Assembly: GCA_009993005.1 (NCBI GenBank)
Contig: JAACUH010000056.1
Span: 1-64,000, forward strand
Length of the DNA: 64,000 bases
Direction: 5' to 3'
From: Rhodobacterales bacterium
GTDB taxonomy: Bacteria > Pseudomonadota > Alphaproteobacteria > Rhodobacterales > Rhodobacteraceae
Each line of letters opens with the position of its first letter. Position 1 is the first letter of the stretch. The translations under genes were made by a program, and so were the position numbers. Below are positions 1-64,000 of the stretch, one piece after another. The notes beneath the pieces were generated by a model. That model saw only the letters and a list, made by a program, of their open reading frames with translations, did not search any database and was not told where the DNA came from.

Positions 1-1
1 A

Positions 2-70
2 CAGGCCAACACCCGCAAGCCGGATGAGGCGCCGGCCACGGATGTGGCGGACAACGGCGGCGAGGACTAG
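2..70 (+). CDS. 3' end of an unidentified gene upstream of murA (partial)
   Basis: An open frame enters from the left edge of the window and ends at a TAG (68-70) two bases before the murA ATG. The 22 visible residues are polar and acidic, ending [12 protein letters not shown]. Nothing can be assigned from so short a tail. The frame was chosen only because its stop abuts murA in the manner of an operon neighbour, so this is tentative. Confidence 0.35.
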
Positions 71-72
71 GC

Positions 73-1341
73 ATGGACAGTATCATCGTCACCGGCGGGC
101 AGCCGCTCAGCGGGCAGATCAGCATTGCCGGGGCCAAGAATGCGGCGCTGGCGTTGATGCCGGTCACGCTGCTCACCGATGAGCCGCTCACGCTGACCAA
201 TGCGCCGCGGCTGTCGGATATCAAGACCATGACCCTGCTGCTCGAGTCGCTGGGCACCGAGGTGACGGCGATGCAGGGTGGCAAGGTGATCGCGCTGTCC
301 TCGCACGGGCTGACCTCGACGCGGGCCGATTATGACATCGTGCGCAAGATGCGCGCGTCGAACCTGGTGCTGGGGCCGCTGCTCGCGCGTGCGCATCAGG
401 CGGTGGTCTCGCTGCCCGGCGGTTGCGCGATCGGGGCGCGGCCGATGGACATCCACATCACCGCGCTCGAAGCGCTGGGGGCCGAGATCGACCTGCGCGA
501 CGGCTACCTGCATGCGGTGGCGCGCGGCGGCCTGCGCGGCGCGCGGGTGCCGCTGCGCTTTGCCTCGGTGGGCGCCACCGAGAATGTGCTCATGGCCGCG
601 ACGCTGGCGCGTGGCACCACGGTGATCGAGAATGCCGCGCGCGAGCCCGAGATCGTGGACCTCGCGCAGTGCCTGCGCCGGATGGGCGCGCAGATTGAGG
701 GCGAGGGGACATCGACGATCACGATCGAGGGCGTGGACCGCCTGCATGGCGCGACACATTCCGTTGTCACCGACCGGATCGAGCTGGGCACCTACATGCT
801 GGCCCCCGTGATCGCGGGCGGCGAGATCGAGCTACTCGGCGGGCGGATGGACCTGGTGGCGGCCTTTGCCGAAAAGCTCGATGCCGCGGGGGTGAGCGTG
901 ACCGAGACCGCCAAGGGCCTGTTGGTGCGGCTGCGGGGCGACCGGCCGCGGGCGGTCGATGTGGTGACAGAGCCCTTTCCCGGCTTTCCCACCGACCTGC
1001 AGGCGCAGATGATGGCGATGCTGTGCTGCGCCGAGGGGGTGAGCGTGCTGGAAGAGCGGATCTTCGAGAACCGGTTCATGCATGCGCCGGAACTGATGCG
1101 GATGGGGGCGCAGATCGAGGTGCATGGCGGCACGGCGACCGTGACGGGGGTCGAGCGGCTGCGCGGCGCCCCGGTGATGGCGACCGACCTGCGCGCCTCG
1201 GTGTCGCTGATCCTCGCGGGGCTCGCGGCCGAGGGCGAGACGCAGGTGAACCGGGTCTATCACCTCGACCGGGGCTATGAGCATGTCGAGGACAAGCTGG
1301 GCGCGGTGGGCGCACGGATCGCTCGGGTGCCGGGGTCATGA
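73..1341 (+). CDS. murA: UDP-N-acetylglucosamine 1-carboxyvinyltransferase MurA
   Basis: Cytoplasmic enzyme of the first committed step of peptidoglycan synthesis: it transfers enolpyruvate from PEP to UDP-GlcNAc. At 422 residues it is the usual family length and spans the whole EPSP-synthase fold. Lys22 sits in the N-terminal AGAKNAAL motif, and Cys118 in [10 protein letters not shown] corresponds to the PEP-binding, fosfomycin-target cysteine of the family. The FPTDLQAQ segment near residue 308 carries the catalytic aspartate. The stop overlaps the ATG of the next gene (ATGA at 1338-1341), so the two are likely translationally coupled. A Cys at the active site predicts fosfomycin sensitivity of the enzyme itself (inference). 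Confidence 0.97.
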
Positions 1342-1817
1342 GCCGCGACGCGCGGTTCGAGGATGGCGGCGAGCGGCCGCTGCGGCTGCGCGCCTTTGAC
1401 GCGGAGGATCTGGCGGTGATCTCGGCACTGGTGCAGGACGCGGTGTTTCCGGTGTCCGAGATGGTCTGGACGCGCCGTGACCGCCGCTTTGCGCTGCTCA
1501 TCAACCGGTTTCGCTGGGAAGATGTGCCGCAGGCGGAGCGGCGCGGACGCGACTTTGAGCGGGTGCAATCGGTGCTGGCCATCGAGGATGTCGTAAAAGT
1601 GCAAACGCAAGGCGTCGACAGGGCCGATGGCGATCTCGTCTTGTCGCTTTTGTCCATGTCGTTCGTCCCGGGCGAGGATGGCACCGGGCGGGTGGAGCTG
1701 GTTCTGGCGGGCGATGGGGCGATTTCGGTCGAGGTCGAGGCGGTCGAGGTGGTGTTGCGCGATGTGACCCGGCCTTATGTGGCGCCCTCGCGCAAACGGC
1801 CCGAGCACGGCGCCTGA
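1338..1817 (+). CDS. DUF2948 family protein
   Basis: A 159-residue protein recognised as the DUF2948 family, which is common in alphaproteobacteria directly after murA. No signal peptide or membrane segment is visible. The sequence alternates charged and hydrophobic residues (for example [14 protein letters not shown] near residues 48-61), suggesting a small globular beta-rich cytoplasmic protein. It overlaps murA by four bases. Its function is unknown; the conserved position suggests a housekeeping link to envelope or histidine genes, but nothing in the sequence proves it. The stop codon lies inside the first unit of a 13-bp tandem repeat. Confidence 0.85.
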
Positions 1818-1863
1818 GGACGACGCCTGAGGACGACGCCTGAGGACGGCGCCTGAGGCCGGC
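1812..1863. repeat. 13-bp tandem repeat, four units, at the DUF2948 stop codon
   Basis: Four head-to-tail copies of GCCTGAGGACGAC (1812-1824, 1825-1837, 1838-1850, 1851-1863). The first two are identical, the third differs at one base, and the fourth is more diverged at its 3' end. The first unit contains the stop codon of the preceding gene. The array is immediately followed by a copy of the dispersed TATTT element. Confidence 0.9.
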
Positions 1864-1866
1864 GTC

Positions 1867-1911
1867 GGAGCCTTCGGCGAGGATATTTTTGGCAAGATGA
1901 AGCCGGGGCGG
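1867..1911 (+). repeat. Dispersed TATTT element, copy A
   Basis: GC-rich start GGAGCCTTCGGCGAGG, then ATATTTTTGGCAAGATGAAG and CCGGGGCGG. It belongs to the CCTTCGG subtype of the intergenic family repeated through this window and lies between the DUF2948 gene and hisD. Confidence 0.85.
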
Positions 1912-1968
1912 CGGGATTGATGGTCGCGGCGGCGCCCGCTATGTCGGGAGCGAGCAGGGAGACCCGGA

Positions 1969-3279
1969 ATGCCGCAGTTCTTGACGACGACCGATGCCGA
2001 TTTCGAAGCGCGCTTTGTGGCGCTGCTGGGGATGAAGCGCGAGGACAGCCCGGATGTGGATGCGGTGGTGGCGCAGATCATCGCCGATGTGCGTGCGCGT
2101 GGCGATGCGGCGGTGCTGGAGCTGACGGCACGGTTCGACCGGCTGGACCTGACGGCGGCGCAGATGCGGTTCTCGGCTGACGAGATCGCGGCGGAATGCG
2201 CGAAAGTGTCGCCCGAGGACCGCGCCGCGCTGGAACTGGCCGCGCAGCGCATCCGCGCCTATCACGCGCGTCAGATGCCGGTGGGAGAAAGCTGGACCGA
2301 CGCCACTGGCGCCACGCTGGGCTGGCGCTGGGGGCCGGTCGCGGCGGCGGGGCTTTATGTGCCCGGCGGGCTCGCCTCCTATCCCTCTTCGGTGCTGATG
2401 AATGCGATCCCGGCCAAGGTGGCGGGGGTCGGGCGGCTCGCCATCTGCGTGCCGACGCCTGACGGGGTCTGCAACCCCCTCGTCCTGCTTGCCGCGCGGA
2501 TCGCCGGTGTGGACGAGATCTACCGGATCGGCGGTGCGCAGGCGATTGCCGCGCTGGCCTATGGGACACAGACCATCGCGCCGGTGGACAAGATCACCGG
2601 GCCGGGCAATGCCTATGTCGCGGCGGCCAAGCGGCGCGTCTTTGGCCGCGTGGGCATCGACATGATCGCCGGGCCGTCCGAGATCCTCGTGATTGCGGAT
2701 GGTGACAATGAGCCGGACTGGATCGCGCTCGACCTGCTCAGCCAGGCAGAACATGACGAAAGCGCGCAGGCGCTGCTGATCACCGACGATGCCGCGTTCG
2801 GCCGCGCGGTGATGGCGGCGGTTGACAGGCGGCTCGAGACGCTCGAGCGGCGGGCGATTGCAGGGGCGAGCTGGCGTGATTTCGGGGCCGTGATCGTGGT
2901 GGAAGACCTCGCCCAGGCGGCCGCGCTGTCGGACCGGATCGCGCCCGAGCATCTGGAGCTTTGCGTGGCCGAGCCCGAGGCGCTGGCCAGCCGGATCAGC
3001 CATGCGGGGGCGATATTCCTCGGGCACTGGACGCCGGAGGCGATCGGCGATTACATCGGCGGGCCGAACCATGTGCTGCCTACGGCCCGTTCGGCGCGGT
3101 TTTCGTCGGGGCTCTCTGTGATGGATTTTCTCAAGCGCACGACCCTTTCCCGGATGACGCCCGGTGCGCTGCGGGCCATCGGCCCTGCGGCGGTCCGGCT
3201 TGCGACATCCGAGAGCCTGCAGGCACACGGGCTTTCGGTGCAGGCGCGGCTCGACAGGCTCAACGAGGACCTGCCATGA
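1969..3279 (+). CDS. hisD: Histidinol dehydrogenase HisD
   Basis: Catalyses the last two oxidation steps of histidine biosynthesis, L-histidinol to L-histidine, with NAD+ and Zn2+ in the cytoplasm. The 436 residues match the family length. Characteristic segments are YVPGGLASYPSS, RIGGAQAIAALAYGT, GPGNAYVAAAKR and QAEHDESAQ. APEHLEL contains the Glu327-His328 pair equivalent to the catalytic base and zinc-site neighbours of the family. The start is supported by AGGGAGA upstream. The stop overlaps the next ATG (ATGA), coupling it to the UPF0262 gene. A repeat array and a dispersed element separate it from the upstream gene, so it may have its own promoter. Confidence 0.97.
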   Translation: MPQFLTTTDADFEARFVALLGMKREDSPDVDAVVAQIIADVRARGDAAVLELTARFDRLDLTAAQMRFSADEIAAECAKVSPEDRAALELAAQRIRAYHARQMPVGESWTDATGATLGWRWGPVAAAGLYVPGGLASYPSSVLMNAIPAKVAGVGRLAICVPTPDGVCNPLVLLAARIAGVDEIYRIGGAQAIAALAYGTQTIAPVDKITGPGNAYVAAAKRRVFGRVGIDMIAGPSEILVIADGDNEPDWIALDLLSQAEHDESAQALLITDDAAFGRAVMAAVDRRLETLERRAIAGASWRDFGAVIVVEDLAQAAALSDRIAPEHLELCVAEPEALASRISHAGAIFLGHWTPEAIGDYIGGPNHVLPTARSARFSSGLSVMDFLKRTTLSRMTPGALRAIGPAAVRLATSESLQAHGLSVQARLDRLNEDLP

Positions 3280-3755
3280 GCCGGATCATCCATGTCACGC
3301 TCGACGACAGCGGCCTGCCGCCGCCCACGCCCGAGATCGAGCAGGAACGCAAGGTCGCGATCTATGACCTGATGGAGGACAACAGCTTTGTGCTGCCCGC
3401 CCGCGACGGGCGCCTCCTGCCTCCCGGGCCCTACCGGCTTGCCCTGTCGATCCGCGAGCGGCGGCTGGTGTTCGAGATCGCGACCGAGGCCGGCGACCCG
3501 GCCAGCGCCTTTCACCTCAGCCTGGGGCCGTTCCGGCAGGTGGTGAAGGACTATTTCCAGATCTGCGAGAGCTATTTCGACGCGGTCAAGACGCTGCCGC
3601 CCAGCCAGATCGAAACCATCGACATGGCCCGGCGCGGGATCCACAACGAAGGGGCGCGGGTGCTGCAGGAGCGGCTCGAGGGCAAGGCCGAGGTCGATAC
3701 CGACACCGCGCGGCGCCTCTTTACCCTGATCTGCGTGTTGCACTTCGGGGGCTGA
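3276..3755 (+). CDS. UPF0262 family protein
   Basis: A 159-residue cytoplasmic protein starting MSRIIHVTLDD, recognised as the UPF0262 family, found almost only in alphaproteobacteria between hisD and a small phosphatase gene. The body has a beta-strand-rich first half and a helical second half (QVVKDYFQICESYFDAVK around residues 89-106). There are no cysteines that would suggest a metal site and no signal peptide. The ATG overlaps the hisD stop by four bases. The biochemical role is unknown. Confidence 0.9.
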   Translation: MSRIIHVTLDDSGLPPPTPEIEQERKVAIYDLMEDNSFVLPARDGRLLPPGPYRLALSIRERRLVFEIATEAGDPASAFHLSLGPFRQVVKDYFQICESYFDAVKTLPPSQIETIDMARRGIHNEGARVLQERLEGKAEVDTDTARRLFTLICVLHFGG

Positions 3756-3760
3756 CGGAT

Positions 3761-4270
3761 TTGGGCGATACCCAGACTTTCGACCCCAAGGCCCTGGTGC
3801 CGCTGCCGCAATCGGTGCTATTCTGCTGTGATCACAACGCCGTCCGCTCGCCCATGGCCGAGGGGATCATGAAAAAGTTCTACGGCACCGAATGCTATAT
3901 CCAGTCGGTCGGCGTGAAGGACGACATGGAGATCGACGGTTTCGCCGTCACCGTCTGCGCCGAGATCGGGGTCGAGCTGTCGCGCCACCGCACGCGGTCC
4001 TTTGACGAGATGCAGCAATGGGGCGATGACCTGTCGTCCTTTGATCTCGTGCTGGCCCTGTCGCCCGCGAGCCAGCGCCGGGCGCTCGACCTCACGCAAT
4101 TCTACCATCTGACGGTGGAATACTGGCCGATCCTCGATCCAACCGGGCTGGGCGAGGGCCGGGCGGCGCGGCTCGATGCCTACCGGCAGGCGCGCGACAT
4201 GATCATCGCGCGCCTCGTCGAGCGCTGGGGGCCGCCCTTGCCCCAGCCCGACGCCGCGCGCGTCCTCTGA
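3761..4270 (+). CDS. Low-molecular-weight phosphotyrosine phosphatase-like protein
   Basis: A 169-residue cytoplasmic protein of the LMW-PTP/arsenate-reductase-like fold. The P-loop CX5R is visible as Cys23-DHNAV-Arg29 followed by SPMAEG. The C-terminal Asp126-Pro pair (ILDPTG) matches the general-acid DP motif, so the catalytic set is intact. The P-loop lacks the Gly of classical enzymes (DHNAV in place of xGNIC), so true substrate specificity is unclear. The start is a TTG at 3761, five bases after the UPF0262 stop; no ATG exists before the P-loop. It belongs to the hisD operon by spacing. Confidence 0.85.
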
Positions 4271-4318
4271 CGCTGCGCGACAAAAGCGGCCATGGCGTCT
4301 GTCCGGCGCGATTAACGC

Positions 4319-4347
4319 TTGAAAACCGCCCGGTTCGGACGCATATC
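4319..4347 (+). promoter_or_regulatory. Candidate sigma-70-type promoter of infA
   Basis: TTGAAA (4319-4324), a 17-base spacer, then CATATC (4342-4347), about 46 bases upstream of the infA ATG. The spacing is canonical and the -10 is weak, as is common in alphaproteobacteria. It suggests that infA and the genes after it can be transcribed independently of the hisD operon. Confidence 0.45.
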
Positions 4348-4392
4348 GGGCCGCGTCCCGCTCCATGCGGGGCGGACAAGCAAGGAGAGACC

Positions 4393-4611
4393 ATGGCCAA
4401 GGAAGAACTGCTCGAATTCCCCGGCGTCGTGAAGGAACTCCTGCCCAATGCGACGTTCAGGGTCGAGCTGGAAAACGGCCATGAGATCATCGCACATACG
4501 GCAGGCAAGATGCGCAAGAACCGCATCCGCGTTCTGGCAGGCGACAAGGTGCAGGTCGAAATGACCCCCTATGATCTGACCAAGGGTCGGATCAACTACC
4601 GGTTCAAGTAA
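4393..4611 (+). CDS. infA: Translation initiation factor IF-1
   Basis: A 72-residue single S1/OB-fold protein that binds the 30S A-site during initiation. The sequence [20 protein letters not shown] and the central [19 protein letters not shown] are near-canonical, and the length is exact for bacterial IF-1. It is preceded by AAGGAGAG at good spacing and by a candidate promoter. maf starts seven bases downstream, making infA-maf-RNase-yacG a tight unit linking translation and RNA turnover. Confidence 0.98.
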
Positions 4612-4617
4612 CCCCCC

Positions 4618-5223
4618 ATGACCGCGATGCGGCCCGACCCGGGTCTCAGGCTGATCCTGGGCTCGGCCTCGCCCCGGCGGCTGGAATTGCTGGCGCAACT
4701 GGGGCTCACGCCCGCAGCGGTGCGCCCGCCCGACATCGACGAGGACCCGCGCCCGCGCGAGGTGCCGCGCGACTATGTCCGCCGGATCGCGCGCGAAAAG
4801 GCACAGGCGCTGGCCTGCGGCCCGGACGAGGTCCTGCTCTGCGCCGACACGACCGTGGCGCTGGGCCGGCGCATCCTGGGCAAGCCGCGGGACGCGGGCG
4901 AGGCGGCGGCATTCCTGCATCTGCTCTCGGGGCGGCGCCACCGGGTCATCACCGCGCTCGCCGTGCGGCGCGCCGACCGGCTGTGGGAGCGTGATGTGGT
5001 GACGACCGTGATGGTAAAGCAATTGGGCAACCCCGAGATCAACGCCTACCTCGCCAGCGGCGACTGGCAGGGCAAGGCCGGCGGCTATGCCATCCAGGGG
5101 CCGGCGGGCGCCTTCATCCCCTGGATCAACGGGTCGTTCACCGGCGTGGTGGGCCTGCCACTGGCCGAGACGGCGGGGCTGCTCATGGCGGCGGGCTATC
5201 CTGTCTATGGAGCCGCGGCATGA
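4618..5223 (+). CDS. maf: Maf-family nucleoside triphosphate pyrophosphatase
   Basis: A 201-residue protein of the Maf/HAM1-like superfamily, which hydrolyses non-canonical or modified NTPs to NMP and PPi. Motifs are [13 protein letters not shown] at the N-terminus, [10 protein letters not shown] in the middle (the catalytic-base aspartate region) and KAGGYAIQG near residue 155. There is no membrane segment. It follows infA closely, and its stop overlaps the ATG of the RNase gene (ATGA at 5220-5223), so it is probably co-translated. Whether it prefers pyrimidine or modified nucleotides cannot be read with confidence. Confidence 0.93.
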
Positions 5224-6245
5224 AGGGGCGGATGATCGTGCTCGACCATCACGCGGGCCGCGAGGCGGCGGCGCTGATGGTGGACGGGCGGCTCGACGAT
5301 CTGCTGATCGACGACGAGACCGCCCCGCGCCCCGGCGCGATCTTTCGCGCGATCTGCGACCGGCCGATGAAGGGGCAGGGCGGGATGATGCTGCGCCTGC
5401 CCGAGGGCACGGGGTTTCTGCGCACGGCCAAGGGCTTGCGCCCGGGCCAGCCGCTGCTGGTGCAGGTGACGGGCGTGGCCGAGGCGGGCAAGGCGGTGCC
5501 GGTGACCGACCGCGTGCTCTTCAAGAGCCGCTATGCGATCGTGACGCCGGGCGCGCCCGGCCACAACATCTCGCGCCAGATCACCGACGAGGCAGAGCGC
5601 GACCGGCTGGCCGAAATTGCGCATGTCGAGATGGAGGGGCCTTTCGGCCTGATCCTGCGATCCTCCTGCGAGGGTGCGGCCGAGGCCGAGATCGCCGAGG
5701 ATATCGCCGCGATGCTCGCGCTGGCCACGGCGGTTATGGCGGATGCCGAAGGGGCCGAGCCCGAGGCGCTGACCGAAGGCGACGGGCCGCATCTGCTCGC
5801 CTGGCGCGACTGGACGGCCGAGGCGGTGGTGACCCAAGCGGGTGGTTTCGCGCGCGAAGGCGTGCTCGACCAGATCGCCGGGCTGGCCGAGGCCGAGGTC
5901 GCATTGGGCGAGGGTACGATGTTTGTCGAGCCCACCCGCGCGCTGGTCGCGGTCGATGTGAATACCGGCGGCGACACCTCGCCCGCCGCCGCGCTGAAAT
6001 GCAACCTCGCCGCCTGCCGCGCCCTGCCGCGCGCGCTGCGGCTGCGCGGCCTGGGTGGCCAGATCACGGTCGATTTCGCCCCGATGTCCAAAGCGCATCG
6101 CAAACAGGTCGAACAATCGCTGCGCGGCTCCTTCCGCAACGACCCGATCGAGACCTCGCTGGTGGGGTGGACGCCAATGGGCCTGTTCGAATTGCAACGC
6201 AAACGCGAACGCGCGCCGCTGGCCCGGCTGCTCGAGACACGCTGA
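5220..6245 (+). CDS. Short ribonuclease E/G-family protein
   Basis: A 341-residue endoribonuclease-like protein, far shorter than RNase G (about 490) or RNase E (about 1000). The DNase-I-like catalytic region is recognisable: Asp246 in DVNTGGD and Asp285 in TVDFAPM align with the two Mg2+-binding aspartates of RNase E. The N-terminal S1-like region is degenerate, and no CPxCxG zinc-link motif is present: the chain ends at [11 protein letters not shown]. The lack of a zinc link suggests altered oligomerisation. It overlaps maf upstream, and its stop shares TGATG with yacG, a small zinc-finger gene. Activity is inferred from the retained aspartates only. Confidence 0.85.
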
Positions 6246-6421
6246 TGGCCGATTGCCCGATCTGCAAACGCCCCGCGCTGCCAGCTTACCGCCCCTTCTG
6301 CTCGCGCCGCTGCGCGGACATCGACCTCGCCAAATGGCTCACCGGCAGCTATGCGATCCCGGCAGAGGATTTTCCCGAGGACGAAGGGTCTGAAATCGCG
6401 CCACCCCGCGACCTGCACTGA
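6245..6421 (+). CDS. yacG: DNA gyrase inhibitor YacG (zinc-finger protein)
   Basis: A 58-residue protein with four zinc-ligand cysteines, Cys4-x2-Cys7 and Cys19-x3-Cys23, followed by DLAKWLTGSYAIP, the diagnostic YacG segment, and an acidic tail. The family binds zinc; the E. coli member binds GyrB and inhibits gyrase. The ATG overlaps the stop of the RNase E/G-like gene by one base (TGATG), so it is translationally coupled to it. It is the last gene of the infA unit, followed by a dispersed element. Confidence 0.93.
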   Translation: MADCPICKRPALPAYRPFCSRRCADIDLAKWLTGSYAIPAEDFPEDEGSEIAPPRDLH

Positions 6422-6434
6422 GCGGCCGGCCGGG

Positions 6435-6472
6435 GCGCCTCCGGCGGGAGTATTTGGGGCGCAAAGAAGCAT
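6435..6472 (+). repeat. Dispersed TATTT element, copy B
   Basis: GCGCCTCCGGCGGGAG followed by TATTTGGGGCGCAAAGAAGC. It is the CCTCCGG subtype, located just after yacG in the same orientation as that gene. Confidence 0.85.
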
Positions 6473-6485
6473 GGCGCTGCGCCCC

Positions 6486-6520
6486 ATTCATCTTTTGGCG
6501 AAAAATATCCCGGGGGGAGG
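6486..6520 (-). repeat. Dispersed TATTT element, copy B', inverted
   Basis: Read on the minus strand: CCTCCCCCCGGGATATTTTT then CGCCAAAAGATGAATG. It faces copy B in the convergent gap between yacG and the ABC permease, so each gene has an element downstream of it in its own orientation. Confidence 0.7.
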
Positions 6521-6529
6521 TCGAAGACC

Positions 6530-6549
6530 GGGGGGCAGAGCCCCCCTTC
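6530..6549 (-). terminator. Hairpin after the ABC permease gene
   Basis: A perfect 7-bp stem GGGGGGC/GCCCCCC with a 3-base loop (530-546 within the 6.5-kb stretch), just past the permease stop. No clear U-tract follows on the minus strand, so it may be an RNA-stabilising hairpin rather than a full intrinsic terminator. Confidence 0.45.
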
Positions 6550-6550
6550 T

Positions 6551-7597
6551 TCAATCCATCGGGCGCCGCTTGCGGATCAACTGGCTGATCGACACCGCCA
6601 CCACCAGCCCACCGCCATAAAAGAGGTTCTGCACAAAGCTCGGCACGCCGAGAAAGTTCAACCCCATGATCCCGGTGGACAGAAAGAACACCGCGACAAA
6701 AGCGCCCGGCGCGTTGAAGCGGCCGGGGTAGAGGGTGGTCGATCCGAGGAAGGCCGCAGCAAAGGCCGGCAGCAGGAATGACAGCGCCGAGGACGGGTCC
6801 GCCGCGCCGCGCATGCCGGTGTAGAGGACACCCGCCAGGGCCGCGATGGCCCCGCTCGCGATCAGTGATCCGGCGCGCACGCGGGCAACATTGACGCCCG
6901 ACAGCCGCGCCACCTCGCGCCCTCGCCCCACAAAGAGGAGTCTTCTGCCCAAAGCGGTGTGCTGGAACGCGTACCAGATGACCACGGTCAGGGCCGTCGC
7001 GAACCAGAAGGCCAGCGGGATGCCGAGGAACCTTGTGAGGATCACGACATTGACGAGGTCCATCGACACGCCCGAAATCACGTTCGACCCCGAGATCCAC
7101 AGCACGATCCCGTTGATGAAATAGCCCGTGCCCAGTGTCACGATCAGCGAATGGATACCGAACCACAGCACAAAGACCGCGTTCACCGCCCCCACCGCCA
7201 TGCCCGCCAGCAGTGCCATCACGATCGCGCCTTCGATGCTCCACCCCATGCGCACGTTCAGCACCGCGATCAGCATCGAGGCGAGCGCCATGGTCGATGC
7301 GACCGAGAGGTCGAAGTCTCCGGTTGTCAGCGGGATCAGCAGCCCCAGCGTCAGCACCACGATCATCGCTGTCGAGCCGAACATGACCGCGTAGGAATTC
7401 CAGGCGAACATCTGGTCGGGCTTGAACCAGCCCAACACCAGGATCAGCAGCACCCAGGCCACCAGCAGGCCGAAGCGTTCCGCCATCTCGGCGGTGCGGG
7501 GGCGCTGGGCGGGGGGGGGCAGGCGGCCTTCAAAGGCGCGCAGGCGGGCCTCGAGGTCGGCGATGCGGCGGTCGTAGTCTGCGGTGGATTGGGTCAT
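6551..7597 (-). CDS. CUT2-type ABC transporter permease
   Basis: A 348-residue inner-membrane permease of the RbsC/BPD_transp_2 family. After about 35 polar, coiled residues (DYDRRIADLEARLRAFEGRL) come eight to ten hydrophobic segments, beginning FGLLVAWVLLILVLGWF. GLLIPLTTGDFDLSV matches the conserved segment of CUT2 permeases, which import monosaccharides, nucleosides and related small molecules. The ATG overlaps the stop of the ATPase gene. It is the last gene of the catabolic operon and probably acts with the ATPase and binding protein directly upstream. The charged N-terminal extension is longer than usual. Confidence 0.9.
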   Translation of the reverse strand: MTQSTADYDRRIADLEARLRAFEGRLPPPAQRPRTAEMAERFGLLVAWVLLILVLGWFKPDQMFAWNSYAVMFGSTAMIVVLTLGLLIPLTTGDFDLSVASTMALASMLIAVLNVRMGWSIEGAIVMALLAGMAVGAVNAVFVLWFGIHSLIVTLGTGYFINGIVLWISGSNVISGVSMDLVNVVILTRFLGIPLAFWFATALTVVIWYAFQHTALGRRLLFVGRGREVARLSGVNVARVRAGSLIASGAIAALAGVLYTGMRGAADPSSALSFLLPAFAAAFLGSTTLYPGRFNAPGAFVAVFFLSTGIMGLNFLGVPSFVQNLFYGGGLVVAVSISQLIRKRRPMD

Positions 7598-9141
7598 GCC
7601 GGGCTCCGCTCGGGCAGGGATGTGGACCGGAAGCAGGCCTCGGCGATGCGGTCCTTGGTCAGGTCGGCGCCGGTCAGTTCCGTCAGGATCTGCCCGCGCG
7701 AGAACACCAGCACCCGGTGGCACAGCTGCGCGAGCTGTTCGTAATCGGTCGAGCCGATCAGCACACAGGCGCCGCCTGATGCTGCACGGTCGAGCGCGTC
7801 CCAGATGTCCTGCCGCGCACCGACATCGACGCCCTGCGTCGGCTCATCGAGCAGCAGGAGCTGCGGCTCTATCTGCAACCACTTGGCCAACAACGCCTTT
7901 TGCGCATTGCCACCGGACAGGGCCGAGAGCGGAAGCGCCGGCAGGTTGGGCTTCACCCCCGCCTGCGCGCCGAGCTGCGCTGCATGGCTGTTGATGTCGC
8001 GCGACAGGAGCGCGAGCCCGCGCTTGAGCCGCCCCAGCACCGGCAGGCCGACATTGTCGCCCACCGGCAAAGAGCCGACACCGGCCGCGCCCAGCCGGTC
8101 GGCGGGCAGATAGACGATCCCGCGCGCCAGCGCCGCCTGCGGCTCCATCCCCGACAGCGGCAGCGCCCGGCCCGCGATGCGCAGCCGCCCCGCCCTGGCC
8201 CGCCGCGCACCGTAAAGCAGCGCCGGCACCGCGTCATAGCCGGCGCCGATCAGCCCGGTCAGGCCCAGGATCTCACCCGGCGCGATGTCCAGCGTCACCG
8301 GCCCGACGCCCGGCCCGGCCAGCCCTTCGACCTGAACGGCGGGGGCGGCGGCGGGGCGCGCCTTGGCCGCGCCGCCATAGGCGGACATGCTGCGGCCGAT
8401 GATGCGCTCTACAAAGGCGTCATGCGAGGTCCGGGTCGTCACCACCGTGTCGATCAGCTTTCCGTCGCGCAGGATCGTGGCGCGGTCCGTGATCTCGCGC
8501 ACCTCGTCCACGTCATGGCTCACGAAGATCACGCTCGCGCCCTCGGCCACGGTGGCGCGCACGAGGCGGAACAGTTGTTCGACGCCCGCGCGCGGCAGAA
8601 AGGGGGTGGGCTCATCCAGCACCAGCACGCCGGGTTCGCGCGAGGCGCCGCGCAGGTCCTCGACCGCGCGCACGATGGCGAGCAGCGCCTGCTGCACCGG
8701 CGAGAGGCGCGCCACCTCGGCGCGCGGGTCGAGCGCGAGGTCATAGCGGGCAAAGACCGCCGCCGCGCTGTCATGCTCGGCCTGCCAGTCGATGCGCCAG
8801 CGGCTCGCCGTGGCGAGCGTGCCCAGCCGCAGGTTTTCCGTCACCGAGAGGGACGGAATCAGCCCCAGGTGCTGATGGACAAAGGCGAGGCCCAGCGCGC
8901 GCACTCTGGGCCCCGGAATGGGCAAGGGCGCGAGGCGGCCGTAAAGGCGCACCTCTGCCCCGGGTTCCGGCGTGTGGAACCCCGCCAGCACCTTGATCAG
9001 CGTGGATTTGCCCGACCCGTTCGAGCCGAGCAAGCCATGCACCTCGCCCCGCGCGACGCTGAGCGCCACGCCGTCGAGCGCCAGCGCGCCGCCGAACCTC
9101 TTGGACAGGTTCGAAATCTGGAGCGCTGGCGCGGTGGTCAC
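7594..9141 (-). CDS. CUT2-type ABC transporter, tandem ATP-binding protein
   Basis: A 515-residue protein with two fused ABC domains, as in RbsA. The first domain has an intact Walker A (GSNGSGKST near residue 40) and LVLDEPTPFL as Walker B. The second has a degenerate Walker A (GLIGAGYDA), a full signature LSGGNAQKALLAKW and Walker B LLLLDEPTQGVD; such asymmetry is normal for this family. The start is a GTG at 9141 whose bases overlap the stop of the binding-protein gene (GTGA), so translation is coupled. It powers the importer together with the permease downstream. Confidence 0.92.
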   Translation of the reverse strand: MTTAPALQISNLSKRFGGALALDGVALSVARGEVHGLLGSNGSGKSTLIKVLAGFHTPEPGAEVRLYGRLAPLPIPGPRVRALGLAFVHQHLGLIPSLSVTENLRLGTLATASRWRIDWQAEHDSAAAVFARYDLALDPRAEVARLSPVQQALLAIVRAVEDLRGASREPGVLVLDEPTPFLPRAGVEQLFRLVRATVAEGASVIFVSHDVDEVREITDRATILRDGKLIDTVVTTRTSHDAFVERIIGRSMSAYGGAAKARPAAAPAVQVEGLAGPGVGPVTLDIAPGEILGLTGLIGAGYDAVPALLYGARRARAGRLRIAGRALPLSGMEPQAALARGIVYLPADRLGAAGVGSLPVGDNVGLPVLGRLKRGLALLSRDINSHAAQLGAQAGVKPNLPALPLSALSGGNAQKALLAKWLQIEPQLLLLDEPTQGVDVGARQDIWDALDRAASGGACVLIGSTDYEQLAQLCHRVLVFSRGQILTELTGADLTKDRIAEACFRSTSLPERSPA

Positions 9142-10220
9142 TCGATACCCCAGAGCGCGGTAAAGCCCGAGATGAAGGTATCGCCATAGCCGTCGTTGTA
9201 GTTTGCGGGCATGCCGGCGGTCGCCACATTCTCGTCGGTAAAGATATAGGCGGGCGTGTTGAGCACCGTCACCGGCGGCAGGCCGCACAGGACGCGCATA
9301 TTGGCGTCAACGCCCGCCATGCCGACCCAGCCGAGGCTTTCGCCCACGACCATCTCGATGATGTCGCCGTCGCGCATCATGTCGAGCACGAAGGGCGTGC
9401 CGTTGTAGGACACCATCTTGGCCGAGGATCCCGAGATCTGGATCGCGGGGGCGATGAACTGCGCCATCGAGTCGTAGACCGGCAGGACGTAGTTGATCGA
9501 CGGATCGGCGAGCAGCGCGTTTTGCACCGCTGACTGGCCCAGCGTCGCCCAGTCGTTGACGGGCACGTTGATGTAGGTCGTCTTGCAGTCGGGGCAGTTT
9601 TCGGCGAGGTAGCCGATGATCGCGTCGCGCAGCGGGGCCGTGGGCGGGATCTCGTCGGGGCCGAGCACCAGCGCATTGACCTTGCCCTCGGTCTGCACCA
9701 TCGCCCAGGCGGCAATGATATGGCCGAATGTCACGTAGTCGGTATTGGCCGCGCCATCCATGAAAGCGGCGGTTTCCTGCGTGGTGGCATCCCACAGGTG
9801 GGTCGCCGTGACCTTGATCCCCGCCGCCTGCGCCTCGCCGATCTGGGGGGCGAGCATTTCGGCGGGGATGCCGCCTTGCAGGTCGATCAGGTCATACCCT
9901 TCGGCCATGGCGGTGTTGATGCCCTGGATCCACTGGGTCGGGTCCATCTGCGTGTCCCAGTTGCGCAGGTTGAAGCCGACGATCTCGGCCGCCTGCGACA
10001 TCCCCGCCGAGATTGCGGCGTTGAACGGGTTGGCGTTGGTCAGCGGCACCACGAACATGGATTTGTCGGCCATGCAGGCGCGTGCGTCAAAGGGGTCGCC
10101 GGGCGCCTCGAAGGCGGGCAGGGCGCTGTATTGCGCGACCAGCGCGCGGGCGGCGTCCATATCGGCGAGGGCAGGGCTGGCGAACAGCGCCAGCGTGGCC
10201 GCAGAGGCAAGGTATTTCAT
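9138..10220 (-). CDS. Periplasmic substrate-binding protein of CUT2-type ABC transporter
   Basis: A 360-residue protein with a cleavable signal peptide (MKYLASAATLALFASPALA, cleavage near residue 19) and a periplasmic-binding-protein type I fold. The segment GFNLRNWDTQMDPTQWIQGI resembles sugar/autoinducer-binding homologues. Cysteines (ENCPDC and others) could form periplasmic disulfides. Its start lies four bases after the stop of the cysteine-hydrolase gene, tying the importer to the amide-hydrolysing enzymes. The ligand is probably the cyclic amide handled by those enzymes rather than a sugar; this is inferred from context. Confidence 0.88.
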   Translation of the reverse strand: MKYLASAATLALFASPALADMDAARALVAQYSALPAFEAPGDPFDARACMADKSMFVVPLTNANPFNAAISAGMSQAAEIVGFNLRNWDTQMDPTQWIQGINTAMAEGYDLIDLQGGIPAEMLAPQIGEAQAAGIKVTATHLWDATTQETAAFMDGAANTDYVTFGHIIAAWAMVQTEGKVNALVLGPDEIPPTAPLRDAIIGYLAENCPDCKTTYINVPVNDWATLGQSAVQNALLADPSINYVLPVYDSMAQFIAPAIQISGSSAKMVSYNGTPFVLDMMRDGDIIEMVVGESLGWVGMAGVDANMRVLCGLPPVTVLNTPAYIFTDENVATAGMPANYNDGYGDTFISGFTALWGIE

Positions 10221-10224
10221 TGTC

Positions 10225-10866
10225 TTACTCCCGTTTGGTTGTTGTCAGGTAGGCCGCCGCCTCGCTTGTGCTCAGGAGGTCGGCGTATTTGGCACTCATG
10301 TCGAACAGGTTCGCCTGATGCGGGGCCTCGGCGCGGTCGCCGCAGGCGTCGGCGACCACGAGGGTGACAAAGCCATGGCTCATCGCATCCACACAGGTCG
10401 CGCGCACGCAACCGCTCGTGGTGAGCCCGGTCAGCAGCACGCAATCGACGCGCATCGCGGTGAGCGTGGCGGCAAGCGATGTGCCGAAAAAGGCGCTGGG
10501 ATATTGCTTGGTGATCACGATCTCGTTGTCGCGGGGCGCGAGGGCGGGGGTGATGTCGCCCAGCGGGTTTCCTTTTTCGAACACTTTCAGCGGTGGTGCC
10601 TTGCGAAAGAAGACGCCTCCATCTGCACCGCCTTGCACATATCGAACCTCGCTATAGATCACGGGCGTGCCGGTCGCGCGCGCCGTGGCAAGCAGGCGCG
10701 CAGCGTTGTCGCGCGCTGCGGCACAGCCCTCGGCCCCGAAAAGGGGCGAGGCCGGGTCGAAATAGGCCTGTGCGAAATCCACCAGCAGCAGGGCGGGGCG
10801 TGTGCCCCGCACCTGCGGCGTGTGATAGCCCGCGCGGGCATAATTCTGGCCCAGATCCTCGGTCAT
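10225..10866 (-). CDS. Isochorismatase-family cysteine hydrolase, N-carbamoylsarcosine-amidase-like
   Basis: A 213-residue cytoplasmic amidohydrolase with the complete family triad: Asp30 (LLLVDFAQAY), Lys120 (IVITKQYPSAF) and Cys153 (TTSGCVRAT). The C-terminal segment ACGDRAE...NLFDM resembles N-carbamoylsarcosine amidohydrolase more than isochorismatase or nicotinamidase, judged from memory of those families. That enzyme cleaves an N-carbamoyl group to amine, CO2 and ammonia. Its ATG overlaps the stop of the hydantoinase B gene, so it is made together with the enzyme that would supply an N-carbamoyl product. The true substrate could be another carbamoyl or amide compound. Confidence 0.85.
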   Translation of the reverse strand: MTEDLGQNYARAGYHTPQVRGTRPALLLVDFAQAYFDPASPLFGAEGCAAARDNAARLLATARATGTPVIYSEVRYVQGGADGGVFFRKAPPLKVFEKGNPLGDITPALAPRDNEIVITKQYPSAFFGTSLAATLTAMRVDCVLLTGLTTSGCVRATCVDAMSHGFVTLVVADACGDRAEAPHQANLFDMSAKYADLLSTSEAAAYLTTTKRE

Positions 10867-12749
10867 TCGGCGGCGACCCTGGCGCCAAAGAACACCGGAT
10901 CGACCGGCGGCTCGAAGCCGGTTTCCTTTTTCGCCCGCGCCTTGAGTTCGCGCAGGTTCTCAAAGCCGCGATCAAACAGTTTCGTCTCACCCCGCGCGCG
11001 GGCCATCTCGGCGCGCAGTTTCTCGGTCGCGCGGGCATCGACCGCGCCGGACGCGATCACCACGCCGTAGCGGCGCGCGCCATTGCTGCTGACCAGCCCG
11101 CGTTCGACATCGGCAAGCACCTTGTCCGCCGGGCGCTGCAACGGGTCGCCCCAGCCGCCACCGCCCCAGGTGTTGAAATGCAGCATGTCGCCGGGGCCGA
11201 CCTTGATGCGGTCGCATTTGCTCGGGATATTCTCGCGGGTGCCATCCGCGCGCACCAGCGTCTTGGTCGAGCGCATGCCCGGCTCGCCGCCGTTGACGCC
11301 CCAGGGGTAGGTGAGCCAGCGGTCGTCGTGGATGGAAATCTCGCCCGCCTCGAGCATTTCATAGGCGATGGTGATCCCGTTGCCGCCGCGGTGCAGGCCC
11401 GCGCCGCCGCTGTCGGGGATGGTCGCGTAGGTGCGGATGCGCAGCGGGAAATAGGCCTCGAGAAACTCGTTGGGCACATTGGTAAAGGCCGGCCACATCG
11501 AATGCCCGTCCGGCCCGTCGCCCACCGGCCGCCCCGGCACCCCGCCAAAGCCGATCTGGAACAGCTGGAACCATTTCCCGTCGCGGTCAAAGCCCGAATA
11601 CATGAAATGCGGACTGTCCGAGAAGCCGGCCGCGTTGAGCGCATCGGGCGCGCCCTGGCCCAGAAGGCCCCCCATCAGGTCAAAGATGCGGCCCAGCATA
11701 TGGGTGCGGCAGGACAGGGCCGCGGGTTTCTTGGGCTTGAGGATGCAGCCTGCGGGGATGCGCACGTCAACAAGGTCGTAAAAGCCGTCGTTGAACAGGA
11801 TCTGCGGGTCGAAGAGGTTGATCGTGAAGGCCCCGAAGAACATCTTGAACATCTCTTCGTTCAGCAGGAAATTGATCGAGGAGAGCGACTGCGGGTCGGA
11901 CCCGGCAAAGTCGAAGATCGCCAGATCGCCCTCGCGCCACATGGTGCAGGCGATCTTGAACGGGCCGTTGCCCTGCCCGTCGTCGTCGATCCAGTCCTCG
12001 AAATGGCTGGCCTTGTCGCGGCCTTCGGGGATGAACATCTTGATGATGGCGCCCATCGCGAGCTTGTTGCGGTCGAGCATGTCCTGCATCGCGGAGATAT
12101 AGCTATCCACCCCGAAACGCTGGATATTCTCGCGCACACGGCGCTCTGCCAGCCGCAGCGAGGCGATGATGGCGAGGAAGTCGGACTTGTTCCATTCGGG
12201 CATCCGCGTGTTGGCGAGCAGGATGTTGAACAGTTCGGCGTTGAGCTCGCCCTTGCGGTAGATCTTGGTGGGGGGGATGATCAGCCCTTCCTCATAGATC
12301 ATCTTGGCATCCGTGGGCAGCGAGCCCGGCACCTTGCCGCCGACATCGGTCATATGGCCGAACATGGCCGACCAGGACACCAGGCGCCCTTCGTGAAAGA
12401 TCGGCATCATCAGCAGCCAGTCGTTGAGGTGGCTCACCGCGCCGCCGCAGGAATAGGGATCGTTGGTCAGGAAGATGTCGCCATCCTCGATCGTGCCCTC
12501 GTAACCCTGCATGAAGCCGTAGAGGAAAGAGCCGAACTGACCCACGACCATCTTGCCCTGCTCGTTGGCGATCATCGGGAAGGCGTCGTGCTGTTCGCGG
12601 ATGCCGGGCGACATGGCGGTGCGAAAGAGGACTGCGTCCATCTCGGCGCGCGCGTTGCGCAGGGCGTTTTCCACGATGTCGAGCGTGATCGGATCGACGG
12701 TCACGCGGGTGAACGGGGTGGTGTTGGTCTGGATGATCTTGGCGGGCAT
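10863..12749 (-). CDS. Hydantoinase/oxoprolinase-type enzyme, subunit B (HyuB family)
   Basis: A 628-residue protein of the HyuB family, the partner subunit of ATP-dependent hydantoinases, 5-oxoprolinase and acetone carboxylase. It begins with the family pattern (DPITLDIVENALRNARAEMD) and contains GDIFLTNDPYSCGGAVSHLND and PGMRSTKTLVR. No signal peptide is present. With subunit A, encoded upstream, it would hydrolyse a cyclic amide ring at the cost of ATP. It overlaps the amidase gene by four bases. A 119-base gap with a hairpin and a dispersed element separates it from subunit A. Confidence 0.92.
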   Translation of the reverse strand: MPAKIIQTNTTPFTRVTVDPITLDIVENALRNARAEMDAVLFRTAMSPGIREQHDAFPMIANEQGKMVVGQFGSFLYGFMQGYEGTIEDGDIFLTNDPYSCGGAVSHLNDWLLMMPIFHEGRLVSWSAMFGHMTDVGGKVPGSLPTDAKMIYEEGLIIPPTKIYRKGELNAELFNILLANTRMPEWNKSDFLAIIASLRLAERRVRENIQRFGVDSYISAMQDMLDRNKLAMGAIIKMFIPEGRDKASHFEDWIDDDGQGNGPFKIACTMWREGDLAIFDFAGSDPQSLSSINFLLNEEMFKMFFGAFTINLFDPQILFNDGFYDLVDVRIPAGCILKPKKPAALSCRTHMLGRIFDLMGGLLGQGAPDALNAAGFSDSPHFMYSGFDRDGKWFQLFQIGFGGVPGRPVGDGPDGHSMWPAFTNVPNEFLEAYFPLRIRTYATIPDSGGAGLHRGGNGITIAYEMLEAGEISIHDDRWLTYPWGVNGGEPGMRSTKTLVRADGTRENIPSKCDRIKVGPGDMLHFNTWGGGGWGDPLQRPADKVLADVERGLVSSNGARRYGVVIASGAVDARATEKLRAEMARARGETKLFDRGFENLRELKARAKKETGFEPPVDPVFFGARVAAE

Positions 12750-12780
12750 CAGGGGCGACCTTTTGCTGTGGGGCGGGAGG

Positions 12781-12814
12781 GCAGGCGGCGAGGGGGGCGT
12801 TGCCCCCCGCCTGC
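12781..12814. other. Strong hairpin in the gap between hydantoinase A and B genes
   Basis: Inner stem GGGGGGC/GCCCCCC (12792-12798 with 12802-12808), loop GTT, and outer stem GCAGGCG/CGCCTGC (12781-12787 with 12808-12814). It lies inside the operon directly before a dispersed element and could attenuate transcription or set the B:A mRNA ratio. No U-tract follows on the minus strand. Confidence 0.55.
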
Positions 12815-12857
12815 GGCTCCCCCCAGGATATTTGGGGCAAGATGAAGCGGGGCGGGG
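12814..12857 (+). repeat. Dispersed TATTT element, copy C
   Basis: CGGCTCCCCCCAGG then ATATTTGGGGCAAGATGAAG and CGGGGCGGGG. It is plus-oriented although both flanking genes are on the minus strand, so orientation does not always follow the neighbouring gene. Confidence 0.85.
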
Positions 12858-12868
12858 CGCGCCATGGT

Positions 12869-15061
12869 CTAGCGGGCCTGCGCGTGGCCGGCGGGCCAGA
12901 TCAGGATATTGCCGACCTTGTCCACCACGCCGGTATGGCCGGGCAGGATGAGCGAGGTGCTGTCCATCTCGGTGACGATGGCGGGGCCGGCAATGCGGTT
13001 GCCGGATCTGAGCCGCGCGCGGTCATAGATCGTGGCCTCGTGCCAGCCGCCATCGGCATAGACGCGTGTCTTTTGCACCGCGGCGGCGCTGGCATCGGCG
13101 CCGCCTGTGCCGTAGTCGCGGCCGATGAACGGTTTTTCGGCGCCCTGCACCACGGCGCGCAGGCCGACGAGTTCGTGCGGGGCGTCGAGCGCGAAGGTGA
13201 AGAGCTGTTCGTGTTCGCGGTCGAAGCGGGCGGCGATGCCGGCGATGCCTTCGCGGGCAAAGGTATCGGGGGCCATGTCGATGGTGAGCTTCATCCCCTG
13301 GCCCTGGTAGCGGATATCGACCTGGTAGAGGGTGTCCTGTTCGCTGCGCGGCACGCCTTCGCCTTCGAGATCCTCGGCGGCGCGGGTGGCCAGCGCGCGC
13401 AGCATGTCGCCCAGTTCGCGGTCGCTGGTGGCGGCGGTGGTGGTCACGAAGGTCTGGCTCGCCTCGTTGCGCAGGCGCGTGGTGGCGTCGCCATAGGCGC
13501 AGAGCACGCCGGGGCCCGGCGGGATGATCGCAGGCCAGGCGTTGATGAGGCGCGAGAGCGCGTTGGCATGCAGCGGGCCCGCGCCGCCAAAGCCGATCAG
13601 TGCAAAGTCGCGCGGGTCGTAGCCCTGTTCGACCGACACCAGCCGCAGCGCACCGCACATGTTCTCGTTGACGATGCGCACGATGCCTTCGGCCGCGGTC
13701 TCGAGGTCCACGCCGAGGCCATCGGCGATCTTTTGCACGGCCGTCACGGCGAGGTCGCGGCGGATCTCCATGTCGCCGCCCAGTTTCGCGTCGGACGGCA
13801 GGTAGCCCAGCACGACATTGGCGTCGGTGACGGTGGGCGCCTCGCCGCCCTTGTCATAGGCGGCGGGGCCGGGCACGGCGCCGGCCGATTGCGGGCCGAC
13901 GCGCAGCGCCTTGGTCAGGTCGGGCACATAGGCGATGGAGCCGCCGCCCGCGCCCACGGTGCGCACGTCGATCGAGGGCGCGCGCACGATGACGTCAGCC
14001 ACGCGCGTCTCGCGCCGGGTGCGCGCGATGCCCGCCTCGATCAGCGCCACATCGGTGGAGGTGCCGCCCATGTCGAAGGTCAGGAGGTTGCCGAAGCCCG
14101 CGTTCTTGGCGATCCAGAGCGCGCCGGACACGCCGCCGGCGGGGCCCGACATCAGCAGGTTGACCGGCTGGTCCATCGCCGCCTGTGCCGAGGACAGCCC
14201 GCCGTCAGAGCGCAGGATCTGCAGCATCACATCGCCCATCTTGGCCTTGAGCTCGCGTTGCAGATTGGCCACGTATTTGGCCACCACGGGGCGGACGTAG
14301 GAATTGACCACCGTCGTCTCGGTGCGCTCGTATTCATACATCTCGGGCATGACCTGCGACGAGGTCGAGACCGGGATGCCCGGCATCACCTCGGCCGCGA
14401 TCGCCGCCACGCGGGCTTCGTGCACGCCCGAGACGTAGCCATTGAAGAGCGAGATGGTCAGCGCCTCGATCCCGCGGTCGCGCAGTTTCGCCAGATCGCG
14501 GCGCAGCGCGGCCTCGTCGAGGGGGACCAGCACATGGCCTTTGGCGTCGAGCCGCTCATCGGCCTCGATGGTGTCCTCGAGGCGCGCCAGTGGCAGCGAC
14601 TTGTTCCAGATCACCCAGCCGCCAAGGCCGCCGGGGACATAGGAGCGCGCGATCTGCAGCGTGTCGCGGTAGCCCTTGGTCGTGACCAGACCCACACGCG
14701 CGCCCGACCCGGTGAGCACGGTATTGGTGGCGACCGTGGTGCCATGCATCACCTCGGATATCTCCGAGGGCTTGATCCCCGCCTCGCGGCAGATCTTTTC
14801 GATGCCGTTGAGCACGCCGACAGAGCTGTCGGCGGGGGTCGAGGGGACCTTGGCGGTAAAGATGCGCCCGCCCGCCTCATCGAGCAGCAGCAGGTCGGTA
14901 AAGGTGCCGCCGACATCGACGCCCAGCCGCAGCCCGCCCGCAGGCCGCGCGCGCCGCGCCATCGGGGCGGGGACTGCGGCGGTTTCCACGCGGGCGAGGC
15001 GCGCCTCGATCTCGGCCAACCGCGCCTCGTAGGTGCGGATCAGGTCTTCGGTCTTGCTCAT
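12869..15061 (-). CDS. Hydantoinase/oxoprolinase-type enzyme, subunit A (HyuA family)
   Basis: A 730-residue ATP-dependent hydantoinase subunit. The actin-like phosphate-binding motif LGVDVGGTFTDLLLLD is normally at the very N-terminus but here begins near residue 44, after a charged, heptad-like extension (TYEARLAEIEARLARVE). Further family segments are VMHGTTVATNT, FDMGGTSTDVALI and LIGFGGAGPLHA. It should form a heteromer with the HyuB-type subunit encoded downstream. The start was placed at MSKTEDL; an in-frame ATG 15 bases upstream (15076) is equally possible. The N-terminal extension is atypical and may mediate assembly with the coiled-coil protein encoded just before it. Confidence 0.9.
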   Translation of the reverse strand: MSKTEDLIRTYEARLAEIEARLARVETAAVPAPMARRARPAGGLRLGVDVGGTFTDLLLLDEAGGRIFTAKVPSTPADSSVGVLNGIEKICREAGIKPSEISEVMHGTTVATNTVLTGSGARVGLVTTKGYRDTLQIARSYVPGGLGGWVIWNKSLPLARLEDTIEADERLDAKGHVLVPLDEAALRRDLAKLRDRGIEALTISLFNGYVSGVHEARVAAIAAEVMPGIPVSTSSQVMPEMYEYERTETTVVNSYVRPVVAKYVANLQRELKAKMGDVMLQILRSDGGLSSAQAAMDQPVNLLMSGPAGGVSGALWIAKNAGFGNLLTFDMGGTSTDVALIEAGIARTRRETRVADVIVRAPSIDVRTVGAGGGSIAYVPDLTKALRVGPQSAGAVPGPAAYDKGGEAPTVTDANVVLGYLPSDAKLGGDMEIRRDLAVTAVQKIADGLGVDLETAAEGIVRIVNENMCGALRLVSVEQGYDPRDFALIGFGGAGPLHANALSRLINAWPAIIPPGPGVLCAYGDATTRLRNEASQTFVTTTAATSDRELGDMLRALATRAAEDLEGEGVPRSEQDTLYQVDIRYQGQGMKLTIDMAPDTFAREGIAGIAARFDREHEQLFTFALDAPHELVGLRAVVQGAEKPFIGRDYGTGGADASAAAVQKTRVYADGGWHEATIYDRARLRSGNRIAGPAIVTEMDSTSLILPGHTGVVDKVGNILIWPAGHAQAR

Positions 15062-15083
15062 CTTCTTCTTTCCCATCCCCGTT

Positions 15084-15761
15084 TCAATTCCCCCGCCGGC
15101 CCGTGCCCAGCACCCTGGCGATCAGCCCCGGTGCGCGGCGGGTCTCGGCGGCCTTTTGCAATGCCTGTTCGGACAGGCTGAAGAGCCGGTCGAGTTGCGC
15201 GGCCTGCCCGTCAAGGGCGGCTTGTTTCGCCGCCGCGTCGGCCTTGAGCCGGGCGAGGTCGTCCTGCATCGCGCCGATGGTGCCGGTCGCGCGGTCGAGC
15301 AGGCCGATGGCGCGGTCGGCGGTGGCCTGCAGCGCGCTGGCGCGGGCCTCGGCCTCGTCGGCGGCAGCCAGCGCGCGGCCGGCGAGGTCGCCCAGCCGGT
15401 CGCGTTCGGCCACCGTCGCCTCGAGCGCCGCCGTGACGCGATCCAGCGCGTCGCCCTGCGCACCGGCCAGCGCCGTGAGGCGCGCGGTGAGCGCGGTGGC
15501 GTCCTCGAGGTCGGCCGACAGCTCTTCGATCTCGTCGAACAATGCGCCCATCAGCGCCTCGGGCGTGGCGGTGCCCGGCGTCGGGTCCTCGGCCGGCAGT
15601 GTCGCAAGGTCCACCCGCCAGCGCCCCTCGTTGTCGCGCCGCGCGGGCACGGCGCCCTTGGCGATGGCCTCGCGCAGTTTCAGTCGGCTGATGCCAAGTC
15701 GGGCGGCCGCCTCGGCCAGAGGCAGAAAGCTGTCGTTGCCGTCATGCCCGCCTGTTGCCAT
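15084..15761 (-). CDS. Unknown HTH-plus-coiled-coil protein in the hydantoinase operon
   Basis: A 225-residue protein with no confident family. Residues 12-50 (LPLAEAAARLGISRLKLREA...VPARRDNEGRWRVD) look like a winged helix-turn-helix of the excisionase/MerR type with a wing ending in RWRV. Residues 65-205 are a long Ala/Leu/Glu/Asp-rich helix with coiled-coil character, and the end is basic (RAPGLIARVLGTGRRGN). It starts four bases after the CoA-transferase stop and ends 22 bases before subunit A, so it is an operon member. It could be a local DNA-binding regulator or a scaffold; the sequence cannot decide. Confidence 0.7.
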   Translation of the reverse strand: MATGGHDGNDSFLPLAEAAARLGISRLKLREAIAKGAVPARRDNEGRWRVDLATLPAEDPTPGTATPEALMGALFDEIEELSADLEDATALTARLTALAGAQGDALDRVTAALEATVAERDRLGDLAGRALAAADEAEARASALQATADRAIGLLDRATGTIGAMQDDLARLKADAAAKQAALDGQAAQLDRLFSLSEQALQKAAETRRAPGLIARVLGTGRRGN

Positions 15762-15765
15762 GGCT

Positions 15766-16974
15766 CTAGATGATCCCGCGTGCGCGCCAGTCGGCGCGGG
15801 TGTCGGGGGCGATGCCGAGCAGGTCCATCACCTCTTCGGTATGCTCGCCCAGGTCAGGCCCGGCATGGCGCACGGCGCCCGGCGTGTCGGACAGGCGCGG
15901 CGCCACGTTCTGCATCTTGAGCATGCCGAAATCGCGGTGCGGCACATCGACGATGGCGTTTCGCGCCTTGAAATGCGGGTCGGCCAGCATGTCGGGCGCA
16001 GTGTAGATCAGCCCGCAGGGGACGCCGTTTTCATTGAGCAGCGCCTCGAGCGGAGCGAGGTCGATGGTGCGCGTCCAGTCGTTGATCAGCGCGTCAAGCT
16101 CGGGCTGCACCTCGCCCCGCGCGGCGTGGGTCGCATAGCGCGGGTCGGTGGCGAGTTCGGGCTGGCCCATGGCGGCGGCGAGCCGCTTGAACACCGTATC
16201 CTGATTGGCCGCGATCAGCAGCAATTTGCCATCCTTCGTGTCGAACACGTTGGACGGGCTCACATTGGGCAGGATCGGGCCGGTGCGTTCGCGCACATAG
16301 CCGGCCGCGGCATATTCGGTGATCGTGCTTTCCATCATCGCCAGCACCGCCTCGTAGATCGCGCTGTCCACGATCTGCCCCTTGCCGGTGCGTTCGCGCG
16401 CATGCAGCGCCATCATCGCGCCCAGACAGGCATAGGTGGCGGCAAGCTCGTCACCGATGGAAATCCCCATGCGCGAGGGCTGGGTCGAGGGGTCGCCCAC
16501 CACATAGCGCAGCCCGCCCATCGCCTCGCCGATAGAGCCATAGCCGGCGCGGCTGGAATAGGGGCCGGTCTGCCCGAAGCCCGTCACCCGCACCATGATG
16601 AGGCGCGGGTTGATCGCCTTGAGGTCGTCATAGCCGAGGTTCCAGCGCTCCATCGTGCCGGGGCGGAAGTTCTCGATCAGGATGTCGGCATCGCGCACCA
16701 GATCGCGGATCACCTGCTGCCCTTCGGAGGTGCGCAGGTTGAGCGTCAGCGACTTCTTGTTGCGCGCTACCACCGGCCACCACAGCGATTTGCCATAAGG
16801 CTTTTCCCGGCCCCAGACGCGCATCGGGTCGCCTTCGCCGGGCTGTTCGCATTTGATCACCTCGGCGCCGAAATCGGCGAGAAGCTGGCCGCAGAACGGC
16901 CCTGCCAGAAGCTGGCCCATCTCGATCACGCGGATGTCGGTGAGTGGCCCCTGACGGGGTGGCGGTGTGGTCAT
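15766..16974 (-). CDS. Class III CoA-transferase (CaiB/BaiF family)
   Basis: A 402-residue CoA-transferase of the FRC/CaiB family, which moves CoA between carboxylic acids via an aspartyl-CoA intermediate. Family segments are RVIEMGQLLAGPFCGQLLADFGAEVIKCE-like at residues 15-43, RNKKSLTLNL, ENFRPGTMERW and GFGQTGPYS. Asp175 in SIGDELAATYACLG lies where the catalytic aspartate is expected. It is the first gene of the minus-strand operon, divergent from an HMG-CoA-lyase-like gene. Together these suggest CoA activation of a carboxylic acid followed by carbon-carbon cleavage. The acid is unknown. Confidence 0.9.
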   Translation of the reverse strand: MTTPPPRQGPLTDIRVIEMGQLLAGPFCGQLLADFGAEVIKCEQPGEGDPMRVWGREKPYGKSLWWPVVARNKKSLTLNLRTSEGQQVIRDLVRDADILIENFRPGTMERWNLGYDDLKAINPRLIMVRVTGFGQTGPYSSRAGYGSIGEAMGGLRYVVGDPSTQPSRMGISIGDELAATYACLGAMMALHARERTGKGQIVDSAIYEAVLAMMESTITEYAAAGYVRERTGPILPNVSPSNVFDTKDGKLLLIAANQDTVFKRLAAAMGQPELATDPRYATHAARGEVQPELDALINDWTRTIDLAPLEALLNENGVPCGLIYTAPDMLADPHFKARNAIVDVPHRDFGMLKMQNVAPRLSDTPGAVRHAGPDLGEHTEEVMDLLGIAPDTRADWRARGII

Positions 16975-17051
16975 GGTCTCTCCCCGGTGGGGGCGCTGCG
17001 CAATTATCTGTCGCGCTTTGGCCCCGAGTCTTCATCTTGTTGCTTTGCAGG

Positions 17052-17065
17052 ATACATTGATGTAT
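17052..17065. promoter_or_regulatory. Palindrome in the divergent promoter region, candidate GntR operator
   Basis: ATACAT-TG-ATGTAT, a perfect inverted repeat with 2-base centre, flanked by TTTGC (17044-17048) and GCAAA (17066-17070). It sits midway between the CoA-transferase start (16974) and the lyase start (17095), where one repressor could control both directions. FCD-type GntR regulators commonly bind such short palindromes. Confidence 0.55.
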
Positions 17066-17094
17066 GCAAAAGAAAAGCCCCGGGAGTCGAAATC

Positions 17095-18006
17095 ATGATG
17101 AAAACCCCTGAAAGCGTGGAAATCGTAGAGGTTTCGGCGCGTGACGGTATACAGAATGAACAGACGATCCTGTCAGTGGATACAAAACTGGCACTGATCG
17201 AACGGGCCATCGCGGCAGGGGTGCGGCGGCTCGAAGTCACCAGTTTCGTCAATCCGGCGCGGGTGCCGCAGATGGCTGATGCGGATGTGCTCGCGTCCCG
17301 CCTGCCGCGCGGGGCGGCGCGCTACATCGGCCTCGCGCTCAACCAGCGCGGGTTCGACCGGGCGGTGGCGGCGCGGCTCGACGAGGTGAATTTCGTGATC
17401 GTGGCGTCCGATACCTTCAGCCAGCGCAATCAGGGGATGAGCACGCAGAGCGGCATCGCCGCCTGGGCCGAGGTCGCGCAGGCGGCGCGCGGGCGGATCG
17501 GGACCGGCGTCACCATCGGCGCGGCCTTTGGCTGCCCGTTCGAGGGCGAGGTGCCGCTGGCCCGCCTCATGCGCGTGGTCGAGGGGGTGATGGCCCAGGC
17601 GCCGGACGAAATCGCGCTGGCCGATACCATCGGTGTCGCCACACCCCGCGATGTGACCGAACGGGTGGGCGCGCTGCGCGCGGCCTTTCCGCAGGTGCGG
17701 CTGCGGCTGCATTTCCACAACACGCGCAACACCGGCATCGCCAATGCCTGGGCCGGGCTGATGGCCGGTGCGCAGGTGCTCGACGCCTCGCTCGGCGGCG
17801 TGGGCGGCTGCCCCTTTGCGCCGCGCGCGACCGGCAATATCGCGACCGAGGATCTGGTCTATCTGCTCGACCGCTCGGGCGTGCGCACGGGGCTCGACCT
17901 TGCCGGCTGCATCGCGGCGGCGGACTGGCTCGAGGCGCAACTGGGGCACGCCGTGCCGGGGCAGGTGATGAAGGCGGGCGGCTTTCCCGCGCCGAGGGCC
18001 GCGTGA
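17095..18006 (+). CDS. Hydroxymethylglutaryl-CoA lyase family protein
   Basis: A 303-residue TIM-barrel lyase of the HMGL-like family, which cleaves beta-hydroxyacyl-CoA substrates to acetyl-CoA plus a keto compound. Motifs are VSARDGIQNEQ (catalytic Arg-Asp), EVTSFVNPARVPQMAD, LHFHNTRNTGIAN (metal-binding His-x-His-Asn) and GGVGGCPFAPRATGN, with the active-site cysteine of the family. The first ATG at 17095 has GGGAG nine bases upstream; a second ATG follows directly. It is divergent from the CoA-transferase operon and overlaps the GntR gene by four bases. Isolated from leucine genes, its substrate is probably a product of the local pathway rather than HMG-CoA. Confidence 0.88.
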   Translation: MMKTPESVEIVEVSARDGIQNEQTILSVDTKLALIERAIAAGVRRLEVTSFVNPARVPQMADADVLASRLPRGAARYIGLALNQRGFDRAVAARLDEVNFVIVASDTFSQRNQGMSTQSGIAAWAEVAQAARGRIGTGVTIGAAFGCPFEGEVPLARLMRVVEGVMAQAPDEIALADTIGVATPRDVTERVGALRAAFPQVRLRLHFHNTRNTGIANAWAGLMAGAQVLDASLGGVGGCPFAPRATGNIATEDLVYLLDRSGVRTGLDLAGCIAAADWLEAQLGHAVPGQVMKAGGFPAPRAA

Positions 18007-18683
18007 TGCGCGGCGAGGAGGACCGGCCCGCCAATGCCGCCGACAGCGCCTATCGCGCGATCCGAACCGATATCCTCGACGGCCGGCTCGCCGCCGATGT
18101 GCGGCTGACCGAGGTCACGCTCGCCGACCGGCTGGGCCTGTCGCGCACGCCGGTGCGCGAGGCGGTGAAACGGCTGCTGATCGAGGGGTTTCTGACCCGC
18201 GCGCCGGGCGAAGGGCTGCGCGTGACGGGGCTGAATGCGGGTGAGGTGCAGCAGATCTTTCACATCCGCATGATGCTGGAAAGCTATGGCGCGCGCCGCG
18301 CGGCCGAGCTTGCCACGCCCGCCGATTGTGCCGAGTTGCACCGGCTCGCGGCAGTGATGAGCGCCCGCACCCCGCCGCGTGAGCGGGCGGATTTCGACAT
18401 CATTTCAGAGGCCAACAGCGCCTTTCACCGCACCATCATGCAGGCCGCGCAGTCGCCCCGGCTCGCTGCGATGCTGTCGCTGGCGGTCAACCTCGGGCTC
18501 GTGCTGCGCACCTATCAGATGTATTCGGAACACGACATGATCCGCCAGTCACGCCACCACCATGACATCGCCGAGGCGATTTCAGCCCATGACCCCGACT
18601 GGGCCGAGGCCGCGATGCGCAACCATGTGCTGGCCGCCGCCGCCGTGGCGCAACGGCAGGGCCAGGGCCAGGGGCAGGAATAG
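18003..18683 (+). CDS. GntR-family regulator (FadR/FCD subfamily)
   Basis: A 226-residue transcription factor. The N-terminal winged helix (residues 12-75) contains ADRLGLSRTPVREAVKRLLIEG, the typical GntR recognition region. The C-terminal helical FCD ligand domain shows HIRMMLESYGARRAAEL and the His-rich SRHHHDIAEAI segment used for metal or carboxylate binding. The extreme C-terminus is a low-complexity QGQGQGQE run from a 6-base slippage repeat. It overlaps the lyase gene and probably senses an intermediate of the hydantoinase pathway, acting at the palindrome at 17052. Confidence 0.9.
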   Translation: MMRGEEDRPANAADSAYRAIRTDILDGRLAADVRLTEVTLADRLGLSRTPVREAVKRLLIEGFLTRAPGEGLRVTGLNAGEVQQIFHIRMMLESYGARRAAELATPADCAELHRLAAVMSARTPPRERADFDIISEANSAFHRTIMQAAQSPRLAAMLSLAVNLGLVLRTYQMYSEHDMIRQSRHHHDIAEAISAHDPDWAEAAMRNHVLAAAAVAQRQGQGQGQE

Positions 18684-18818
18684 GGGGCGGGCGCCGGAGC
18701 CCGGGCGCAGGCGTGGGTGGCCAACCGCTGGAGCGGGCTCTTCGAGAGCATTTCCTGCCGCATGGACCTGATCGAGAACGTTCAGGACCTCAATATCATG
18801 ATCAAGGCTGCCGCCTGA
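18684..18818 (+). pseudogene. Possible gene fragment in frame behind the GntR stop codon
   Basis: Directly after the TAG of the GntR gene, the same frame stays open to a TGA at 18816-18818. It reads through WVANRWSGLFESISCRMDL to IENVQDLNIMIKAA, which has natural protein-like composition unlike random GC-rich frames. It has no convincing start with a ribosome binding site (a GTG at 18717 is possible). It may be the remnant of a lost gene. I do not recognise the family. Confidence 0.3.
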
Positions 18819-18837
18819 AAGGGGGCCCGTGACGGGG

Positions 18838-18862
18838 CTGGCGCAGCCGGTGGCTGCGCCAG
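18838..18862. terminator. Hairpin between convergent GntR and PHP genes
   Basis: A perfect 11-bp stem CTGGCGCAGCC/GGCTGCGCCAG with loop GGT, followed on the plus strand by GTTTC. An overlapping alternative pairs ACGGGGCTG (18832-18840) with CAGCCCCGT (18876-18884). It is probably a shared terminator for the convergent genes, with only a weak T-tract. Confidence 0.6.
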
Positions 18863-18890
18863 GTTTCTGGCGTCGCAGCCCCGTCCCGGC

Positions 18891-19814
18891 TCAGCCGTCG
18901 ATCCAGATCGGGTTCGTCCAGGCCCGCTTGCCCGCGGCGTCGATCACCGAAACCCGGATCCATGGCGATCCGTCGAGCCTGTCGCGCGGGATCTCGATGC
19001 GGGTCATGGAATGGCCATGGCGCGCCACGGCGGCGTTGCCCCGGCCCATCGCCACGCCCGCGACGACAGCGCTGCATTCGACCACCACATGCCGTTTGTC
19101 GAGCGTCACGCCCCGCAATTCGGGCCCCTGGCTGGCATAGAACTGCCCCGCCTTGAGCGCGGCGAGCAGCGCCTCAGGCGTGTTCTCCGCCGCCTTGACC
19201 ATCACCCAGCCGCCGAAATGGTCAGGCTCGCTGAAATGCGCGTCATCGGTCGCGATCAGGTGCACACGGCGTCCGGCCGTCAGCATCAGTTCGGCGATGT
19301 GAAAGCCCTCGGGACGGTCCGCGCCCATCGCGCATCCGTGGTTATAGACCTCGACCGCATGCGCCGCCTCGATCGACATCGCATCGGCCATCGACAGGGC
19401 CGACCATTGCGGATGCGCGATGGCGACATAGGCGCCGGCGGCACGGGCGCGGGCGGCGATTTCGGGCCCGGATTCCTGCCCGGTGACGGGGCGGAAATGC
19501 GGCGCGTTGGGTGGGCTGAAATCGGCCGGCAGGCCCACGGCGAGGATATGCCACAAATCGCCGTTCTCGAGCGCGCCTGAATGCAGCTCTGCCCCGAGCA
19601 GCGTGGTGAAATCCGCGTCGCGGAAGGGAACGGTGTCGGCCAGCGGATAGCCGTAGAGGCCGATGAAATGGTCGGTCAGCGCGATGAAGTCATAGCCCTC
19701 GGCCTTGTAGCGGCGGCAGACCTCGGCGGGGGCGAGAACGCCGTCCGACAGGGTGGAATGGGTATGCAGGTTGCCGCGCCAGAAGCGGCCGGGCGCAGTG
19801 AAAACATCGGTCAT
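18891..19814 (-). CDS. PHP-domain metal-dependent hydrolase (CehA/McbA-like)
   Basis: A 307-residue cytoplasmic protein with a PHP fold. The metal-binding motif GNLHTHSTLSDG lies at residues 14-25, DFIALTDHF near 48-56, YVAIAHPQW in the middle and LIATDDAHF as the late His/Asp motif, so the metal site looks complete. A C-terminal beta domain ends RVSVIDAAGKRAWTNPIWIDG, typical of the CehA/McbA group, whose members hydrolyse phosphoesters or other esters. The start MTDVFTAPG is supported by GAGGGACAG upstream. It is a single gene between two terminator hairpins; the substrate is unknown. Confidence 0.85.
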   Translation of the reverse strand: MTDVFTAPGRFWRGNLHTHSTLSDGVLAPAEVCRRYKAEGYDFIALTDHFIGLYGYPLADTVPFRDADFTTLLGAELHSGALENGDLWHILAVGLPADFSPPNAPHFRPVTGQESGPEIAARARAAGAYVAIAHPQWSALSMADAMSIEAAHAVEVYNHGCAMGADRPEGFHIAELMLTAGRRVHLIATDDAHFSEPDHFGGWVMVKAAENTPEALLAALKAGQFYASQGPELRGVTLDKRHVVVECSAVVAGVAMGRGNAAVARHGHSMTRIEIPRDRLDGSPWIRVSVIDAAGKRAWTNPIWIDG

Positions 19815-19892
19815 GGCTCTGTCCCTCGGGGTGATTTGCCCCCTCATGCCAGAGCGGCGCAGATTCGGACAGGGGGGCCTGAGCCTCGAGTC

Positions 19893-19926
19893 AAAAGGCC
19901 CGGTTGCGCGGGGCAACCGGGCCTTT
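19893..19926 (-). terminator. Intrinsic terminator of rpmB
   Basis: A perfect 14-bp stem, AAAGGCCCGGTTGC (19894-19907) with GCAACCGGGCCTTT (19913-19926), loop GCGGG. On the minus strand it lies 24 bases past the rpmB stop and is followed by TTTTGA. The A/T-tailed stem could also work in the other direction. Confidence 0.9.
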
Positions 19927-19949
19927 GGCCAGTTCTTCCGAAAGAAGGC

Positions 19950-20234
19950 TCAGGCGCGGGCGAGTTTCGCCAGCTCTTTCTTGACCTTCAGCGCTTCGGG
20001 CGACAGCTCGTCTTCCTTGGCCTTGGCAAGGTAGGCATCGAGCCCGCCGCGGTGATCCACGCTGCGGATCGCAGCCGACGACACGCGGAACTTGAACGTC
20101 CGGCCCAGCGCCTCTGACTGCATCGACACGTCCTGCAGGTTCGGCAGAAAGCGGCGGCGGGTCTTGTTGTTGGCATGGCTGACATTGTTGCCAGACATGG
20201 GGCCTTTTCCGGTCAGTTCGCAGCGGCGCGACAT
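19950..20234 (-). CDS. rpmB: 50S ribosomal protein L28
   Basis: A 94-residue protein starting [20 protein letters not shown], the standard L28 N-terminus, with [13 protein letters not shown] following. Only one cysteine is present, so it is the zinc-free (C-minus) form. It has its own ribosome binding site (GAAGGA), a hairpin in its leader and an intrinsic terminator, so it is monocistronic. The C-terminal extension ([22 protein letters not shown]) is longer than in E. coli and typical of alphaproteobacteria. Confidence 0.98.
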
Positions 20235-20255
20235 TGTTCTTGTCCTTCGTGTCCC

Positions 20256-20282
20256 GGATCGGGGCAGGCTGCCCGCCGATCC
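20256..20282 (-). promoter_or_regulatory. Leader hairpin upstream of rpmB
   Basis: On the minus strand GGATCG and GGGCA pair with TGCCC and CGATCC around a GCC loop, with a 2-base bulge. The structure ends 21 bases before the rpmB ATG. It could be a leader that adjusts L28 synthesis or part of the core promoter region; there is no direct proof. Confidence 0.4.
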
Positions 20283-20386
20283 TTTCAAACCTGTGCGGCC
20301 CTGTGCAGACAGAACCGATAAATCAGTTCCGGGGCATTACGGGGATTCCCGCGGGCCGTCAACCGCATTTTGCCCTGTCCTGCGGG

Positions 20387-21214
20387 TCACGCGGGGGGAT
20401 CGGACACCCGCGCACCCGGCGCACCCAGCGCCTGTGCACGCTCCAGCGCCAGCGCGGCAAGCGCCGGGCGGCGGTTCGCGCAGAACCGGGCGAGGCGCAG
20501 CCAGTAGCCCGGTGCCTGACGCCGCCCGTCGCGGTGGGTGCGCAGGATCAGGCCGGGCTGCGGGCGCGGCTGGACGGTGGCACGGTCGATGACCCAGCGC
20601 TTGCCCGCGCCGCGGATCACCTGGCTTGCCGGATGGCCGCCAAAACCGAGCGGGACCATCCGCAGCCCCGCAAAGAGCGCGCAGATCCGGCGGCCATGAG
20701 CGCGGTCTTGCCGGATGAACGGATCCAGCAGCACCAGCCCGCGCAGACCCGGCGCGGGATGCGCCGCCAGATCGCCCAGCACGGGGTCAAAGCCCGGCGC
20801 CTCGGCATTGTAGCGCCGCTCCCACGGGGCCTGCGCCGGATGGATCGACACCTGCGGCGAGACCGCGACCAGCGAAGTGGCGCCAAGTGCGTCGGCAAAG
20901 CGCAGCGCGCCGTAGCCGCCCATCGAATAGCCCAGCATGTGCACGCGCGCATAGCCGTCGGAAAAACCGCGCAGCGCGGCGTCGAGGACATCGGTCTCGG
21001 GGTTGATGAACCAGTCGTTGCGGCGGGTCTTGATGCTCAGTTGCGCATGGCCCTGACGGGCAAAGGTGGTGGAATGCTCGGCCGGGGTAAAGCTGTCCTT
21101 GCCGTCCATCCGGTAGTCAAAGGTGACGACCAGCAGCCCGCTGTCGCCGGGTTGTAGCGTCGCGCGCAGATGCGTGCCGTCAAAGATCATCTCAAAGGGG
21201 CGCGCGGCACTCAT
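20387..21214 (-). CDS. Alpha/beta-hydrolase-like protein of unknown substrate
   Basis: A 275-residue protein with an alpha/beta-hydrolase core. The nucleophile elbow is GYSMGGYG (Ser near residue 101), preceded by the strand RVHML. A plausible acid lies in LVLLDPF, and a late His candidate is in ILRTHRDGR. There is no signal peptide. Its ATG overlaps the meaB stop (ATGA), so the two are coupled. The C-terminal third is Arg/Pro/Ala-rich and less conserved in appearance. No specific esterase family could be named; the coupling with meaB may be only positional. Confidence 0.7.
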
Positions 21215-22215
21215 GGCTTGCGGCTGTCGTCCAGCGCGAGGGCGGCGGCCGCGGCGGGCGACAGGCGGCGGGCCGCGACATCGTCCTCGAGCCGGGAAAG
21301 CCGCGCCTGCAGCGCCCCGTCGCCGGCCAGCCGGGCGAGCAGCGCCTGCCGCAGCTCGTCGTGAAACCACCGCCGGGCCTGCGCCGCGCGGGTCGCCTCC
21401 CAATGGCCCTGCGCGCGCCGCCAATCGGCAAGCGCCGTGACCGCCTGCCAGGCCTCGGCAATCCCCGCGCCGGTCAGCGCCGAGACGCAGGAGGCCAGCG
21501 GGACGCCCTCGGGGTCCTGCGGGCGGCGGCGCAACAGCCGCAGCGCGCCGGCATAATCGGCGCGGGTGCGCGCGGCGGCAGCCGCCAGATCGCCGTCGGC
21601 CTTGTTGACCAGGATGATGTCGGCCATCTCCATGATGCCGCGTTTCACGCCCTGCAATTCGTCGCCGCCCGCCGGGGCGAGCAGCAGGACAAAGACATCG
21701 GCCATCTCGGCGACCATCACCTCGGACTGGCCGACGCCCACCGTCTCGATCAGCACCACGTCGAACCCCGCCGCTTCGCAGAGCGCTACCGCCTCGCGGG
21801 TGCGGCGGGCCACGCCGCCGAGCTGCGCGCGCGCGGGCGAGGGGCGGATAAAGGCGCGTGGATCGCGCGACAACTGCTCCATCCGGGTCTTGTCGCCCAG
21901 GATCGACCCGCCCGTGCGCGCCGAGGACGGATCGACCGCAAGCACCGCCACGCGCAGGCCCTGCGCCGTCAGATGCAGGCCCAGCGCCTCGATGAAGGTG
22001 GATTTGCCGACGCCCGGCGTGCCCGAGAGGCCTAGCCGCAGCGCCTCGCGGCCCGCGGCCGGCGGGGAGGCGGCAAGGTGGGACAGCAGTGCTTCGGCAG
22101 CGGCGCGGTGGTCGGGGCGGGTGCTTTCGACAAGCGTGATGGCGCGGGCCAGCGCCCGGCGGTCGCCTGCGGCGATGGCATCGGCCAGTTCTGCGGTGTC
22201 GGTCGCTGTGCCCAT
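21211..22215 (-). CDS. meaB: Methylmalonyl-CoA mutase-associated GTPase MeaB
   Basis: A 334-residue G3E P-loop GTPase that protects and loads the adenosylcobalamin cofactor of methylmalonyl-CoA mutase. Motifs are [12 protein letters not shown] (Walker A), [24 protein letters not shown] (the MeaB-specific switch region), [10 protein letters not shown] (Walker B/switch) and LVNKADGD (base recognition). The start at [10 protein letters not shown] aligns with known MeaB/ArgK N-termini and has AGAAAGG upstream; in-frame ATGs further up (22281, 22290) would run into pcs. Its client mcm is 16 kb away, so the pair is split here. Confidence 0.93.
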
Positions 22216-22273
22216 GACACCTTTCTTACCGGGCGACAGGAGGCTGTCCAGAGGCTGTTCGGGCTCTGTGGTC

Positions 22274-22969
22274 TCAGCCATCCTTGCCATAGAGGATCTG
22301 TTGCAGCGCGCCTGCCGCCAGCAGGTAGATCGAACAGATCACCAGCCCCCAATGCGCCCAGCTTTGCGGGTGGAAATCAACCCAGGCGGCCCAGCCGGCA
22401 AAGCCTATCCAGCCCAGCGCCATCGGCAATGTGACCGCGCGCCAGCGTTGCGTGCGGGTCGGATGCACGAACTTGACCGGCACGAACATCATGATGGCGA
22501 GCGCCGTCACCAGCACCACGATCACCACAAAGCTGGGTTTGAGCGCGAACAGCACCAGCACCACCATATTCCAGCAGGAGGGAAAGCCGGAAAAGGATTT
22601 GTCCTTTGTTTTCATCCGTGTGTCGGCAAAATACATGGCCGAGGCAAAGGTGATCACAAAGATCCCGAACCAGCCCGTCCAGCCCGGCATCAGGCCGGAT
22701 TTGAACAGCGCATAGGCCGGCACGAAGACATAGGTCAGATAGTCGATGATCAGGTCAAGCAGCACGCCGTCAAAGGTCGCGGCGTTGCTCTTGGTGTCGT
22801 AGCGGCGTGCGAGCGGGCCGTCGATCCCGTCCACGGCAAAGGCCACCACGAGCCACAGGAACATCAGCGCCCAGTTGCCTTCGACCGCCGCCAGCATCGC
22901 GAGCATGGCAAAGATCGCGCCGGTTGCGGTGAGCAGGTGAACGAGGAGGGCCTTGCTTTGCAGTGTCAT
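22274..22969 (-). CDS. pcs: Phosphatidylcholine synthase (CDP-alcohol phosphatidyltransferase)
   Basis: A 231-residue polytopic membrane enzyme that joins choline with CDP-diacylglycerol to give phosphatidylcholine in one step, a route typical of alphaproteobacteria. The CDP-alcohol transferase motif is visible in the form found in Pcs, [11 protein letters not shown] followed by [19 protein letters not shown], with the widened spacing of this subfamily. There are about seven to eight hydrophobic segments from residue 8 on. The start [10 protein letters not shown] was chosen because upstream residues are unlike a membrane protein. It lies upstream of meaB on the same strand. Confidence 0.88.
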
Positions 22970-23044
22970 GAAAGCGTCATGCCGCAGTCTCGCCGCTTTG
23001 CCAACCGGGGCCATGCGATTTTCGACGCAGGGCAGGCGGGAAGG

Positions 23045-23086
23045 GCGGGATATTTTTCGAGTATTTGGGGCACAGAGAAGCTGGCA
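23045..23086 (+). repeat. Dispersed TATTT element, copy D (hybrid)
   Basis: GCGGGATATTTTTCGAG runs into a second core, TATTTGGGGCACAGAGAAGC. It looks like two element cores recombined head to tail. It lies between pcs and xerC, antisense to both, 20 bases before a 12-bp tandem repeat. Confidence 0.8.
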
Positions 23087-23101
23087 GGGTCAGATACGGG
23101 G

Positions 23102-24040
23102 TCAGGCGCGGGGATGGGCGCGGGGATGGGCGCGGGGATGGGCGCGGTCATAGACCTCCATCAGGCGGGCGCTGTCCACGGCGGTATAGGCCTGGGTGGT
23201 GGAGAGCGAGGCATGGCCCAGGAGTTCCTGGATCGCGCGCAGGTCGCCGCCGGCGGTGAGAAGATGTGTGGCAAAGGAATGGCGCAGCGCATGCGGCGTG
23301 GCGGTGGCGGGCAGGCCAAGGGCGGCGCGGGCGCGCTCCATCGCCTTCTGGATCAGGCGCGGCGACAGCGGGCCGCCGCGCGCGCCGCGAAACACCGGCG
23401 CGGCCGGGTCGATCGGGAAGGGGCAGAGGCGCAGGTAGCCGGTGAGCGCGTCGCGTGCGGCGTCGATCACCGGCACGAGCCGTTCCTTGCCGCCCTTGCC
23501 GGTGATGCGGATCACATCGGCCAGCGGCATGTCGGCGCCGCGCAGGCTCAAGGCTTCGGAGATGCGCAGCCCACAGCCGTAGAGCAGTGTGACCACCGCG
23601 GCGTCGCGCGCGGCGATCCAGGGTTCGGCTGTCTGGCTGTCGAGCGTGTCGAGCATCGCCACCGCCGCATCCTCGCTGAGCGGGCGGGGGAGTTTGCGCT
23701 GGTAGCGGGGGGCGCGGGCGGCGAGCACGGCGGTGGGGTCGAAGCCTTCGCGGTCGGACAGCCAGCGGTAGAAGGATTTGACCGCCGAGAGCGCGCGCGC
23801 CAGTGACCGGGCGCCGATGCCGCGGCCGCGCTCTTGCGCCATCCAGGCGCGCATGTCGCTGACCGTGATCCTGCCGATGGGGGTCAGGCCCTGCGCCCCG
23901 CCATGGTGCTGCGCCATGAAGGCGAGAAAGCCCAGCACATCGCCCTGATAGGCCTTGACCGTATTCGCGGCCGCGCCGTTCAGGGCGCGTTCATGTTCGA
24001 GCCAATCCGCCAGGGCCGCACTGAGGGCGGGCGAGATCAC
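23102..24040 (-). CDS. xerC: Tyrosine recombinase XerC
   Basis: A 312-residue site-specific recombinase that, with XerD, resolves chromosome dimers. An N-terminal SAM-like domain (residues 5-95) precedes the catalytic domain. The catalytic set is visible: Arg in GLRISEALSL, Lys in TGKGGKERLVP, His-x-x-Arg in HALRHSFATHLL, His in LLGHASLSTTQ and Tyr in AYTAV. The start is a GTG at 24040, four bases after the DUF484 stop. The C-terminus carries RAHPRAHPRAHPRA, an expansion caused by a 12-bp tandem repeat that adds about two extra units to the usual single YxRAHPRA end. Confidence 0.95.
   Translation of the reverse strand: MISPALSAALADWLEHERALNGAAANTVKAYQGDVLGFLAFMAQHHGGAQGLTPIGRITVSDMRAWMAQERGRGIGARSLARALSAVKSFYRWLSDREGFDPTAVLAARAPRYQRKLPRPLSEDAAVAMLDTLDSQTAEPWIAARDAAVVTLLYGCGLRISEALSLRGADMPLADVIRITGKGGKERLVPVIDAARDALTGYLRLCPFPIDPAAPVFRGARGGPLSPRLIQKAMERARAALGLPATATPHALRHSFATHLLTAGGDLRAIQELLGHASLSTTQAYTAVDSARLMEVYDRAHPRAHPRAHPRA
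23106..23147 (-). repeat. 12-bp tandem repeat encoding the XerC tail
   Basis: Three perfect copies of GCGCGGGGATGG (23106-23117, 23118-23129, 23130-23141) plus a half copy. Each encodes Arg-Ala-His-Pro on the minus strand. The period is a multiple of three, so copy-number change keeps the frame. Confidence 0.95.
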
Positions 24041-24044
24041 CGGG

Positions 24045-24752
24045 TCACGACAGCCAGCGCCGCATCGCCCGCTCGAACACGCCGCCGAAGAAGGCGAGCA
24101 GATCGGTGCCATGCTGCGGCGTGAACTGATGCGGATCCTCGGCGCCCATCACCAGCATGCCCGGCAGGCGGCCCTGGCCGAAATCGAGCCGGATGCAGGC
24201 CTCGGACTGGATATAGGCGGCCTTGTCGCCATAGATCCGGCCGGCCTCGGGACGGTGCTGGCGCAGCGTCACCTGCCGGGTGGCGAGGGTGCGTCCCCGG
24301 TTGATGTACTCCTCGACAAAGCCCGGTTCTGCCACGCAGAGCACGTCACCCAGACGCTTGATCGCCGGGTCATCCTCGGGCGCCAGCGATTCGAGCACCA
24401 GGCGCATCGCATCGACCCGCAGGATATCGGCCACATCGCCGCCCAGGTCGCGCAGGAACACCTCGAACCGGGTCGCATCCATCAGCCGCAGGATCGCGCG
24501 GTGGACCTGGTTGGTGCCGGCGAGGTTCTCGTAGGCGGCGGCGATCACCGAGCGGTGGGTATCCTCGAGACGGTCGAGCCGCGCCTCGAGCCGCTGCATG
24601 GCGATGCCGCGCAGGTCCACGATGTTGTGGCCCATGGATTTTTCATTGGCCGCGACCAGCGCGCGCATGATGTCCTTGTCGTCCAGCAGGACGGCGGGTT
24701 GCGCAATGATCTTGTCGCGGACGGTATCATCCATCATCGTCTTGCTCTGCAT
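24045..24752 (-). CDS. DUF484 family protein
   Basis: A protein of about 235 residues recognised as DUF484, a GAF-like family encoded next to xerC in many proteobacteria. It has an N-terminal helical coiled segment (DLRGIAMQRLEARLDRLEDTHRSV, residues 44-67) and a GAF-type domain containing GDVLCVAEPGF and GMLVMGAEDPHQF. No signal peptide. The start is uncertain: GTG 24779, ATG 24752 or paired ATGs at 24737/24734 are possible. It lies four bases before xerC and is likely co-transcribed. Function is unknown, perhaps sensing. Confidence 0.85.
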   Translation of the reverse strand: MQSKTMMDDTVRDKIIAQPAVLLDDKDIMRALVAANEKSMGHNIVDLRGIAMQRLEARLDRLEDTHRSVIAAAYENLAGTNQVHRAILRLMDATRFEVFLRDLGGDVADILRVDAMRLVLESLAPEDDPAIKRLGDVLCVAEPGFVEEYINRGRTLATRQVTLRQHRPEAGRIYGDKAAYIQSEACIRLDFGQGRLPGMLVMGAEDPHQFTPQHGTDLLAFFGGVFERAMRRWLS

Positions 24753-24855
24753 CTGGTCACTCTGGTTCTTGTTTCGCACAGGCTAGCAGGGTTGTGCGGC
24801 ATTTTCTGCAACTTTTTCCTTAACGCGATTTCTGGCCGAGAATGTGGCCATGCGG

Positions 24856-25509
24856 TCAGAGGATCCGGATGCCCGCCTTGGCGATGTCGGCCATGAAACC
24901 CGCGAGGCCCTTGTCGGTCAGCACATGGCTGGCCATCGCCTTGATCACGCTGGCGGGGGCGGTGGCGACATCGGCGCCGATCTTGGCGCATTCCGACATG
25001 TGGTTGGCAGTGCGGATCGAGGCGGCGAGGATCTGCGTCTCGTAGCCGTAGTTGTCATAGATCTGGCGGATGTCGGCGATCAGTTGCAACCCGTCGATGT
25101 TGATGTCGTCGAGCCGCCCGATGAAGGGCGAGATGAAGGTGGCGCCGGCCTTGGCCGCCAGAATCGCCTGATTGGCGCTGAAACAAAGCGTCACATTGAC
25201 CATGCGCCCTTCGTCCGACAGCACCTTGCAGGCGCGCAGGCCGTCCCAGGTCAGCGGCACCTTGACCGCGATATTGGGGGCGATGGCGGCGAGTTTGCGG
25301 CCTTCGGCGATCATGTCATCGGCGCCGAGCGACACGACTTCGGCGCTGACCGGGCCCTGGACGAGCGCGCAGATCTCGGCCGTCACCTCAAAGATGTCGC
25401 GGCCCGATTTGGCGATCAGCGAGGGGTTGGTCGTGACGCCATCCACCATGCCGAGGTCATTGAGTTCCCGGATCTGGTCGATCTCGGCGGTATCCACGAA
25501 AAACTTCAT
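24856..25509 (-). CDS. tal: Transaldolase (fructose-6-phosphate-aldolase/TalC-like)
   Basis: A 217-residue short transaldolase that transfers dihydroxyacetone units between sugar phosphates in the non-oxidative pentose phosphate pathway. [20 protein letters not shown] and [13 protein letters not shown] are hallmark N-terminal segments, [14 protein letters not shown] carries the Schiff-base lysine, and [11 protein letters not shown] and [13 protein letters not shown] follow. The length and sequence fit the subfamily of small decameric transaldolases shared with F6P aldolase. It is divergent from priA, with an 87-base gap between starts. Confidence 0.95.
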
Positions 25510-25596
25510 CGGCCTTTTCCCTCTGATGGCTTGGCACCTGTCGGGGTGTCGTTTACCCCAAGGGGCGGGGCGCGGAAAGCCCATGATTGGGATGCG

Positions 25597-27798
25597 ATGG
25601 CCGAGACGGGCGCGGAGGTCTTTGAAGAGGGGGCTTTGGTCGGCGTGCTGACCACGCAGCCGCTCGACCGGCTGCTCGATTACCGCGCGCCCGAAGGCGG
25701 CTGCGTGCTGGGCGCGCTTGTCGAGGTGCCGCTGGGGCCGCGGCTGGTGCCGGGCGTGGTCTGGGGGCCGGGCAAGGGCGATTTCGACATCAGGAAGGTG
25801 CGCTCGGTGCAGCGCGTGCTCGACGCCGCGCCGATGCGCGAGGAGATGCGGCAGTTTCTGACCCGGGTCGCCGATTACACGCTCACGCCGATGCCCGCGA
25901 TGCTGCGGCTGGCGACGCGGGCGCCGGGGCTGGGCGATGCGCCCGCCATGCGCAGGGTTTACCGGCTGGGGGCTGCGGCGCCGCAGCGGCTGACCGAGGC
26001 GCGCGCGCGGGTGATCGAGGTGCTGGGCGAGTATGGCGGGCTGGCGCTCACGCTGGGCGAGTTGGCCGAGGCGGCGGGCGTGGGCGCGAGCGTCGTCAAG
26101 GGGCTGGTCGCGCAGGGCGCGGTGCTGGAGGAGGACAGCCCCCGCGACATGCCCTATCCGCGGCTCGACCCCGGCCTGCACGGCAAACCGCTGACCGCGG
26201 ATCAGGCGGCGGCGGCGCAGGTGCTGCGGACGGGCGTCGAGGGGGGGGCTTACGGCACGACGCTGCTCAAGGGCATCACCGGGTCGGGCAAGACCGAGGT
26301 CTACCTCGAGGCGGTGGCCGCGTGCCTGGCGCGGGGGCGGCAGGCGCTGGTGCTCTTGCCCGAGATCGCGCTGACGGGTGCGTTCCTGACCCGCGTCGAG
26401 GCGCGGTTTGGCGCGCGGCCGGCGGAATGGCATTCGGGCGTGACGATGACCGAACGCCGGCGGTGCTGGCGGATGGTGGGGCAGGGCGGCGCGCAACTGG
26501 TCGTCGGCGCCCGCTCGGCACTGTTCCTGCCGTTCCGCGACCTTGGCCTGATCGTGGTCGATGAGGAACACGACACCTCCTACAAGCAGGAGGACGGTGT
26601 GCTCTACAATGCGCGCGACATGGCGGTGCTGCGCGCCTCGCTCGACAGCGCGCAGGTGGTGCTGGCCTCGGCCACGCCCAGCCTGGAAAGCTGGGCCAAT
26701 GTCGAGGCGGGGAAATATGCGCGCATCGAACTCACCTCGCGCTTTGGCCCTGCGGTGCTGCCCGCGATGCGCGCGGTGGACATGCGCGGCGAGGCGCTGA
26801 CGGCGGGGCATTGGGTCTCGCCGACGCTGCAGCGCGGCATCGCCGAGAGGCTCGCGCGTGGCGAACAGGCGCTGTTGTTTCTCAACCGGCGCGGCTATGC
26901 GCCGGTGACGCTCTGCCGCGCCTGCGGGCATCAGATCGGCTGCGACGATTGCGATGCGCGAATGGTCGAGCACCGGTTTCTCAAACGCCTCGTCTGCCAT
27001 CAATGCGGTGCGACGCGGCCGATGCCGACCCTCTGCCCGTCCTGCGGGGCCGAGGGGCGGCTCGCGCCGGTGGGGCCGGGGGTCGAGCGGCTGGCGGAAG
27101 AGGCGCAGGCGCTGTTTCCGGATGCCCGCGTGGCGGTGCTGTCGTCGGATCTTTACGGCACGGCGCGCGCGCTCAAGGACCATATCGCGGCGATTGCCGA
27201 TGGTGGCGCGGACATCATCATCGGCACGCAACTCGTGGCCAAGGGGCACAACTTTCCGCTATTGACGCTGGTGGGGGTGATCGACGCCGACCTCGGGCTG
27301 CAAGGGTCCGACCTGCGCGCGGCCGAACGCACGTTCCAGCTCATGCGGCAGGTGACGGGGCGTGCGGGGCGCGGGGCGGTGGCGGGTGAGGCGATGCTGC
27401 AAACCTACCAGCCCGAGCATCCGGTGATCCGCGCGATCCTTGCGGGCGACGAAGAGGCGTTCTGGCGGGCCGAGGCGGCCGAGCGGCGTGCGGCGGGCGT
27501 GCCGCCCTATGGCCGCATGGCGGGCATCATCCTGAGCAGCCCCGACGTGCAGGCGGTGTTCGATCTCGGCAATGCGATGGCGCGCGCCGATGCGCCCCTG
27601 CGCCAGATCGGCGCGCAGGTGTTCGGGCCGGCGCCCGCGCCCATTGCGCGCGTGCGCGGGCGGCACCGCGTGCGCCTTCTGGTCAAGGCCGACCGGGGCG
27701 TGGCGCTGCAACCCGCGCTGGCCGCCTGGGTCGCGCAGTTCCGTATCCCGGCCAATCTGCGCCTGTCGATCGACATCGACCCGCAGAGCTTTCTCTAG
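25597..27798 (+). CDS. priA: Primosomal replication protein N' (PriA helicase)
   Basis: A 733-residue superfamily 2 helicase that reloads the replisome at stalled forks. It has an N-terminal DNA 3'-end-binding domain, then Walker [10 protein letters not shown] (residues 227-235), the DEEH box at 322-325, a zinc-binding cysteine cluster ([16 protein letters not shown] and [18 protein letters not shown]) inserted in the second helicase lobe, and QVTGRAGRG as motif VI. The frame is open far upstream, but that part is antisense to transaldolase; the ATG at 25597 gives a family-like N-terminus and length. Confidence 0.96.
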
Positions 27799-27806
27799 GC
27801 CCGGCG

Positions 27807-28268
27807 TCAGGTCTGTGCGTCCTGATCGCCCGCCTCGACGCTGGCGCGGAAGTTGTCAAAGAACTGGTCGGCCATCTTGCGCGCAAAGCCGCCGATGATG
27901 CGGTTGCCCAGCTGCGCGAGCTTGCCGCCCACCAGCGCCTCGACCTTGTAGGACAGCTCGGTGCCGCCCTCGACATCGCGCAGCACCACATCCGCGCCGC
28001 CCTTGGCAAAGCCCGCGACGCCGCCCTTGCCCTCGCCTTTGATGGTATAGCTTTCCCCCGGCACCACGTTGGACAGCGCCACCGCCCCCTTGAACGTTGC
28101 CTTGACCGGGCCGACCTTCTGCACGACCGTCGCCTCGAACCCGTCGGCGGGCGTGCCGTCCAGGTCCGTGCAGCCCGGAATGGCGGCCTTGAGCGTGGCC
28201 GCATCGTTGAGTTTTGCCCAGACGGTCGCCCTGTCCGCCGCGATGACCGTGCTGCCTTCGAGTTCCAT
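27807..28268 (-). CDS. CoxG-like SRPBCC protein
   Basis: A 153-residue START/SRPBCC-fold protein of the carbon-monoxide-dehydrogenase subunit G family. The typical start MELEGSTVIAADRATVWAKL is followed by IPGCTDLDG and VVQKVGPVKATFKGAV. CoxG proteins are involved in maturing or membrane-anchoring molybdenum hydroxylases, but no coxSML genes are near, so the function here is open. It is a single gene convergent with priA (eight-base gap) and downstream of pccR on the same strand. Confidence 0.85.
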   Translation of the reverse strand: MELEGSTVIAADRATVWAKLNDAATLKAAIPGCTDLDGTPADGFEATVVQKVGPVKATFKGAVALSNVVPGESYTIKGEGKGGVAGFAKGGADVVLRDVEGGTELSYKVEALVGGKLAQLGNRIIGGFARKMADQFFDNFRASVEAGDQDAQT

Positions 28269-28334
28269 TCCCGCCCTCCCTGCGATGCCTTGGGCGCCAT
28301 CTTCGGGCGCGGCCTGCGCGATTGCAAGCGGCGG

Positions 28335-29729
28335 TCAGTCCACCTGATAGGGCAACAGGCCGCGATGGTCGGGATCGACGCGCAACCGGCGTTCCAGCGG
28401 CGGCACCGCGCGCTGGTGGCAATCGCGGCGTTCGCAGATGCGGCAGGAGATGCCGATCGGCTCAAAGGCCGCCGGGCTGCCGGTATCGAGGTGGTCGGCA
28501 TAGACGATGTCGGGCGCATGGCGCACCTCGCAGCCCAGCCCGATGGCAAAGCGGCGCACAGGGGCATCGTAAGCGCCGCCCGACCGGCTGATGTCGCGCG
28601 CGAGACAGAAATAGCGCGCGCCGTCAGGGGTCTGCGCCAGTTGCCGCAGCCAGCGGCCTGGCGCCTCGAAGGCCTGATGCACGTTCCACAGCGGGCAGGC
28701 GCCGCCGTAGCGGGCGAATTGCAACGTGGTGGCCGAATGCCGCTTGGTGATCGTGCCGGCCGGATCGACGCGCACGAAAAAGAACGGGATGCCCTTGGCG
28801 CCGGGCCGCTGCAGCGTCGAGAGCCGGTGCGCGACCTGTTCGAGCGAGGCGCCAAAGCGGTCGGCCAGCCGTTCGAGGTCGTGACGCAGCGTGCGCGCGG
28901 CGTCCAGAAACCGGGCGTAGGGCATCAGCGCCGCCCCGGCAAAGTAGTTGGCCAGCCCCACCTTGGCGATGGCGCGCGCCTCGGGCGTCTGGAACCGGGC
29001 GAGGTCGAGCGTCGCCTCGAGCAGCCGGTCCTGCGTGAGCAGCGCCAGTTGCAGCAGCGTCTGGAAGGTCTGCGTGGCCGGTGCGGCGCGGCGCGACAGG
29101 GTCAGGTGGCGGCGCGTCGGGTCGTAATGGCGGATCGCGGCGCTGTCCTCGTGGCTGATCGTGACACCCTGGGCTGCGAGCGTGGCCGCCGCCGCCTGCG
29201 CGATGTCGCCGCCGGCACGGTCGGCGACATGCTCTGCCGCGCGGTCCACCGCGTCGAGGTAGTTGTCGCAATAGTGGAAAAAGTCGCGCACCTCTTCCCA
29301 GGGGCTGGGTTGCAGCCGCGCATCCTCGCGCCCCAGCGCCTCGTCGAGCGAGGCGAGGCGTTCGTGGGTCTGCCGGTAGGCGCGGTGCAGCGCGAGAAAG
29401 GCATGGGTCAGCGCAGGCGCGTTCGACGCCGCGAGCCGCAGGTCCGACAGCGGCGGGGTAGGGCCGGTAAACAGCGGATCGGCCAGCGCCTCGCGCATGT
29501 CGCTGACCAGCCGCGCCTCGTCGCCGGCCTGCAACTCGGTCACGTCAAAGCCGAATTCCTGCGCCAGCGCCAGCACCACGGCGGTGCTCACGGGGCGGTT
29601 GTTGTTCTCCATCTGGTTGAGATAGGGCAGCGACACGCCCAGCTTGTCGGCAAAGAGTTTCTGCGTGAGGCCGATGCGGCCGCGCATCTCGCGCAGCTTG
29701 ACCCCGGCATAGAGCTTCTGGACGGCCAT
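28335..29729 (-). CDS. pccR: Short-chain fatty acyl-CoA regulator PccR/ScfR family
   Basis: A 464-residue transcription factor. An N-terminal XRE helix-turn-helix (residues 8-65, GRIGLTQKLFADKLGVSLPYLNQMENNNRPVS region) is followed by a central helical domain with HEDSAAIRHYDPTRR and a C-terminal domain with cysteines (GACPLWNVH and SCRICERRDCHQ) typical of the RamB/ScfR group. In Rhodobacter sphaeroides PccR activates pccB for propionyl-CoA assimilation. Here pccB lies only 1.9 kb away, and both promoter regions contain TTTGCAAA-like boxes. I therefore infer a propionyl-CoA-responsive activator that also controls its own gene. Confidence 0.88.
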   Translation of the reverse strand: MAVQKLYAGVKLREMRGRIGLTQKLFADKLGVSLPYLNQMENNNRPVSTAVVLALAQEFGFDVTELQAGDEARLVSDMREALADPLFTGPTPPLSDLRLAASNAPALTHAFLALHRAYRQTHERLASLDEALGREDARLQPSPWEEVRDFFHYCDNYLDAVDRAAEHVADRAGGDIAQAAAATLAAQGVTISHEDSAAIRHYDPTRRHLTLSRRAAPATQTFQTLLQLALLTQDRLLEATLDLARFQTPEARAIAKVGLANYFAGAALMPYARFLDAARTLRHDLERLADRFGASLEQVAHRLSTLQRPGAKGIPFFFVRVDPAGTITKRHSATTLQFARYGGACPLWNVHQAFEAPGRWLRQLAQTPDGARYFCLARDISRSGGAYDAPVRRFAIGLGCEVRHAPDIVYADHLDTGSPAAFEPIGISCRICERRDCHQRAVPPLERRLRVDPDHRGLLPYQVD

Positions 29730-29738
29730 GGCGGCACC

Positions 29739-29788
29739 TTTGCGGATTAGCTGATGGCTTGGTCTAGCGCCTGCAAAGCCTGCTAATC
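29739..29788. promoter_or_regulatory. Candidate PccR boxes in the pccR promoter region
   Basis: TTTGCGGATTAGC (29739-29751) and TGCAAAGCCTGCTAATC (29772-29788) lie 10 to 59 bases upstream of the pccR start. On the minus strand the second reads GATTAGCAGGCTTTGCA, matching the AATTAGCnGATTTGCAAA units before pccB. The closeness to the start codon fits autoregulation. Confidence 0.6.
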
Positions 29789-29793
29789 AAGCC

Positions 29794-31008
29794 TCAGCCG
29801 TTCAGGAACCGCTCGCGCCGGATCACCCAGAGGATCGAGGCGCCGGCGCAGAGCGCGGTCAGGAACATGATCACCTGCAAGGGCAGCGCCCCCGACCCCG
29901 GCACCAGCAGCGCACCCGCCACAGCCGACAATGCCGCGCCGCCCCCGATCAGGATCGCCCCGCCCAGCCCCGAGGCCGTGCCCGCCAGATGTGGGCGCAC
30001 CGACAGCATCCCGGCCGTGGCATTGGGCATCACCAGCCCGTTGCCCAGCCCCACCGTGGTGCAAAAGCTGAAGAAGATCAGCGCGCTATGCACCCCTGCC
30101 AGCGACAGAAGCAGCGACAGCCCCATCCCCGCCGCGGTGATCAGCGTGCCCGCGAGGATCATCCTGTTGATCCCGAACCGCACCGAATAGCGGCCCGAGA
30201 CAAAATTGCCCACCGCATAGCCGATCGCGGGTGCGCCCAGCGCCGCCCCGGTCCAGACCGCCGAGAGCCCATAGACATCGCCTGCGACAAAGGACGCCCC
30301 GCCGAGGAAGGCAAAGAACGCACCCGAGGCAAAGGCGGCGCACAGCACATAGCCCCAGAACCGCTGCGAGCGCAGCAATTCGGGGTAGGACCGGAACTGG
30401 TCGGCAAAGCTGATCCCGCGCCCCGCCACCGTCTCGCCCTGGTCGAAATAGCACAGAAGGCCCACGCCGATGCCGCAGGCCGCGAGAAACCAGAATGTCG
30501 CCTGCCAGCCGAACGCCTCGTCCAGCACGCCGCCCACAACCGGCCCCACCATCGGCACCAGCGCCATCCCCATCGTCACATAGCCGATCACCGAGGCCGC
30601 CTGCTCCTGCGGGAACATGTCGCGCACGATGGCGCGGCTGAGCACCATCGCCGAGGCGACCGCGCCCTGCATCATGCGAAAGGCCAGGAATACCTCGACC
30701 GAAGGCGCATAGACCGCGCCGATGGTCGCGACCACAAAGATCGCCATCGACCACAGGATCACCGGGCGGCGGCCAAAGCGGTCCGAGATCGGCCCGATGA
30801 CCACCTGCAACAGCGCCGTCACCGCCAGATAGGCCGACACCGAGAGCTGCATCAGCGCGTAGTCGGTGTCGAACCAGACGGCCATCGCTGCGAGCGAGGG
30901 CAGGAAGATCGACATGTTCAGCGCCGAAATCCCCGCGATCAGCATGAGCGTGGAGACATGCGGCGGCGTATTGCGGTCGAGAAACCGGACGGCGGGAGCG
31001 GATGTCAT
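29794..31008 (-). CDS. MFS transporter, Bcr/CflA-like
   Basis: A 404-residue inner-membrane protein of the major facilitator superfamily with twelve predicted hydrophobic segments. The loop after TM2 reads GPISDRFGRRPVIL, the standard MFS motif A of drug/H+ antiporters of the Bcr/CflA type. The length is typical. Starts at MTSAPAVRFLDRN. It sits upstream of pccR on the same strand and is separated from it by the PccR boxes, so it is not necessarily in the propionate regulon. The substrate is unknown: probably efflux of small amphipathic compounds. Confidence 0.88.
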   Translation of the reverse strand: MTSAPAVRFLDRNTPPHVSTLMLIAGISALNMSIFLPSLAAMAVWFDTDYALMQLSVSAYLAVTALLQVVIGPISDRFGRRPVILWSMAIFVVATIGAVYAPSVEVFLAFRMMQGAVASAMVLSRAIVRDMFPQEQAASVIGYVTMGMALVPMVGPVVGGVLDEAFGWQATFWFLAACGIGVGLLCYFDQGETVAGRGISFADQFRSYPELLRSQRFWGYVLCAAFASGAFFAFLGGASFVAGDVYGLSAVWTGAALGAPAIGYAVGNFVSGRYSVRFGINRMILAGTLITAAGMGLSLLLSLAGVHSALIFFSFCTTVGLGNGLVMPNATAGMLSVRPHLAGTASGLGGAILIGGGAALSAVAGALLVPGSGALPLQVIMFLTALCAGASILWVIRRERFLNG

Positions 31009-31056
31009 GCGCCAGACCTAGACCTGTGACGGGGCGGTGTCCATTCCCCCGCCACG

Positions 31057-31416
31057 TCAGCCGCGCGCAGGGAACTGCGCAAAAATGAACCATGCCCCCA
31101 GCGCGATGAAGGCAAAGCCGACGAGGTGATTCCACTTGACCGGCTCTTGCAGGTAGAACACCGAAAAGAGGACAAAGACCGTCAGGGTGATGACCTCCTG
31201 AATGGTCTTGAGCTGCGCTGCGCTGAAATGCCCGTGCCCGATCCGGTTGGCGGGCACCTGCAGGACATATTCAAAGAATGCGATGCCCCAGCTGATCAGG
31301 ATCACCGCGAACAGCGGCGCGGCCTTGTATTTCAGATGCCCGTACCAGGCGAAGGTCATGAACACATTCGAGACCAGCAGGAGGCCGATGGTAATCACGG
31401 GAACGGGAAGCTGCAT
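31057..31416 (-). CDS. DUF486 / DMT-like small membrane protein
   Basis: A 119-residue protein with four hydrophobic segments (PVITIGLLLVSNVFMTFAWYG, AVILISWGIAFFEYV, ITLTVFVLFSVFYL, LVGFAFIALGAWFIF), recognised as the DUF486 family related to small drug/metabolite transporters. The start MQLPVPVIT has GGAG upstream; an ATG 33 bases earlier adds an unlikely polar leader. Probably a dimeric inner-membrane carrier or a structural membrane protein. It is divergent from pccB across the PccR box region. Confidence 0.85.
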   Translation of the reverse strand: MQLPVPVITIGLLLVSNVFMTFAWYGHLKYKAAPLFAVILISWGIAFFEYVLQVPANRIGHGHFSAAQLKTIQEVITLTVFVLFSVFYLQEPVKWNHLVGFAFIALGAWFIFAQFPARG

Positions 31417-31482
31417 GGCGGGGCTCCGGGTGTGCGTCGCGGCTGTCATATGCGGGGCTATGGCATCTGCAAAGGGCCAGGA

Positions 31483-31532
31483 AATTAGCGGATTTGCAAA
31501 AAATGGATTCAGGTAATTAGCTGGATTGCAAA
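31483..31532 (+). promoter_or_regulatory. Two direct-repeat PccR boxes upstream of pccB
   Basis: Two 18-base units, AATTAGCGGATTTGCAAA (31483-31500) and AATTAGCTGGATTGCAAA (31515-31532), repeat with 32-base periodicity, about three helical turns, and a further TTAGC follows at 31533-31537. A weaker CTGCAAA lies at 31467-31473. TTTGCAAA is the known core of RamB/PccR sites. The array ends 70 bases before the pccB start. Confidence 0.75.
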
Positions 31533-31602
31533 TTAGCGCTTTCCGGCTTCTCTCGCCCCGGTTGGGCGCCTATGGTCGCGCAGGTTCGGGGAGGGGACGA
31601 CG

Positions 31603-33135
31603 ATGAACGGTATCCTGCAGGAGCTTGAGGCGCGGCGCGGCGCGGCGCGGGCAGGGGGCGGCGCGGCGCGGGTCGCGGCGCAGCACGCCAAGGGCAAGCT
31701 CACCGCGCGCGAACGGGTCGAATTGCTGCTCGACGAAGGCTCGTTCGAGGAATTCGACATGTTCGTGGCCCACCGCTGCACCGATTTCGGCATGGGCGAC
31801 AGCCGCCCGGCAGGCGACGGGGTCGTGACCGGCTGGGGCACGGTCAATGGCCGCATGGTCTATGTGTTCAGCCAGGATTTCACCGTCTTTGGCGGCTCCC
31901 TCTCTGAAACCCATGCGCAAAAGATCTGCAAGATCATGGACATGGCGATGCAGAACGGCGCGCCTGTCGTGGGGATCAACGACAGCGGCGGCGCGCGTAT
32001 CCAGGAAGGCGTGGCGAGCCTCGCCGGCTATGCCGAGGTGTTCCAGCGCAATGTGTTGGCCTCGGGCGTGGTGCCGCAGATCAGCCTCATCATGGGGCCC
32101 TGCGCGGGCGGCGCGGTCTATAGCCCGGCGATGACCGACTTCATCTTCATGGTCAAGGACAGCTCTTACATGTTCGTGACCGGGCCCGATGTGGTGAAAA
32201 CCGTCACCAACGAGGTCGTTTCCGCCGAGGATCTGGGCGGCGCCAGCACCCATACCCGCAAATCCTCGGTCGCGGACGGCGCCTTTGAAAACGATGTCGA
32301 GGCGCTGGCCGAGGCGCGCCGCCTGATCGACTTCCTGCCGTCCTCCAACCGCGAAAAGCCCCCGGTGCGGCCGTTCTTCGATGACATCACCCGGATCGAG
32401 CCGAGCCTCGACACGCTGATCCCGGCCAATGCCAATACCCCCTATGACATGCGCGAACTGATCGCCAAGATCGCCGATGAGGGCGATTTTTTCGAGATCC
32501 AGTCCGAATTCGCCCGCAATATCCTCACCGGCTTCATCCGGCTCGAAGGGTCCACGGTCGGCGTGGTGGCCAACCAGCCGCTGGTGCTCGCCGGCGTGCT
32601 CGACATCGACAGCTCGCGCAAGGCCGCGCGCTTCGTGCGCTTCTGCGATGCCTTCGAGATCCCGATCCTGACGCTGGTCGATGTGCCGGGCTTCATGCCG
32701 GGGACCGCGCAGGAACATGGCGGTGTGATCAAACATGGCGCGAAACTGCTCTTTGCCTATGGCGAGGCGACGGTGCCCAAGGTCACGGTCATCACCCGCA
32801 AGGCCTATGGCGGGGCCTATGACGTGATGTCCTCCAAGCATCTGCGCGGCGATTTCAACTATGCCTGGCCCACCGCCGAGATCGCGGTGATGGGGTCCAA
32901 GGGCGCGGTCGAGATCCTCTATCGCGGCGAGGCGGGCGATGCGGAAAAGGTCGCCGCGCGCACCCGCGACTATGAGGCGCGCTTTGCCAATCCCTTTGTC
33001 GCGGCCGAGCGTGGCTTTATCGACGAGGTCATCATGCCGCGCAGCACCCGTGCGCGGGTCTGCCGGGCCTTTGCGTCGCTGCGTGGCAAGCGGCTGAGCA
33101 ATCCTTGGAAAAAGCATGACAATATCCCGCTTTAG
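31603..33135 (+). CDS. pccB: Propionyl-CoA carboxylase beta subunit (carboxyltransferase)
   Basis: A 510-residue carboxyltransferase that moves CO2 from carboxybiotin to propionyl-CoA, giving (S)-methylmalonyl-CoA. Both crotonase-like halves are present: the N-terminal half with [14 protein letters not shown] and [12 protein letters not shown], and the C-terminal half with [32 protein letters not shown] and [15 protein letters not shown], the acyl-CoA and biotin sites. The start is preceded by GAGGGGACGACG. The PccR boxes upstream suggest induction by propionyl-CoA. Its partner pccA is 1.4 kb downstream, with three small genes between. Confidence 0.97.
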
Positions 33136-33499
33136 CCTGGCGTTTTCGGTCCTGGCCGGCGCCGCCTGCGCGCAGGGTGTCACCACGCCCTCGGGGCAGG
33201 AGGTGACGCTGTTCGACGTGCGGGTCGAGGATGCGGGCGTGGTGCGTTTCCGCTTTCTCGCGCCCGCCATCGACCCGGCCGGGCAGGGGCTGGTGTTTGA
33301 CGATGTGGCGGGCGATTTCGGCTGGCTGTGCGAGGCCGTGGCCCTGCCCGCGCTGGCCCAAAGCGGACGGCCCGCGCAGCAGGTGGTCATCTCGCTCTCG
33401 GACCGGGAGGTCGCGTTCGGGCAGGCCGCACCCGAGGCCACGCAGTTCTTCGAGGCCTATGCGCTCGATGGGTCCACATGTATCTGGCAGGCGTTCTGA
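33116..33499 (+). CDS. Small exported protein of unknown function (DUF6497-like)
   Basis: A 127-residue protein with a signal peptide ([20 protein letters not shown], cleavage near residue 19). The mature part is beta-rich ([27 protein letters not shown]) and has two cysteines (LCEAV and STCIW) that could form a periplasmic disulfide. It overlaps the end of pccB by 20 bases in another frame, so it is translationally tied to pccB. The family is seen in Rhodobacteraceae near pccB but has no known role; a periplasmic quality-control or structural role is only a guess. Confidence 0.78.
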
Positions 33500-33533
33500 T
33501 GCGCCGCCCACTCACAGGCGCAGGGGCGCGGTA

Positions 33534-33878
33534 ATGGAAAAACATCGCGGCTTTCCGGGGCGTCTGCCCGGCACGGATTTTCAGTTCGTCATCCGCCGGG
33601 CCTCGGCCGGCGGGGCCACGAAACTCGTCGCGCGCGAACGTTTCGCCGACCGCCGCCCGGCGGACCGGCGCGCGGACGAAGGTTTCATGGCCGCGCTCTG
33701 GGCGCATTTCGGTGAAGACCCCTTTGTGCGCGGCAATCTCGATGCCGGGCGTCTGTCATGGCTGTTCGGCCGCGAGGTGATTCCCGCCGAAGATCCGTTC
33801 GATCCGGCCAGTTATGACGCGCTGCTGCGCATCGACGTGGCGCGCGCGCAGGTCAGTTTTCCGGATGTGATCGGATGA
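33534..33878 (+). CDS. Small hypothetical protein between pccB and pccA
   Basis: A 114-residue protein starting MEKHRGFPGRLPGTDFQFVI with no signal peptide or membrane segment. It is rich in Arg and Asp and has a possible small alpha/beta fold. Codon use resembles the neighbours, and the frame stays open to a TGA at 33876-33878. I do not recognise a family. It is in line with pccB and the exported protein and is probably transcribed with them. Confidence 0.6.
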   Translation: MEKHRGFPGRLPGTDFQFVIRRASAGGATKLVARERFADRRPADRRADEGFMAALWAHFGEDPFVRGNLDAGRLSWLFGREVIPAEDPFDPASYDALLRIDVARAQVSFPDVIG

Positions 33879-34260
33879 GCGCCCGGATTATCAGCGAGAG
33901 TTTGCCAGCCGCAATACAATTTAAGCGGGAATCTGCCGATCTGGCCGGACCCGGCAAATTGGGCTGTGACGCAGCGGAAAACCTGTGCCACGCTCTGGAT
34001 GTGGCCAGAGGGTCCAGCAAGCCTCTGACCACACATTGTCAAGACCGTTACCCTTCCCCAATCGGGTGGCCTGATCGTACCCGGATCAGGCCACCCACCC
34101 CTTTTGCAGGGGCGGTTTCCCGCCGAAACCGGGCAAATCCCGTCAAAAAACCGCCATATGAAGCCCTGAGCGTCTGGGGAGGGGAAACCTTCCCTTGCGG
34201 CTGTGGCCGCGAGATGGCACTGATTGTCGCGTCTGGGGCAACGACATCAGGAGATACATC
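33879..34260 (+). other. Intergenic stretch of 382 bases with two hairpins
   Basis: No convincing gene. The stretch is less GC-rich than its surroundings near 33890-33960 (CAATACAATTTAAGC). It holds a strong hairpin with T-tract at 34064-34104, and a small hairpin CGGTTTC/GAAACCG at 34113-34131. It ends with AGGAGATACATC, the ribosome binding site of the lipoprotein gene. A small RNA ending at the first hairpin is possible. Confidence 0.5.
34064..34104 (+). terminator. Terminator-like hairpin downstream of the pccB group
   Basis: A perfect 13-bp stem GGGTGGCCTGATC/GATCAGGCCACCC with a 7-base loop, followed by ACCCCTTTT. It lies 186 bases past the last pccB-group gene. It probably ends the pccB transcript or an unannotated small RNA. 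Confidence 0.75.
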
Positions 34261-34467
34261 ATGCGGACTTTCTTCAAGATTGCCGGCGTTTTCGCCGTGG
34301 CAGGGACTCTGGCGGCCTGTGAAGGCACCGACATCGAGCGCGGCGCGCTTGGTGCTGTCGGTGGCGCGCTCACGGCCGAAGTGCTGGGCACCAACGTCGC
34401 CGGTGGCGCGCTCATCGGCGGTGCGGCCGGCGTGCTGTGCGACGACCTCACCACGGTCTGCCGCTAA
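34261..34467 (+). CDS. Small glycine-rich lipoprotein (entericidin-like)
   Basis: A 68-residue protein with a signal peptide ending in a lipobox LAAC (Cys20), then a Gly/Ala-rich body (GALGAVGGALTAEVLGTNVAGGALIGGAAG) of the glycine-zipper type and a C-terminal DDLTTVCR with two further cysteines. It is probably lipidated and membrane-attached; such proteins occur as small envelope-stress lipoproteins. AGGAGA precedes the ATG. It has its own terminator directly after it. Confidence 0.85.
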   Translation: MRTFFKIAGVFAVAGTLAACEGTDIERGALGAVGGALTAEVLGTNVAGGALIGGAAGVLCDDLTTVCR

Positions 34468-34502
34468 CACCTCCACGCTGCCGCAAGGCGCGTTCCATCA
34501 GG

Positions 34503-34540
34503 GCCGTCCGGTGCACTTGCGCCGGGCGGCTTTTTGTTTT
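34503..34540 (+). terminator. Intrinsic terminator between the lipoprotein gene and pccA
   Basis: A 9-bp stem GCCGTCCGG/CCGGGCGGC (one G-U pair) with a 10-base loop, followed by TTTTTGTTTT. This is a textbook intrinsic terminator, yet the pccA ribosome binding site begins immediately after the T-run. Confidence 0.9.
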
Positions 34541-34551
34541 GCAGGGGCCGC

Positions 34552-36555
34552 ATGATGTTCAAGAAGATCCTGATCGCCAACCGTGGCGAGATCGCCTGCC
34601 GCGTGATCACGACCGCGCGGCGCATGGGCATCGCCACGGTCGCCATCTATTCCGACGCCGACCGCGAGGCGCTGCATGTGCGCATGGCCGATGAGTCGGT
34701 GCATATCGGCCCGGCCCCCGCCAACCAGTCCTATATCGTGATCGACAAGGTCATGCAGGCGGTGCGCGCCACCGGCGCCGATGCGGTGCATCCGGGCTAT
34801 GGTTTCCTGTCCGAGAACAGTCGCTTTGCCGAGGCGCTCAAGGCCGAAGGCGTGGCCTTTATCGGGCCGCCGGTGGGCGCGATCGAGGCGATGGGCGACA
34901 AGATCACCTCGAAAAAGCTCGCGCAGGCGGCGGGTGTGTCCACGGTGCCGGGCTACATGGGTCTGATCGGCGACGCGGAGGAGGCGGTCACCATCAGCCG
35001 CGGGATCGGCTATCCGGTGATGATCAAGGCGAGCGCCGGTGGCGGCGGCAAGGGGATGCGCATCGCCTGGAACGATACCGAGGCGCGCGAGGGCTTTCAG
35101 AGTTCAAAGAACGAGGCGGCGAGCAGCTTTGGCGACGACCGCATCTTTATCGAAAAGTTCGTCACCCAGCCCCGCCATATCGAGATCCAGGTGCTGGCCG
35201 ACAGCCATGGCAACACGCTCTACCTGCACGAGCGGGAATGTTCGATCCAGCGGCGCAACCAGAAGGTGGTGGAAGAAGCGCCCTCGCCCTTTCTCGACCC
35301 CGCCACGCGGCGCGCGATGGGCGAGCAGGCCTGCGCGCTGGCCGCGGCGGTGGGCTATACCAGCGCGGGCACGGTCGAGTTCATCGTGGACGGCGCCCGC
35401 AACTTCTATTTTCTCGAGATGAACACGCGGTTGCAGGTCGAACATCCGGTGACGGAGCTCATCACCGGCATCGACCTTGTGGAACAGATGATCCGCGTGG
35501 CGGCGGGCGAGGCGCTGGCCTTTACGCAGGCGGATCTCAGGATCAACGGCTGGGCCATCGAGAGCCGGCTATACGCCGAAGACCCCTATCGCGGCTTCCT
35601 GCCCTCCATCGGGCGGCTGTCGCGCTACCGCCCGCCGGTGCAAGAGGCCGCGCCCGACCGCGCGGTGCGCAATGATACCGGCGTCTATGAGGGCGGCGAG
35701 ATCAGCATGTATTACGATCCGATGATCGCCAAGCTCTGCACCTGGGCGCCGACCCGCGACGCGGCGATCGAAGAGATGCGCATCGCACTCGACACGTTCG
35801 AGGTCGAAGGGATCGGGCACAACCTGCCGTTCCTGTCGGCGGTGATGGAGCATCCGGTCTTTGTCGCGGGCGAGATGACGACCGCCTTTATTGCCGAGGA
35901 GTGGCCCGATGGCTTTGACGGGGTGCGGCTGGCCGACCCGGCGCTGCGCCGTGTCGCGGCGGCCTGTGCGGCGATGCACCGCGTGGCCGAGATCAGGCGC
36001 GCGCGCATCTCGGGCCGGATGGACAATCACGAACGCGTGGTGGGCACCGACTGGGTGGTGACGCTGCAGGACACGTCCTGGCCGGTGACGGTGCGTGCCG
36101 ACCGGGGCGGGGCGGACGTGCGGTTTGACGATGGGCTGTGCCTGCGGGTGGAAAGCGACTGGACCCCCGGCGCGTCGCTCGCGCGCCTGATGGTGGGCGA
36201 GGCGCCGCTGGTGCTCAAGGTCGGCAAGGCGGTGTCGGGCTTTCGCATCCGCACGCGGGGCGCGGACCTCAAGGTGCAGGTGCGCACCCCGCGCCAGGCC
36301 GCGCTCGCCGCGCTGATGCCGGTCAAGCTGCCGCCCGACACGTCGAAATTCCTGCTGTGTCCGATGCCCGGCCTGATCGTCAGGCTTGACGTGGCCGAGG
36401 GCGACGAGGTGCAGGAGGGGCAGGCGCTGTGCACCGTCGAGGCGATGAAGATGGAGAATATCCTGCGCGCCGAACGCAAGGGGGTGGTCGCAAGGATCAG
36501 CGCGCAGGTGGGTGACAACCTCGCCGTCGATGCGGTCATCATGGAGTTCGCGTGA
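34552..36555 (+). CDS. pccA: Propionyl-CoA carboxylase alpha subunit (biotin carboxylase and carrier)
   Basis: A 667-residue fused biotin carboxylase and biotin carrier. The ATP-grasp carboxylase fills residues 1-450 (KILIANRGEIACRV, GGGGKGMRIAW, ECSIQRRNQKVVEEAPS, EMNTRLQVEHPVTE). The linking BT domain follows, and the carrier ends in CTVEAMKMENILRA with Lys633 as the biotinylated lysine. AGGGG stands eight bases before the paired ATGs at 34552/34555. With PccB it forms the holoenzyme. It is separated from pccB by an intrinsic terminator 12 bases upstream of its ATG, so how it is expressed in step with pccB is unclear. Confidence 0.97.
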   Translation: MMFKKILIANRGEIACRVITTARRMGIATVAIYSDADREALHVRMADESVHIGPAPANQSYIVIDKVMQAVRATGADAVHPGYGFLSENSRFAEALKAEGVAFIGPPVGAIEAMGDKITSKKLAQAAGVSTVPGYMGLIGDAEEAVTISRGIGYPVMIKASAGGGGKGMRIAWNDTEAREGFQSSKNEAASSFGDDRIFIEKFVTQPRHIEIQVLADSHGNTLYLHERECSIQRRNQKVVEEAPSPFLDPATRRAMGEQACALAAAVGYTSAGTVEFIVDGARNFYFLEMNTRLQVEHPVTELITGIDLVEQMIRVAAGEALAFTQADLRINGWAIESRLYAEDPYRGFLPSIGRLSRYRPPVQEAAPDRAVRNDTGVYEGGEISMYYDPMIAKLCTWAPTRDAAIEEMRIALDTFEVEGIGHNLPFLSAVMEHPVFVAGEMTTAFIAEEWPDGFDGVRLADPALRRVAAACAAMHRVAEIRRARISGRMDNHERVVGTDWVVTLQDTSWPVTVRADRGGADVRFDDGLCLRVESDWTPGASLARLMVGEAPLVLKVGKAVSGFRIRTRGADLKVQVRTPRQAALAALMPVKLPPDTSKFLLCPMPGLIVRLDVAEGDEVQEGQALCTVEAMKMENILRAERKGVVARISAQVGDNLAVDAVIMEFA

Positions 36556-36568
36556 CGCCGCGCGGCCG

Positions 36569-37087
36569 CTATCGTGGCAGGGCGCCCGTTTCGCGGATGT
36601 CCTGCAGGCGCGACGGCGTCTTGTCGATGGCGCGCGTCAGTTCGCGCACGTCCCAGGGCGCGGGCTTGCGCTGGGTGATGCGCCCGTCGCGGTCGATGAG
36701 CAGCAGCGTGAACCCGCGCGGGCGGTATTCCTGCCGCACCACGCTGCGCGCCGCGGGGTCGGTGTCGGCGATGATGATGACGTCGCGCAGCGCCAGCCCC
36801 GACAGATCGGCGTTGAGCAGCGCGATCTGGCGGTCAAAGAGCGGGTCGGCCGGACTGTCGGCAAAGACGATCACCGGGCGGGCGACATATACGAGATCGG
36901 TCATATTTATCTCGGATGCGTCGAATATCGTGCCGGGGTCGGACCGCCAGCGTTCGAGCACCGTGAGAGTGGAAAGTTCGGTCCCGGTCGGCTCTGACAC
37001 GACCTCCACCAGATCCTGCGCCGCCAGCGATGCAGGAGAAAACCCAGTCAAAACAAGGACGGCAAGGGTCGCGAGGGTCATTTTCAT
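36569..37087 (-). CDS. Exported DUF4174-family protein
   Basis: A 172-residue protein with a signal peptide (MKMTLATLAVLVLTGFSPASLAAQ, cleavage near residue 24). The mature part resembles DUF4174, a thioredoxin-like domain without catalytic cysteines (PVIVFADSPADPLFDRQIALL, FTLLLIDRDGRITQRKPAPW). It probably acts in the periplasm. It is convergent with pccA (13-base gap) and divergent from the sulfotransferase-like gene. The start was set at the signal peptide; upstream in-frame residues look non-native. No role is known. Confidence 0.82.
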   Translation of the reverse strand: MKMTLATLAVLVLTGFSPASLAAQDLVEVVSEPTGTELSTLTVLERWRSDPGTIFDASEINMTDLVYVARPVIVFADSPADPLFDRQIALLNADLSGLALRDVIIIADTDPAARSVVRQEYRPRGFTLLLIDRDGRITQRKPAPWDVRELTRAIDKTPSRLQDIRETGALPR

Positions 37088-37250
37088 ACTCAGCCATATA
37101 GGCGGGTCGGCGCCAAAAGCGAAGGGTCGGGGCCCGTCAAACGCAACAATTTTACGTTTAAGCCTATGGTCAGAAACTGCGCGGCAAGCTGCCCACACCC
37201 GAAATGACGCACAAGAGGGTGCGCCATGCGTGGGGCGGGTGGGCTGTGGA

Positions 37251-38244
37251 ATGGATATCGTGCTGCATTTGGGGGCGCATCGTTGCGGGACAACGACGCT
37301 TCAGAATTTCCTGTTGCGCAACAGGCTGGCCCTGCGCGGCGCCGGGATGGAGATCTGGACGCCGGACCGCATCCGGTCGGGCCTTTTCGGCGGCCTGATG
37401 CATTCGCCCGAAGAGGTCACGGCGCAGACCAACCTGCGCGCGCAAAGATCGCAGGGGATCATCGCGATCGAAACCGCCCGGCTGCGGCGCGATGGCTTCT
37501 CGACCCTGCTGGTGAGCGAGGAAAACATGATCGGGGCCATTCGCGGCAACCTCGGGCAGGGGCAGATCTATCCTCACCTGCGAGAGAGGCTGGCCCGGAT
37601 GCGCCCCGCCTTTCCCGCACCCGTGCGGCGGATCGGGCTGGCGGTGCGGTCCTACGAGACCTATTGGGCCTCGGCGCTGGCCTATGGCATCGGACAGGAC
37701 ATGCGGCTGCCGACGGAGGCCGAGCTTGACCGCCTTGTCACGCAGCCACGGCGCTGGCGTCATGTGGTCGCGGATGTGGCGGCGGTCTTTTGCGAGGCAG
37801 AGATCGTCGTCTGGCCCTTCGAACGGCTGGTCGGTCAGCCCGAAATGCAGTTGCAACTGCTTGCGGGGGGGATGCAGACCGCATTGCCGCTCAGCGGTGC
37901 GCGCGACTGGGTCAACGCAAGCCCCCGCCGCGACAAGCTGCGCCGCCTTCTGCACCTGCGCGGCGACGAAGACGGTGCCCGGCGGATCGCGCCGGGCGAC
38001 GACCGGCTGATGCCGTTCGACCCCGCGCAGCAAAGGGCGCTGCGCGCGCAATATCAGGCGGATCTGGTCTGGCTGCGCGCGGGTGCAGACGGGCTCGCGC
38101 GGTTTTACGACAGGGTCGATCCCGGCGCCGTTGACGCGGCAAACGGGCAGATCACACTCAAAATAACAAGACAGATTGACAGAGACGACGTGATCGGTGC
38201 GGGCGCGGACTGGGAGCGCCTGCGACCGGATGGAGGGCAAAGCC

Positions 38245-38270
<26 letters not shown>
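37251..38270 (+). CDS. Sulfotransferase-like P-loop protein
   Basis: A 339-residue protein starting [20 protein letters not shown], a P-loop of the type that binds PAPS in sulfotransferases (GxxRxGTT pattern). [15 protein letters not shown] and [14 protein letters not shown] resemble the middle of bacterial sulfotransferase-like proteins of Rhodobacteraceae. No signal peptide. Its 3' end overlaps the start of mcm by 26 bases in another frame, so it is probably co-transcribed with mcm although the chemistry is unrelated. The function is predicted from the fold only; glycan or lipid sulfation is possible. Confidence 0.65.
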
Positions 38271-40376
<2,106 letters not shown>

Positions 40377-40377
<1 letters not shown>

Positions 40378-40982
40378 TGCGGCTCGATCATCTCGCCGTG
40401 ACCTGTGCCGATCTGGGCGCGGGTGTGGCCTGGGTCGAGGCCGCGCTGGGCGTGCGGCTGGAACCGGGCGGGCAGCATGCGCATTACGCCACGCATAACC
40501 GGCTCCTGGGGCTGGGTGCGGGGCTCTACCTCGAGGTGATCGCGCCGGACCCGGAGGCGCCCGCGCCGGGCCATCCGCGCTGGTTCGGGCTCGATCAGGC
40601 CGGCGCGCCGCGCCTTGGCAACTGGATCGTCGCGGTCGATGATCTGGGCGCGGCGCTGGCCGATGCGCCCGAGGCGGGGCGCGCGGTGGCGCTGACGCGC
40701 GGGGCGCTGTCATGGCAGATCGGCGTGCCGGACGATGGCGGCCTGCCGCTGGGCGGCGCCTTTCCCACGCTGATCGCCTGGGGGCAGGGGGTGGCGCACC
40801 CGTCCACCCGACTCGCCGATCAGGGCGTGCGGCTGACCGCATTGCAGGTGAAGCATCCACAGGCGGCAGCGCTGCGGGGCAGGCTCGCGGCGCTCGACGA
40901 CCCGCGCGTGGCGCTGGCCGAGGGGCCGGTGGGTCTGCGGGCGACCTTTGCCACCCCGACAGGCCAGGCGGTGCTTGGATGA
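40377..40982 (+). CDS. VOC-superfamily (glyoxalase-like) protein
   Basis: A 201-residue protein with the beta-alpha-beta-beta-beta start MRLDHLAVTCADLGAGVAWVEAALG of the vicinal-oxygen-chelate superfamily (Glyoxalase_3-like). His5 and Glu in LYLEVIAPDP are likely metal-site residues of the first half. The ATG overlaps the mcm stop and its stop overlaps the next ATG, so it is inside the mcm operon. Methylmalonyl-CoA epimerase is also a VOC protein, but this sequence resembles the DUF4268/Glyoxalase_3 type, so I do not call it the epimerase. Confidence 0.75.
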
Positions 40983-41452
40983 TCCGCGCGGCCGTCCCCG
41001 CCGATGCGCCCGGCATCGCCGCGATCTGGAACGCGGCGATCCGCGACACCACGATCACCTTCAACCCGACGGAAAAGCCTGTTGCAGAGGTCGCGGCGCT
41101 GATCCCCGGCGACGACAGTTTCCTTGTTGCCGCAGAAGCTGGACAAGTCATTGGCTTTGCCCGCTATTTCCAGTTTCGCGGTGGCCTGGGCTATCTGCAC
41201 AGCATCGAGCATACGATCATGCTGGCGCCCGCCGCCCATGGCCGCGGCATCGGTCGCGCGCTGATGGACCGGCTTTGCGCCCATGCGGCGGCGGCGGGCA
41301 AGCACATGATCTATGCCGGGGTGAGCGGCGAGAACGCGGCCGGCATCGCCTTTCACACCGCGATCGGCTTTGAAACCATGGCGGTGCTGCCCGAATCGGG
41401 GCGCAAGTTCGACCGCTGGATCGACCTTGTGCTGATGCAGAAACGGCTCTGA
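40979..41452 (+). CDS. GNAT-family N-acetyltransferase (PhnO/Pat-like)
   Basis: A 157-residue GNAT enzyme, starting MIRAAVPADAPGIAAIWNAAI, with the acetyl-CoA-binding motif A HTIMLAPAAHGRGIGRALMD (Q/RxxGxG/A pattern) and NAAGIAFHTAIGFE as motif B. This arrangement is like phosphinothricin- or L-amino-acid N-acetyltransferases. The ATG overlaps the stop of the VOC gene. It is the last gene of the mcm unit. Substrate unknown; a detoxifying acetylation of amino-acid-like compounds is the usual guess for the family. Confidence 0.85.
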   Translation: MIRAAVPADAPGIAAIWNAAIRDTTITFNPTEKPVAEVAALIPGDDSFLVAAEAGQVIGFARYFQFRGGLGYLHSIEHTIMLAPAAHGRGIGRALMDRLCAHAAAAGKHMIYAGVSGENAAGIAFHTAIGFETMAVLPESGRKFDRWIDLVLMQKRL

Positions 41453-41484
41453 CATCGGCGGCGAAACCCGCTATACACAGGCCC

Positions 41485-42213
41485 ATGTCGCTCTGGTCCC
41501 GCATTGCTGACGCGCTGTCCGCCCTTGCCGCTGGCGAGGGGCTGTCGGCCGTGTTCGAAAAACTGCGCACGCCGCCCGAACGCTCGGTCGCCTTTGCCAT
41601 CGCGGTGATCGCGCTGGGCGCGAAGATGGCCAAGGCCGACGGGCAGGTGACGCGTGACGAGGTGACGGCCTTTCGCGAGGTGTTCCACATCCCCCCCGCC
41701 GAGGAGTCCAACGCCGCCCGCGTGTTCAACCTCGCCCGGCAGGACATTGCGGGGTTTGACGATTATGCGCGCCGGATCAAGGCGATGTATGGGGCAGAGA
41801 CCGGCCCGCTCTGCGACCTGATGGAGGGGCTGTTCCACATCGCGCTGGCGGATGGCGATTATCACCCGAACGAGGATGCCTTTCTGGGCGAGGTCGCGCG
41901 CATCTTCGGCTTTGACGACCGTGCCTTTGTGCGGATGCGGGCGCAGTTCGTGGCCGATGCAGAGCGTGACCCCTATGACGTGCTGGGCGTGGACCGCGAT
42001 GCGCCGCTCGACGAGGTCCGCGCCGCCTGGCGCGCGCTGGTGCGCGAAACGCACCCGGACCGCATGACCGCGCGCGGCGTCCCCGAAGAGGCGGTCAAGC
42101 TCGCCGAGAAACGCCTGATCGCCGTCAACCGCGCCTGGGAGGCGATCACCGAGCGCCACCGTCCGCCCGAGACGTCCGGCGGCACGCCCGGCCAGCACGA
42201 AGCGGCCGGCTGA
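41485..42213 (+). CDS. DnaJ-like chaperone with TerB domain (DjlA type)
   Basis: A 242-residue protein with an N-terminal TerB-like helical domain (residues 33-145, with FAIAVIALGAKMAKADGQVT and IALADGDYHPNEDAFL, two acidic metal-binding segments) and a C-terminal J-domain (residues 160-225: DPYDVLGVDRDAPLDEVRAAW and the HPD tripeptide in RETHPDRM). This architecture is DjlA-like but without a clear transmembrane helix, so it is probably a cytoplasmic DnaK co-chaperone. The stop overlaps the following ATG (TGATG). Confidence 0.88.
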   Translation: MSLWSRIADALSALAAGEGLSAVFEKLRTPPERSVAFAIAVIALGAKMAKADGQVTRDEVTAFREVFHIPPAEESNAARVFNLARQDIAGFDDYARRIKAMYGAETGPLCDLMEGLFHIALADGDYHPNEDAFLGEVARIFGFDDRAFVRMRAQFVADAERDPYDVLGVDRDAPLDEVRAAWRALVRETHPDRMTARGVPEEAVKLAEKRLIAVNRAWEAITERHRPPETSGGTPGQHEAAG

Positions 42214-43235
42214 TGCGTCTGGCGACCTACAATGTCGCCTGGTTCGACCATCTGTTCGATGACACCGGCGCCTTGCGCGAGGATGAGGGCTGGTCGGGTC
42301 TGCAAGACGTGCGCCGGGCCGACCAGATCGCGGCGCTGGGGCAGGTGTTTGCCGCGCTTGATGCCGATGCGGTCATGGTGATCGAGGCGCCCGACAGCAA
42401 CCGCCGCCGTGACGGGGCGCGCGCGCTGGAAACCTTTGCGGCACGCTTCGGTCTGCGCGCGCGCCGTGCGCTGATCGGCTTTTTGAACGATACCCAGCAG
42501 GAAATCGCGCTGCTTTACGACCCGGCCGCGATCACCCCGCGCCACGACCCGCAGGGCGCGCCCACCGGCAAGAAGGGCGCGCGCGACGCGCCGCGCTTTG
42601 ACAGCGTGTTCCGGGTGGACCTCGATCTCGACGGCCGGGCCGACCTTGTGAATTGGTCCAAGCCGCCGCTCGAACTTGCCTGCGAAACGGCGGCGGGCAC
42701 GCGGTTTCGCATGATCGGGGTGCATGCGAAATCCAAGGCGCCCCATGGCGCGCGCGGTGCGGCCGAGGTGACGCGCGTGGCGATCGAGAACCGGCGCAAG
42801 CAGTTGGCGCAATGCATCTGGCTGCGCGCGCGGGTGGCCGCGCATCTTGACGCGGGGGATCCGCTGATCGTGCTGGGCGATTTCAACGATGGCCCCGGCC
42901 TTGATGATTATGAAAAGCTCTTTGGCCGCTCGGGCGTCGAAATCGTGCTGGGCGAGGACAGCGGCATTCCGCTCTTTGACCCGCATGCCCATCGCGCGCT
43001 CACCAGCCGCTTTGCCGCGCCGACCACCGCCCGGTTCAAACTGCCGCCCGATGGCGTCTATCTCTCGGCGCTGCTCGACTACATCATGGTTTCGCCCGAC
43101 CTGCGCGCGCATCAGCCGCGCTGGCAGATCTGGCACCCCTTCGACACCCCCGCCTGCTACCACAGCCCCGCCCTGCGCGAGGCATTGCTCGCGGCGTCGG
43201 ACCATTTTCCGGTGACGATCGACATCGCCATCTAG
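42213..43235 (+). CDS. Endonuclease/exonuclease/phosphatase-family protein
   Basis: A 340-residue protein of the DNase-I-like fold. The N-terminal RLATYNVAWFDHLF contains the metal Asn, VMVIEAPDSN the metal Glu, VLGDFNDGPG the catalytic Asp-x-Asn, and DHFPVTIDI the terminal catalytic Asp-His pair, so the active site appears complete. No signal peptide. The family includes nucleases and phosphoesterases; the substrate cannot be told from the sequence. Coupled to the DnaJ-like gene by TGATG. Confidence 0.85.
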   Translation: MRLATYNVAWFDHLFDDTGALREDEGWSGLQDVRRADQIAALGQVFAALDADAVMVIEAPDSNRRRDGARALETFAARFGLRARRALIGFLNDTQQEIALLYDPAAITPRHDPQGAPTGKKGARDAPRFDSVFRVDLDLDGRADLVNWSKPPLELACETAAGTRFRMIGVHAKSKAPHGARGAAEVTRVAIENRRKQLAQCIWLRARVAAHLDAGDPLIVLGDFNDGPGLDDYEKLFGRSGVEIVLGEDSGIPLFDPHAHRALTSRFAAPTTARFKLPPDGVYLSALLDYIMVSPDLRAHQPRWQIWHPFDTPACYHSPALREALLAASDHFPVTIDIAI

Positions 43236-43274
43236 CCTCTTGGGGAAACGACCCGGCGCCCCTATATTGGTGCC

Positions 43275-43649
43275 ATGTCCAGTTATGCCGCCTTCGCATT
43301 TTGCCTCGCCCTCGCCGTGCCACTCGCCGCCGCGCCCGTCGCCGCGCAGGAAGGCGGAGAGGACGGCATGAGCCTGATGGAACAGGGCGCGCAACTGTTT
43401 CTGCGCGGCCTCGCGTCCGAGGTCGAGCCCGCGCTGAACGACTTCCGCGACCTCGCGCAAGAGATGGAGCCAGCGATTCGCGGCTTTGCGACCGAGATGG
43501 GGCCCCGCTTGATGGAGTTGATGGCGCTGGTCGATGATCTCAAGCATTACAGCCCGCCCGAGATGCTGGACAACGGCGACATCATCATCCGCCGCCGCGC
43601 CGATGCCCCGCCCTATGCCCCGCCCAAGGGCGAACCGATCGACCTCTGA
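43275..43649 (+). CDS. Small exported protein of unknown function
   Basis: A 124-residue protein with a signal peptide (cleavage near residue 24, after PVAAQ). The mature part has two amphipathic helices (LMEQGAQLFLRGLASEVEPALND, GPRLMELMALVDDLKHY) and a Pro-rich end (RRADAPPYAPPKGEPIDL). Similar short periplasmic proteins are conserved in Rhodobacteraceae but without a known role. It is followed by ppx in the convergent direction, eight bases away. Confidence 0.75.
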   Translation: MSSYAAFAFCLALAVPLAAAPVAAQEGGEDGMSLMEQGAQLFLRGLASEVEPALNDFRDLAQEMEPAIRGFATEMGPRLMELMALVDDLKHYSPPEMLDNGDIIIRRRADAPPYAPPKGEPIDL

Positions 43650-43656
43650 TCCGGGC

Positions 43657-45204
43657 TCAGCCCTTGATCCGCATCCGGCCGACCGCGCCCAGTGACGAGG
43701 CCAACGCCTTGAACCGCGCCTCGGCCACCTCGCCCCAGAGCGGGCGGGCATGGGCGCTCAGCACCAGATCGAGCGTCTTTTTCTGCGAATGCCATTCAAG
43801 CCGACCAGGCGCCTCTTCGGCGTTCAGCCACAGCATCGCCCCCAGCCGCATCGCGCGGCCCAGCACTTCGGCGGCCTTGCGGTCCTTGTCGGACAAGAGC
43901 GCAAACAGGTTGTCATAGCGTGACCCATCGCGCCGGCTGGAATAGCGGTGCAACAGCGCGAGGCCGAGAAACACCCGCTCGCCATGCTTGAGCCCGCCCA
44001 GATTGGCCCGCGTCGCATTGTCGAAACAGACCTCGGCACGGTAGTCGGGATGCGCGCGCCAACTCACGTCATGCAAGAGGCAGGCCGCCTTGATGATGCG
44101 CTGGCGCTGCCAGTCGGCGCGGCTGAACAGCGGGATGACGAAATCATACAAGACGCGGCCAAAGCCGGGCAGGCGCGCGTCCTTGGCCTCGGCAAAGCGG
44201 CAGGCCTCGATCAGCGGATCGCGGTCGCGCATCTCCTGCGGCATCTGCTCATAGAGCATCCCCTCGCGGATGCCATAGGCCGACACGGTGATGTCCTTGG
44301 GCCGGAACACATGCACCAGCGCGTCAAGCACCTGGATCGCGATCGGCACCAGCGCCATGCGGTCCTCGGACAGGCTGCATTTCTGCCGCAGAGCGCCCAG
44401 GTCGCGCCCCTCGAGATAGTCGCGCGTGGCCGTCACGGCGCGGCTGCCCATCCGGTATTCGTGCAACACGGTGAGCGGATAGGCCCGCCGCTCCATGTCG
44501 ATGCGCGCGATGGCACGCCAGGACCCGCCGACAAGGAACAGCCGCATCCCGGTCTCGTGCCCCATCTCGGCATGCAGGCTGGCGATGATCGCGTCGATAT
44601 GCGCCTTGAATGCCTTCTTGCTGCCCGTGAATTCACGCAGCTTGAGCGGCCCCAGCGGCGAGGTCAGCCGCCGCCCGACCCGGCCATCCGCGAGGTCTGC
44701 CAGTTCCATCGACGCGCCGCCGATGTCGCAGACCAGCCCATAGCTGCCCGGCCAGCCCAGCAACACACCCTGCGCCGACAGGCGCGCCTCCTCCTCGCCG
44801 TCGATGACATGGATGGCTACACCGGTCTCGCGCAGAACCTCGTCGCGGAAATCCGCCCCGTCGGAGGCCTCGCGCACCGCGGCGGTGGCCACGGCTGTCA
44901 GCGGCGCGATGCCCATGCCCTTGGCCAGCGCGGCAAAGCGGCCGATGGCGGCCCGCGCCCGGCGGCGGCCCTCGGGGTTCAGCACGCCGGTCTCGGCCAG
45001 CCCGGCCCCGAGCGCGCACATGATCTTTTCGTTGTAAAAATAAGCCGGGCTGCGCGCCGCCCCGTCAAAGACCACCAGCCGGACCGAGTTCGACCCGACA
45101 TCGACCACGCCGACCCGGTCCATGCCCCGGCTTTGCGCATCCGTGAATATCGGACGGCCAAAGGGGCCAAAATCCCCGGTCGCCGTCTCGCCCTGTCCGT
45201 CCAT
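43657..45204 (-). CDS. ppx: Exopolyphosphatase / Ppx-GppA family
   Basis: A 515-residue enzyme that releases phosphate from polyphosphate ends (and can act on pppGpp in some members). The sugar-kinase/actin-like fold shows VGVVDVGSNSVRLVVFDG (first phosphate loop), VIDGEEEARLSAQGVLLGW with the catalytic glutamate region, and CDIGGASMEL. A C-terminal HD-type domain is suggested by KAACLLHDVSW. The start was set at MDGQGETATG with GGAGTGAG upstream; a GTG further upstream is less likely. It follows ppk on the minus strand, so synthesis and degradation of polyphosphate are paired. Confidence 0.93.
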   Translation of the reverse strand: MDGQGETATGDFGPFGRPIFTDAQSRGMDRVGVVDVGSNSVRLVVFDGAARSPAYFYNEKIMCALGAGLAETGVLNPEGRRRARAAIGRFAALAKGMGIAPLTAVATAAVREASDGADFRDEVLRETGVAIHVIDGEEEARLSAQGVLLGWPGSYGLVCDIGGASMELADLADGRVGRRLTSPLGPLKLREFTGSKKAFKAHIDAIIASLHAEMGHETGMRLFLVGGSWRAIARIDMERRAYPLTVLHEYRMGSRAVTATRDYLEGRDLGALRQKCSLSEDRMALVPIAIQVLDALVHVFRPKDITVSAYGIREGMLYEQMPQEMRDRDPLIEACRFAEAKDARLPGFGRVLYDFVIPLFSRADWQRQRIIKAACLLHDVSWRAHPDYRAEVCFDNATRANLGGLKHGERVFLGLALLHRYSSRRDGSRYDNLFALLSDKDRKAAEVLGRAMRLGAMLWLNAEEAPGRLEWHSQKKTLDLVLSAHARPLWGEVAEARFKALASSLGAVGRMRIKG

Positions 45205-45280
45205 CTGCTCACTCCATCGCGCCCACAGCGTGGTCACCGCGGGCCTGGTCTGTCAACCGCCCGCAGCCCCGCAGCCCGCG

Positions 45281-45322
45281 CCCCGGCTTCTCTGTGCCCC
45301 AAATACTCCCGCCGGAGGCTCC
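45281..45322 (-). repeat. Dispersed TATTT element, copy E
   Basis: On the minus strand: GGAGCCTCCGGCGGGAG, then TATTTGGGGCACAGAGAAGC and CGGGG. It is located between ppk and ppx in the same orientation as both genes. Confidence 0.88.
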
Positions 45323-45359
45323 GTCCCATCCCCCGGGCGCCGGCCGCGGGCAAGGAGAG

Positions 45360-45434
45360 CCGGGGAGGGGGCCGGGGAGGGGGCCGGGGCAAGAGGGGCC
45401 GGGGAGGGGGCCGGGGCAAGAGGGGTCGGGGCAG
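45360..45434. repeat. G-rich tandem repeat between ppk and ppx
   Basis: One 12-base unit CCGGGGAGGGGG (45360-45371), then two identical 27-base units (45372-45398 and 45399-45425), each made of that 12-mer plus CCGGGGCAAGAGGGG, and a partial third. The plus strand has many runs of four or five G, so G-quadruplex formation is possible. The end overlaps the last bases near the ppk stop (45437). Confidence 0.92.
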
Positions 45435-45436
45435 GT

Positions 45437-47608
45437 TCAATCATGACTATGCGTCAGTTGCACGACGTCCTTCTGCCCCGCCGACCCGCGACCCGACAGC
45501 GACGGGTTCTGCATGAAGAAGCGGTGGCAGTTGAAGGCAAAGCCGGTCGCGGGCAAGGCCGCGCGGGTAAAGCGGCCGTCCGGCCCCATCAGCCAGCTTT
45601 GCGCCTCGTCGGCCATGTTGGCCGCCATGATCTGATCGACGATCTGCGCCTTGACGGTCGGGTTGGTGATCTCGACCAGCGTCTCGACCCGCCGCACGAG
45701 GTTGCGCCCCATCCAGTCGGCCGACGAGATGAACACACGCGCCTGCGACGAAGGCAGGCCATGGCCATTGCCGAAACAGACGATGCGCGAATGCTCGAGG
45801 AACCGCCCGACGATGGACTTCACGCGGATATTGTCCGACAGGCCCGCCACACCCGGCCGCAGCCCGCAGATGCCACGCACCACAAGGCTGATGATCACGC
45901 CCGCCTGGCTCGCGGCATAAAGCGCGTCGATCACATCCTCTTCGATGATCGAATTCATCTTGGCCCAGATCCGCGCAGGCCGCCCGGCGCGGGCATGTTC
46001 CGCCTCGGCCGCGATCATCTCCAAGAGCCGCGCCTTGAGCGACACGGGCGAGATGGCAAGGTTTTCCAGCCTTTCGGGCGTGGCATAGCCGCCGACATAA
46101 TTGAACACCTTGGTCGCATCCCGCCCCAGCGCAGGGTCGCAGGTGAACAGCGACAGGTCGGTATAGATCCGCGCGGTGATCGGGTGATAGTTGCCGGTGC
46201 CGAAATGGGTATAGGTGACAAGGTTGTCGCCCTCGCGGCGCACCACGACGCTGATCTTGGCGTGGGTCTTGTACTGGGTGAACCCATAGACGACATGCGC
46301 CCCCGCACGCTCGAGCCGGCGCGACTGGCGGATATTGGCGGCCTCGTCGAACCGCGCGCGCAATTCGACCAGGGCCGTGACCGACTTGCCGTCCTCCGCC
46401 GCCTCGCACAGCGCCTCGACGATCGGCGAATTGCGCGACGTGCGGTAAAGCGTCTGCTTGATCGCCACGACATCGGGGTCGCGCGCGGCCTGTTGCAGGA
46501 ACCGCACCACCATGTCGAAGGTCTCGTAGGGGTGGTGCAGCAGCATGTCCTTTTGCCGGATCGCGGCGAACATGTCGCCGCCATGGTCCTGCACCCGTTC
46601 GGGCACGCGGGGCGTGAACACCGGCCAGAGCAGATCGGGCCGCGCATCGAGCACCAGCTCCGACAGGTCGGCCATGCCGATCATGCCATCGACCTCGACC
46701 ACCTCTTCGGGCGCGACATGCAACTCGTCCATCACCAGCGCCTTGAGCGCGGGCGGCGCGCCGGCCGACAGCTTCATGCGGATCACCTCGCCGCGGCGGC
46801 GGCGCTTGAGCGCGGTCTCGAATTCGCGGACCAGATCCTCGGCCTCGTCCTCGACCTCCAGATCGCTGTCCCGCAGCACGCGAAAGGCGCAGTGCCCGGT
46901 GACGCGGTAGCCGGGAAAGAGCCGGTCGAGAAACAGCATGGCGAGCTCTTCAAGCGGCAGGAAGCGGTGTTCGCCCGCAGTGGGCAGCGCGACGAAGCGG
47001 TCGATCTGGTGGGGCACCGGCAAAAGCGCGCGCAGCGGGCGGCGGTCGGTATTGCGCTCGAGCTGCAGCGCGAGCGCAAAGCCTTCGTTGGGGATGAAGG
47101 GGAAGGGGTGCGCCGGGTCGATGGCCAGCGGCGAGAGAACCGGGAACACCTTGTTCAGAAACACGTTTTCCAGCCAGTCACGGTCTTGCGCATCGATCTC
47201 GGCCCGCGTCAGGATGGCGATGCCTGAGGCGGCCATCTCGGCCTTGAGCGCGCGAAAGACGACTTGCTGCTGCGTCATCAGCCGCCGCGCCTCGGCGTCG
47301 ATCAGGACCAGTTGTTCGGCCGGCGTCAGCCCGTCGAGCGCGGGCGTCGTGTTGCCCGCCCGCGCCAGTTCGCGCAGGCCCGCCACGCGCACGGTGTAGA
47401 ATTCGTCGAGGTTATTGGCCGAGATCGACAGGAACCGCAGCCGTTCGAGCAGCGGGACGCGGGGGTTCTCGGCCTCCTCCAGCACGCGCCAGTTGAAGCC
47501 GACCCAGCTCAGTTCGCGGTTCACGAAACGCCCGGGGCCGGTCATGTCGGCGGTCGGGGGGGCAGGGGCGGAGAACGGTGCGGTGAGAAAGTTTGCCTGT
47601 GACATCAT
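45437..47608 (-). CDS. ppk: Polyphosphate kinase 1
   Basis: A 723-residue enzyme that polymerises ATP gamma-phosphate into polyphosphate. Four domains are recognisable: N-terminal helical ([17 protein letters not shown]), head, and two PLD-like C-terminal domains. The autophosphorylated histidine lies in [14 protein letters not shown], and [14 protein letters not shown] and [14 protein letters not shown] carry further catalytic residues. The length is slightly above E. coli Ppk (688). Two ATGs are adjacent at the start (47608, 47605). It is followed by ppx after a 232-base gap filled with a repeat element and a G-rich repeat. Confidence 0.96.
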
Positions 47609-47650
47609 GTCCTTATGCGTGGCATTTGTGCGATGAAGGGAGAGTTTCGA

Positions 47651-48325
47651 CTATGGCGCAGGCGGCCGGGTCTTGTCCAGAACGTCTCGCGCGAGACGCA
47701 CGGAAAGGTTGCGCCCCAGGCTGAGCGCCGCCGCGTCCAGCGCCGCCACCGCCTGCGCCGCGGCGCGGTGCGAGCGTTCGATCCGCAGTGCCAGCCAGTC
47801 GATCAGATCGGGCGGCGCGGCAAGCTGGCGGTCGGCAAAGAGCTTCATCAGCAGCGCGGCGAGCAGACGGTCGTCAGGGTCGTCCAGCATTGCGATGCTG
47901 GTGGCCTGCATCCGGCTTGCGAGGTCGGGCAGCCGGATCGGCCAGCGCGAGGGCGCCCGGTCAGCGGTGAGCAGCAGCCGCCCGCCTGTCGCGCGAAGGT
48001 GGTTGTGCAGGTGAAAGACATATTCCTCGGCCGCCGGCGCCAGATGCTCTACATCCTCGATCACCAGGCGCGCCCCGGCGGGCGGCAGCGGCGCCTCCGG
48101 GTCCAGCGCTGCGGCCGCGCGGATCCGCGCTGACTGCCGGTCGGCCCAGACCCGGCCAAGGTGGCTCTTGCCACTGCCCGGCGGGCCGATCAGCGCCAGC
48201 TTGCCCTCGGGCCAGTGGCCCTGGGTGACCATCGCATAGGCCTGGGCATTGGCGGGCGCGACAAAGAAATCCCCTTCGCCCAGCGCCACTTGCACCGGCA
48301 GGTCAAAGCTGAGTTGGTGCGGCAT
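47651..48325 (-). CDS. hdaA: DnaA-homologous regulatory protein HdaA
   Basis: A 224-residue protein with a single AAA+ domain similar to DnaA domain III but lacking the DNA-binding domain. It has Walker A GPPGSGKS (47-54), LVIEDVEHLAP as Walker B and RMQATSIAMLDDPDD with the sensor region. N-terminal QLSFDLPV is a clamp-binding-like motif (QxxLF pattern), as in Hda, which bridges DnaA to the beta clamp and promotes hydrolysis of DnaA-ATP. It lies between perM and ppk on the same strand; in alphaproteobacteria perM-hdaA is a usual pair. Confidence 0.85.
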   Translation of the reverse strand: MPHQLSFDLPVQVALGEGDFFVAPANAQAYAMVTQGHWPEGKLALIGPPGSGKSHLGRVWADRQSARIRAAAALDPEAPLPPAGARLVIEDVEHLAPAAEEYVFHLHNHLRATGGRLLLTADRAPSRWPIRLPDLASRMQATSIAMLDDPDDRLLAALLMKLFADRQLAAPPDLIDWLALRIERSHRAAAQAVAALDAAALSLGRNLSVRLARDVLDKTRPPAP

Positions 48326-48330
48326 GCCGG

Positions 48331-49440
48331 TCAGTCCTGTCCGCGGTCGGGGCTGGACGGATCGCCGGGGGCGGCCGGGCCATCGGGGGGGGTGAGGCCC
48401 CGGTAGAGCAGGCCGGATTTGTACTGCGCGATGGCAAAGCGGATCACCACGCCGATCATCGCCGCCACCGGCACGGCGACCAGCAGGCCAACAAAGCCGA
48501 ACAGCGTGCCGAACACCGAGAGCGCAAAGATCAGCCAGACCGGGTGCAACCCGACCGAAGAGCCCACGAGCTTGGGCGTGAGCACATTGCCTTCGGCCAT
48601 CTGGCCTGCCGCAAAGATCGCGGCGACGGTGCCGATCCAGACCCAGTCGCCCCAGAACTGGAACATTGCCAGCCCGATGGCGAGCGCGCCGCCCACCAGC
48701 GCGCCGATATAGGGGATGAAGGAGATCAGCCCCGCCACGACCCCGATCACGAGGCCAAAGTTGAGCCCGACCAGCATCAGCGCCACGGCATAGAACACGC
48801 CCAGGATCAGGCAGACGGTCCCCTGACCGCGGATGAAGGAGGCCAGCACGCGGTCGATCTCGGCCGCGAGGTGGCGCACCACCGGCGCATGGTCGCGCGG
48901 CAACAGATCGTCGATGCGCGCGACCATGTTGTCCCAGTCGAGCAGCAGGTAGAAGGTGACAACCGGCACGATCACGATCAGCACGATCACGTTGATCAGG
49001 CTGACGGCCGAGGTCACGACCCCGTTGATCAGCTCGCCGCCGCGCGACTGGATCGTATTGCCCAGCGCCAGCAATTGCCGGCGGATCGTGCTGTCCACGT
49101 CCATGATGTCGGGGAACATGCCGGTGAGCCAGAGTTGCAGCCGCTGGAACAGGTCGGGCGCGGTGTTGATCAGCGCCGTGGTCTGGTTGATGAGCAGCGG
49201 CACGATCAGCAGAAAGGCCAGCACCACGGTCAGCAGCGCGATCAGCGAGATCGTGATGACCGCCAGCACCCGGCTCATCCCCAGCCGTTGCAGCCGGTCG
49301 GCGATGGGATCGAGCATATAGGCGATGGCGCCGCCCAGCACGAAGGGCAGCATCACATCGCCCAGCTGCCAGAGCACGACGAGAAAGACCGCCGCGGCGA
49401 GCCCCCAGTATCTGACCTGATCCTTGACCGGCAGCGCCAT
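48331..49440 (-). CDS. AI-2E family transporter (PerM-like)
   Basis: A 369-residue inner-membrane protein with seven to eight hydrophobic segments and a large soluble loop after the third. [25 protein letters not shown] at residues 30-54 and [22 protein letters not shown] near 235 are typical of the family. Members have been linked to autoinducer-2 export or Na+/H+ antiport; the substrate here is unknown. The C-terminus is a Pro/Asp-rich tail ([19 protein letters not shown]). Ends five bases before the hdaA start, so the two are probably co-transcribed. Confidence 0.88.
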
Positions 49441-49521
49441 GTCCCGCCTCGTTGTTCTGGGCAAGAGATGGCCCATGGGGGGCGGTTTCGCAAGGGCCAG
49501 CGGGTGGCGCGGCTGGCGATG

Positions 49522-49566
49522 GCGGAGCCTTCGGCGAGGATATTTGGGGCAAGATGAAGCCGGGGG
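49522..49566 (+). repeat. Dispersed TATTT element, copy F
   Basis: GCGGAGCCTTCGGCGAGG, then ATATTTGGGGCAAGATGAAG and CCGGGGG. It sits in the divergent gap between perM and proS, not behind a gene, so the element is not restricted to gene ends. Confidence 0.88.
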
Positions 49567-49574
49567 CGGTGCGC

Positions 49575-49646
49575 GGGGTGCCGTGCGGGGTGCCGTGCGG
49601 GGTGCAGGGAGGGGCGCCGTGCGGGGTGCCGTGCTGCGTGCCGTGC
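49575..49646. repeat. 12-bp tandem repeat, six units, upstream of proS
   Basis: Six consecutive 12-base units with the consensus GGGGTGCCGTGC (49575 to 49646). Units 1, 2 and 5 are identical, 4 and 6 differ at one or two bases, and 3 is more diverged. It starts eight bases after element copy F and ends 72 bases before the proS ATG. Confidence 0.93.
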
Positions 49647-49718
49647 AAGCCTGCTTGCCTGCCCGGCGCCGCTGGCCTAAACCCCGGGGCAATCGTCTTG
49701 CCCCGAGGAGCCGCCGCG

Positions 49719-51056
49719 ATGCGCCTGACCCGCTATTTCCTGCCCGTGCTGAAAGAGAACCCGGCCGAGGCGCAGATCGTCTCGCATCGCTACATGCTGC
49801 GCGCGGGGATGATCAAGCAGCAGGCGGCGGGGATCTATTCGTGGCTGCCGCTGGGTTACCGCGTGCTCAGGCGGATCGAGCAGATCGTGCATGAGGAACA
49901 GGCGCGCGCGGGGCATATCGCGCTGTTGATGCCGACGCTGCAATCGGCCGATCTGTGGCGCGAGAGCGGGCGCTATGACGACTACGGCCAGGAGATGCTG
50001 CGCATCACCGACCGGCAGGACCGCGAGATGCTCTATGGTCCGACCAATGAGGAAATGATCACCGACATCTTTCGCAGCCATGTCGGCAGCTACAAGGACT
50101 TGCCGCTCACGCTCTACCACATCCAGTGGAAGTTTCGCGACGAGATGCGCCCGCGCTTTGGCGTGATGCGGGGGCGCGAGTTCCTGATGAAGGACGGCTA
50201 TAATTTCGACGTGTCGAAAGAGGACGCGCTGCATGCCTACAACCGCCACATGGTAAGCTACCTGCGCACCTATGAGCGGATGGGGCTGACCGCGATCCCG
50301 ATGCGCGCGGACAGCGGGCCGATCGGCGGCGAGGACACGCATGAATTCCTCGTGCTCGCGGCGACCGGCGAGAGCGAGGTGTTCTATGACGAGGCGGTGA
50401 CAGAGCTGAAGCTCGGCGCGCGGACGGTGGATTATGACGACCGCGCCTGCGTCGCCGCGATCTGCCGCGAGTTCACCAGTCTTTATGCGCGCACCGACGA
50501 GACCCATGATGCGGCGCTGTTCGACGCCATCCCCGCCGCGCGGCGCAAGGTCGGGCGGGGGATCGAGGTCGGGCAGATCTTCTACTTCGGGACCAAGTAT
50601 TCGGAGCCGATGGGGGCGACGGTGCAGATTGCCGACGGCTCCAAGGTGCCGGTGCATATGGGCAGCCACGGGATCGGGGTGAGCCGCCTTCTGGGGGCGA
50701 TCATCGAGGCCAGCCATGACGACAAGGGGATCATCTGGCCCGAGGGGGTCACGCCCTTTGCCTGCGGGATTGTCAACCTCAAGCAGGGTGACGCGGCCGC
50801 GGACGCGGCCTGTGCGGCGATTTATGCGGCGCTGGGTGCGCTGGGGCATGAGGCGCTTTATGATGACCGTGACGTGCGGGCGGGCGAGAAATTTGCCACG
50901 ATGGACCTGATCGGCCTGCCCTGGCGCATCACCGTGGGGCCGCGCGGGCTGGCCAATGGCGTGGTCGAGCTGACCTCGCGCCGCACGGGCATCAGCGAGG
51001 AGATGCCGGCCGAGGCGGCGGTGGCGCGGATCGCCGCGATCTATGCCGGCGTCTGA
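49719..51056 (+). CDS. proS: Prolyl-tRNA synthetase (short alphaproteobacterial form)
   Basis: A 445-residue class II synthetase that charges tRNA-Pro. Class II motifs are visible: [18 protein letters not shown] (motif 1), [25 protein letters not shown] (motif 2) and [16 protein letters not shown] (motif 3), and the anticodon-binding domain is C-terminal. The roughly 180-residue editing insertion of the E. coli enzyme is missing, as is usual in alphaproteobacteria, so Ala-tRNA-Pro editing must be provided by a separate protein. The start is at the ATG of MRLTRYFLP; a longer frame runs into repeats and is not credible. Confidence 0.97.
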
Positions 51057-51122
51057 GCTGGCCCGGACATGTTTGCGCGCGCAGGCTTGACCCTGCGCGC
51101 CAAACCGGCGACCAGTGGCGCC

Positions 51123-52376
51123 ATGAAAACACGTCCCTTTGCCGCCTTTGAATGGATGATCGCCTGGCGCTATGTGCGCGCGCTGCGGGCCGAGGGGGGC
51201 GTGTCGGTGCTCACCTGGATCAGCTTTCTGGGGGTCACGCTGGCGGTGTTCGCGCTGGTCGCCACGCTGGCCGTGCGGTCGGGCTTTCGCGCAGAACTGG
51301 TCGGGACGATCCTGGGGTCGAACGCGCATGCCACGATCTATCGCCCCGGTGGCACGATCGAGGATTTCGACGCGATGGCCGAGCGGTTGCGCGCGGTTCC
51401 GGGGGTGACATCGGTCGCGCCGCTGATCCGGGGGCAGTCGATGGCCTCGGCCAACGGGCGCGATGCGCTGGCGGATATCTACGGCATCCGGATGGAGGAC
51501 CTCGCCGCGCTGGACGGCATCGCCAACCCCGAGATGGCGCAGGGGCAGCTTGCCGATGTGGCGGATGGCATCGCGCTGGGCGCGATCCTCGCGCGCGATC
51601 TGGGGATGTTTCCGGGCGCGCGCATCGAGATCACGATCCGCGCCGGCGCGCGCACGCCGATGGGGCGGGCGACGCGGGTCAATGCCTTTGACGTGGGCTA
51701 TGTCTTTTCCACCGGCCGTTTCGACATGGACAAGACGCGCGCCTATCTGCCGTTTGAGACGGCGCAGCTGATCTTCAACCGTGACGGGGTGGCGGATGAG
51801 CTCGACCTGCGGCTGGCCGATCCCGACAATGTTGCGGCGCTTGCGCCGGCGCTTGCTGCGGCGGCCGGGCCGGGGGTTGCGGTCTGGACCTGGCAGGACG
51901 CCTCGGGCGGCTATCTGCGCGCCTTGACGGTCGAGGACAACGTGATGTTCGTGATCCTGTCGATCCTGGTGCTGCTGGCCTCGCTCACGATCATCTCGGG
52001 CCTGATCATGCTGGTCAAGAACAAGGGGCGTGACATCGGCATCCTGCGCACGATGGGGCTGACCGAAGGGTCGATTTTGCGGATATTCTTTCTTTGCGGG
52101 GCCGGGATCGGGACGGCGGGCACCATCGCCGGGGTGATACTGGGGAGCCTCTTTGCGATCTATATCGACCCGATCTTTGCGGCCGTGAACTATGTCGCCG
52201 GGGGCGGGGTCTGGGATCCGTCGATCCGGGGGCTCTATACGCTGCCGGCCGAGCTGCACCTGCGGGACGTGATCAAGGCGGTGTCGCTGTCGCTGTTCCT
52301 GAGCTGGGTCGTCACGATCTTTCCGGCGCGGCGCGCGGCGCGGATGAACCCGGTGGAGGCGCTGCGCTATGAGTGA
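51123..52376 (+). CDS. lolC: Lipoprotein-releasing system permease (LolC/LolE family)
   Basis: A 417-residue inner-membrane protein of the FtsX/MacB-like family. One transmembrane helix near residues 25-50 ([25 protein letters not shown]) is followed by a large periplasmic domain and three helices at the C-terminus ([23 protein letters not shown] onward), ending [17 protein letters not shown], the typical FtsX-domain end. It extracts outer-membrane lipoproteins together with LolD. A single LolC/E-type permease is usual in alphaproteobacteria. It overlaps lolD by eight bases. Confidence 0.93.
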
Positions 52377-53052
52377 GCCGATGCTGCGCCTGTGCGCGAT
52401 CACCCGCGCCTACAACCGCGGCAGGCCCAATGAGGTGCAGGTGCTCGACGGCGTGGACCTCGAGGTCGCGGCGGGTGAGGTCGTGGCGCTGGTGGCACCG
52501 TCGGGGGCTGGCAAATCGACGCTGCTGCATATCGCGGGGCTGCTCGATACGCCCGACAGTGGCACGGTCTGGATCGGCGGGGCCGACATGACGCGGCTCA
52601 GTGACGCGCGGCGCACGGCGGCGCGGCGCGACGATGTGGGCTTCATTTACCAGTTCCACCACCTGCTGCCCGAGTTTTCGGCGCTGGAGAACATCGTGCT
52701 GCCGCAACTTGCGAATGGCGTGGCGCCGGGGGCGGCCGAGGCGCGGGCGCGGATGCTCCTGGGGCAGGTGGGGATTGCCGCAAGGGCCGATCACCGGCCC
52801 GCCGCGCTGTCGGGGGGCGAACAGCAGCGTGTCGCCTTTTGCCGGGCGCTGGCCAATGGTCCGCGGCTGCTCCTCGCGGATGAGCCGACCGGCAACCTGG
52901 ACCCTGCGACGTCGGATGTGGTGTTCGGCGCGCTGATGGACCTCGTGCGCGGCACCGGCCTTGCCGCCGTGATTGCCACGCATAACCTCGAGCTTGCCGC
53001 GCGGATGGACCGGACGTTGCGCATGACGGATGGGCGGCTCGGCGCCGTCTGA
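52369..53052 (+). CDS. lolD: Lipoprotein-releasing system ATP-binding protein LolD
   Basis: A 227-residue ABC ATPase with an intact set: Walker [11 protein letters not shown]-loop [17 protein letters not shown] (characteristic of LolD), signature [15 protein letters not shown], Walker [13 protein letters not shown], and a switch histidine in IATHNLELA. It energises lipoprotein release by the LolC-type permease just upstream, with which it overlaps by eight bases. Cytoplasmic face of the inner membrane. Confidence 0.96.
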
Positions 53053-53123
53053 TCCAGATCATGGTTTACGCGGTCCGCCCGGCGCAGCATGGTGGGCATC
53101 CGGATATCTGAAAGGCCTGAACC

Positions 53124-53519
53124 ATGCGCATGATCCCGATCGCCCTGATGGCCTGTCTTGGCCTTGCTGCCTGTGTCGAGGACCCCGAGGTTGCCGGCCC
53201 CATGGCCTTTGCACAGGATTGTGCGGCCTGCCATGGGAGCGACGCGATGGGCGCGGGCGACTTTGGCCGCACGCTGATCCGCCAGCCGCCCGACCTCACC
53301 ACGCTGGCGCGGCGCAATGGCGGCGTGTTTCCGCGCGACTATGTGATGTCCACCATCGACGGCTATGTGCGCGGCGCCCATTTCAGCGCGGCGATGCCCG
53401 TGTTCGGCGCGGGTGACATGGGGCCGACCATCGTGGTGGAGAATGCCGATGGCACCGGCACGCCGGTGCCCGCGCGGCTGCTGGCGCTGGCCGATTATCT
53501 CGAGACCCTGCAACGCTGA
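53124..53519 (+). CDS. Small c-type cytochrome, lipoprotein-like
   Basis: A 131-residue protein with a signal sequence ending in LAAC (Cys17), a possible lipobox, so it may be lipid-anchored. The haem motif is CAACH in AQDCAACHGSD. A likely axial methionine is in SAAMPVFG. The size and the ARRNGGVFPRDYV segment are shared with the next gene, so the pair probably arose by duplication. It acts in the periplasm as an electron carrier; the partners are not visible. Confidence 0.85.
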   Translation: MRMIPIALMACLGLAACVEDPEVAGPMAFAQDCAACHGSDAMGAGDFGRTLIRQPPDLTTLARRNGGVFPRDYVMSTIDGYVRGAHFSAAMPVFGAGDMGPTIVVENADGTGTPVPARLLALADYLETLQR

Positions 53520-53586
53520 GTTGATGCGGATCAAGGCGGCGGCGAGGCGTGCGGTGCGACCATCGGTCATCCGCAGCAGGAGATGC

Positions 53587-53991
53587 ATGATGCGCCCGAC
53601 ACTTGTCCTTTCGCTGGCCCTCTGGACCGCCCTGTCAGGCCCCGCACCCGCGCAGGATGCCGATGACGGGGCCGCGATCTTTGCCCGGTTCTGCGCGACC
53701 TGCCACGGGCTGGCCGCCGATGGCACCGGGCCGATGGCGGGGGCGATGCTGATCGCGCCGGCCGACCTGACCGGGCTGTCGGCTCGCAATGGCGGCCTGT
53801 TTCCGGTGGCCCGCGTCGTGGCGCGGATCGACGGGCGCGACCCTTTGGTGAGCCATGGCTCGCCGATGCCGGTCTATGGCGATTTCTTTGCCGGGCGCGA
53901 TGCGGTGACGAAATCGGAGGCCGGGCAGCCGATCATGACCAGCCGGCCGATCCTGGACCTGTTGGCCTGGCTGCAAACAATCCAGCGCTAG
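53587..53991 (+). CDS. Small exported c-type cytochrome
   Basis: A 134-residue protein with a cleavable signal peptide (MMRPTLVLSLALWTALSGPAPAQ), a haem motif CATCH in FARFCATCHGL, and a likely axial methionine in HGSPMPVYG. SARNGGLFPVARVVARIDG parallels the previous cytochrome, supporting duplication. AGGAG stands upstream of the two adjacent ATGs (53587, 53590). It is separated by 67 bases from the first cytochrome gene; both may form one transcript. No oxidase or dehydrogenase gene is adjacent, so its partners are unknown. Confidence 0.85.
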   Translation: MMRPTLVLSLALWTALSGPAPAQDADDGAAIFARFCATCHGLAADGTGPMAGAMLIAPADLTGLSARNGGLFPVARVVARIDGRDPLVSHGSPMPVYGDFFAGRDAVTKSEAGQPIMTSRPILDLLAWLQTIQR

Positions 53992-54006
53992 GCGCCTGTG
54001 GCGGCC

Positions 54007-54056
54007 CCGAGGCTCTGCCTCGGACTCCGGGATATTTGGGGCCAAAAGATGGGGCG
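54007..54056 (+). repeat. Dispersed TATTT element, copy G, with hairpin
   Basis: A perfect 7-bp stem CCGAGGC/GCCTCGG with a 3-base loop TCT (54007-54023), then GACTCCGGGATATTTGGGGC and CAAAAGATGGGGCGG. It lies in the convergent gap between the second cytochrome gene and the HExxH lipoprotein gene, where it could terminate transcription. Confidence 0.8.
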
Positions 54057-54058
54057 GG

Positions 54059-54737
54059 TCAGTCGCAGATGCCCGCGATCTGCACGTCACGCCAGGGCAG
54101 GTAGATGTCGGATGCGAGCGGGCGGTCGGGAGGCGGCAGGTCGAACACCTGCGCCAGCATCGCGTGCAGCCGCGCGGTGCGGGCGGCATCCGGGGCGAGC
54201 GCGCGGCAGCAGACGTATTCCTCCATGATCGCGCCCTGCTGTTCGTAGCCGAAGTCGAGGAACTGGCGCGTGGTGTCGGGGTCAAAGAGGTAGGGGTCGG
54301 GGCTGTAGAGATGTTCGACCGCGGCGCGCAAGGGGTGATAGCCGGTGCGCTCGCGGTTCTGCCATTGCCAGACATGCACCATCTCATGCGCAAACAGCAT
54401 GGCGTCGGGCAGGTAGAGGCTATCTGGCCAGCCGGCGAGGAAATCGTCTGTGTAGAGGTCGCGGCGGACATGCACATCCTGAAAGATCGCCATTGCGCCC
54501 GTGGCGACCCGCACGGTGGCGTCGCGCGGGGGCGGAAAGATCCGCTCCTGACAGGTGAGGCGCGGGCGCACCGGGATCTCGCGCGGGGTGCCGGTGGCGA
54601 GGCCCTCGTGCAGGCGGGCGGTGGTGGGATCAAAGGAGCGGCCCTTGAGGGTTGCGGCAAAGGCCGCCTCGTTGGGTGTGAGCGGGCGGCCGCAGGCGGT
54701 GAGCGTCAGCAGGACCGCAAGCAGCGCCAGCGCGAGC

Positions 54738-54745
<8 letters not shown>
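54059..54745 (-). CDS. Lipoprotein with HExxH zinc-protease motif
   Basis: A 228-residue protein with a signal peptide and a lipobox LTAC (Cys18). The motif FAHEMVHVWQWQ (HExxH) near residue 119 is the zinc-binding core of metalloprotease-like families; a third ligand could be the Glu in GAIMEEYVCC. Four or more cysteines are present in the mature part. It is probably an outer- or inner-membrane lipoprotein acting in the periplasm. Whether it is proteolytic is not shown. It starts just after parE and overlaps its end by eight bases. Confidence 0.75.
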
Positions 54746-56696
<1,951 letters not shown>

Positions 56697-56811
56697 GCTG
56701 CCTGCGCTTTCTGCTCTTGATTGTCGCCTAGTTTGGCAGGCCGGCTGCGCCGGGGCAATCAGGGATGTCGCCCTTGCCAGCCCACGGCGCGGGCTGCGGG
56801 GTCTGGATCAT

Positions 56812-56838
56812 GAGTATTTATTGCACAAAGAAGCCGGG
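56812..56838 (+). repeat. Dispersed TATTT element, copy H1
   Basis: GAGTATTTATTGCACAAAGAAG then CCGGG: a core variant lacking the GC-rich hairpin. It faces copy H2, 13 bases away, on the opposite strand. Confidence 0.75.
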
Positions 56839-56851
56839 TGTTTCGCCCATG

Positions 56852-56890
56852 GCTTCTTTGTGCCCCAAATACTCCCGCCGGAGGCGTCCT
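56852..56890 (-). repeat. Dispersed TATTT element, copy H2
   Basis: On the minus strand GGACGCCTCCGGCGGGAG, then TATTTGGGGCACAAAGAAGC. Together with H1 it forms an inverted repeat with arms of about 24 bases that could fold into a long hairpin between the parE promoter region and the hydrolase gene. Confidence 0.85.
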
Positions 56891-56900
56891 GACCCTGACG

Positions 56901-58184
56901 CTAGTCTGCCGTCAGGGTCTCGAACCGCAGCCCGACGGCCGTGCGGGCCGGGAACCCGGCCCAGTAGCTGTGGTCTGCGGTGGGCGCGCCGCTCTCGTCC
57001 AGTGCCGACACGCCTTCGGCCGCGACGGGCACGAGGTCGAGGTAGGCCGCGCGGCTGGTATCGCCCTTCAGATGCAGGTCGAGAAAGGCGGTCACGAAAT
57101 GTGCCGCGATGTTGTTCATCCGCACATTGTCCCAGACCGGGTCGGCGTAGTGGTCGAAGGGGGCCCAGCCCAGCGTCTCGCTCACCGGCCAGCTCTCGGC
57201 CGGGGCGGGGATCGGGGCGCCGGCGTTGTGGTTGGCGTTCTCGAAGGTCAGCAGGTGGCGCGTGGTGCCGGTCGTCTCGGCAAAGATGTCGCGCAGGAAG
57301 CTGTAGCCTGACACATCATCCGCGCTGCCCGCCACGATCATGAGCGGGGTGTCGATGGCGGCGAGCCCTTCCGCATCCCAGAAGCCCGCATTGCGGCCCC
57401 AGGGGGCGAAGGTCACAAAGGCCTTGATCCGGTCGTCGCGCAGCGCGGCGAGCGTCTCGGTGCCGACCATGTTGCGTTCGAGGAGGCGCTGCGGCGCGCT
57501 GTAGCTGAAGGAGGGGGCCTCGGTCGTGACGCCCGCGCCGGCGAGGATCAATGCCCCGTAGCCGCCCATCGAATAGCCGATCACGCCGGTCTGGCTGTCG
57601 TCGATCACCGCGCCGAGGTCGCCCTCAAGTGCTGCGAGGCTGTCGATCACGAAGCGCTGGTCCCAGGGCCGGTTGACGAGGGTCGAGCCAAAGGCGGTCT
57701 GGTCGTCATAGGTGCTGTCACGGTGGTCGATGGCGGCCACGACATAGCCCTTGGAGGCGAGGTTTTCGCCCAGATGCGCCATCAGGAACCGGTTGCCGGG
57801 ATAGCCATGCGACAGGATCACCAGCGGATAGGCCGCGTCGGTCGCGGGCGCTGCATCGCGTGCGGCACGGCCGGTCAGCGTGACCTCGGTCTGCCCGTCG
57901 CGCAGCAGGGCGCTGTAGGTGCCGCCCGGCGGCGTGTCCGCGGCGGCGGGATACCAGACCTCGACCGTCAGGCTGCGGTCATAGAGCGGGGCGGCATCCT
58001 CGGTCGCGTTCGCGATGTCGATCTGGCCGGGGTTGGTGAAGGTCAGCGTGGTCACGCCGACCGCCAGCGCGCCAAAGGCGGCAAGCGCGGGCGCATCGGG
58101 GCGGGTGAGGTCGATGCGGTTCTGGGCGGCGAGCGGGGCTGCCAGCAGGCTGGCGGCGAGGGTGATCGAGGTGAGGGGGCGCAT
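56901..58184 (-). CDS. Exported alpha/beta hydrolase (dienelactone-hydrolase/PAF-acetylhydrolase-like)
   Basis: A 427-residue protein with a signal peptide (MRPLTSITLAASLLAAPLAAQ). The hydrolase core has HGYPGNR after a strand (LVILSHGYPG, the oxyanion region), [12 protein letters not shown] as nucleophile elbow, an Asp in IVAGSADDVSG and a His in ENANHNAG, so the catalytic triad is complete. The fold resembles secreted esterases of the PAF-acetylhydrolase group. Start chosen at the signal peptide; an upstream ATG would add a polar leader. Acts in the periplasm or outside. Substrate unknown. Confidence 0.83.
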   Translation of the reverse strand: MRPLTSITLAASLLAAPLAAQNRIDLTRPDAPALAAFGALAVGVTTLTFTNPGQIDIANATEDAAPLYDRSLTVEVWYPAAADTPPGGTYSALLRDGQTEVTLTGRAARDAAPATDAAYPLVILSHGYPGNRFLMAHLGENLASKGYVVAAIDHRDSTYDDQTAFGSTLVNRPWDQRFVIDSLAALEGDLGAVIDDSQTGVIGYSMGGYGALILAGAGVTTEAPSFSYSAPQRLLERNMVGTETLAALRDDRIKAFVTFAPWGRNAGFWDAEGLAAIDTPLMIVAGSADDVSGYSFLRDIFAETTGTTRHLLTFENANHNAGAPIPAPAESWPVSETLGWAPFDHYADPVWDNVRMNNIAAHFVTAFLDLHLKGDTSRAAYLDLVPVAAEGVSALDESGAPTADHSYWAGFPARTAVGLRFETLTAD

Positions 58185-58251
58185 GTCTTCACTTTCTGTT
58201 GTCATGTGATGTGCAACCTAAGGCGGAAATGTGACAAGGGTAGGGAGGCGC

Positions 58252-58899
58252 TCAGGCCGGTTCCGCGTCGCGCGCGGCCCACATCACCTGGAAGGCCGGG
58301 CGGGCCTGACATGCGGCGAGCCAGGCGGCGAGCGCGGGGTAACCTGCGAGCAGCGTCGGGTGCGGCTGGGCGTAGCGCAGGATCTCGGCCATGTTGATGT
58401 CGGCCACGCTAAAGCGTCCGCCCACCATATGCCCCTGCGCCGCCAGATGCGCGTCAAGCAGGCGCAGGGGGCGGGCGAGGGCCGCGGCATGGGCGGCCAC
58501 CTCGGCGCTGTCACCGCGCCCTTCGGCAAAGGCATAGAGAATCGGCAGGGTGTGCGTTTCGACCGATGTCATGCCGTAGAGCGCCCATTGCTGCATCAGC
58601 GCATCCTCCTGCGCGTCGGCGGGGGCGAGCGGGCCGCCGTGCTTGCGCGCGAGGTAGAGGTTGATGGCGAGCGATTCGGTGAGCACGAAGCCGTCATCCT
58701 CGAGCACCGGGATCGCCCCCGCCGGGCTGATCGCGAGGAAGGCGGGCGATGTCGTGTTGAGCGGTGCATCGGGCGCGGCGGCGTCGGGCAGGCGGTAGCC
58801 CTGGATCACCGGCACCTGTGTCAGCGTGATGCCAAGCTCGGTCGCGAGCCAAAGGTTGCGCGAGGCGCGGCTGCGGGTGACGCCGTAGAGTGTGGTCAT
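58252..58899 (-). CDS. Glutathione S-transferase family protein
   Basis: A 215-residue GST. The N-terminal thioredoxin-like domain has SRASRNLWLATELGI with a Ser near residue 8-10 as catalytic candidate, AGAIPVLEDDGFVLTESLAINLYLAR with the cis-proline (IPV) and the glutathione-binding Glu-Ser pair. The C-terminal helical domain ends DAEPA and includes FSVADINMAEILRYA (the N-capping motif SxxD). Cytoplasmic. Start MTTLYGVT chosen for its ribosome-site spacing; a GTG upstream lies inside a 14-base repeat. No linked catabolic gene, so likely stress or detoxification. Confidence 0.88.
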   Translation of the reverse strand: MTTLYGVTRSRASRNLWLATELGITLTQVPVIQGYRLPDAAAPDAPLNTTSPAFLAISPAGAIPVLEDDGFVLTESLAINLYLARKHGGPLAPADAQEDALMQQWALYGMTSVETHTLPILYAFAEGRGDSAEVAAHAAALARPLRLLDAHLAAQGHMVGGRFSVADINMAEILRYAQPHPTLLAGYPALAAWLAACQARPAFQVMWAARDAEPA

Positions 58900-58912
58900 G
58901 ACATGGTCTCCC

Positions 58913-58946
58913 TGATTGCCCGACACTGATTGCCCGACACTGATTG
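58913..58946. repeat. 14-bp tandem repeat upstream of the GST gene
   Basis: TGATTGCCCGACAC occurs twice in tandem (58913-58926, 58927-58940), followed by TGATTG. It overlaps the upstream region of the GST gene between its start and the divergent SDR gene. Confidence 0.85.
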
Positions 58947-59035
58947 TCTCCCATGGCTAGCGCGTCCCGGCCTGCCTTGCGAGTCCCCGCGTGAGGGGTG
59001 ATAAAGGTCAGACATCTGGGAGCGAGGAGACGGCG

Positions 59036-59923
59036 ATGCGGATTTTCTTTACCGGCGGGAGCGGCAAGGCGGGCAAACATGCGATCGCGCATCTGATCGC
59101 GCAAGGGCACCGGGTGACCAATGCCGATCTGGTCAAGGCCGATGTGCCGGGCGCGAATTTTCTGCGCATCGATCTCACCGATGCGGGGCAGGTGTTCAAC
59201 GCGATGAGCGCCTATGCGGGGTTTGACGAGCTCGAACCCGGCACCGGCGTGCCGCGCTATGATGCGGTTGTGCATTTCGCGGCCATCCCCTGCATCCTGA
59301 TCCGGCCCGACAACGAGACGTTCCAGATCAATACCATGAGCACTTACAATGTGTTGGACGCCGCTGTTAAACTGGGTATCCGCAAGGTGATCTTTGCCAG
59401 CAGCGAGACGACCTACGGTATCTGCTTTGCCGATGGCGAGGCCAAGCCCGCCTATGTTCCGGTGGACGAGGACCATCCGACCGTGCCGCAGGACAGTTAT
59501 GCGATGTCCAAGGTGGTCAATGAGGTGACGGGGCGGTCGTTCCAGGCACGCTCCGGCATCGACATCTATGCGCTGCGCATCAACAACGTCATCGAACCCC
59601 ATGAATATGCGCTGAATTTCCCCGACTACATGGCCAATCCGGCGCGCCGACGGCGCAACATATTCGCCTATATCGACTCGCGCGATCTGGGTCATATGGT
59701 GGAGTGCTGCCTGCGGACTGACGGGCTCGGCTATCAGGTGTTCAACGTGAGCAATGACGACATGTCGGTGGGGTTGAGCAGTGACGAGGTGATCGCGCAA
59801 TTCTACCAGGGTGTGCCGGTCAAGACGGCGATGGGGCGCGACGAGACCTTCTACAGCAACGAGAAGGCCAAGCGGATGGTGGGCTTTGCGCCGAAACACA
59901 GTTGGCGTGATGTATTGAAATGA
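59036..59923 (+). CDS. NAD-dependent epimerase/dehydratase-type extended SDR
   Basis: A 295-residue short-chain dehydrogenase of the extended type. The nucleotide-binding motif is TGGSGKAGKHAI (residues 6-17), VVHFAAIPC follows, and the catalytic YxxxK is DSYAMSKVV, with SSETTYG carrying the serine. RINNVIEPHEY and HSWRDVLK end the fold. It probably acts on a sugar nucleotide or a hydroxy acid. AGGAGA stands upstream. It overlaps the 2-oxoglutarate-type oxygenase gene by four bases, so the two act in one pathway by inference. Confidence 0.85.
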   Translation: MRIFFTGGSGKAGKHAIAHLIAQGHRVTNADLVKADVPGANFLRIDLTDAGQVFNAMSAYAGFDELEPGTGVPRYDAVVHFAAIPCILIRPDNETFQINTMSTYNVLDAAVKLGIRKVIFASSETTYGICFADGEAKPAYVPVDEDHPTVPQDSYAMSKVVNEVTGRSFQARSGIDIYALRINNVIEPHEYALNFPDYMANPARRRRNIFAYIDSRDLGHMVECCLRTDGLGYQVFNVSNDDMSVGLSSDEVIAQFYQGVPVKTAMGRDETFYSNEKAKRMVGFAPKHSWRDVLK

Positions 59924-60864
59924 GCGGTTTCGCTGGGTTTGACCTTGCGGCATTCGAGGCTTCGACAGGTGAAGAACGCCGTGCAAAGGCCCGTGAAATA
60001 GACGAAATATGCCGCAGCACGGGATTTCTCGTGCTGCGCGGGCATGGTGTGCCCGAGGCGGTGATCGCCGCGATGTGGCAGGCGGTGGCGGGCTTTTTTG
60101 CCGCGCCGGCCGACGCCAGGCAACGGGTGGCCGCGCCCTTTCCGGGCTATCCCTACGGCTACCTCGGCCCCGACCGCGAGGCGCTGGCGAAGTCCAGAGG
60201 CGAGGACACGCCGCCCGACCTCAAGGAGAGTTTCAACGGCGGGCCGCTGGCGGTGCCTGCCGGCATCACCGACCCCGATGCGCTGGCCTTTTGCTACCAG
60301 CCGACGCTCTGGCCCGACCTGCCGGGATTCCGCCCGGCATGGGAGGCCTATTACCGCGCCATGGAGGATCTGGCGGCGCGGGTGATGGCGGCCTTTGCCG
60401 CAGCCCTGGACCTGCCTGATCACCATTTCGCGCCCTTCATCGGCGCCCCGGTTTCGGCATTGCGGGCGTTGCATTATCCGGCGACGCGGGATGCGCCGCG
60501 CGACTGCCAGCAGCGGGCGGGGGCGCATACGGACTATGGCTCGCTCACCATCCTGCTGCCGCAACCCGGCTCGCGCGGGCTCGAGATCCGCGATCCTGCG
60601 GGGGGCTGGGTCGAGGTGCCGGCCGAAGCGGGGGCCTTTGTCATCAACATCGGCGATCTGATGGCGCGCTGGACGGCCGACCGCTGGGTGAGCACCCTTC
60701 ACCGCGTGGTGGCGCGGGCGCATCAGCCCGCGCGCCAGAGCATCGCGTTCTTTCACCAGCCGGACTGGGAGGCGGAGATCGTGCCGCTCGACGGCTCAGA
60801 GGCCTATCCGCCAGTGCGTTCGGGGCCCTATCTGATGGCCAAGTTCCGCGCGACCGGGACCTGA
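59920..60864 (+). CDS. Isopenicillin-N-synthase-like 2-oxoglutarate/Fe(II) oxygenase
   Basis: A 314-residue non-haem iron dioxygenase of the plant-like 2OG-oxygenase family. The N-terminal DIOX_N domain contains STGFLVLRGHGVPE. The iron site is His and Asp in GAHTDYGSLTIL and the second His in VSTLHRVV, and ARQSIAFF contains the Arg-x-Ser that binds 2-oxoglutarate. No signal peptide. The ATG overlaps the SDR stop. Members oxidise small molecules by hydroxylation or desaturation; the substrate is not evident. Confidence 0.87.
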   Translation: MSGFAGFDLAAFEASTGEERRAKAREIDEICRSTGFLVLRGHGVPEAVIAAMWQAVAGFFAAPADARQRVAAPFPGYPYGYLGPDREALAKSRGEDTPPDLKESFNGGPLAVPAGITDPDALAFCYQPTLWPDLPGFRPAWEAYYRAMEDLAARVMAAFAAALDLPDHHFAPFIGAPVSALRALHYPATRDAPRDCQQRAGAHTDYGSLTILLPQPGSRGLEIRDPAGGWVEVPAEAGAFVINIGDLMARWTADRWVSTLHRVVARAHQPARQSIAFFHQPDWEAEIVPLDGSEAYPPVRSGPYLMAKFRATGT

Positions 60865-60882
60865 GTGCGGGTTGCGGGTGCG

Positions 60883-60924
60883 GACGCCTCCGGCGGGAGT
60901 ATTTCGAGCACAGAGAAGCCGGGG
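60883..60924 (+). repeat. Dispersed TATTT element, copy I
   Basis: GACGCCTCCGGCGGGAG, then TATTTCGAGCACAGAGAAGC and CGGGG. It sits 19 bases after the oxygenase stop in the same orientation. Confidence 0.85.
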
Positions 60925-60949
60925 TCGAGGTGTCCCGGGGGCAGGGGAT

Positions 60950-60971
60950 TTCGGGCCGAATTCGGGCCGAA
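60950..60971. promoter_or_regulatory. Tandem pair of 11-bp palindromes upstream of the metal-exporter genes
   Basis: TTCGGGCCGAA twice, immediately adjacent (60950-60960 and 60961-60971). Each is an inverted repeat TTCGG/CCGAA with one central base. The 11-base period places both on the same face of the helix. It lies 95 bases before the DUF1007 start, so it is a candidate operator. Confidence 0.55.
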
Positions 60972-61065
60972 CGGGGTCACACCTGCGCGAGGCCGCGCGC
61001 AGCATCGGCGGCAGGAGGCATGGTTGCGATTGTTGCGGGGCCTTTGCTGCGCTAGGCAGGGCCGC

Positions 61066-61716
61066 ATGAAACGGTCGCTTTGCCTGTCGCTTTGCCTGTC
61101 GGTGCTGCCCAGTGTGGCCTCTGCGCATCCGCATATCTTTGTGGAGGCGCAGGTCGCGCTGGTGTTTGACGGCTCGGGCGCGATGGCCGGGGTGCGGCTG
61201 ACCTGGACCTATGACGATTTCTTTTCGCTGCTGCTGACCGAGGATCTGGGGCTCGACCCCGATGGCGACATGGTGCTGCGCGCGGATGAGGTCGCGGTGC
61301 TGCAGGGGGCGGTGCTCGACTGGCCGGCGGATTTCGGCGGCGATCTGGAGGTGACGCAGGGCGGCGCGCCTCTGGCGCTGGGTGCCGCGCGCGACAAGGT
61401 GGCCGTGCTGGTCGAGGGGCGGGTGCGGGAGAGCCATTTCCGCCCGCTCGCAGCGCCCGTGACCGCCACCGCACCGGTGAATGTGCAGGTGTTCGACCCG
61501 TTCTATTATGTCGCCTATGAGGTGGTGGCGCCGATCACGGTCGAGGGGAGGGCCGATTGCGCCACGCAATTGCGCAAGGCCGACCTCAACAGCGCCTATG
61601 CGCTTGTGGATGAATTGCTCTATGGCCGCCCCGCGGGCGATGTGGGGCCTGACGAGGCCTTTCCCGAGGTCGGGGCGGCCTTTGCCGATACGGTGACGGT
61701 GACATGCGGCGGGTGA
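61066..61716 (+). CDS. DUF1007 family exported protein
   Basis: A 216-residue protein with a signal peptide (LSLCLSVLPSVASAHPH, cleavage near residue 20). The mature protein starts with HPHIFVEAQV, a possible metal-binding His pair at the new N-terminus, and matches DUF1007, a family regularly encoded next to NicO-type nickel/cobalt transporters. Acts in the periplasm. It overlaps the transporter gene by 13 bases. The role in metal handling is inferred from context. Confidence 0.88.
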   Translation: MKRSLCLSLCLSVLPSVASAHPHIFVEAQVALVFDGSGAMAGVRLTWTYDDFFSLLLTEDLGLDPDGDMVLRADEVAVLQGAVLDWPADFGGDLEVTQGGAPLALGAARDKVAVLVEGRVRESHFRPLAAPVTATAPVNVQVFDPFYYVAYEVVAPITVEGRADCATQLRKADLNSAYALVDELLYGRPAGDVGPDEAFPEVGAAFADTVTVTCGG

Positions 61717-62696
61717 TGCTGGCGGTGGTCGTTCTGGCGCTGGCGGTCGCGGTCTGGCTCTGGGGGTTTGGCGGCGCGGCGCAGGTTGCGCAGGCGGCGG
61801 GCGAGGGGCAGCGCGCGGTGCAGAACGCGATGGCGGGTGCGCTGCGGCAGCTCAAGGCGGGCGAGATGGGCGCGCTGGTGACGCTTTGGGGCCTGTGCTT
61901 TGCCTATGGGTTCTTTCACGCGGCGGGGCCGGGGCATGGCAAGCTGGTGATCGGTGGCTATGGGCTTGGACGGCGGGTGCCGATGGGGCGGCTTGCGGGG
62001 CTCGCGGTCGTCGCGTCGCTGGCGCAGGCGCTCACTGCCGTCGTGCTGGTCTATGCGGGGCTTTTGCTGCTGGGGATGGCGCGCGAGGACATGCAGGGCT
62101 TTGCCGACGGCACGATGGCGGTGGTGAGCAATGCGCTGATCGGGTTGATCGGGCTCTGGCTGCTGGCGCGTGGCGCGCGCAGGCTGTGGCGCAGGCCTTG
62201 GCCCGGGCTCTGGTCCGGGCTCTGGTCCGGGCTCTGGCCCGGGCGGGCCGCGCCGGTGGAGGCTGTGGCGCATGACCTGCATGCGGTGCCGATGCGCGAT
62301 CATGATCACCCGCACAGCGGCGACGGTATGTGCGAGACCTGCGGCCATGCGCATGGGCCGACGCTGGCGCAGGCCGCAGAGGTGCGTTCGCTGCGCGATG
62401 CGGGCATGGTGGTGGGGGCGATTGCCGCGCGACCCTGCACCGGGGCGCTGTTCCTGTTGATCCTGACATGGCGGCTGGGGATCGACTGGGCCGGGATCAT
62501 CGGCGCCTTTGTCATGGCGCTGGGCACGGCGAGCATCACGCTGGTCGTGGCTGTCGCCTCGGTCAGCCTGCGCGAGAGCGCTTTGGCGCAGGCGGCGAGT
62601 GGGCCGCAGGTGGCGCGGCTGGCGGCGGTGATCGAGGTGCTGGCGGGTGCGATGGTGCTGGTCCTGGCGGGGCAGATGATTTTGCGCGCGCTCTGA
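61704..62696 (+). CDS. NicO-family nickel/cobalt transporter (RcnA-like)
   Basis: A 330-residue inner-membrane protein with six or more hydrophobic segments. FHAAGPGHGKLVIGGY (residues 71-86) is the conserved HxxxxxHG motif of NicO/RcnA exporters. The cytoplasmic or periplasmic loop at 190-217 is rich in His and Cys (HDHPHSGDGMCETCGHAHG) and likely binds metal. A second conserved segment is AARPCTGALFLLIL. The tandem GLWSGLWSGLWPG (168-180) comes from a 12-bp repeat. With DUF1007 it probably exports or imports Ni2+ or Co2+; direction cannot be told. Confidence 0.87.
   Translation: MRRVMLAVVVLALAVAVWLWGFGGAAQVAQAAGEGQRAVQNAMAGALRQLKAGEMGALVTLWGLCFAYGFFHAAGPGHGKLVIGGYGLGRRVPMGRLAGLAVVASLAQALTAVVLVYAGLLLLGMAREDMQGFADGTMAVVSNALIGLIGLWLLARGARRLWRRPWPGLWSGLWSGLWPGRAAPVEAVAHDLHAVPMRDHDHPHSGDGMCETCGHAHGPTLAQAAEVRSLRDAGMVVGAIAARPCTGALFLLILTWRLGIDWAGIIGAFVMALGTASITLVVAVASVSLRESALAQAASGPQVARLAAVIEVLAGAMVLVLAGQMILRAL
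62203..62238 (+). repeat. 12-bp tandem repeat inside the NicO gene
   Basis: Three copies of CCGGGCTCTGGT (last base differs in the third), encoding the Gly-Leu-Trp-Ser repeats in the loop before the His-rich region. The period keeps the frame. Confidence 0.92.
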
Positions 62697-62741
62697 TCGC
62701 TGTCTCTGGACGCCCCTGCCGGTTGCGCCTAAAAGGCGGGC

Positions 62742-64000
62742 ATGTCTGACATTTCGCCTTTGCCTCCGGTGGCGCCGCAAGGCTTTGCCGCCCACATCCG
62801 CGCGCTCTTGCGGCTCGGCCTGCCGTTGGTGGGGAGTGCTGTCGTGGGGTTCGTGATCCACATGACCGACACGATCATGCTGGGCTGGTTCAACGTGATC
62901 TCGCTCGCCGCGGCGACGATCGCGACCTCGGTCTGGTTCATCATCTTCATCCTCGGCGCCGGTTTCGGCAATGCGGTGATGTCGCTGGTGGCGGCGGCGG
63001 CGGCGGCCGGCGACGAGGTGCAGGCGCGCCGCGCCACGCGGATGGCGTTCTGGCTGAGCCTGGCCTATGGGCTGATCGTGCTGGCGCCGCTGTGGTGGTC
63101 AGAGGCGATGTTCCTCGCGCTGGGTCAGACCGCCGATGTGGCGGCCGAGGCGCAGCGCTATCTGCGCATCGCGGGGTTCGGGATGATCCCGGCGCTGCTG
63201 GCGGTGGTGATCCGGTCCTACCTGTCGGCGCTGCACCTGACGGCGGTGCAGCTCTGGGTGTCGCTGGCGGCCTTTGTGCTCAACGCGCTGGTCAATTACG
63301 CGCTGATCTTTGGCAACTGGGGCGCGCCAGAGCTGGGCATCCGCGGCGCCGCCATCGCGTCGGTCATCGTGCAGGTGCTGATTCTGGTGGTGATGCTGGC
63401 CTATGCGCAGATCAAGCTGCCGCACTACCGGCTTTACCAGCGGATCTGGAAGGCCGATCCGGTGGCGCTACGCGCGGTGTTCCGGCTGGGCCTGCCGATC
63501 GGCCTCACCTCGCTGGCCGAGAGCGGGTTTTTCACCGCCAGCGCCGTGATGATGGGCTGGATCGGCGCGATCGAGCTTGCCGCGCATGGGATCGCGCTGC
63601 AACTGGTGGCGCTGATGTTCATGTTCCATGTGGGCATGTCGCAGGCGGCGACGATTCTGGCGAGCAGCGCCTATGGCCGGCGTGACGAGGCCGATCTGCG
63701 CCGCGTGGCCAAGACCTCGCTGCTGGTCGCCTTTTCCTTTGGCATCGGGGTGGTGGTGCTGTTCCTGTCGATCCCGCAGGTGCTGATCTCGCTCTTTCTC
63801 GACCCGACAGAGCCTGCGCGCGACCGGCTTCTGGCGATCGGCACGACGCTGGTGATGCTGGCGGCGCTATTCCAGTTCGTTGATTCGACGCAGATATTCG
63901 CCATTGCGCTGTTGCGCGGAGTGTTGGACACCACGGTGCCGATGTGGCTGGCGGTGCTCAGCTATTGGGTCGTGGGCCTGCCGGTGAGCTATGTGATGGC
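62742..64000 (+). CDS. MATE-family efflux transporter (5' part, cut by window end)
   Basis: The first 419 residues of a multidrug and toxin extrusion transporter, normally about 450-460. About eleven to twelve hydrophobic segments are visible. The N-terminal half shows LPLVGSAVVGFVIHMTDTIMLG and the second half LGLPIGLTSLAESGFFTASAVMMGW, the two internally similar MATE halves; these proteins export cationic drugs with Na+ or H+. The stop lies outside the window. It starts 45 bases after the NicO gene on the same strand. Confidence 0.93.
   Translation, partial: MSDISPLPPVAPQGFAAHIRALLRLGLPLVGSAVVGFVIHMTDTIMLGWFNVISLAAATIATSVWFIIFILGAGFGNAVMSLVAAAAAAGDEVQARRATRMAFWLSLAYGLIVLAPLWWSEAMFLALGQTADVAAEAQRYLRIAGFGMIPALLAVVIRSYLSALHLTAVQLWVSLAAFVLNALVNYALIFGNWGAPELGIRGAAIASVIVQVLILVVMLAYAQIKLPHYRLYQRIWKADPVALRAVFRLGLPIGLTSLAESGFFTASAVMMGWIGAIELAAHGIALQLVALMFMFHVGMSQAATILASSAYGRRDEADLRRVAKTSLLVAFSFGIGVVVLFLSIPQVLISLFLDPTEPARDRLLAIGTTLVMLAALFQFVDSTQIFAIALLRGVLDTTVPMWLAVLSYWVVGLPVSYVM

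Follow-up and report, generated by a model that had tools for sequence, protein, structure and literature searches.

A conserved HyuAB gene cluster with its own importer, CoA-transferase and lyase: a possible route for cyclic imide breakdown in Rhodobacteraceae

In creatinine catabolism an ATP-dependent N-methylhydantoinase acts together with an N-carbamoylsarcosine amidase, and the same two enzyme families are encoded by neighbouring genes in the locus described here (homologues PDB 7hk5 and 26st/1nba, respectively). In contrast to the creatinine route, however, a CoA-transferase and a lyase of either the HMG-CoA lyase (HMGL) or the ICL/PEP-mutase (ICL/PEPM) family belong to this cluster, its hydrolase is equally close to 3ot4/3uao, and, as originally predicted, neither creatinine deaminase nor sarcosine oxidase is seen among the operon genes. 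The anaerobic breakdown of indoleacetate likewise pairs a lactam hydrolase of the HyuAB type, the dioxindole-acetate hydrolase IaaCE, with a subsequent class III CoA-transferase, IaaL, but is not known to involve an isochorismatase-type amidase or an HMGL lyase. In nicotinate fermentation, dimethylmaleate hydratase and dimethylmalate lyase are LeuCD-type and ICL/PEPM enzymes such as several relatives of the operon also have, although the diacid there does not derive from an imide and the operon itself has a class III CoA-transferase (CaiB) and an HMGL lyase instead. The latter family pair acts on an alkylmalate in Chloroflexus, as a class III CoA-transferase and an HMGL-family R-citramalyl-CoA lyase, but in an autotrophic cycle and without amide chemistry. 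The known degradation of cyclic imides by an imidase and a half-amidase shares the logic of imide, half-amide and diacid proposed below, but known imidases are, unlike HyuAB, metal-dependent amidohydrolases needing no ATP. HyuAB-type enzymes themselves are common, and for most of them we know of no established substrate.

The window, i.e. the whole stretch of 64,000 nucleotides analysed from a Rhodobacterales bacterium, contains at positions 6551–18683 a cluster of ten genes, and not eight as originally predicted, comprising a CUT2 importer, a hydrolase, HyuB, HyuA, a winged-HTH/long-helix gene, a CoA-transferase, a lyase and a GntR regulator. The genes named in that prediction lie where it had placed them, each with strong matches to Pfam/NCBIfam family profiles, and a gene at 15084–15761 between the CoA-transferase and HyuA had been overlooked; the proposed coupling or near-coupling of the operon genes does not extend to HyuA and HyuB, which are separated by 119 bases. 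All genes up to and including the CoA-transferase lie on the minus strand. The importer consists of a permease (6551–7597; BPD_transp_2, 98.2 bits), the ATG start of which at 7597 overlaps the stop of the ATPase gene, a two-domain ATPase (7594–9141, GTG start assumed) and a periplasmic solute-binding protein (9138–10220; Peripla_BP_4, 66.9 bits), which together make up the Pfam set of a CUT2-type ABC importer. The best NCBIfam match of the ATPase is AraG-like (326 bits, below the cut-off of 689), all matching sugar-specific NCBIfam models for the importer stay far below their cut-offs, and the solute-binding protein is weakly similar to ribose-binding proteins (36 bits).

HyuB (10863–12749; Hydantoinase_B, 490.6 bits) adjoins the ATP-binding subunit HyuA (12869–15076), which carries the three-domain Hydant_A set, i.e. 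Hydantoinase_A (299.8 bits) with Hydant_A_N and the C-terminal domain. N-methylhydantoinase 7hk5 matches HyuA with 445 bits and is the best PDB match of HyuB with 224 bits, compared to at most 111 bits for acetophenone and acetone carboxylases, and 6yra is the second match of both subunits. The best NCBIfam models for both are those of caprolactamase, of the CapAB/5-oxoprolinase family, yet CapAB proper was rejected at 520.7 and 218.1 bits, far below the curated cut-off of 1000. By gene and domain content, the prediction of an ATP-dependent cyclic-amide hydrolase is supported. The neighbouring isochorismatase-fold cysteine hydrolase (10225–10866; Isochorismatase domain, 129.7 bits), a putative half-amidase, indeed has the predicted triad Asp30/Lys120/Cys153 in its translation and, together with the segment TTSGCVRAT, fits the N-carbamoylsarcosine/maleamate amidase group, which is characterised by an Asp/Lys/Cys triad and a TTSGCVRA motif. 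Its best PDB match, 3ot4/3uao (155.7 bits), is listed there as a putative isochorismatase and is presumably the maleamate amidohydrolase NicF; N-carbamoylsarcosine amidohydrolase 26st follows at 152.1 bits, a gap too small to decide between the two.

The class III CoA-transferase (15766–16974; CoA_transf_3, 433.8 bits) has succinate–glutarate CoA-transferase as its best NCBIfam model (299.2 bits, below the equivalog cut-off of 750) and is nearest to families using glutarate- or HMG-type diacids. On the plus strand, the product of 17098–18006 is by score (PRK05692, 286.2 bits against a cut-off of 246) and by its RDG, HxH, GGCP and GN motifs a member of the HMG-CoA lyase subfamily, and is followed by a GntR/FCD regulator (18003–18683; FCD 83.9 bits, GntR 55.7 bits). 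The divergent promoter contains a weak candidate operator, ATACATTGATGTAT (17052–17065), with an equivalent in L014 only among the loci compared.

A comparison of 80 loci of this HyuAB clade, many of them cut by contig ends and including near-duplicates such as L067/L070, L044/L049 and L050/L051, with 40 control HyuB loci recovered homologues of all ten genes in 12 of the 80 and of all but the GntR regulator in 15; the cluster is not a chance assembly. The cysteine hydrolase is the most frequent partner after HyuA (61/80 clade loci, 1/40 controls). The original prediction was to be rejected if lyase and transferase were not conserved along with hyuAB. It withstood this test, as CaiB was found in 50 and HMGL in 40 of the 80 clade loci, and neither in any of the 40 controls. 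Since both occur together near HyuAB in 37/80 clade loci as opposed to 0/40 control loci, the CoA-dependent tail belongs to this HyuAB clade. The link outlasts rearrangement in L088–L092 (L088–L091 being gammaproteobacterial by title) and on a Geobacillus plasmid, and a rearranged locus on a Rubrobacter plasmid keeps CaiB without HMGL. In place of a hydantoin racemase, a single protein of the Asp/Glu racemase family, taken from a different HyuAB locus, served as query; its homologues were found in 0/80 clade and 0/40 control loci, which does not set the two groups apart. Within the family of the window, a HyuB at least 83% identical occurs in 8 of 295 sampled genomes, its own included.

Among 26 loci with about 80% or more HyuB identity, 16 have CaiB and HMGL, three have an ICL/PEPM lyase instead and none has both, the remaining seven, some of them cut, having neither lyase system. 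In L034, the operon of which is otherwise syntenic, the ICL/PEPM lyase comes after the importer, and two members of the family have methylisocitrate lyase as their best NCBIfam model (252.7 and 268.4 bits, below the cut-off of 354.4). Both systems occur together in 7/80 loci, so that they are not simple substitutes everywhere. ICL/PEPM genes are found in 19/80 clade loci versus 4/40 controls (p = 0.056), LeuC in 14/80 versus 4/40 (p = 0.21) and LeuD in 13/80 versus 4/40 (p = 0.26), none of these differences being significant, because four control loci also carry LeuCD and ICL/PEPM. In four of the 14 clade loci with LeuC, neither of the two lyase systems is found. As at least two LeuC matches were present in each of 12 genomes checked (those of 10 of the 14 clade LeuC loci and two control genomes), the LeuC copy in the cluster is an extra one. 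A second LeuC was found in 3/8 genomes with the operon versus 1/10 without it, a split gene in G009 being counted once. L171–L173, sister loci in the family of the window with 52–53% HyuB identity, each combine LeuC, LeuD and ICL/PEPM with a CUT2 importer, and two of the three also have the hydrolase; a distant HyuAB clade (L157, L159) repeats HyuAB, isochorismatase, ICL/PEPM and LeuCD, and a haloarchaeal plasmid carries the series HyuA-HyuB-isochorismatase-ICL/PEPM. The swap between CaiB with HMGL and a methylisocitrate-lyase-like enzyme narrows the product of the clade to a compound class and thereby points to a small number of substrates for testing.

From the gene content we infer the following route, of which the substrate and the order of steps are the conditional parts. 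The imported compound would be a cyclic imide with a five-membered ring, or else a cyclic diacid amide closely related to it. The CUT2 importer would bring it in, and HyuAB would open its ring at the cost of ATP; the cysteine hydrolase would free ammonia from the resulting half-amide to give a dicarboxylic acid, which the class III CoA-transferase would turn into a CoA thioester, and the HMGL-family lyase might then cleave an alkylmalyl-type 3-hydroxyacyl-CoA to yield an acyl-CoA and a 2-oxo acid. For an unsaturated, maleimide-type imide a LeuCD-type hydratase would be needed before the lyase; some relatives carry LeuCD beside the cluster, and the genome of the window would have to rely on its only LeuCD. 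The originally predicted sequence of import, ATP-dependent opening, amide hydrolysis, CoA activation and lyase cleavage stands as a reading of gene content, while its hydantoin ring and carbamoyl removal are less well supported. That the imported compound is a cyclic imide rather than a hydantoin, and that this is the class of the pathway, has in our estimate an about even chance of being right.

If the substrate were a substituted hydantoin or an N-methylhydantoin-like ureide, HyuAB would open the ring, the hydrolase would remove the carbamoyl group and the acid would pass to the CoA-transferase and the lyase. The closest solved HyuAB is indeed labelled N-methylhydantoinase, and, besides the match of the hydrolase to N-carbamoylsarcosine amidohydrolase, one relative is so annotated in PLSDB. 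However, a maleamate-type amidase matches the hydrolase equally well, carbamoyl removal leaves an amine of no obvious use to the CoA-transferase and lyase, and none of the operon genes matches a family suggestive of deamination. Moreover, the chemistry of LeuCD, ICL/PEPM and HMGL enzymes acts on hydroxy or unsaturated diacids, and the presence of the first two in relatives is better explained by an alkyl-maleic or alkyl-malic imide, so that a hydantoin appears unlikely. A saturated lactam or a 3-hydroxy-imide, e.g. a 3-alkylmalimide or an HMG-type imide, would already be at the right oxidation level and would require no hydratase in the window-type operon, from which LeuCD is absent, with a single LeuC match in the genome of the window; the diacid families nearest to the CoA-transferase and the score of the lyase above the HMG-CoA lyase cut-off would likewise agree with it. 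Yet L027 and L029, with 83% identical HyuB, carry LeuCD, which suggests an unsaturated intermediate at least there, and we regard a saturated substrate as doubtful. A carboxylation pathway, with HyuAB working like the acetone or acetophenone carboxylases of the same superfamily, is highly improbable, since the acetophenone carboxylase equivalogs do match, but at 309.6, 108.7 and 176 bits against cut-offs of 1500 (ApcC, ApcD) or 1250 (ApcA) and below caprolactamase, the hydrolytic PDB relatives score higher, and an amide hydrolase is the commonest partner after HyuA.

A further feature of the operon is a pair of matching heptad helices, one at the N-terminus of HyuA and one at that of the permease. 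That of the permease (residues 8–23, YDRRIADLEARLRAFE; 7529–7576, minus strand) recurs as a pattern in relatives of the operon, where an alignment of 10 permeases shows no variation at Tyr8, Arg11 and Glu16, and is found in 0 of 30 control permeases; that of HyuA (residues 9–31, TEDLIRTYEARLAEIEARLARVE; 14984–15052, minus strand) is shared by 24 loci, the window included, and followed by a variable linker of 15–33 residues. The gene at 15084–15761 encodes a winged-HTH domain and a 143-residue single helix, and may be a tether or a regulator. AlphaFold2 predicts helix 67–209 (block pLDDT 87–98 for residues 71–200; pTM 0.44) after a small domain with an HTH-like order of elements (block pLDDT 75–88), its HTH_17/excisionase matches being weak and below cut-offs; the structure model of the permease is poor (mean pLDDT 52). 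Among 290 sampled genomes of the family, this rod-like protein occurs only in the same eight that hold the HyuB.

HyuA tag and rod agree in 67/67 scored loci (23 with both, 44 with neither), L055 being left out as cut, though tagged and without a rod gene in its 11.5 kb. Each changes six times on the HyuB tree, and 5/5 independent pairs change in the same direction, a number with which the p value of the sign test cannot fall below 0.0625. Both tags and the rod are all present in 20 loci and all absent from three with a CUT2 importer (L035, L056, L087), with L021, L025 and L047 unscored for the HyuA tag and the strict permease pattern missed by L038 (two residues) and L055 (one residue). Outside this count, L174 has the rod and both tags, and L171–L173 have the importer and none of the three, making six CUT2-bearing relatives that lack the rod and both tags alike. 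As tags and rod come and go together, we infer a tether between importer and enzyme, by which HyuA may be docked on its own importer; tentatively, we place this at somewhat less than an even chance. Such a module would be a simple bacterial coupling of uptake to the first catabolic step; we know of no described ABC importer built in this way, and a narrow literature search found none docked to a catabolic enzyme in this manner.

The HTH-like domain and a conserved RRDNEG-type segment would also suit a transcription factor, rather than a scaffold, that the permease and HyuA sequester through their tags as a flux sensor. However, the homologues in L041, L047 and L051 appear from their sequences to lack the HTH part while keeping the long helix. 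L047 and L051 have both tags, as does L050, which is nearly identical to L051 but truncated where its locus ends, and the operon already has a GntR regulator; we consider this reading improbable.

Taking docking and cyclic imide together, the cluster could be a dedicated and hitherto unreported route for substituted maleimides, with hematinic acid and its relatives as natural substrates. HyuAB would be docked on the ABC importer by a 20-nm rod and by coiled-coil tags that evolve in concert, and would thereby receive the imide at the membrane; this joint reading is decidedly unlikely to hold in full, and hematinic acid is named in it for its chemical fit only. Hematinic acid and its relatives are monopyrrole fragments of oxidised chlorophyll, heme and bilins. 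According to passages of PMC7318184, leaves contain hematinic acid, and work cited therein places maleimides in senescent leaves and lake sediments. A carboxylated alkyl-maleic skeleton is suggested by the methylisocitrate-lyase-like lyases, the LeuCD-type hydratases, PrpR-type regulators (10/80 clade loci, 0/40 controls) and PrpD-type genes (8/80 versus 1/40). TRAP importers would also hint at a carboxylate substrate, and are not enriched (5/80 versus 8/40).

The operon lies on the minus strand of a window with a G + C content of 68% and comprises genes for a class III (CaiB) CoA-transferase (15766-16974), a small protein with a helix-turn-helix (HTH) part and a long helix, termed rod protein (15084-15761), HyuA (12869-15076), HyuB (10863-12749), an isochorismatase-fold cysteine hydrolase (10225-10866), and a CUT2 importer consisting of a solute-binding protein (9138-10220), a two-domain ATPase (7594-9141) and a permease (6551-7597). 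Divergent from these genes, an HMG-CoA-lyase-family (HMGL) lyase is encoded at 17098-18006 and a GntR/FCD regulator at 18003-18683. All genes named in the original prediction were found in this operon, as was the complete Asp30/Lys120/Cys153 triad of the hydrolase, but the rod gene had been overlooked, and HyuA and HyuB, separated by a gap of 119 bases, are not coupled. Inside this gap resides one copy of a 22-base intergenic-type repeat, CTTCATCTTGCCCCAAATATCC, which occurs in the window in two exact copies and one with 2 mismatches (12826-12847, 49538-49559 and 1881-1902, all minus strand), with none expected by chance. The window's candidate operator, ATACATTGATGTAT, has a second occurrence only in the related locus L014, other loci having different palindromes.

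Conservation was assessed in loci from genome_contigs with a HyuB best-segment identity of 67-91%, the best 80 of 444 related stretches (clade loci), and in 40 other HyuB loci picked from relatives' genomes, several of them from a single genome (control loci); the loci L171 to L177 belong to neither count. In the clade counts the many loci cut by contig ends are scored as misses and some loci are near-duplicates, and comparisons with the controls are biased towards the clade because several reference proteins were drawn from clade loci. Among these best 80 of 444, all ten genes are present in 12 and all except GntR in 15 loci, and the expected co-conservation of transferase and lyase with hyuAB is borne out by CaiB (50/80 vs. 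0/40 controls) and HMGL (40/80 vs. 0/40). For the same best 80 of 444, the hydrolase was found in 61/80 clade vs. 1/40 control loci, the latter figure covering close homologues only, as isochorismatase-family genes occur in at least three of the 40 controls (L157, L159, L163); the CUT2 binding protein in 30/80 vs. 0/40; CUT2 ATPase homologues in 28/80 vs. 4/40, the four control matches, at 25-32% identity, probably being other ABC ATPases; the rod protein in 20/80 vs. 0/40; a PrpR-like gene in 10/80 vs. 0/40; and a YrdC/Sua5-like gene in 22/80 (e.g., L087:13599-14339) vs. 0/40. Again among the best 80 of 444, LeuC (14/80 vs. 4/40), LeuD (13/80 vs. 4/40) and a lyase of the ICL/PEP-mutase family (ICL/PEPM; 19/80 vs. 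4/40) occur in both sets, the enrichment of the LeuC/LeuD hydratase (LeuCD) not being significant, and there is no clade enrichment of the FAD_binding_2 oxidoreductase (2/80 vs. 3/40) or TRAP DctM (5/80 vs. 8/40).

The core genes also stay together in rearranged loci, among them L088 to L092 and several on plasmids. They are kept on an Acidiphilium plasmid, where LeuCD and an FAD oxidoreductase lie upstream, on a Novosphingobium plasmid, on a Geobacillus plasmid with LeuCD on the far side of an IS element, and on a Rubrobacter plasmid together with CaiB, while a haloarchaeal plasmid carries HyuA-HyuB-isochorismatase-ICL/PEPM. However, hydrolase, CaiB and HMGL are all missing beside the HyuAB of Sphingomonas JE1, and in Nitratireductor a HyuB of 36% identity is found in a different gene setting.

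The window's HyuA starts with a heptad helix, MGKKKMSKTEDLIRTYEARLAEIEARLARVE, followed by a linker of nearly 20 residues and then the ATPase fold, and the permease starts with MTQSTADYDRRIADLEARLRAFE; both N-terminal tags have an identical 4-3 spacing of hydrophobic residues behind a leading Tyr. At pattern-free positions of the HyuA tag in 24 loci, Asp/Glu is found at -6 in 23 and at -5 in all 24, Leu at -4 in 19, Ile/Val at -3 in 23 and Glu at +15 in 23, the linkers behind the tag having 15 to 33 residues, and Tyr8, Arg11 and Glu16 of the permease tag are invariant in ten aligned permeases. The HyuA tag and the rod protein family are either both present (23) or both absent (44) in 67/67 scored loci, which remain of 86 rows after removal of 12 cut loci and 7 without a readable HyuA anchor; among the cut loci, L055 shows the tag with no rod gene in view, L041 has the rod gene with HyuA cut, and the other ten hold nothing contradicting the agreement. 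On a quick HyuB tree, built without a mixture model and with long-branch warnings chiefly for L098, tag and rod each change six times, and in the same direction in 5/5 independent pairs (p = 0.0625, the lowest attainable with five pairs).

Both tags and the rod protein are found together in 20 loci, and three loci (L035, L056, L087) have a CUT2 importer with none of the three parts; the strict permease-tag pattern is missed at its start by L038 (two residues) and L055 (one residue). Outside this count, L171 to L173, members of the window's family with a HyuB 52-53% identical, combine a CUT2 importer with absence of the rod and both tags, and L174 has all three. The permease tag is found in none of 30 control permeases, about a third of them CUT2-like by eye and the rest of branched-chain or other types. 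In 290 sampled genomes of the family, with up to 8 candidates per genome scored, the rod protein occurs in 8, the same 8 that have a HyuB at 83% identity or more. AlphaFold2 predicts for it a small HTH-like domain and a single 143-residue helix (67-209; block pLDDT 87-98 for residues 71-200, pTM 0.44), which would be about 21 nm long if straight. The corresponding permease model was poor and was set aside. Since the HTH part seems to be missing from the rod homologues in L041, L047 and L051, a structural role is favoured over a regulatory one. The simplest reading, for which we infer binding, is that tags and rod might form a coiled-coil assembly keeping HyuA at the importer, and HyuAB, if so held, would be the first to act on the imported compound.

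With respect to the end of the pathway, CaiB and HMGL are present in 16 of the 26 loci nearest to the window (HyuB about 80% or more), an ICL/PEPM lyase in three, and both systems in none; L034, which retains GntR, the rod gene, HyuAB, the hydrolase and the importer, carries the ICL/PEPM gene after the permease. Further out this exclusion fails, as seven of the remaining 54 of the best 80 of 444 loci have both systems. Two members of these ICL/PEPM lyases match methylisocitrate lyase best, with scores under the cut-off. Free 2-hydroxy diacids or triacids are the compounds cleaved by enzymes of the methylisocitrate-lyase superfamily, and the substrates of HMGL enzymes are CoA esters of 3-hydroxy acids; an alkylmalate-type acid would be a product that both lyases can handle, one of them after CoA activation. 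Within 28335-40377, 10-22 kb from the operon, lie genes for a short-chain acyl-CoA regulator, methylmalonyl-CoA mutase and subunits of propionyl-CoA carboxylase; if the pathway yields propionyl-CoA these might consume it, or they may have no connection with the operon.

LeuCD-family enzymes hydrate alkylmaleates to alkylmalates, which makes an alkylmaleic half-amide and its imide natural upstream compounds, and both would fit HyuAB and a maleamate-amidase-like hydrolase. In each of the 12 genomes tested, covering 10 of the clade's 14 LeuC loci and two control genomes, the cluster-adjacent LeuCD is an additional copy. LeuC, LeuD, ICL/PEPM and a CUT2 importer are found in each of L171 to L173, two of which have the hydrolase, and all four control loci with LeuC have LeuD and ICL/PEPM, the two scanned by Pfam (L157 and L159) also having an isochorismatase; this points to a wider module, whose combination is either old or arose more than once. 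In a distant HyuAB clade, L159:3951-17026 carries genes for a tautomerase-like protein, HyuB, HyuA, isochorismatase, ICL/PEPM and FAD_binding_2, with GntR/UTRA, LeuC, LeuD and a TRAP importer divergent from the tautomerase-like/HyuAB group. Two aconitase-family matches are present in the window's genome, neither of them near the operon; one is its sole LeuC match. Either the hydration falls to this sole LeuCD, or the compound is already saturated when it is imported.

Judged by similarity, the hydrolase could be either a half-amidase or, as in the original prediction, a carbamoyl amidase. One Asp/Glu-racemase-family query, chosen for the hydantoin reading, found homologues in 0/80 clade loci (best 80 of 444) and 0/40 controls alike. 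The solute-binding protein weakly matches ribose-binding proteins, and none of the equivalog models of known pathways was passed by HyuA, HyuB or CaiB. By family the operon's enzymes are of known kinds, and the proposed pathway from a cyclic imide resembles an imide pathway with a citramalate-type end, a combination of which we know no example; novelty most likely lies in the proposed docking module of tags and rod. Among the papers listed from the literature searched, which included few subscription journals, none concerned the operon's combinations of genes or any genes for the catabolism of hematinic acid, an absence of little weight. Maleimides do occur in nature. In the available part of one study, hematinic acid is among the chlorophyll breakdown products of leaves; maleimides were not detected in those leaves, but the study cites their occurrence in lake sediments and in senescent leaves (PMC7318184). 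The available part of another treats maleimides as tetrapyrrole degradation products, names no catabolic genes of the HyuAB-operon kind and mentions neither hydantoinase, CoA transferase nor isochorismatase (PMC8669743).

A second HyuA subgroup has an N-terminal helix of the W[FY][DE][SA]xL type (L060, L061, L064, L066, L068, L071, L075, L077, L080, L082, L084), with a long, often Pro/Ala-rich linker in the sequences inspected. HyuA of this type is adjoined by a family assigned to SPFH/Band_7 from its L071 member in L053, L065, L066 and L071, with unnamed membrane proteins beside it; helix and neighbours may constitute a second way of docking HyuA. In the proteobacterial loci L042, L045, L067, L070, L083, L085 and L093, HyuAB is accompanied by MMPL, DUF1302, DUF1329 and YCF48-like genes (families taken from the L067 members), perhaps an alternative transport system. 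Finally, in an alphaproteobacterial subgroup of the clade a nitrile hydratase alpha subunit is encoded near HyuAB, at L052:14596-15177, the member scanned, and in four similar loci.
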